From Candidatus Latescibacterota bacterium (GTDB lineage: Bacteria; JAAXHH01; JACQVL01): a stretch of DNA of 19,734 nucleotides. The notes under the pieces are model-generated. The model saw only the letters and a list, made by a program, of their open reading frames with translations. It ran no database searches and was not told the origin of the DNA. The stretch lies in NCBI GenBank assembly GCA_016209865.1, contig JACQVL010000175.1:1-19734 (forward strand). The letters are read 5' to 3'. The translations under genes and the position numbers were made by a program. Position 1 is the first letter of the stretch, and the number at the start of each line of letters is the position of its first letter. Below are positions 1 to 19,734 of this stretch, in pieces.

Positions 1-1374
1 GAGAACGAATCCCAGGGCGGCGGCTTCTTTTCGCAGTCTGCGTTCGCGGCGTTGCTGGTAGCGTTGCTCATTGTCGGCAAAGGTGGTCTCCTCATAGGGG
101 GTTCTGGTTGTGAGGAGATGATAGATAAGGCGGGCCAAGTTGTGCGCCGTGGCGGTGATGGCTTTGGGGGCGCCGAGTTTGGCGCGCATGCGGCGGGAAT
201 ATTCGCCGAGGGCGGAGTCACGCCGATGCAAGGATTGGGCGGCTAAGCGGAGGGCGGTCGCCGCGCGGTTGTTGACCGTGCGGGTGTGGGCGGACAGCAC
301 CCGGCCTCCGCTGACGCGATTATCGGGGCAGAGACCGAGCCAGGAGGTGAAATGTTTGACGGTGGGGAAGCGGCTGAGGTCGCGGTCGAGCTCCCCGAAG
401 AGGGTGTGGACGGTCAGGGTGTTCAGCCCGGGGCCTTGGGTGAGATCGACGCCGAGGATGCGGGAGAGTTCATGCCGCAGATCAAAGTGGGGCTCATTGC
501 GCTGGGGGGTGCGGTGGGAGGTCGTGGGCGGGGGGCAGGGGACCTCTTCCGGCTCAAGAGCAGAGTCAAAGGTCTGGAGCATGGCTTCGATCTGCGTATC
601 GCATTGGGCGAGGAGCCGCTGGTAAGAGCGATAGGCATCCAGGGCTTGGCGCAAGGTGAACAGGGGTGCCGGCCGATAGTCCCCGACGAGGCTTTTGGCG
701 ATGGTCTCGCGGCTGCTGGCAATGCGGTCGTCTTTCAAAGCGGCCAATTGAAGGCGGTCGCGCTGGCCCGCCAGGATGGCGTCGATGATCCGCAGGCCGG
801 TGACCCCGGTGCTGTCGCTGATGACCTTGTGCAGTTGGATATTCATCTGTTCGAGCGCTTTTTGCCTGTGCTGCGTATGCGCGGCAGCATCGCGCACGAG
901 ATTATCGCGGTGTCGCCAGTAGGAGCGCAGCACACAGATGTCATCGGCCGGGCGGAAGGAGGCGGCCAGCAACCCGAAGCTGTGCAGTTCCTGTAGCCAC
1001 TGACAATCCAGGACATCGGTTTTGCGTCCGGGAACCGCCTTGATATGACGGGCATTGACCAGGAAGACCTCAACGCCACACGTTTCCAGAATCTGGAAGA
1101 TGGGCACCCAGTAGACCCCGGTGGATTCCAGGGCCACCGAGGTGATGCCACAGGCGATGAGCCAGTCGGCCAGGGCATGGAGGTCTTCGGTAAAGCAGCC
1201 GAAGGAGCGCACCGGTTGCTCGTTTCGCTCCGGCGGCACGGCCACATAACTTTCATGGGCGCCGACGTCAATACCGGCCGCGTTGGGGTTGATGACTCGG
1301 CTACGGTGCGGGCGTGTCTTGACGGGCGGCTTGGCGAGCTGGCTCGACTGGGATTTGCTCTGTGCATGCGACAT
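1..1374 (-). CDS. IS110-family transposase (3' end beyond window)
   Basis: The minus strand is open for 458 codons from ATG at 1374 to the left edge without a stop, so the C-terminus is missing. The N-terminal RuvC-like DEDD domain is visible: D36 in AGIDVGAHE, E83 in VALESTGVYW, and D120 and D123 in RKTDVLD. The C-terminal Tnp_20 domain follows, with GPGLNTL, FTSWLGLCPDN and VSGGRVLS, which would carry the catalytic serine. A basic, Arg/Lys-rich tail runs to the edge. In this family the enzyme moves a circular DNA intermediate and is guided by a bridge RNA encoded in a non-coding end of the element. No frameshift is visible, so the gene looks intact as far as it goes. A long plus-strand ORF at 286-996 is its shadow. 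Confidence 0.93.
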   Translation of the reverse strand, partial: MSHAQSKSQSSQLAKPPVKTRPHRSRVINPNAAGIDVGAHESYVAVPPERNEQPVRSFGCFTEDLHALADWLIACGITSVALESTGVYWVPIFQILETCGVEVFLVNARHIKAVPGRKTDVLDCQWLQELHSFGLLAASFRPADDICVLRSYWRHRDNLVRDAAAHTQHRQKALEQMNIQLHKVISDSTGVTGLRIIDAILAGQRDRLQLAALKDDRIASSRETIAKSLVGDYRPAPLFTLRQALDAYRSYQRLLAQCDTQIEAMLQTFDSALEPEEVPCPPPTTSHRTPQRNEPHFDLRHELSRILGVDLTQGPGLNTLTVHTLFGELDRDLSRFPTVKHFTSWLGLCPDNRVSGGRVLSAHTRTVNNRAATALRLAAQSLHRRDSALGEYSRRMRAKLGAPKAITATAHNLARLIYHLLTTRTPYEETTFADNEQRYQQRRERRLRKEAAALGFVL

Positions 1375-1517
1375 GCTGGGTACTCCCTTGTGAGGGTGAG
1401 CGACAAAAAGACAGCCGGGCCCAGGTCGGGTGAACGAGGGAATCTCCTAAACGGGATCGTACCTGAGCGACCAGGGATGTCACCAATCCAGCAACCCAAA
1501 GACCTGGAACCATGCTA
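1375..1517 (-). other. Non-coding leader of the IS110 element (possible bridge-RNA region)
   Basis: These 143 bases lie between the IS110 transposase start and the left end of the IS5-type element and hold no convincing gene. In IS110 elements of the IS621 type, the non-coding segment upstream of the transposase encodes the bridge RNA. That is known for the family and is not demonstrated here. The outer boundary of the IS110 element was not resolved. It must lie at or before 1517, because beta-propeller coding sequence resumes a few bases after the neighbouring element. Confidence 0.3.
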
Positions 1518-1533
1518 GGCTGTGTACGATAAT
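1518..1533 (+). repeat. Left terminal inverted repeat of IS427-like element
   Basis: GGCTGTGTACGATAAT, an exact inverse match to 2455-2470. It is preceded by TA, half of the presumed target duplication. Confidence 0.92.
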
Positions 1534-1536
1534 TGT

Positions 1537-1564
1537 TTGATTTACTCAAGGGACATGGTATAAT
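1537..1564 (+). promoter_or_regulatory. Sigma70-like promoter of the IS427-like transposase
   Basis: TTGATT at 1537-1542 and TATAAT at 1559-1564 are separated by 16 bp. A TG precedes the -10 box by one base (TGGTATAAT), an extended -10. It lies just inside the left repeat and about 35 bp upstream of the transposase ATG at 1599, which has a strong GGAGG ribosome binding site at 1586-1590. Confidence 0.6.
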
Positions 1565-1598
1565 CTCTTTCGGATTGGCCACCGAAGGAGGTGTTCCC

Positions 1599-2473
1599 AT
1601 GGCTCGCCATGACTTGACCGATGAAGAATTTGAGGGGCTCACACCGTTGCTGCCAGTCGAACGGCCGAACGAACCGGGTTGCCCGTATCGAAGTCATCAC
1701 CAAGGGCTCACCGGCCTGTTTTGGATCTTGGGCACCGGCGCCCCGTGGCGGGACTTGCCAAGCCGCTACGGCCCGTGGACGACCGGCTACGACCGCTTCC
1801 GGCGCTGGCGTCAGCAGGGCCTCTGGCAACAGTTCCTCGACGCCTTAGAAGCGCAAGCCCGCCGGCTGGATCGGATTGATTTCACCTTTGGCGCCCTCGA
1901 CGGCAGGAGGGTCCGGGCGCATCAAGCGGCAGCCGGCGCGAAAAAAAAGTGGAAGGCACCCTGCTCAGTTGTGAAGCAAATCAGCAGCGCCAAGCCCTGG
2001 GATACAGCCGGGGCGGCGACACGACCAAACTCCATGTCCTCTGTGAAGGGGCGGGCACCCCGCGCACGGTGACCGGGGCCCCCGGCCAGCAGCATGACGT
2101 GACCCCGGTAGACGCGTTGCTCGACCACGTGGCCATCGGCGGCAAGCCCGGACGGCCCCGAACCCGTTTTGACGCGCTCAGCGGGGACCAAGCCTCTGAG
2201 AGCCGCGAGCCCCGCCAAACCTTACGGCGCCGCCGGACCAAGCCGGTGATTGCCCACCGTAAAACCCGCCAGGGCGACTCTCCGCCGGAGGCGGCCGGGT
2301 TTGACAAGACCTGATACCGTCGGCGCAACATCGTCGAGCGGCTGATCGGCTGGCTGAAAGAATATCGCCGCATTGCGACACGCTATGAGAAACTGGCCGA
2401 CAGCTCTGTCGCCATGCTCCTGCTCGGATTCATTCGGATCTGGGTCAAAGACCTATTATCGTACACAGCCTAG
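1599..2473 (+). pseudogene. IS427-type transposase, orfA/orfB with -1 frameshift and in-frame TGA
   Basis: OrfA starts at ATG 1599 after an AAGGAGGTG ribosome binding site. It encodes the DUF4096-like N-terminal domain (WILGTGAPWRDLP, YGPWTTGYDRFRRW) and the first DDE aspartate in ALDGRRVRAH, then AAGAKKK. At the A8 run (1941-1948) the reading must shift -1 into orfB, which continues with LGYSRGGDTTKLH, GQQHDVT and LSGDQAS (second Asp). OrfB stops at TGA 2312-2314. The same frame then continues as YRRRNIVERLIGWLKEYRR, holding the third catalytic residue (E in NIVER), to a TAG spanning the right end of the element. The A8 slip is normal for the group. The TGA, which cuts off the catalytic Glu, is not, so the copy is probably dead. 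Confidence 0.85.
2455..2470 (-). repeat. Right terminal inverted repeat of IS427-like element
   Basis: ATTATCGTACACAGCC, the exact complement of the left end at 1518-1533. It is followed by TA of the presumed target duplication. Confidence 0.92.
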
Positions 2474-2792
2474 CCTCTGTGTGATCCCACCAGCGGGAGG
2501 TAAGGCCCGGTTGCTCGTCCAGGGTGGGGGCCTCCAGAGTCTGCCGAGTCCTAAATCCCCAGCTTGGTCTCCGGATAGCCAGACCATCTACTATAAGGCG
2601 GTGGATTCGGAAGGGCGTTCGAGCTTCTGGGCGATCCCAGTAGCTGGGGGCGAGCCGAGGCTGCTGGTGCGGTTTGATGACCCGGCGCGCCGGGTCAGTC
2701 GACAGGAGTTCACGACGGATGGGCAGCGGTTCTTCTTCACGCTGAGGGAGCAGGAGAGCGACGTGTGGGTGATGGAGTTGGGGGGGGAGTGA
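2472..2792 (+). pseudogene. C-terminal remnant of a TolB/PD40-type beta-propeller protein
   Basis: Right after the insertion sequence the frame reads as propeller blades: VIPPAGGKARLL, SPAWSPDSQTIYY, FWAIPVAGGEPRLLVRF, then EFTTDGQRFFFTLREQESDVWVMELGGE and a TGA at 2790-2792. The repeated W-SPDG-IYY and VPAAGGEP-type motifs match WD40-like/PD40 propellers. These occur as stand-alone proteins and at the C-termini of some serine/threonine kinases and regulators. Only about 105 residues remain and no native start is left. The rest may lie to the left of the IS110 element or be deleted. The original function cannot be recovered from this fragment. Confidence 0.75.
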
Positions 2793-2805
2793 AGCGACAG
2801 TTTCC

Positions 2806-2913
2806 GCCCGCCCATCGAATGGGCGGGCTCATGATACAAAGCCCCTTCGGGGCTCATCTCCCAGCCCCGTTGACGGGGCTTCGTACGATCAGCCCGCTCG
2901 CTTTAGCGGCGGG
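2806..2913. repeat. Cluster of four GC-rich hairpins between propeller remnant and aldolase
   Basis: Four consecutive palindromes are visible: 2806-2828 (GCCCGCCCAT stem, CGA loop), 2841-2853 (GCCCC-TTC-GGGGC), 2863-2880 (AGCCCCGT-TG-ACGGGGCT) and 2893-2913 (CCCGC...GCGGG with an inner CGC/GCG pairing). None is followed by a T-run, so they are not classical terminators. The second recurs in reverse orientation at 5613-5626. They look like REP-type repeats. The 141-base interval holds no gene. Confidence 0.7.
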
Positions 2914-2933
2914 CGGACTGAAAGGAATCCTGC

Positions 2934-3713
2934 ATGCACGCCATTCGAACGTTCCGTGAAAAACTCAAAGCCGACAAACTCTGCGTGGGGGTGAGCATCA
3001 CCTTTACCGACCCGACGGTCACCGAGGCCTTAGGCCCGTCTGTCGATTATGTCTGGATCGATACCGAGCATAACCCGATGAGCCTGGAGTCCGTGACCGG
3101 CCACCTGATCGCCGCCCGGGCGTGCGGGACGGCCGCCCTCGTCCGGGTGCCGACGAGCGAAACGGCGTACCTCAAACGCACGCTGGATGCCGGCGCCGAA
3201 GGCATCATCGTCCCGCAAATCCGCTCCGCCGATGAGGTGCGCCGGGTGGTCGCGGATTGCCGGTACCCGCCGCAAGGCCAGCGCGGGTTCGGCCCCCGCC
3301 GGCCGTCCAATTACGGACGCATCGGGGGTGACGAGTATATCAAAGAGATGAACGAAAACATCTTCGTCGTCATTCAAATCGAGCATATCAACGCGGTCAA
3401 CGAACTGGACGGTATCCTGACGATCCCCGGTCTTGACTCGATCGTCATCGGCCCCCAGGACCTGAGCGGCTCGATGGGACTGTTGGGACAGGTCGATCAT
3501 CCTGACGTCGTCCGCGTTATCGAGACGATCATCGTGAAGACACGCGACGCGGGACTCTTCATCGGCATGGGCATGGGAGTGGACGCGGATTATGCGATCC
3601 GCTGGGCGCGGAAGGGCGTGCAGTGGGTTCAGCTCGGCTGCGATTTCAGCTACATGCTCCAGGAGGTCGATCGACTGGTCGGCACAGTGCAGAACCGTCT
3701 CAAAGAATTTTAG
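2934..3713 (+). CDS. HpcH/HpaI-family class II aldolase
   Basis: A 259-residue protein of usual family length, expected to be a metal-dependent cytosolic aldolase cleaving a 2-keto-3-deoxy acid or related substrate to pyruvate plus an aldehyde. The active-site pattern is complete: H46 in WIDTEH, R71 in LVRVPTSE, E150 in VIQIEH and D176 in IGPQDLSGSMG, with the conserved block RTLDAGAEGIIVPQIRSA (83-100) and the RGFGPRRPSNYG loop. ATG 2934 follows AAAGGAA. It is the first intact gene of the plus-strand catabolic run. The stop codon TAG is part of a heptamer repeat that begins in the last codons. The substrate cannot be assigned. Alternatives are 4-hydroxy-2-oxovalerate-type or rhamnonate-type aldolases of the same family. 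Confidence 0.9.
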   Translation: MHAIRTFREKLKADKLCVGVSITFTDPTVTEALGPSVDYVWIDTEHNPMSLESVTGHLIAARACGTAALVRVPTSETAYLKRTLDAGAEGIIVPQIRSADEVRRVVADCRYPPQGQRGFGPRRPSNYGRIGGDEYIKEMNENIFVVIQIEHINAVNELDGILTIPGLDSIVIGPQDLSGSMGLLGQVDHPDVVRVIETIIVKTRDAGLFIGMGMGVDADYAIRWARKGVQWVQLGCDFSYMLQEVDRLVGTVQNRLKEF

Positions 3714-3732
3714 ATTTTGGATTGTGGATTGA
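3706..3732. repeat. Heptamer repeat, T-rich orientation (GATTTTG/GATTGTG type)
   Basis: AATTTTAGATTTTGG followed by ATTGTGGATTGA overlaps the last codons and supplies the TAG stop of the aldolase gene. It is the complement of the AATCCAA-type heptamers found before the amidohydrolase, LLM and second PhyH genes. Confidence 0.8.
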
Positions 3733-3783
3733 GAAGATGAGACGTGAGTCGTCGGAGTTGTATGAACGGTAAGGAGAAGCGGT

Positions 3784-4563
3784 ATGAGTTCGATCCTCGA
3801 AATCGCACGCGCACGATTTCAGCGTGAGGGCTACTGTCTGACGCCGCCCATCATCCCGCTGGAATTGATCCAGCGCGTGATTCCTCACATGGATGCTGTC
3901 ATCACAGGCCAGTACGAAACCGGAGTCCCGCCCCACAGCCGGCAGTGGAATCCGGGCGACGACCCGCAGAAGATCCGCAAGATCGACCAGTCGCATCTGT
4001 CGGATCGCACGATCTTCGAGCTGATCTGTCATCCGGAGATCGGACGCTGGGCGGCAGAGCTGCTCGACGCACGGATGATCCAGGTGTGGGCCACGCAACT
4101 CCTCTATAAGCCGCCGGGCGGGAATGTCTCTGGCAACGTGGGCTGGCATCAGGACAAGCAGTACTGGCCCTATTGGGAGGGAGAGGTCTTCACCGCCTGG
4201 GTCGCGGTGAGCGATGTCACCGAAGCGTCCGGGCCGATGCGGTTTGTGCGTGGCTCGCATCGGTGGGGTCTGCGGGAGGGCGGGAACTTTTTTGAGAGCG
4301 ATCACCACATGCAGCGGCAGCAGATACAGATTCCCGACGGCCATACGTGGGACGAGGCGGCTGCGGTCCTACCCTCTGGAGCGGTCAGTTTTCATCATCA
4401 TTTCACCTGCCATGGCAGCGGTCCCAACACGACGACCTGGCCGCGGCGCAGCTTTGCCTTACACCTCCGGACGGAGCGATCGCGTCCGGTGGAGGGTGCG
4501 AGCAACTATTACATTTCGCATCTGGACGATCCGGCAGTCTGCCCTGTCATCTATCGAGTGTAG
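3784..4563 (+). CDS. Phytanoyl-CoA dioxygenase (PhyH) family oxygenase 1
   Basis: A 259-residue non-heme Fe(II)/2-oxoglutarate-dependent oxygenase of the PhyH superfamily. The N-terminus shows the familiar FQREGYCL pattern. The iron facial triad is H122 and D124 in GWHQDKQYW plus H210 in HFTCHGSGPN, and R221/R222 (WPRRSFALHL) would bind 2-oxoglutarate. The block VTEASGPMRFVRGSHRWG at 145-162 is the typical core strand. ATG 3784 follows a clear AAGGAGA. It lies between two aldolase-cluster genes on the same strand, 70 bp after the first aldolase and 62 bp before the amidohydrolase, so it probably hydroxylates a small organic substrate of the same pathway. The substrate is not predictable from sequence. 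Confidence 0.92.
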   Translation: MSSILEIARARFQREGYCLTPPIIPLELIQRVIPHMDAVITGQYETGVPPHSRQWNPGDDPQKIRKIDQSHLSDRTIFELICHPEIGRWAAELLDARMIQVWATQLLYKPPGGNVSGNVGWHQDKQYWPYWEGEVFTAWVAVSDVTEASGPMRFVRGSHRWGLREGGNFFESDHHMQRQQIQIPDGHTWDEAAAVLPSGAVSFHHHFTCHGSGPNTTTWPRRSFALHLRTERSRPVEGASNYYISHLDDPAVCPVIYRV

Positions 4564-4594
4564 CGGCTGAAATGAGTCCGAGTATGTTGAGGGA

Positions 4595-4625
4595 CAATCC
4601 ACAATCTAAAATCTAAAATCCAATC
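4595..4625. repeat. Heptamer repeat, A-rich orientation, abutting a start codon
   Basis: CAATCCA-CAATCTA-AAATCTA-AAATCCA-ATC runs directly into the amidohydrolase ATG at 4626. No Shine-Dalgarno sequence remains between repeat and start. Confidence 0.85.
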
Positions 4626-5555
4626 ATGCTCATCGACGCACATACGCACATCTTCCCGGTCGTCCAGGGCCGGATCGGCGGCGGGCCGACCGTCTCGATC
4701 GGCTACGGCAAGATTCGGGTCGGGGCAGACCAGACCCTCCGCGTCCTCCCGCCAGCGGCGATCGAGACTCGTTTTCCGCCGAAAGTCCTGCTCGAGTACA
4801 TAGACTGGGCGAGCGTGGATAAAGCGGTTCTCCTGCAGGGGACGTTCTATGGGGAGTGCAACCAGTACGCGGCGGAGGCGATCCGGCGCTGGCCCGACCG
4901 CTTCCTCGGGGCGGCGTTCCTCGACCCGTGGGAACCGGGCGCGCGCGCGATGTTCGATCAGGCGGTGGATGAACTGGGGTTCCGGGCGATCAAGCTGGAG
5001 CTGAGTGAAGCGGCGGGACTGTCCGGTCTCCATCCAGACCTGCGCCTGGACGACCCACAAGTCGCGTGGTTATGGGATGAGATGGAGGAGCGTGATCTGC
5101 TGCTCACCCTCGACCTCGGCGCGATCGGGTGCCGGTCGTACCAGACGGACGCGGTGCGCCGGATGATCGAGACGCATCCCGCCCTGCGGATCGTCATCGC
5201 TCATCTGTGCCAGCCCAACCCGCGCGCCGAGCAGGATTCCGCACTGTGGGCACTGTGGCGCGAGCAGGTGAGCCTGGCACTCCACCCCGGTGTCTGGATG
5301 GATACCGCCGCGCTCCCGGCCTACCTCCAGGAGGAAGGCTATCCTTACCCGTCCGTCCGGCGCTACCTCTCGATGGCCATCGACATCGTCGGCCCAGACA
5401 AAATCCTCTGGGGGACCGACGTCCCCGGCCTGCTCACCATCGCCACGTACCGGCAACTGGCCGACTTAGCGTCGGAACATCTCGATTTTCTGTCACAGCC
5501 GGATCGTGACAAAGTGCTCGGTCTGAATGCGCTGCGAGTATACGGTGGTCGGTGA
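4626..5555 (+). CDS. Amidohydrolase-2 family metal-dependent hydrolase/decarboxylase
   Basis: A 309-residue TIM-barrel protein of the amidohydrolase_2 (ACMSD-like) family. The metal site begins immediately with DAHTHIF (H6 and H8), continues with H193 in IVIAHL, and ends with D265 in LWGTDVPG. The KLELSE segment at 123-128 sits where a barrel strand is expected. Family members hydrolyse lactones or decarboxylate aromatic or unsaturated acids. ATG 4626 is fixed by the HxH motif, which must be near the N-terminus, although the heptamer repeat before it leaves no recognisable ribosome binding site. This suggests leaderless initiation, coupling or weak translation. It probably acts in the same catabolic route as its neighbours. 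Confidence 0.88.
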   Translation: MLIDAHTHIFPVVQGRIGGGPTVSIGYGKIRVGADQTLRVLPPAAIETRFPPKVLLEYIDWASVDKAVLLQGTFYGECNQYAAEAIRRWPDRFLGAAFLDPWEPGARAMFDQAVDELGFRAIKLELSEAAGLSGLHPDLRLDDPQVAWLWDEMEERDLLLTLDLGAIGCRSYQTDAVRRMIETHPALRIVIAHLCQPNPRAEQDSALWALWREQVSLALHPGVWMDTAALPAYLQEEGYPYPSVRRYLSMAIDIVGPDKILWGTDVPGLLTIATYRQLADLASEHLDFLSQPDRDKVLGLNALRVYGGR

Positions 5556-5560
5556 TAAAA

Positions 5561-5598
5561 GCAGTGACGAGTGACGAGTGACCAGTGACGAGTCAAAA
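5561..5598. repeat. GTGACGA heptamer array, copy 1 of a 38-bp direct repeat
   Basis: GTGACGA, GTGACGA, GTGACCA and GTGACGA follow in tandem from 5564, then GTCAAAA. The 38 bases differ at only two positions from 12256-12293 in the same orientation. It starts five bases after the amidohydrolase stop. Confidence 0.9.
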
Positions 5599-5612
5599 AG
5601 GTGATCCGCAAT

Positions 5613-5658
5613 AGCCCCGAAGGGGCGATAGAGAATAGCCCACGGCGCAAGCCGTGGG
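5613..5658. repeat. Double GC hairpin repeat upstream of the dehydrogenase
   Basis: Two stems occur in succession: AGCCCC-GAA-GGGGC at 5613-5626 and CCCACGGC-GCAA-GCCGTGGG at 5639-5658. The first is the reverse-oriented match of the 2841-2853 hairpin. No T-run follows, so it reads as a REP-like unit rather than an intrinsic terminator. Confidence 0.75.
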
Positions 5659-5687
5659 TGGGAATCGGTAGAAAGGATTGAACCACG

Positions 5688-6833
5688 TTGGAATCGAGCC
5701 AGGCATCTCCCGAATCCCGAATCCCGAACCCCGAACCCCGTCTCACCCGAGTCTCCCCCGAACGCCTGACCGACTTCTGCGTCCGGGCGATGACGACGGT
5801 AGGGATGACCGAAGCGGACGCCCGCATCACCGCCGGCATCCTCGTCCGCACCGACATGCGCGGAATCTTCACCCACGGCACCGTCTCACTGCGACGGTAC
5901 GTCCAGCAGATGCGGGACGGCGGGGTGAACCCGCGTGCGGTGCCGCAGGTCACGTCCGAGGGGCCTGCGTGGGCGCTCGTCGACGGCCATCGGGCGCTCG
6001 GCATGGTCGCCGGGCATGCTGGGATGATGGCCGCGATCACCAAAGCCAAAACAACCGGAGTGGGGATGGTCGGCGTCCGTCACAGCAACCATTTCGGTGC
6101 TGCCTCCGCTTACGCGCTGATGGCGCTGGATCATCAGATGATCGGACTGGCGATGAGCAATACCGACGTCGTCATGAACATCCCCGGCGGGCGCGGCGCG
6201 ATGATCGGCAATAACCCGCTGTCATACGCGATCCCCGCTGGCGCGCAGCCAGCGATGGTGCTCGACATCGCTATGAGCACCGTGGCGGGCGGCAAGGTCG
6301 CCACGATGAAACATCTGGGAAAGCCCGTCCCGTTGGGCTGGCTCACGGACGGCGACGGCCAGCCGACGACCGACCCCGGCGTGTTTCCATCCCCCGGCGC
6401 GTTGACCCCGATGGGCGGGCACAAAGGGTACGGCCTGGCCCTGCTCGTCGAGACACTCGCCGGAGTCCTGGCGGGCGCGGCGATGACGACCGATATCATC
6501 TCCTGGGCGAAGGAGACGCATCAGCCGTGTGATGAGGGACATTCGTTCATCGCCGTCAACGTCGGTGCGATGATGCCCTTCGACCGCTTCCAGGCGCGGA
6601 TGGATGAACTCATCGCCCGGATGAGGACGGCGCCGAAAGCGAAGGGCGCTGAGCGCATCTACGTCCCGGGCGAGATGGAATATGAGAGCGAGCAAACCGC
6701 CCGCCAACATGGCGTCCCACTGACCGAGATGGCCGTCAATAGCTTGAAGGGACTGGCGGAGGATCTGGACTTGCACACGTATCTTCCCTTTGATCATTCC
6801 GCAATCCACAACCCACAATCCGCAACTCAATGA
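5688..6833 (+). CDS. Ldh2-type malate/L-lactate/ureidoglycolate dehydrogenase family oxidoreductase
   Basis: An NAD(P)-dependent 2-hydroxyacid dehydrogenase of the Ldh2 (not Rossmann) family, 381 residues against roughly 330-360 usual. Diagnostic blocks are AGILVRTDMRGIFTHG, GVGMVGVRHSNHFGAA (with the catalytic His), MSNTDVVMNIPGGRGAMIGNNPLSYAIPA and PMGGHKGYGLALLVE. The extra length lies at the ends. Residues 5-19 come from a CCCGAAT heptamer array, and the last residues (AIHNPQSATQ) from an AATCCAA-like array that leads into the TGA. The TTG start at 5688 follows AAAGGA, but the true start may be further in, around residue 20-30. Paralogous functions include sulfolactate and ureidoglycolate dehydrogenases. 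The next gene's GAGGT overlaps the stop, so the two are probably co-translated. Confidence 0.88.
   Translation: MESSQASPESRIPNPEPRLTRVSPERLTDFCVRAMTTVGMTEADARITAGILVRTDMRGIFTHGTVSLRRYVQQMRDGGVNPRAVPQVTSEGPAWALVDGHRALGMVAGHAGMMAAITKAKTTGVGMVGVRHSNHFGAASAYALMALDHQMIGLAMSNTDVVMNIPGGRGAMIGNNPLSYAIPAGAQPAMVLDIAMSTVAGGKVATMKHLGKPVPLGWLTDGDGQPTTDPGVFPSPGALTPMGGHKGYGLALLVETLAGVLAGAAMTTDIISWAKETHQPCDEGHSFIAVNVGAMMPFDRFQARMDELIARMRTAPKAKGAERIYVPGEMEYESEQTARQHGVPLTEMAVNSLKGLAEDLDLHTYLPFDHSAIHNPQSATQ
5709..5736. repeat. CCCGAAT/CCCGAAC heptamer array inside coding sequence
   Basis: Four exact 7-bp units (CCCGAAT, CCCGAAT, CCCGAAC, CCCGAAC) are followed by CCCGTCT. They encode the SRIPNPEP-like N-terminal residues of the dehydrogenase ORF. 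Confidence 0.9.
6802..6830. repeat. CAATCCA-type heptamers at the dehydrogenase C-terminus
   Basis: CAATCCA, CAACCCA, CAATCCG and CAACTCA are four in-register 7-bp units immediately before the TGA stop at 6831. They are translated as the last residues of the protein. Confidence 0.85.
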
Positions 6834-6840
6834 GGTATCC

Positions 6841-7710
6841 ATGCCACGCATCAACAAAGCTATCGAACTCTTCGAACAAGGCCAGCCGGTCTACTACACC
6901 GGACCGCCGGGCGTGACGTACGAGGGCGGGCTGGCGGCCGCCAGCACATGGGCGGATTATCTGATCGTCGAGATGGAGCACGGACTGTTCGACCTGTCGC
7001 GGCTCGAAGCGTTCATGCACGGGCTGGTCGCGGGCGGCCCGACGCGAAGCGGCCACCGGACGCCGGCGGTGATCACCACCTTGCCGGTGGAGGGGACGAG
7101 CGAGGCGGTCATCCGGGCCAATGCCTGGATGATCAAACAGGTTTTGGCGCGGGGCGTGCATGGGATTCTGTTATGCCATGCGGAAACGCCCGACGCGGTG
7201 CAGGCGTTCGTGGAATCGGCGCGGTTTACGTTCCAGGCACTGGGGGTTGGGAATCGACTCGGCCCAGGCCGTCGTGGAGCGGGTGGACAGGGACAGGCGG
7301 CAGCCGTGTGGGGCCTCTCACCCGATGAGTACCTGACGCGGGCGGATGTCTGGCCGTTGAACCCACAGGGCGAGCTGATGCTCGGTCTGAAGATCGAGAA
7401 CCAACGCGCCCTGGCCAACGTCGAATCGACCCTGCGCGTCCCCGGCATCGCGTTCGCCGAATGGGGGCCGGGGGACATGGGGATGTCGTTCGGCTACCCG
7501 AATCAGCATGACCCGCCGTACCCGCCGGAGATGATCGCCGCGCGGTCGCGCGTCCGCGACGCGTGCCAGGCGACCGGGGTCGCCTTCCTGGATTCTGTCC
7601 GGGTTGATAACATCATCCAGCAGCTTGCGGACGGCGTCAGGATCGGAGCCGGGCCGGTTGAAGCGGTGGAGATCGGCCGGAGGCACACGAAGCGCGAGAT
7701 GCCGTGGTAG
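6841..7710 (+). CDS. Divergent HpcH/HpaI-like aldolase/citrate-lyase fold protein
   Basis: A 289-residue TIM-barrel protein related to HpcH/HpaI aldolases. Aligned positions keep H47 (LIVEMEHGLFD), the metal glutamate E186 (GLKIENQRALANV) and the metal aspartate D212 (WGPGDMGMSFGYP). The block IKQVLARGVHGILLCHAETPDAVQAFV matches the family core. The usual active-site arginine segment (RVP, seen as R71 in the other copy of this window) reads TTLPVEG instead, and an insertion of about 30 residues (GVGNRLGPGRRGAGGQGQ region) precedes WGLSPDEYL. ATG 6841 has GAGGT overlapping the previous stop. The altered active site suggests a different substrate or reaction from the first aldolase. Confidence 0.82.
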   Translation: MPRINKAIELFEQGQPVYYTGPPGVTYEGGLAAASTWADYLIVEMEHGLFDLSRLEAFMHGLVAGGPTRSGHRTPAVITTLPVEGTSEAVIRANAWMIKQVLARGVHGILLCHAETPDAVQAFVESARFTFQALGVGNRLGPGRRGAGGQGQAAAVWGLSPDEYLTRADVWPLNPQGELMLGLKIENQRALANVESTLRVPGIAFAEWGPGDMGMSFGYPNQHDPPYPPEMIAARSRVRDACQATGVAFLDSVRVDNIIQQLADGVRIGAGPVEAVEIGRRHTKREMPW

Positions 7711-7714
7711 TGGT

Positions 7715-7835
7715 ATTTTGGATTTTGGATTTTAGATTTTGGATTGAAATCGGCCTCTCACGAAGTTCCGAGTCTTGCACACCGTGTCAATCCAAAAGCT
7801 GTCAATCCAAAATCCACAATCTAAAATCCAAAATT
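7715..7835. repeat. Pair of AATCCAA heptamer arrays forming an inverted repeat
   Basis: The T-rich arm 7715-7746 (ATTTTGG/ATTTTGG/ATTTTAG/ATTTTGG/ATTG) and the A-rich arm 7803-7835 are imperfect complements of about 32 bp. They enclose 56 bases with a further TCAATCCAAAA copy near 7788. The interval holds no gene. The downstream gene's AGGAG follows the right arm. Confidence 0.88.
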
Positions 7836-7851
7836 CACAGGAGTCCTCAGT

Positions 7852-8964
7852 ATGCCAGACAATCACACGCCGATCCGTTACGGGATGTTCCTCATGCCGG
7901 TCCACGACCCGGCCAAACCTCCGGCGCAGTGTTACGACGAGGATTTAGAGTTGATCGTCCGAGCCGAGGAGTTGGGGTTTACGGAATTCTGGGTCGGGGA
8001 ACACCATTCGTCGAGCTACGAGAACATCGTCATGCCTGAAATCTTCATCGGTCTCGCCCTCGGCCTCACGAAGACGATCCGTCTGGGCGCCGCGCCGGTC
8101 TGCCTGCAGTACCACCACCCGGCGCACGTGGCGTGCCGTTTAGCGTTCCTCGATCACCTCTCGCACGGCCGGCTGAACGTCTGCTTCGGCCCGGGCGCGA
8201 TTCCCACCGACATGGAGATGTACGGAGTCGACCCGAAACAGAGCAGCGCGATGGTCGCAGAAGCGATCAACATGATCATGACGCTGTGGACGACTGACCC
8301 GCCATACCACATCGACGGCCAGTTCTGGCAGATTCACGTCGAGAAACAACTCATCCCCGACTTGGGGGTTGGAGTGTACCTCAAGCCCCTCCAGCAACCG
8401 CATCCGCCTGTCGCCGTGCCGGTGATCAACCGGAATTCAGCGGGCGTGCGGATCGCGGGGGAGAAGGCATACAACCCGTTCAGCCACCACATGGTCGCGT
8501 CCAACGTCCTGGCCAACCACTGGCAGGTCTACGAAGAAGGCGCGCGCAACGCGGGTCACGAGCCGAATCGGCGAAACTGGAAAATCTCGCGCAACATCTT
8601 CGTCGCGGAGACGACGAAGGAAGCGAAAGAGAAAGCCCGGACGACCTCGCTCGGCAAATGCCTCGAATACATCCTGCAACTCGTCGACCGGGGTCCGGGC
8701 CGGGGGATGTGGAAACGCGACCCGACCATGCCGGATGCCGACTGCAACCTGGATTACCTGCTGCAAGACCAGGTCGTGGCTGGTGATCCTGATGAGGTCG
8801 TCCGTCAGTTGTTGCGAATGATGGAAGAGACGGGCCGATTCGGCACGCTGGTGATGGTGGCGCACGATTGGGACGACAAAGCGGCGTGGATCCGCTGTCT
8901 GGAATTGTTCGCCAACGAAGTCATGCCGCGGCTGAATAGGAAACTGATGGATTTTGGATTTTAG
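7852..8964 (+). CDS. LLM-class flavin-dependent oxidoreductase 1 (luciferase-like monooxygenase)
   Basis: A 370-residue TIM-barrel flavin/F420-type oxidoreductase of the bacterial luciferase-like superfamily. It opens with IRYGMFLMPVHDPAKP, then AEELGFTEFWVGEHHSSSYENI and the core LAFLDHLSHGRLNVCFGPGAIPTDMEMYG, a pattern close to proteins annotated as limonene-type monooxygenases. The expected role is FMNH2-dependent oxygenation of a small organic compound, with a separate flavin reductase supplying FMNH2. No reductase is seen in the window. ATG 7852 follows ACAGGAG. The final residues KLMDFGF and the TAG stop are encoded by a heptamer repeat, so the original C-terminus was probably altered slightly. 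It is strongly paralogous to the gene at 9937. Confidence 0.92.
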   Translation: MPDNHTPIRYGMFLMPVHDPAKPPAQCYDEDLELIVRAEELGFTEFWVGEHHSSSYENIVMPEIFIGLALGLTKTIRLGAAPVCLQYHHPAHVACRLAFLDHLSHGRLNVCFGPGAIPTDMEMYGVDPKQSSAMVAEAINMIMTLWTTDPPYHIDGQFWQIHVEKQLIPDLGVGVYLKPLQQPHPPVAVPVINRNSAGVRIAGEKAYNPFSHHMVASNVLANHWQVYEEGARNAGHEPNRRNWKISRNIFVAETTKEAKEKARTTSLGKCLEYILQLVDRGPGRGMWKRDPTMPDADCNLDYLLQDQVVAGDPDEVVRQLLRMMEETGRFGTLVMVAHDWDDKAAWIRCLELFANEVMPRLNRKLMDFGF

Positions 8965-9080
8965 ATTTTGGATTTTGGATTGGGGAAAAGAGCATGGATG
9001 AGCAAGAGTTCGCAGATGAGATCATCGCGATGACCGTGTCCTCTATTAAGACACTCCGGAGGAAGAAGTGAATCCAAAAT
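8949..9080. repeat. AATCCAA heptamer pair around a 25-codon ORF
   Basis: The T-rich arm 8949-8982 (GGATTTT/GGATTTT/AGATTTT/GGATTTT/GGATTG) supplies the LLM stop codon. A short A-rich arm AATCCAAAATC lies at 9071-9081. Together they form a weak inverted pair enclosing about 88 bases. Confidence 0.8.
8994..9071 (+). CDS. Possible 25-residue small protein (doubtful)
   Basis: An ATG ORF of 25 codons starts MDEQEFADEI and ends in the basic run KTLRRKK, lying between two repeat arms. The only ribosome-binding candidate is a GGGGAAAAG about three bases before the ATG. Its charged, helix-like composition is unlike translated repeat sequence. It could be a real small protein, the tail of an eroded gene or chance. 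No family recognised. Confidence 0.2.
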   Translation: MDEQEFADEIIAMTVSSIKTLRRKK

Positions 9081-9097
9081 CAAACCGGGAGCCTTCC

Positions 9098-9835
9098 ATG
9101 TCTGCCATCAACTTCGCCGATTCGTACATGACCTTCACGACGCCCGACCGGTCGAACACCGCCCGGATTCAGCTCGACGCCCACTGCCGGCTGGTGGACG
9201 AGGAGAAAGGCGCTTCAGATGAATTCGTCCTGATCGCCCCGTGTCGGGCGGAGAGCATGTACCTGCCGGACGGCCTCTTCAGAATCCCCAACTATGAGTT
9301 CTGCGGCATCTTCGGGACTGAGACGTTCATGATCATCCGGACAGGCCCCTCCACCGCGCACGGACTGGACAACCGGGAGCCGGGGCTGAATCAGCAGCGC
9401 TTCCACGAGGTGCGGATCGACATCCGGACGTTCCCCCGGACGCGGCTGCTCCAGAACGATGAGGAGGTCTATCAGGCGACTTTAGCCAACCTGCCGCTGA
9501 TCGCGCGGACGGAGGTCCATAACACGGCGAGCCACGTCCGGGCGGTCATCGAATACCCGATCAAGACGATGAACGTGTCCCCTCAGACCCACCGGTTTCA
9601 GGTCGATACCGGTCCGGTGCTGTTGCCGGATTTCATCGCTCAGCGCGAACATCTGGTCGAACGTTTCGTCATCGCCCACGTCGTCTACAACACCTTCGAC
9701 CGCGCGGAATTCGTCATCCGTCAGCCGACACCCATCGTGCAGGACGGCCGGGAGGTGGCGGCGGTCATGGATTATCAGGGCATCACGGTGATGCCCGCCC
9801 GCCATCAGATCGTGTGCGCGGACATGACCATGTAG
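9098..9835 (+). CDS. Unrecognised 245-residue protein between two LLM oxidoreductase genes
   Basis: I do not recognise a family. The protein has no signal peptide or membrane segment and reads as a soluble beta-rich domain (FVLIAPCRAESMYLPDGLFRI, YEFCGIFGTETFMIIR, FHEVRIDIRTFPRTR). Histidines and acidic residues are scattered, with no metal motif. ATG 9098 is chosen over an upstream GTG at 9068 because GGGAG lies about eight bases before it and the upstream codons are repeat-derived. Its position between two paralogous luciferase-like genes on the same strand suggests a partner or accessory function, such as substrate handling or a small-molecule-binding subunit. The TAG stop is the first part of a MITE-like repeat. 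Confidence 0.75.
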   Translation: MSAINFADSYMTFTTPDRSNTARIQLDAHCRLVDEEKGASDEFVLIAPCRAESMYLPDGLFRIPNYEFCGIFGTETFMIIRTGPSTAHGLDNREPGLNQQRFHEVRIDIRTFPRTRLLQNDEEVYQATLANLPLIARTEVHNTASHVRAVIEYPIKTMNVSPQTHRFQVDTGPVLLPDFIAQREHLVERFVIAHVVYNTFDRAEFVIRQPTPIVQDGREVAAVMDYQGITVMPARHQIVCADMTM

Positions 9836-9902
9836 GGGCGAAGCATTTGCGGATGAGACATGGAGGGGCGTCTCAAATGGAGCGACAAATGCTTCGCCCC
9901 CA
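9833..9902. repeat. MITE-like inverted repeat (TAGGGGCGAAGCATTTG type)
   Basis: GGGGCGAAGCATTTG at 9835-9849 is perfectly inverted at 9886-9900, with an inner GAGAC/GTCTC stem at 9855-9859/9870-9874. The whole is about 70 bp with no coding capacity. The bases TAG at its left edge serve as the stop codon of the preceding gene. From memory, this sequence type is common as a dispersed repeat in cyanobacteria and some other phyla. That has not been checked. Confidence 0.85.
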
Positions 9903-9936
9903 CAACGTGCCTACATTGCCCCCACAGGGAGGATGC

Positions 9937-11016
9937 ATGCAATACGGAATGTTCATCATGCCGTTTCACGACCCGGCCAAGCCATTAGCGCAGTGCTACG
10001 ATGAGGATTTGGAACTGATCGTGCTGGCGGAGGAACTCGGCTTTACCGAGTTCTGGATCGGGGAACACCACACGATGAAGTACGAAAACATCGTCATGCC
10101 GGAGATCTTCATCGGCAAGGCGTTAGCGATGACGAAGCGGATTCGCATGGGGCCGGCCCCTGTCTGCCTGCAGCAGCACCATCCCGCCCACGTCGCCAGC
10201 CGTCTGGCGTTCCTGGATCATCTGTCCCACGGCCGGCTGAACATCTGCTTCGGGCCGGGCAGCGTGACGGCGGACATGGAGCTGTACGGGGTCGACCCGA
10301 AGAACAACCCTGCGATGGTCGAGGAAGCGGCGGACATCATCCTCCAACTGTGGAGCCAGGACCCGCCCTACCATGTCGATGGACAATTCTGGAAGTTCAA
10401 ACTGGAGAAGTACGTGGATCCCGAGACGCTCATCGGCTACATCCACAAACCCTATCAGCGCCCCCATCCTCCGCTGTTCGCGCCAGCAATGACCCTCAAT
10501 TCTCCGACGATGCGGACGGCCGGAACGCGGGGATGGTCGCCGATCAGCAGTCCGCTCATCACGGGCAACGTCGTGGCGAACCAGTGGCAGGTCTACGAAG
10601 CGGCGGCGCGGGCGGCCGATCACACCCCCAGTCGGGCGGACTGGCGGGTCGCGCGCAGCCTTTTCATCGGAGAGACGACGAAGGAAGCCCAGGCCACAGT
10701 CCGCACCAATTCCTTGGGCAAGAACTACCAGTACATCGGCCGGCTGTTCGACAAGGGCTTAGGCCGTAAAATGTTCAAGCGTGATCTCGACATGAGTGAC
10801 ACGGACTGCAACTTCGACTACCTGATGACCGAACAGATCATCGCCGGGTCTGTCGATGAGGTCGTCCGGCGATTGGAGCGGCTCATCGAGGAAACTGGCC
10901 CGTTCGGCATGTTGACCCTGATGAGCTACGACTGGGACGACAAGGCTGCCTGGGTGCGCAGCATGGAGCTGTTCGTCCATGAAGTCATCCCGGCGTTGAA
11001 CAAGAAAGGATACTAA
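9937..11016 (+). CDS. LLM-class flavin-dependent oxidoreductase 2
   Basis: A 359-residue paralogue of the gene at 7852, with the same landmarks: MQYGMFIMPFHDPAKPLAQC, AEELGFTEFWIGEHHTMKYENI, LAFLDHLSHGRLNICFGPG and a C-terminal YDWDDKAAWVRSMELFVHEV. ATG 9937 follows AGGGAGGA. An upstream ATG at 9814 is rejected because those codons translate the MITE-like repeat. The expected function is reduced-flavin-dependent monooxygenation. The closely matching pair may form a LuxAB-like heterodimer or two homodimers with related substrates. The next gene starts four bases after the TAA, with AAGAAAGGA inside this gene's end, so the two are translationally coupled. Confidence 0.92.
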   Translation: MQYGMFIMPFHDPAKPLAQCYDEDLELIVLAEELGFTEFWIGEHHTMKYENIVMPEIFIGKALAMTKRIRMGPAPVCLQQHHPAHVASRLAFLDHLSHGRLNICFGPGSVTADMELYGVDPKNNPAMVEEAADIILQLWSQDPPYHVDGQFWKFKLEKYVDPETLIGYIHKPYQRPHPPLFAPAMTLNSPTMRTAGTRGWSPISSPLITGNVVANQWQVYEAAARAADHTPSRADWRVARSLFIGETTKEAQATVRTNSLGKNYQYIGRLFDKGLGRKMFKRDLDMSDTDCNFDYLMTEQIIAGSVDEVVRRLERLIEETGPFGMLTLMSYDWDDKAAWVRSMELFVHEVIPALNKKGY

Positions 11017-11020
11017 AACA

Positions 11021-12253
11021 GTGAACGCTCACCCCGAACACACGTGGGGACACACGATCGCGTTTGGAGAAGAGTACTATCAGAATGTCGTCAAGCTCTT
11101 GTGGCATGTCCGTGGGGAGGCGGGCGTGATCGCGGGGGTCTCCGCCATCGCGGCAGACGCTCTCCGGGCCGGTCACAAAGTCTACGCCAACGTCACGACT
11201 GGCCACATGCCGACGTACGAGCTGGTGAACGAACGCGAGGGCAACCCGGCGCTGTTCGAGTTTACCGGGTCGGATGAGTGTACCCCCGAACAGTTCGCCG
11301 CGATGCAGGCGGGAGATGTGCTGTTGACGAACCACATCAGCGATGCAGAACGGGCGGCGCGGGACGCGGGGGTGTACGTGGTCATCTTTACGACGTGCTA
11401 CTTCAACAACCGCAACACTCCGCCCGGCAAAGTCCACCCCAACCCGCACGACTGGATGCCGGAAGACGTGGCCTCGCGCGTCATCGACTCCCATATTCCC
11501 TGGGAGCAGGGGCTCGTCCACGCGCCCGAAATCCCCGAGATGGCCGTCCTTCCAGGCTCCTCGAACGCGTCCTGCTCCATCCACTGGATGATCACCGCTG
11601 AGGTCGCGCATGCCCTGGCGACGGGCCTCATCCCGGACGGCACGATCGGACGCCAGTACGTGGATATCCTCCTGGAACGGCTCGCCGATGTCCATGCGCA
11701 CGACCTGGATCGTCTGAACGAGACGGCGGTGACGATGGTGAAACGCATCATCGGGGGCGGCCACTACTTCGTGCGGAGCCGGAATCAGGGGGTGGCGTCG
11801 GAGGCCACAGGGGTGGCGCAAGGGCTGATGCTGGTCAATGCCTTTGAGCCGCGTCTCAAGGACGAGGGGGGCGACACGGACACTGTCCTGATCGCGGCGG
11901 TCAGCCCGAACGACCCGCAGGACCTGGCCTGGGCGGACGAAGCGCGGGCGAACGGCAACGTCATCGTCGGGATTGGCCCTCCCATCAATGACGGGTTGCG
12001 CGACCGCTGCGACGCCTACTTCGATGACCGGTGCGATGAACTGGCCGGCGTCATCTCCATCCCAGGCCGGGTGGAGCGGATTTGTCCGGCGACGGGCATC
12101 CTCAACAACATCATCATGCAGATGCTCACCGCGCAGTTCGTGGATGAGATGTGCCGTCGCGGCGCGGTTCCGTACTTCTGGATGGGCTTCTACCGGTACG
12201 GGGAGCAGTACAACAACGTGATGCGCTCCTTCTTCCTGGAGCGGGGATATTGA
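11021..12253 (+). CDS. Protein with two tandem SIS-like (sugar isomerase) domains
   Basis: A 410-residue soluble protein. Residues about 25-200 resemble SIS-domain phosphosugar-binding proteins (IAADALRAGHKVYANVTTGHMP, then AGDVLLTNHISDAERAARDAGVYVVIFTTCYFNN and PGSSNASCSIHWMITAEV). A second alpha/beta unit follows (VAQGLMLVNAFEP, DTDTVLIAAVSPNDPQDLAWADEARANGNVIVGIGPP, GILNNIIMQMLTAQFVDEM). GTG 11021 sits four bases after the LLM stop with a good ribosome binding site, so it belongs to that operon. SIS proteins bind or isomerise phosphosugars, and a link to luciferase-like oxygenases is not standard. The assignment rests on fold pattern only. Enzymatic function and substrate are unknown. Confidence 0.65.
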   Translation: MNAHPEHTWGHTIAFGEEYYQNVVKLLWHVRGEAGVIAGVSAIAADALRAGHKVYANVTTGHMPTYELVNEREGNPALFEFTGSDECTPEQFAAMQAGDVLLTNHISDAERAARDAGVYVVIFTTCYFNNRNTPPGKVHPNPHDWMPEDVASRVIDSHIPWEQGLVHAPEIPEMAVLPGSSNASCSIHWMITAEVAHALATGLIPDGTIGRQYVDILLERLADVHAHDLDRLNETAVTMVKRIIGGGHYFVRSRNQGVASEATGVAQGLMLVNAFEPRLKDEGGDTDTVLIAAVSPNDPQDLAWADEARANGNVIVGIGPPINDGLRDRCDAYFDDRCDELAGVISIPGRVERICPATGILNNIIMQMLTAQFVDEMCRRGAVPYFWMGFYRYGEQYNNVMRSFFLERGY

Positions 12254-12255
12254 GG

Positions 12256-12293
12256 GCAGTGACGAGTGACGAGTGGCGAGTGACGAGTCAAAA
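12256..12293. repeat. GTGACGA heptamer array, copy 2 of the 38-bp direct repeat
   Basis: Units GTGACGA, GTGACGA, GTGGCGA and GTGACGA, then GTCAAAA. It matches 5561-5598 at 36 of 38 positions in the same orientation. It starts two bases after the SIS-protein stop. Confidence 0.9.
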
Positions 12294-12297
12294 CACG

Positions 12298-12352
12298 CAG
12301 AGGGGCAGAGGAGCAGGGGAGCAGGGAAGACAAGGCGATAGAGGAAAGGGGG
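12298..12352. repeat. Purine-rich octamer-like repeat (AGGGGCAG/AGGAGCAG type)
   Basis: AGGGGCAG, AGGAGCAG, GGGAGCAG and GGAAGACA follow at 8-bp spacing, then a GAGGAAAGGGGG stretch that may double as ribosome binding site for the M48 gene at 12355. Confidence 0.65.
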
Positions 12353-12354
12353 AT

Positions 12355-13464
12355 GTGTCATTCCCGCGAATGCGGGAATCCATCGTCCTTTTGCTCCTCA
12401 TCGGATGTGTCTGCGTGGCGGCCGGCTGCGGGCCGAGTCTGAAACGGGTGCAGATTCCGGCCGAGGAGGTTCGGGCAGAACGAGCGCACGAACGCGAGAC
12501 TGCGTTCTCCATCCTGCAGGAGCGACAGCGTCGTCTCCTGGACGTCGCATACCCCCTGCTCATCGCTGCGACCGCGCTGTGCAAGGATACGGCGCAGATA
12601 ACCTACGGCTTCGAGTTACACGACAAAAAAAGTTATGGGAAAAAATACGAGGACATCGCGGCCCGTTATTATCGTCTTGACGATGGAGTAGTCGTTCGCT
12701 ACGTGCATCCGAGCCTCCCGGCCGCGTCAGCCGGCCTTCAGGTAGGGGACCGGGTGGTGGCGGTGAACGGACAGCGGGTGGAGGGAAAGAAGCTCGACGA
12801 GATCAGAAAGCTCATCCAGCAGCCGGACCCCATTCTTCGCCTGCGCATCGAGCGACAGACGCAGGCGATGGAACTGGAGGTGCGCGGCGTCCCGACCTGC
12901 CCGTACCGCGTCCGTATCTCCGACCTGGGAGAGGTGAACGCATTCGCCAACGGTGACGACATTACCGTGAACAGCGGGATGATTCGGTTTGCGGCGACGG
13001 ATGAGGACCTGGCCCTGGTCGTCGGGCATGAGATCGCCCACAACGTCCTGCGCCACAGCCTCAAGAAGCTCGGATATCTGCTGACCGGTTTGGCCGTGGA
13101 AATCTCGGTGCTCATCGGCCGTCAAGCGGTCCACAACGAGACGATCAGCGTGTTGATGGATATCTATATTTACGGTGCTCCGGCTGTCTTCATGAGATTG
13201 ATGGGACGGGCGTTCTCCAAGACGTTCGAGGCCGAAGCCGACTACGCGGGACTCTACATCACCGCCCGGGCAGGGTACGACATCACGCACGCATCCCAGT
13301 TCTGGCGGCGGTTGGCCACTGAATACCCCCGTCTCATCGAACGGCGGTTCCTGGCGACGCATCCGACGACCCCGGAGCGCTTCCTGGCTCTCCAGAAGGC
13401 CGCGCAAGAAATCCAGGAAAAACGGCAACGTGGGCAATCCCTTATTCCTGAGAAGAAAGATTAA
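12355..13464 (+). CDS. Lipoprotein PDZ-M48 metalloprotease
   Basis: A 369-residue secreted zinc protease. A hydrophobic signal (residues 9-20) ends in the lipobox VAAGC with C25 as lipidation site. A PDZ domain spans about 103-178 (YVHPSLPAASAGLQVGDRVVAVNGQ), then the M48 catalytic region with HEIAH at 225-229, the third zinc ligand E292 in FEAEAD and the late motif FLATHPTTPERF. Expected role: periplasmic or cell-surface protein quality control, like BepA/LoiP-type M48 lipoproteins, with the PDZ selecting substrates. GTG 12355 is preferred for its purine-rich ribosome binding site; ATG 12370 is the alternative. Either way the N-terminal residues are translated from a dRS3-like palindrome, and a second copy starts right after the TAA. 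Confidence 0.88.
   Translation: MSFPRMRESIVLLLLIGCVCVAAGCGPSLKRVQIPAEEVRAERAHERETAFSILQERQRRLLDVAYPLLIAATALCKDTAQITYGFELHDKKSYGKKYEDIAARYYRLDDGVVVRYVHPSLPAASAGLQVGDRVVAVNGQRVEGKKLDEIRKLIQQPDPILRLRIERQTQAMELEVRGVPTCPYRVRISDLGEVNAFANGDDITVNSGMIRFAATDEDLALVVGHEIAHNVLRHSLKKLGYLLTGLAVEISVLIGRQAVHNETISVLMDIYIYGAPAVFMRLMGRAFSKTFEAEADYAGLYITARAGYDITHASQFWRRLATEYPRLIERRFLATHPTTPERFLALQKAAQEIQEKRQRGQSLIPEKKD
12357..12383 (+). repeat. dRS3-like palindromic repeat supplying the M48 N-terminus
   Basis: GTC-ATTCCCGC-GAAT-GCGGGAAT-CCAT, with an 8-bp perfect stem at 12360-12379. It contains the ATG at 12370, and its right arm encodes the residues MRES. Confidence 0.88.
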
Positions 13465-13490
13465 TGGATTCCCGCCTTCGCGGGAATGAC
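13465..13490 (-). repeat. dRS3-like palindromic repeat after the M48 gene
   Basis: TGG-ATTCCCGC-CTTC-GCGGGAAT-GAC, starting on the base after the TAA stop. Its orientation is opposite to the copy at 12357-12383, so the protease gene lies between inverted copies. Confidence 0.88.
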
Positions 13491-13503
13491 ACCTGGCTAT
13501 GAC

Positions 13504-13534
13504 GAATGAGTGAAGATCGTGTTGTGCTCGTCAC
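13504..13534 (-). repeat. Left 31-bp arm of the composite inverted repeat
   Basis: It begins GAATGAGTGAAGATCGTG and ends in CTCGTCAC. It is the inverse of 15213-15243 with one mismatch, and is followed by two more GTGACGA-type heptamers in reverse orientation. Confidence 0.9.
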
Positions 13535-13569
13535 TCGTCACTGGTATTACCGACTGATGGAGACCTGCC

Positions 13570-14295
13570 ATGCAGAACACGCAGATCGAGATTACGGATG
13601 AGATGTTGCACCAATTACGCAACGTCAGCGTCCCGACGGTGACCGCGATGCTCGAGGCGAAGTTCCGGAACACGTACCTCATCGGGATTGAACCGAAAGC
13701 GCTCCAGCCGGGCCAGATCATGGTCGGCCGTGCCCGGACCCTCCGGTTCATCCCGAAACGGGAGACCATCCTGGAAGCCCAGTACGCGACGTCGGAGAAC
13801 CGGCCCCACCGGCAGGTGATCGAAGACATCCAGCCGGGCGATGTGCTGGTGATCGAGACCGGCGGCTGCCTCGGCGCCGCGGTCGTGGGGGATATGTTCA
13901 CCCGGCGCGTCAAGGAACGGGACGGGCAGGGGATCGTCATCGATGGGGTGGTTCGGGACATGTCCGCCATCCGGACGGTCGGCCTCCCGCTCTACTGCAA
14001 GGGGATGCACGGGTCGGGCATCGGGCGGGAGTTGATGGCGGTCGACTACGACCGGCCGATCAGCGTGGCCGGGGTACCGGTGTTCAAGGGCGATGTCATC
14101 CTCGGCGATGAGGACGGGGTCGTCGTCATCCCACCGGAAGGGGTGGCGGAGTTGATCGAGCACGGGATCGAGCACGACGTCCAGGAGCGATGGATCCGGC
14201 AGAAGTTAGCCGAAGGCTACCCGCTCCATCGGGTGTATCCCCCGGACGCGGAGATGGAGAAAGAGTACCGGGCGTGGCGGAAAGCCCAAGGGTGA
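13570..14295 (+). CDS. RraA-family protein, likely 4-hydroxy-4-methyl-2-oxoglutarate/oxaloacetate-type aldolase
   Basis: A 241-residue member of the RraA/HMG-aldolase family. Key positions are GGCLGAAVVGDMF (G107-D108) and GIVIDGVVRD with R129 and D130, the residues that bind pyruvate and metal in 4-carboxy-4-hydroxy-2-oxoadipate aldolases. VFKGDVILGDEDGVVVIPPEG is the conserved C-terminal block. The length beyond the roughly 160-residue RNase E regulator form, and the catabolic neighbourhood, favour an aldolase or decarboxylase over an RNase E inhibitor. ATG 13570 follows a GGAG at 13559-13562. With the PhyH gene it forms a two-gene unit enclosed by mirrored repeats. Retro-aldol release of pyruvate would fit the end of a ring-cleavage-type route. 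Confidence 0.85.
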   Translation: MQNTQIEITDEMLHQLRNVSVPTVTAMLEAKFRNTYLIGIEPKALQPGQIMVGRARTLRFIPKRETILEAQYATSENRPHRQVIEDIQPGDVLVIETGGCLGAAVVGDMFTRRVKERDGQGIVIDGVVRDMSAIRTVGLPLYCKGMHGSGIGRELMAVDYDRPISVAGVPVFKGDVILGDEDGVVVIPPEGVAELIEHGIEHDVQERWIRQKLAEGYPLHRVYPPDAEMEKEYRAWRKAQG

Positions 14296-14297
14296 TT

Positions 14298-14422
14298 CGA
14301 TTTTAGATTTTGGATTGGCGACCGTGGATTGAAGACCAGGGTTTTCTCAGAAGATGGTGGGGTATCAGTTGGGTCTGTGTGAACCTCTCTAATCCAAAAT
14401 CCAAAATCTAAAATCCAAAATT
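14298..14422. repeat. AATCCAA heptamer pair in inverted orientation
   Basis: The T-rich arm at 14298-14317 (CGATTTTAGATTTTGGATTG) and an A-rich arm at 14390-14422 of four to five heptamers enclose about 72 bases without coding content. It lies between the RraA stop and the AGGGGG ribosome binding site of the second phyH. Confidence 0.88.
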
Positions 14423-14437
14423 CTTACAGGGGGTCGT

Positions 14438-15202
14438 ATGATCTTACGCGAACAAGTCCTGGATTTCCACCGGGATGGGTTCGTCCTGGCGGAAGGAATG
14501 TTCAGTCAGGACGAAGTCGACGTCATGCTGGTGGCGGTCGAACAGTCGCAGCGGGTCGCGCAGACGACGTGGAGCGCGACGGACTCGGAAGGTCGATCCA
14601 GTAAGATCAGCCTGTGGATGGACATTGCCGATGATGTCCTCGGCCTGGTGAGCACGCATCCGCGCATCGTCAACAGTCTGCGTGTGTTGATGGGAGAGGA
14701 TGTGTACCACTGGCACAGCAAGGTCATGCTCAAGCTGGCCCGTGAAGGGGGGGCGTGGGAATGGCACCAGGATTACGGGTACTGGTACCATGACGGGTGC
14801 CCGTATCCACGGCTTGTGTCTGCGATGATCGCGCTGGATCGGGCGGATGAAGAGAATGGCTGCCTGCGGGTGCTCGTCGGCTCCCACCACCTCGGCCGAC
14901 TGGATCACGGTCGCGTGGGGTCTCAGACCGGCGCGGAGCTGGAGCGACTCGCGGCGATCGAGCGGCTCCTGCCGGCCCGGCTAGTCGAAGCAAGTCCGGG
15001 CGACGTGCTGTTCTTCCACTGCAACCTGCTCCACAGCTCCGGACCGAACCTGTCGGACCGTCCGCGACGCGCGTACATCTGCTGCTACAATGCGTTCTCC
15101 AACATCCCGATCATCGGCAAGGGTCACGGCGCGCCCGTGCCGATCCAGATGTGCGCAGACGACGCGATCGTCAGGGCAACGATGAATGCGGCGAATCAGT
15201 GA
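14438..15202 (+). CDS. Phytanoyl-CoA dioxygenase (PhyH) family oxygenase 2
   Basis: A 254-residue Fe(II)/2-oxoglutarate oxygenase with FHRDGFVLAEGMFS near the start. Metal ligands are H110 and D112 (WEWHQDYGYWYHDG) and H199 (NLLHSSGPNLSDRPRR), with R210/R211 for 2-oxoglutarate. The core EENGCLRVLVGSHHLGRLDHG is close in style to ectoine-hydroxylase-like PhyH proteins. It shares the fold but little direct sequence with the other PhyH protein of this window, so it is not a recent duplicate. ATG 14438 follows AGGGGG. The TGA stop lies inside the first GTGACGA heptamer of the following repeat, and ANQ at the C-terminus may be repeat-derived. The substrate is unknown. It is presumably paired with the RraA-type aldolase. 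Confidence 0.92.
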   Translation: MILREQVLDFHRDGFVLAEGMFSQDEVDVMLVAVEQSQRVAQTTWSATDSEGRSSKISLWMDIADDVLGLVSTHPRIVNSLRVLMGEDVYHWHSKVMLKLAREGGAWEWHQDYGYWYHDGCPYPRLVSAMIALDRADEENGCLRVLVGSHHLGRLDHGRVGSQTGAELERLAAIERLLPARLVEASPGDVLFFHCNLLHSSGPNLSDRPRRAYICCYNAFSNIPIIGKGHGAPVPIQMCADDAIVRATMNAANQ

Positions 15203-15243
15203 CGAGTAACCAGTGACGAGCACAACACGATCTTCGCTCATTC
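15199..15243 (+). repeat. GTGACGA heptamers plus right 31-bp arm of the composite inverted repeat
   Basis: GTGACGA, GTAACCA and GTGACGA run from 15199 to 15219, then GCACAACACGATCTTC and CTCATTC. Positions 15213-15243 match 13504-13534 inversely at 30 of 31 bases. The first unit contains the phyH TGA stop at 15200-15202. Confidence 0.9.
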
Positions 15244-15256
15244 TCCGCAGTCAATT

Positions 15257-15283
15257 GTCATTCCGCGCGAGCGGGAATCCATG
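15257..15283 (+). repeat. dRS3-like repeat running into the pabB start
   Basis: GTCATTCCGCGC-GAGCGGGAATCCATG is a slightly degenerate copy. Its last bases include the pabB ATG at 15281, and its GCGGGAA arm may act as a weak ribosome binding site. Confidence 0.8.
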
Positions 15284-16588
15284 ATTCAGTTTATGAATCC
15301 ATCATTCCTCATTCATCGTTCCGCCGTCGTCCTCTCCGGCCGCGACCCGTTTCTCATCGTCCGGGCGTGGGGGGATCGCGTCGAAGTGGACGACCGGGAG
15401 CGAGGGCGCACAGAGCGGTGGATCGGCGACCCGTTCGAGGTTGTCCGGAGTCTGCTCAACGACTCTGCGGTCGAAGGCAGCCCGGATGCCCCGCCGTTCC
15501 GGTCTGGCGGGGTAGTCGGGTATCTGGGCTACGGGCTGCGTCGCTGGGTCGAGCCGGTCCCGGTGAGGACGACGGATGAGCAAGGGGTACCCGACCTCTG
15601 GCTGGGGTGGTACCGGGAGGTCAAGGTCCTGGAATCGCCAAACAACGAGCGCGCGACGGGCCTCTCGCTGATGAACGAGGAGCCAGCCGGGCGTCTGCCG
15701 TCCTCTGCTGCTTCCAATTACACCAGAGACGTGTACCTTCGGACGGTCCAGCGTGTCAAGGAATACATCGCAGCGGGGGATGTCTACCAGGTCAACCTTG
15801 CCCAGCGGCTGGCTCTCCCGTACTCTGGGGCTGCCTCCGGCCTGTACCGGCGGCTTCAGCGCATCAACCCGGCCCCGTTCGCGACGTACTTAGACTGCGG
15901 AGATTTCCAGGTGGTCAGCGCGTCTCCGGAGCAGTTTCTGTTCTTCGACCCGTCCTCTCGCCGGGTGGAGACCCGGCCGATCAAGGGCACACGGCCGCGC
16001 GGCCGCACGCAGGCGGAAGACGAGTCGTTGGCGGAAGGCCTGATGACGAGCGAGAAAGACGGGGCCGAGCATCTGATGATCGTCGACCTGGAACGAAACG
16101 ACCTCGGGCGCGTCTGTAACATCGGGTCGGTCTGCGTCCCGGCGCTCCGGACGCTCGAACGCCATCCGACGGTCTGGCACCTCGTCTCCACCGTCCAGGG
16201 GCGGCTACGGCCTGACTGCGACCGGGTCGACCTCCTCCGTGCGACGTTCCCGGGCGGCTCGATCACGGGCGCGCCCAAGATCCGGGCGATGGAGATCATC
16301 GACGAGCTGGAACCGACCGCCCGTGGCGTCTATACCGGGGCGATCGGGTATTTGGGGTTCGACGGGTCGCTCGACCTGAACATTGCCATCCGGACCGTAG
16401 TCATAAAGGATGGGGCCGCTCGTTTTCACGTCGGCGGGGGAATCGTCGCCGACTCTGACCCGGCGGCCGAGTATGAAGAGACTCTGGATAAGGCCCGGGC
16501 GATCGTGTGGGCGTTGCAAAGCGGTGATGGGTGGTCAGTGGTCGGTAAAAGAATGAGAAAGCAATCAGTGGTCAGCGAAAGGCAGTGA
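15281..16588 (+). CDS. pabB: Aminodeoxychorismate synthase component I
   Basis: A 435-residue chorismate-utilising enzyme that converts chorismate (with ammonia from PabA) to 4-amino-4-deoxychorismate for folate synthesis. K235 in RPIKGTRPRGR is the PabB-type lysine, where TrpE has alanine. IAAGDVYQVNLAQR, DGAEHLMIVDLERNDLGRV, FPGGSITGAPKIRAMEIIDELE and GAIGYLGFDGSLDLNIAIRT are all family blocks, so the catalytic half is complete. The N-terminal region is shorter than usual. The enzyme domain ends near LDKARAIVWAL (residue 411), and the last 24 residues are translated GTGGTCA-type repeat. ATG 15281 (or 15293) follows no strong ribosome binding site. No pabA or pabC is present in the window. 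Confidence 0.92.
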   Translation: MIQFMNPSFLIHRSAVVLSGRDPFLIVRAWGDRVEVDDRERGRTERWIGDPFEVVRSLLNDSAVEGSPDAPPFRSGGVVGYLGYGLRRWVEPVPVRTTDEQGVPDLWLGWYREVKVLESPNNERATGLSLMNEEPAGRLPSSAASNYTRDVYLRTVQRVKEYIAAGDVYQVNLAQRLALPYSGAASGLYRRLQRINPAPFATYLDCGDFQVVSASPEQFLFFDPSSRRVETRPIKGTRPRGRTQAEDESLAEGLMTSEKDGAEHLMIVDLERNDLGRVCNIGSVCVPALRTLERHPTVWHLVSTVQGRLRPDCDRVDLLRATFPGGSITGAPKIRAMEIIDELEPTARGVYTGAIGYLGFDGSLDLNIAIRTVVIKDGAARFHVGGGIVADSDPAAEYEETLDKARAIVWALQSGDGWSVVGKRMRKQSVVSERQ

Positions 16589-16634
16589 CCAGCAAGGGCG
16601 CGAAGCAGCACGCCCGTCAGGACGAGTGACGAGT
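16531..16634. repeat. GTGGTCA/GTGACGA heptamers at the pabB end and downstream
   Basis: GTGGTCA and GTGGTCG at 16531-16544, a further GTGGTCA at 16568-16574, GTGACCA at 16585-16591 (holding the pabB TGA) and GACGAGTGACGAGT at 16621-16634. The 47-base gap before the phosphatase ATG contains nothing else recognisable. Confidence 0.75.
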
Positions 16635-16635
16635 T

Positions 16636-18771
16636 ATGGACCAGCGAGTCAAGAACCTTCCGATTTCGACTGGATACGGGTCGGGCCAGCGGCGGCATGT
16701 CACCCGGCGACTCGGACAGTTTCTCGCGCCGTCCACCCGGATGAAGCAGTGGACGTATGCCGGGTTGATCATGCTGATCCTCAGCTCCGTGTACCAGGTC
16801 GACCTGCTGGCGGCCGTGGCTTACCCGATCCTGATCGTCTGTGGCGCGTATTATCTGTGGAAAGTCGGGGGACTCCTCCGTGACCGGCTGTTCTGGAAAG
16901 TCCGCAATCGCATCCTGGCCTCCTTTATCTTTGCCGGTGCCCTTCCTATCTGTCTCGTCGTCCTCATCGGCCTGATCGTCGTCTGGTTTCTCATCGGCGC
17001 GATGGGAACGAATCGCACGGCGCGACAGTTCGAGGAGACGATCGACCGGCTCCATCATATCCCGACTCAAATCCAGCTCGAGCTCTACCGGACGGCCCTC
17101 TCCGGGAAATTCTCCCTGACCGATGCGGTGAACAAGACGCTGCAGACCAACCGGGACCTGCCGCATCTGTCGATCAGCGTGTTCGAGCGTCGGGGGAAGC
17201 GACTCAGCCTCGTCTCCACGATCCCGCCCGATTCTGCCGTGACAGACCTGCCGGCATGGGCGGCGGATAGTTCGTTTGCCGGGATCGTGACCGATGACCT
17301 CGCCGCCTATTTTCGCGCGATCTCCGGGATCGAAATCAAGGGCCGGAATATGTATATCCTCGCCTCGATCCCGCTGGACGAAGAATATCAGCGTGTCGTC
17401 CGGGAGCGGTCGGGCATCATGCTGTCCGGACTTCCGTTCTCCATCATCCGGCGAAGAGAAAGGCGGCTTATCATTCCCCATCCGCCGGGAGACCTTCCCC
17501 CCCTGCCGCCCCTGGATGGCTCCCTGTCCCCTCCTGCTAAAGTCATCCCTTCTCCGAAGACCGACCAGGTCGATCAGGCCTTGGGAGTCGGCGTGATCCA
17601 TCTCCCCTGGGGGAGCCCCTTCAGAGCGATCGAATGGGAAGAGGGGCCGAAGGTCGGCCCGTCTAACGGGGCCTTGGAGAAATCGTCCCGTGTGCTGTTC
17701 CTGACGATGTCCATCGACCCGGTCTGGATCGTCCGCGACTCCCTCACCGGCGATTTCGACATCATGAACCGGCTGGTCACCGCCCTGATCGTCCTGTGCG
17801 CGAGCCTGGCGGTCGTGGAGCTGATCTCATTCTCGATCGGGTTTGTGATCTCGCGCCGGATCACCTCCGCCGTCCACAACCTGTCGCTGGCCACCCAGGC
17901 GATCCGAACCGGAAACCTGGATTTTCGGATCGAGACGCGGAAACACGACCAATTAGGAGAACTGGCTCATTCGTTCAACGCGATGGCCCAGAGTATTCAG
18001 GTGCTGCTCGCGGAGGTGGCGGATAAGCAGCGGATCGAGGCTGAACTGGCGATGGCGCGTGATGTCCAGGCGCAATTCTTCCCCAAGCACATCCCGCGGA
18101 TCGGCCGCCTGGAGCTGATCGGCACCTGTATGCCCGCCCGGATGGTGAGCGGAGACTACTACGACTTCATCGTGCACGGAGAGACGATCCTGGACATCGT
18201 CGTCAGCGATATCTCTGGCAAGGGTATGGCGGCCGCGTTGATGATGGCCGGGCTGCAATCCGCCCTCCGCTCTCAGACGATGAGGGGGGACATCGAACCC
18301 CGTCCAGGCCGGCTGGTCCACACCGTCAGCCATCTCAACCGGTATCTCTGTCGGAATACCGCGCCGGACAAGTTCGCGACGTTGTTCCTCAGCTCCTACG
18401 ACCCGAAATCCTCGACCCTGTCGTACTGTTGTGCCGGCCATAACCCCCCGTACCTGTTCCAAAATGGGACGATCCTCCGTCTCGCTAAGGGCGGGATTCC
18501 GATCGGCCTGTTTCCCGACTGGTCGTATGAAGAAGCGACCGTGAAGCTCTCGGAAGGGAATCTCTTCGTCATGTATACGGACGGGGTGACGGAGGCGCAG
18601 AACCAGCGCGAGGAAGAGTTCGGGGAACAGCGGTTGGAGCGGGTCATCCGGGACTACGCCGGCCGGTCGTGCGAGGACATCCAGTCCCGCATCCTGGCCG
18701 CGGTCCGTGATTTTGCGTACGGAGCGGAACAATACGATGATCAGACGATCGTGGTCGGACGGGTGAGGTAA
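16636..18771 (+). CDS. Membrane HAMP-domain PP2C/SpoIIE-family serine phosphatase (RsbU-like)
   Basis: A 711-residue sensor phosphatase. There are hydrophobic segments at about 40-53, 56-75 and 93-120, an extracytoplasmic region of about 250 residues with a proline-rich stretch (PPGDLPPLPPLDGSLSPP), and a fourth membrane helix at about 378-403. A HAMP domain follows (RRITSAVHNLSLATQAIRTGNLDFRIE) and a short coiled coil (RIEAELAMARDVQAQFFPKHIP). The catalytic SpoIIE domain is complete, with D507 and D510 in SGDYYDF, D525 in DISGKGMAAAL, D649 in YTDGVTEAQN and D701/D702 in YDDQTIVV. It should dephosphorylate an anti-sigma-factor antagonist in a partner-switching pathway on an external signal. 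No antagonist or anti-sigma gene is nearby. ATG 16636 has a weak ribosome binding site because a heptamer repeat precedes it. Confidence 0.92.
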   Translation: MDQRVKNLPISTGYGSGQRRHVTRRLGQFLAPSTRMKQWTYAGLIMLILSSVYQVDLLAAVAYPILIVCGAYYLWKVGGLLRDRLFWKVRNRILASFIFAGALPICLVVLIGLIVVWFLIGAMGTNRTARQFEETIDRLHHIPTQIQLELYRTALSGKFSLTDAVNKTLQTNRDLPHLSISVFERRGKRLSLVSTIPPDSAVTDLPAWAADSSFAGIVTDDLAAYFRAISGIEIKGRNMYILASIPLDEEYQRVVRERSGIMLSGLPFSIIRRRERRLIIPHPPGDLPPLPPLDGSLSPPAKVIPSPKTDQVDQALGVGVIHLPWGSPFRAIEWEEGPKVGPSNGALEKSSRVLFLTMSIDPVWIVRDSLTGDFDIMNRLVTALIVLCASLAVVELISFSIGFVISRRITSAVHNLSLATQAIRTGNLDFRIETRKHDQLGELAHSFNAMAQSIQVLLAEVADKQRIEAELAMARDVQAQFFPKHIPRIGRLELIGTCMPARMVSGDYYDFIVHGETILDIVVSDISGKGMAAALMMAGLQSALRSQTMRGDIEPRPGRLVHTVSHLNRYLCRNTAPDKFATLFLSSYDPKSSTLSYCCAGHNPPYLFQNGTILRLAKGGIPIGLFPDWSYEEATVKLSEGNLFVMYTDGVTEAQNQREEEFGEQRLERVIRDYAGRSCEDIQSRILAAVRDFAYGAEQYDDQTIVVGRVR

Positions 18772-18772
18772 G

Positions 18773-18922
18773 GACAAAAGAGAAAGGACGAAGTGGTAAG
18801 GACGAAGGACGAAAAAGCCAGAATGAAGAACGAAGGTTCCTCATAACTGTCATCCCTGCGCAAGCGGGAATCCATTTTGTCCTTTTCGTCCTTCTTATTT
18901 GCTTTTTTCGTCTTTCGTCCTT
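18773..18922. repeat. AAGGACG heptamer arms forming a long inverted repeat between convergent genes
   Basis: AAGGACG, AAGTGGT, AAGGACG, AAGGACG and AAAAAGC run in 7-bp register from 18784 to 18818. The right arm 18901-18922 (GCTTTTTTCGTCTTTCGTCC and TT) is complementary to 18798-18818 apart from one substitution and one extra base. With T-runs on one side and A-runs on the other, it could serve as a bidirectional terminator for the phosphatase and the convergent minus-strand gene. Confidence 0.8.
18849..18874 (+). repeat. dRS3-like palindrome in the loop of the AAGGACG inverted repeat
   Basis: GTCATCCCTGCGCAAGCGGGAATCCA is a degenerate fourth copy in the same orientation as 12357 and 15257. 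It lies between the two heptamer arms. Confidence 0.8.
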
Positions 18923-18927
18923 GTCTT

Positions 18928-19734
18928 TCACGATGCCGTGCACTGTTCACACAGCAGACGGCCGTCCCTGATGAGCGTGACGCGGGAGGCCCATTGCCTA
19001 CACCCCCCACAAACCAATGGCTCAACACGATGACAGAGAGGGTCGTAATAGACGGGCACGCTCCGCTCCATCTTCCGGTCCGTGACTCGAATCATGACTT
19101 GAACTTTGGGCTGGAGCAGTCGCATCGCACCGACCAGTTGGAGGCGGAGACTCACCCTGTATTTCTCCCGGATGTCCTGGATACGGCGTTCCCGTTCGAT
19201 CTCGTTGATCCGGAGCCGGTCTTCCCATGCTTGCATCCGCTCCGGGGGGGCCGTTCCCGATGTGCTCAGGCGGGTGAGCTGTTTCTCCCAGTCCGCTCGA
19301 TTCCGGTCGAAAAAGGCATGTAGTCGTCCCAGTTCCTTCAGGAGCGCGAATCGGGCCCGGCTGGCATGTCGCTCTGCCGCTGCTCTGGCGTGCTGTTCCG
19401 CCTCCTGACAGGCGAGAGCGTAAGCATCCTCAACCTGGCAGCTCGGCTCTACGGGTGCCATGAGGTCAAGCGTCTCTCCGAGTATCGCGCTGCGCAGCCC
19501 CACGATCGCCTCCGCATCCGCCTGTCTCGCGTTGGCGTTCACCACAATCGGCAGGAGTTCTTCTTCTTTTTCATCGGCGGCCAGGGTGACTTTGAAATCG
19601 AATCGCAGGTAGGTGGCGATGACGGGGGTGACGGACTCCAGAATGGGCCGTTTGCAGTTCAGAAATGTCAGGGTGCGATCAACCCGCTCGAACACCCTCA
19701 ACCGGGGCTGGTCCACGCGCACCCCCATGACGCA
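18928..19734 (-). CDS. Coiled-coil protein with C-terminal zinc ribbon, 5' end beyond window
   Basis: The minus strand is open from the right edge to TGA at 18928-18930, about 268 codons. An ATG at 19728 exists, but the frame stays open to the edge, so the true start is probably outside. The N-terminal part is a mixed alpha/beta region (PVIATYLRFDFKVTLAADEKEEELLPIVVN). Then come charged helices suited to coiled coil (EAEQHARAAAERHASRARF, EKQLTRLSTSG, NEIERERRIQDIREKY). The C-terminus has CGGC and CEQC pairs, a likely four-cysteine zinc ribbon. I do not recognise the family. Such ribbons are common in nucleic-acid-associated proteins, but no function is claimed. It is convergent with the phosphatase gene. 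Confidence 0.75.
   Translation of the reverse strand, partial: CVMGVRVDQPRLRVFERVDRTLTFLNCKRPILESVTPVIATYLRFDFKVTLAADEKEEELLPIVVNANARQADAEAIVGLRSAILGETLDLMAPVEPSCQVEDAYALACQEAEQHARAAAERHASRARFALLKELGRLHAFFDRNRADWEKQLTRLSTSGTAPPERMQAWEDRLRINEIERERRIQDIREKYRVSLRLQLVGAMRLLQPKVQVMIRVTDRKMERSVPVYYDPLCHRVEPLVCGGCRQWASRVTLIRDGRLLCEQCTAS

Follow-up and report, generated by a model that had tools for sequence, protein, structure and literature searches.

Bacterial heptamer repeats have been noted for more than 30 years, and we know of no accepted origin for them; nor, to our knowledge, does the common protein family PF05635 have a known function. Members of this family, called IVP or S23, are 23S rRNA-intervening-sequence proteins that form a four-helix bundle and are known from inserts in rRNA. 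Intervening sequences (IVSs) of 23S rRNA that carry an S23p/IVP open reading frame (ORF) are known in Leptospira, Coxiella, and others, and cyanobacteria are the classic heptamer-repeat clade. A published rRNA IVS combines an S23p ORF with a 28-bp terminal stem, tandem heptamers (GACAGAT) upstream of the ORF, and excision by RNase III (PMC4990558). Intergenic heptamers, mostly of about four units, have been described as GGGGATT in Nostoc and as GGGAATC in Xanthomonas, the latter forming 70-75 convergent pairs (PMC4692102). A general excess of 7-nt periods in bacteria was published earlier (Mrazek 2007), to the extent that this work is cited in PMC4679880 and PMC4692102.

Here we consider a stretch of 19,734 nucleotides from a Candidatus Latescibacterota bacterium (the window), in which approximately 11 of 17 gene junctions carry a period-7 array as called by TRF and by a direct self-match count. 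This agrees with the original prediction that heptamer arrays occupy most junctions. The arrays are probably the terminal arms of one kind of small inverted-repeat element (IVP elements), of which the window copies are gene-less and MITE-like. This interpretation draws on the period of 7, the G-to-C inverted pairing, the position at junctions, the dispersal of units, the bracketing of IVP genes elsewhere, and the alternative alleles of the same junctions, all of which are observed directly.

Period 7 is a property of the genome as a whole. A period-neutral search (21 compared positions, at most two mismatches) of 674 kb (61 stretches) from the window's own genome, G000, which is 83% complete, returned 67 arrays at period 7, seven at 14 (twice 7), four at 8, and one at 16, and zero at every other period in the range 2-20. 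Sequences generated by a first-order Markov model of equal composition gave none except two at period 2, and thus the predicted enrichment of period 7 over controls (67 versus 0) is evident. Period 7 was also the commonest (8 of 27) in a set of 80 loci that spans many phyla and totals 1.18 Mb. Period 8 ranks next after 7 and its double; an octamer array (GCAGAGGA) is located at 12297-12324 of the window, 3′ of the G-rich arm at 12258..12290, octamers also occur in other contigs, and 7/8-mer arms flank the IVP gene of Picosynechococcus PCC 7003.

G000 contains at least seven families of heptamers: AATCCAA, TCACTCG/TCACTCT, GACCACY, GACCCCT, CGTCCTT, AAYCCCG, and GCCCAYT. Among the five families named originally, arrays of AATCCAA, GTGACGA, CCCGAAT, and AAGGACG were confirmed, whereas GTGGTCA has only about two units in the window and is a common family elsewhere in the genome. 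These families had been called unrelated. Their sequences do differ, but each consists of one G-rich and one C-rich strand, a single pairing rule is common to all, and a single-step series (AGGGGTC, AGTGGTC, AGTGATC, AGTGACC, AGTGACG), every member of which is present, links families.

In the window, a G-rich arm of the AATCCAA family (ATTTTGG units) at 3707..3731 on the plus strand (TRF 3707-3730) abuts the stop codon of the gene at 2934-3713. A C-rich arm of the same family at 4595..4623 on the minus strand (TRF 4596-4623) is followed 2 bp further by the start of the gene at 4626-5555, and the two arms, with a dioxygenase gene (3784-4563) in between, are 96% complementary over 25 nt. A junction of mixed families holds a plus-strand G-rich arm of the GTGACGA family (5561..5593; TRF 5563-5593), located 5 bp 3′ of the stop at 5555, and a minus-strand C-rich arm of the CCCGAAT/CCCGAAC family (5708..5740; TRF). 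Inside this heptamer-bracketed junction there is an Acido-Lenti-1 RNA (RF01687, 55.8 bits) at 5613-5658 on the minus strand. A degenerate C-rich array of AATCCAC/AATCCGC units (6796..6828, minus strand) lies at a gene 3′ end. The junction 7710/7852 is filled by a complete gene-less element without strand assignment at 7715..7834, whose 31-bp arms (7715-7745 and 7804-7834; TRF) enclose a loop of 58 nt and whose RNA fold scores z = -5.7. Another plus-strand G-rich arm of the AATCCAA family (8948..8981; TRF) provides the stop codon of the gene at 7852-8964, and its degenerate C-rich partner (GAATCCAAAATC; 9063..9081, minus strand) lies 5′ of the gene at 9098.

Further along, a plus-strand G-rich arm of the GTGACGA family (12258..12290; TRF 12258-12288) begins 4 bp 3′ of the stop at 12253, and a short minus-strand C-rich arm of the CTCGTCA family (13527..13545; TRF 13527-13542) precedes the gene at 13570. 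A complete gene-less element at 14296..14423, also without strand assignment, consists of a degraded arm (14300-14330, with its degenerate copy at 14300-14316), a loop, and an arm at 14391-14421 (TRF). A degenerate G-rich array of the GTGACGA family (15189..15226, plus strand) spans the stop of the gene at 14438-15202, and the two or so GTGGTCA/GTGGTCG units (16531..16546, plus strand) at the 3′ end of the gene at 15281-16588 fall under the array threshold. In the junction 18771/18928, a plus-strand G-rich arm of the AAGGACG family (18798..18813; TRF) and a minus-strand C-rich arm of the CGTCCTT family (18871..18929; TRF 18906-18929) form a G-to-C pair that encloses a GTCATTCCCGC-type palindrome. 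The palindrome GTCATTCCCGCnnnnGCGGGAATCCAT occurs at 12355-12383, 13463-13492, 15255-15282, and 18848-18876, has dozens of genome copies, and is frequently found within or adjoining heptamer elements. Separately, an IS110-like transposase reading frame occupies the window edge (1-1374), and a perfect 20-bp inverted repeat (1514-1533/2455-2474, region 1514-2474) flanks an apparently broken transposase.

The elements of the window have terminal inverted repeats of approximately 25-31 bp, and their spacers contain no ORF and no IVP remnant. For this reason, we file them as gene-less relatives of the IVP/IVS elements and not as members.

The arrangement of arrays follows a strict polarity. Neighboring arrays no more than 200 bp apart in G000 run G-rich then C-rich in 39 cases and C-rich then G-rich in none. 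Reverse-complement pairs of the same family are G-first in 50 of 50 cases in G000 and by 50 to 7 in other sequences, where most exceptions belong to GGTCCAA, a family that is close to balanced. Distances to the nearest gene edge have a median of 5-6 bp, as judged from our own gene calls, which were made by codon usage without a standard gene finder. Of 35 array pairs, 21 lie within 30 bp of both flanking genes, and the median leftover of the junction is 16 bp. Length is bounded as well, with only 1.4% of arrays reaching 42 bp (6 units) or more. The A-family arm is a 31-mer of four units plus three bases, which can also be read as a trinucleotide repeated five times with 4-nt spacing (ATT-TTGG-ATT-TTGG-ATT-TTAG-ATT-TTGG-ATT). 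In G055, the loop lengths of A-family hairpins (L097, L193-L212) are quantised, with 14 nt in 10 of 18 and 21 nt in three, and the loop sequence is variable.

Perhaps the host keeps such sequences as regulatory sites or as hairpins at mRNA ends, acting as terminators, stabilisers, or translational controls of the kind proposed for TAACTGA. Arrays do adjoin stop and start codons, and the RNA hairpins are stable, with fold z scores from -3.3 to -10.9 for five elements and +1.0 for a single-array stretch. Furthermore, divergent junctions carry fewer arrays than others. Nevertheless, arrays occur at both gene ends and at divergent junctions too, loops are not conserved, and close plasmids gain or lose whole elements (see below). 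No selection for RNA pairing was seen in the arms, where A-C mismatch variants and G-U variants are about equally common in both; G-U variants are thus not preferred over mismatch variants, and RNA-level selection acting through G-U pairing is rejected because the arms show no asymmetry. In family-A elements, variant units in one arm seemed coupled to those in the other, but with a Fisher P of 0.18 this suggestive pattern carries no weight here. We consider a host-kept regulatory role to be unlikely as the explanation for the arrays.

Some elements are dispersed as discrete, sharply bounded units. The 107-bp element at 17696-17802 of L062 is 91.6% identical to 9336-9442 of L069 over exactly its own length, with unrelated flanks, and an inverted copy is present in L286. 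Similarly, the window element (14296-14417) has a second copy at 1740-1854 of L024 with 80% identity that is confined to the element. A repeated spacer in L043 was rejected as a dispersed copy because it is a tandem gene duplication. Other loops are mostly unique in the 0.9 Mb of sequence compared, and most share no sequence with the IVP gene or among themselves. Among 29 elements there is no excess of flank repeats that would represent target-site duplication, and comparison of empty with filled sites indicates that insertion replaces a few to approximately 36 bp. DDE-type transposition, as for MITEs derived from insertion sequences, is rejected on the lack of target duplication.

The original prediction was that the common unit length may reflect a generating mechanism and not descent of sequence. 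The 31-mer has its units in the same modal order in G000 and G055, and among the 31-mers listed, those with a single variant unit carry it at position 3 in 19 of 25 cases across four genome families, which argues for common descent.

These observations bear on in-place slippage, in which a DNA polymerase whose footprint favors 7-nt steps would build the arrays where they stand (Mrazek 2007). As quoted in PMC4679880 and PMC4692102, this has been published as a general tendency, and it accounts for period 7 without a mobile element. One rRNA IVS even has two to three heptamers among strains (PMC4990558), and therefore slippage does edit arm length. However, it does not yield G-to-C inverted pairs, bounded length, whole-unit dispersal, or a modal order of units common to several genome families, nor does it yield the bracketing of IVP genes or the empty and filled alleles described below. 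Slippage alone is thus improbable and is rejected: the pairing, the length limit, and the dispersal speak against it, and the arrays are neither open-ended nor partnerless.

The link between arrays and a gene comes from other bacteria. In genome G055, long G-to-C pairs enclose a four-helix-bundle IVP gene. Within the plasmid collection, IVP is nearly restricted to cyanobacteria, where the heptamers around plasmid IVP genes include GTCAGGA, GTGTAGG, GGGAACA, GTGACAG, AGGGAAA, and AGTAGGG, and where the IVP gene is mostly co-oriented with surrounding genes. A strict G-to-C bracket at period 7 encloses 14 of 26 IVP genes, and brackets at periods 4-6 and 8-13 enclose none. The same strict period-7 bracket was found at 2 of 34 other genes from the same loci (P = 4e-5) and at 8 of 466 genes of G000 (P = 6e-15). 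It is absent from the remaining 12 of 26 IVP genes, some of which have weaker inverted repeats, with L304 having none. Inverted 18-mers that match at 16 or more positions flank 17 of 26 IVP genes and 0 of 34 control genes. All 14 aligned proteins match the PF05635 and TIGR02436 profiles. The phage proteins of L295, L296, L334, and L335 were excluded from these counts as weak and probably not IVP, and a search of the phage collection for IVP returned none. The suspected kinship with cyanobacterial heptamers is real. IVP genes also lie within CRISPR-Cas operons (cas10/cmr3 and cas6/cas4) at 2001-2357 of L300, 1992-2351 of L301, and 1977-2345 of L303, and hitch-hiking may lie behind the link to CRISPR that has been reported for IVP.

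A G-to-C order would likewise result if broken ends were healed by a telomerase-like process, but we discount this reading in view of the dispersal of entire units and the IVP genes that they enclose. It might also be imagined that a reverse transcriptase, retro-type or DGR-like, copies the arms. IVP is distantly related to Avd, a protein of DGRs: nine of the 14 IVP proteins match the Avd model weakly, and the homology is noted also in PMC10053308. However, RVT_1 has no match in the array-positive genomes G000, G011, G013, G016, and G055 and is present in the array-free relatives G002, G003, G010, and G012. With array-rich genomes lacking RVT_1, this origin is rejected as very unlikely. The original prediction was right to suppose one kind of process behind differing sequences, but generation by slippage in place or by a retro-type process is unsupported in view of the bounded arrays, the inverted pairs, the sharp-ended units, the modal 31-mer shared with other genome families, and the absence of RVT_1 matches.

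Another candidate system is that of REPIN-like mobile hairpins moved by RAYT, a Y1 transposase. The anatomy matches, in that conserved inverted arms surround a variable loop in extragenic positions, and Y1_Tnp genes are present in G055 (19) and G044 (8). Against this, PF01797 has no match in the 83% complete G000 or in G013, and heptamer arms are not themselves palindromes. Furthermore, 12 Y1_Tnp loci carry no heptamer arms, apart from one unrelated AT-rich run. A RAYT/REPIN origin is rejected on the missing Y1_Tnp of G000 and the missing arms at these 12 loci, and we regard it as most improbable.

The preferred reading, in which the arrays are arms of IVP elements, is consistent with the distribution of PF05635 across genomes. 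This family is present in 155 of 384 genomes (a background of 40%), yet it is carried by 11 of 11 genomes with the A-family 31-mer, by 16 of 17 with exact arrays of families A, B, or C (P = 3e-6), and by 23 of 26 when mirror-pattern arrays are added (P = 2e-7), where the P values are only a guide because genomes are not independent draws. A contrast within the order, in which PF05635 occurs in 3 of 3 array-positive genomes and 0 of 13 others, is better controlled than the all-genome values. Some genomes in which no array of these arm families was found carry IVP as well. G000 has three PF05635 matches (C104:10068-10382, C153:20310-20618, and C67:16654-16968; best E 2e-38), which places candidate trans-acting IVP genes in the same genome as the window. 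Within G000 itself the link between arrays and IVP rests on co-occurrence, and arms at IVP genes are seen in other bacteria. In G023, 19 PF05635 matches were counted, many of them paired in opposite orientation at a distance of a few hundred bases.

Related cyanobacterial sequences reveal the same junctions with and without an element. The cas10-cmr3 gap is 12 bp in Picosynechococcus PCC 7002 and holds an IVP element of approximately 450 bp in PCC 7003. The Nostoc plasmid junction TTCTAGGTTATG is empty in L311 and L314 and holds 419 bp in L297, and the 518-bp element of L298 is absent from three Nostoc plasmids (L317-L319). A second IVP element of L311 interrupts a TAATG stop-start overlap, which is unbroken in L310. 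Gene-bearing and gene-less forms also alternate: one junction holds an IVP element with GGGAACA arms in L302/L322 and a 213-bp gene-less element of the same arm family in L320, whose flanks are 97% identical. A further junction is occupied in L312 and L314 by a gene-less element whose arms are of the AGTCAGG family, which also forms the arms of the L297 IVP element. In L315 and L310 the loop of this gene-less element contains another, nested element, and the junction is empty in L297, L311, and L313. The original prediction had named fragments of one ordinary mobile element as the outcome that would speak against it. In modified form this outcome is borne out: the arrays appear to be ends of one kind of element, with many arm sequences.

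On this evidence, a full IVP element would consist of a G-rich array of 3 to 5 units, an IVP gene, and a complementary C-rich array, spanning approximately 420-520 bp, and the gene-less version would be reduced to an arm, an unrelated loop, and an arm. In the window, elements lie 3′ of one gene's stop codon and 5′ of the RBS or start of the gene that follows, so that they do little harm to either reading frame. By analogy with 23S rRNA IVSs, the stem of 25-31 bp would fold in the co-transcribed mRNA and be cut by RNase III, making insertion into operons tolerable. IVP might act in trans and recognize the arms of gene-less copies. It is also tempting to speculate on why the period is seven. Each of the two solved IVP structures, one of which is XCC0516 of Xanthomonas campestris (PDB 2gsc), contains five chains, and the arm has five ATT-type triplets; thus, a ring of five IVP subunits could read one triplet each. 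If such a ring fixed only the spacing, the arm sequence would be free to change.

A broader proposal, which we offer tentatively, is that most bacterial intergenic heptamer arrays (cyanobacterial STRR, Xanthomonas GGGAATC, Beggiatoaceae TAACTGA, and many families of uncultured phyla) might be arms of one widespread class of selfish element whose sole gene is IVP and in which a five-fold IVP ring, by reading five equally spaced triplets, dictates the period. The 7-nt excess, the convergent Xanthomonas GGGAATC pairs, and the rRNA IVSs with heptamers are already published. The tie of heptamer arrays in general to IVP is apparently new, since the open-access literature yielded no paper joining the two, and novelty is judged with that reserve. 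Heptamer arrays and PF05635 could then be tested together as a single system, namely a minimal mobile element that makes its home in the few bases separating a stop codon from a start codon. The intervening sequences of rRNA may have arisen from such elements, which would also account for the repetitive tails that many proteins predicted from uncultured bacteria show.

The heptanucleotide long simple sequence repeats of Mrazek et al. (2007) have the same general excess at period 7 and, as far as the work is quoted, are treated there as made by slippage. The TAACTGA repeats of Beggiatoaceae (PMC4679880) resemble the present arrays in lying beside start codons, in their patchy distribution over phyla, and in a suspicion of horizontal transfer, but they are mostly unpaired direct repeats and have been read as translational control sites. 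The present arrays also fit the description of cyanobacterial STRR, a descriptive and not a mechanistic term, and share tandem intergenic heptamers with Nostoc GGGGATT and Xanthomonas GGGAATC; moreover, X. campestris encodes IVP. The latter two were interpreted as quadruplex-forming or slippage repeats with no link made to IVP (PMC4692102), and here, unlike there, several families occur per genome under one polarity rule. REPINs have inverted conserved arms, a variable loop, and a dispersed extragenic distribution in common with our elements, whereas their arms are palindromes in place of heptad arrays, and no RAYT was detected in G000. The 23S rRNA IVSs share the IVP ORF, a terminal inverted repeat of 25-31 bp, upstream heptamers, a size of 420-520 bp, and tolerated insertion. 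They differ in that IVSs reside in rRNA helices, whereas the elements here occupy mRNA gene junctions, nearly all G000 copies are seen without an ORF, and the arrays number in the hundreds per genome with many arm sequences.
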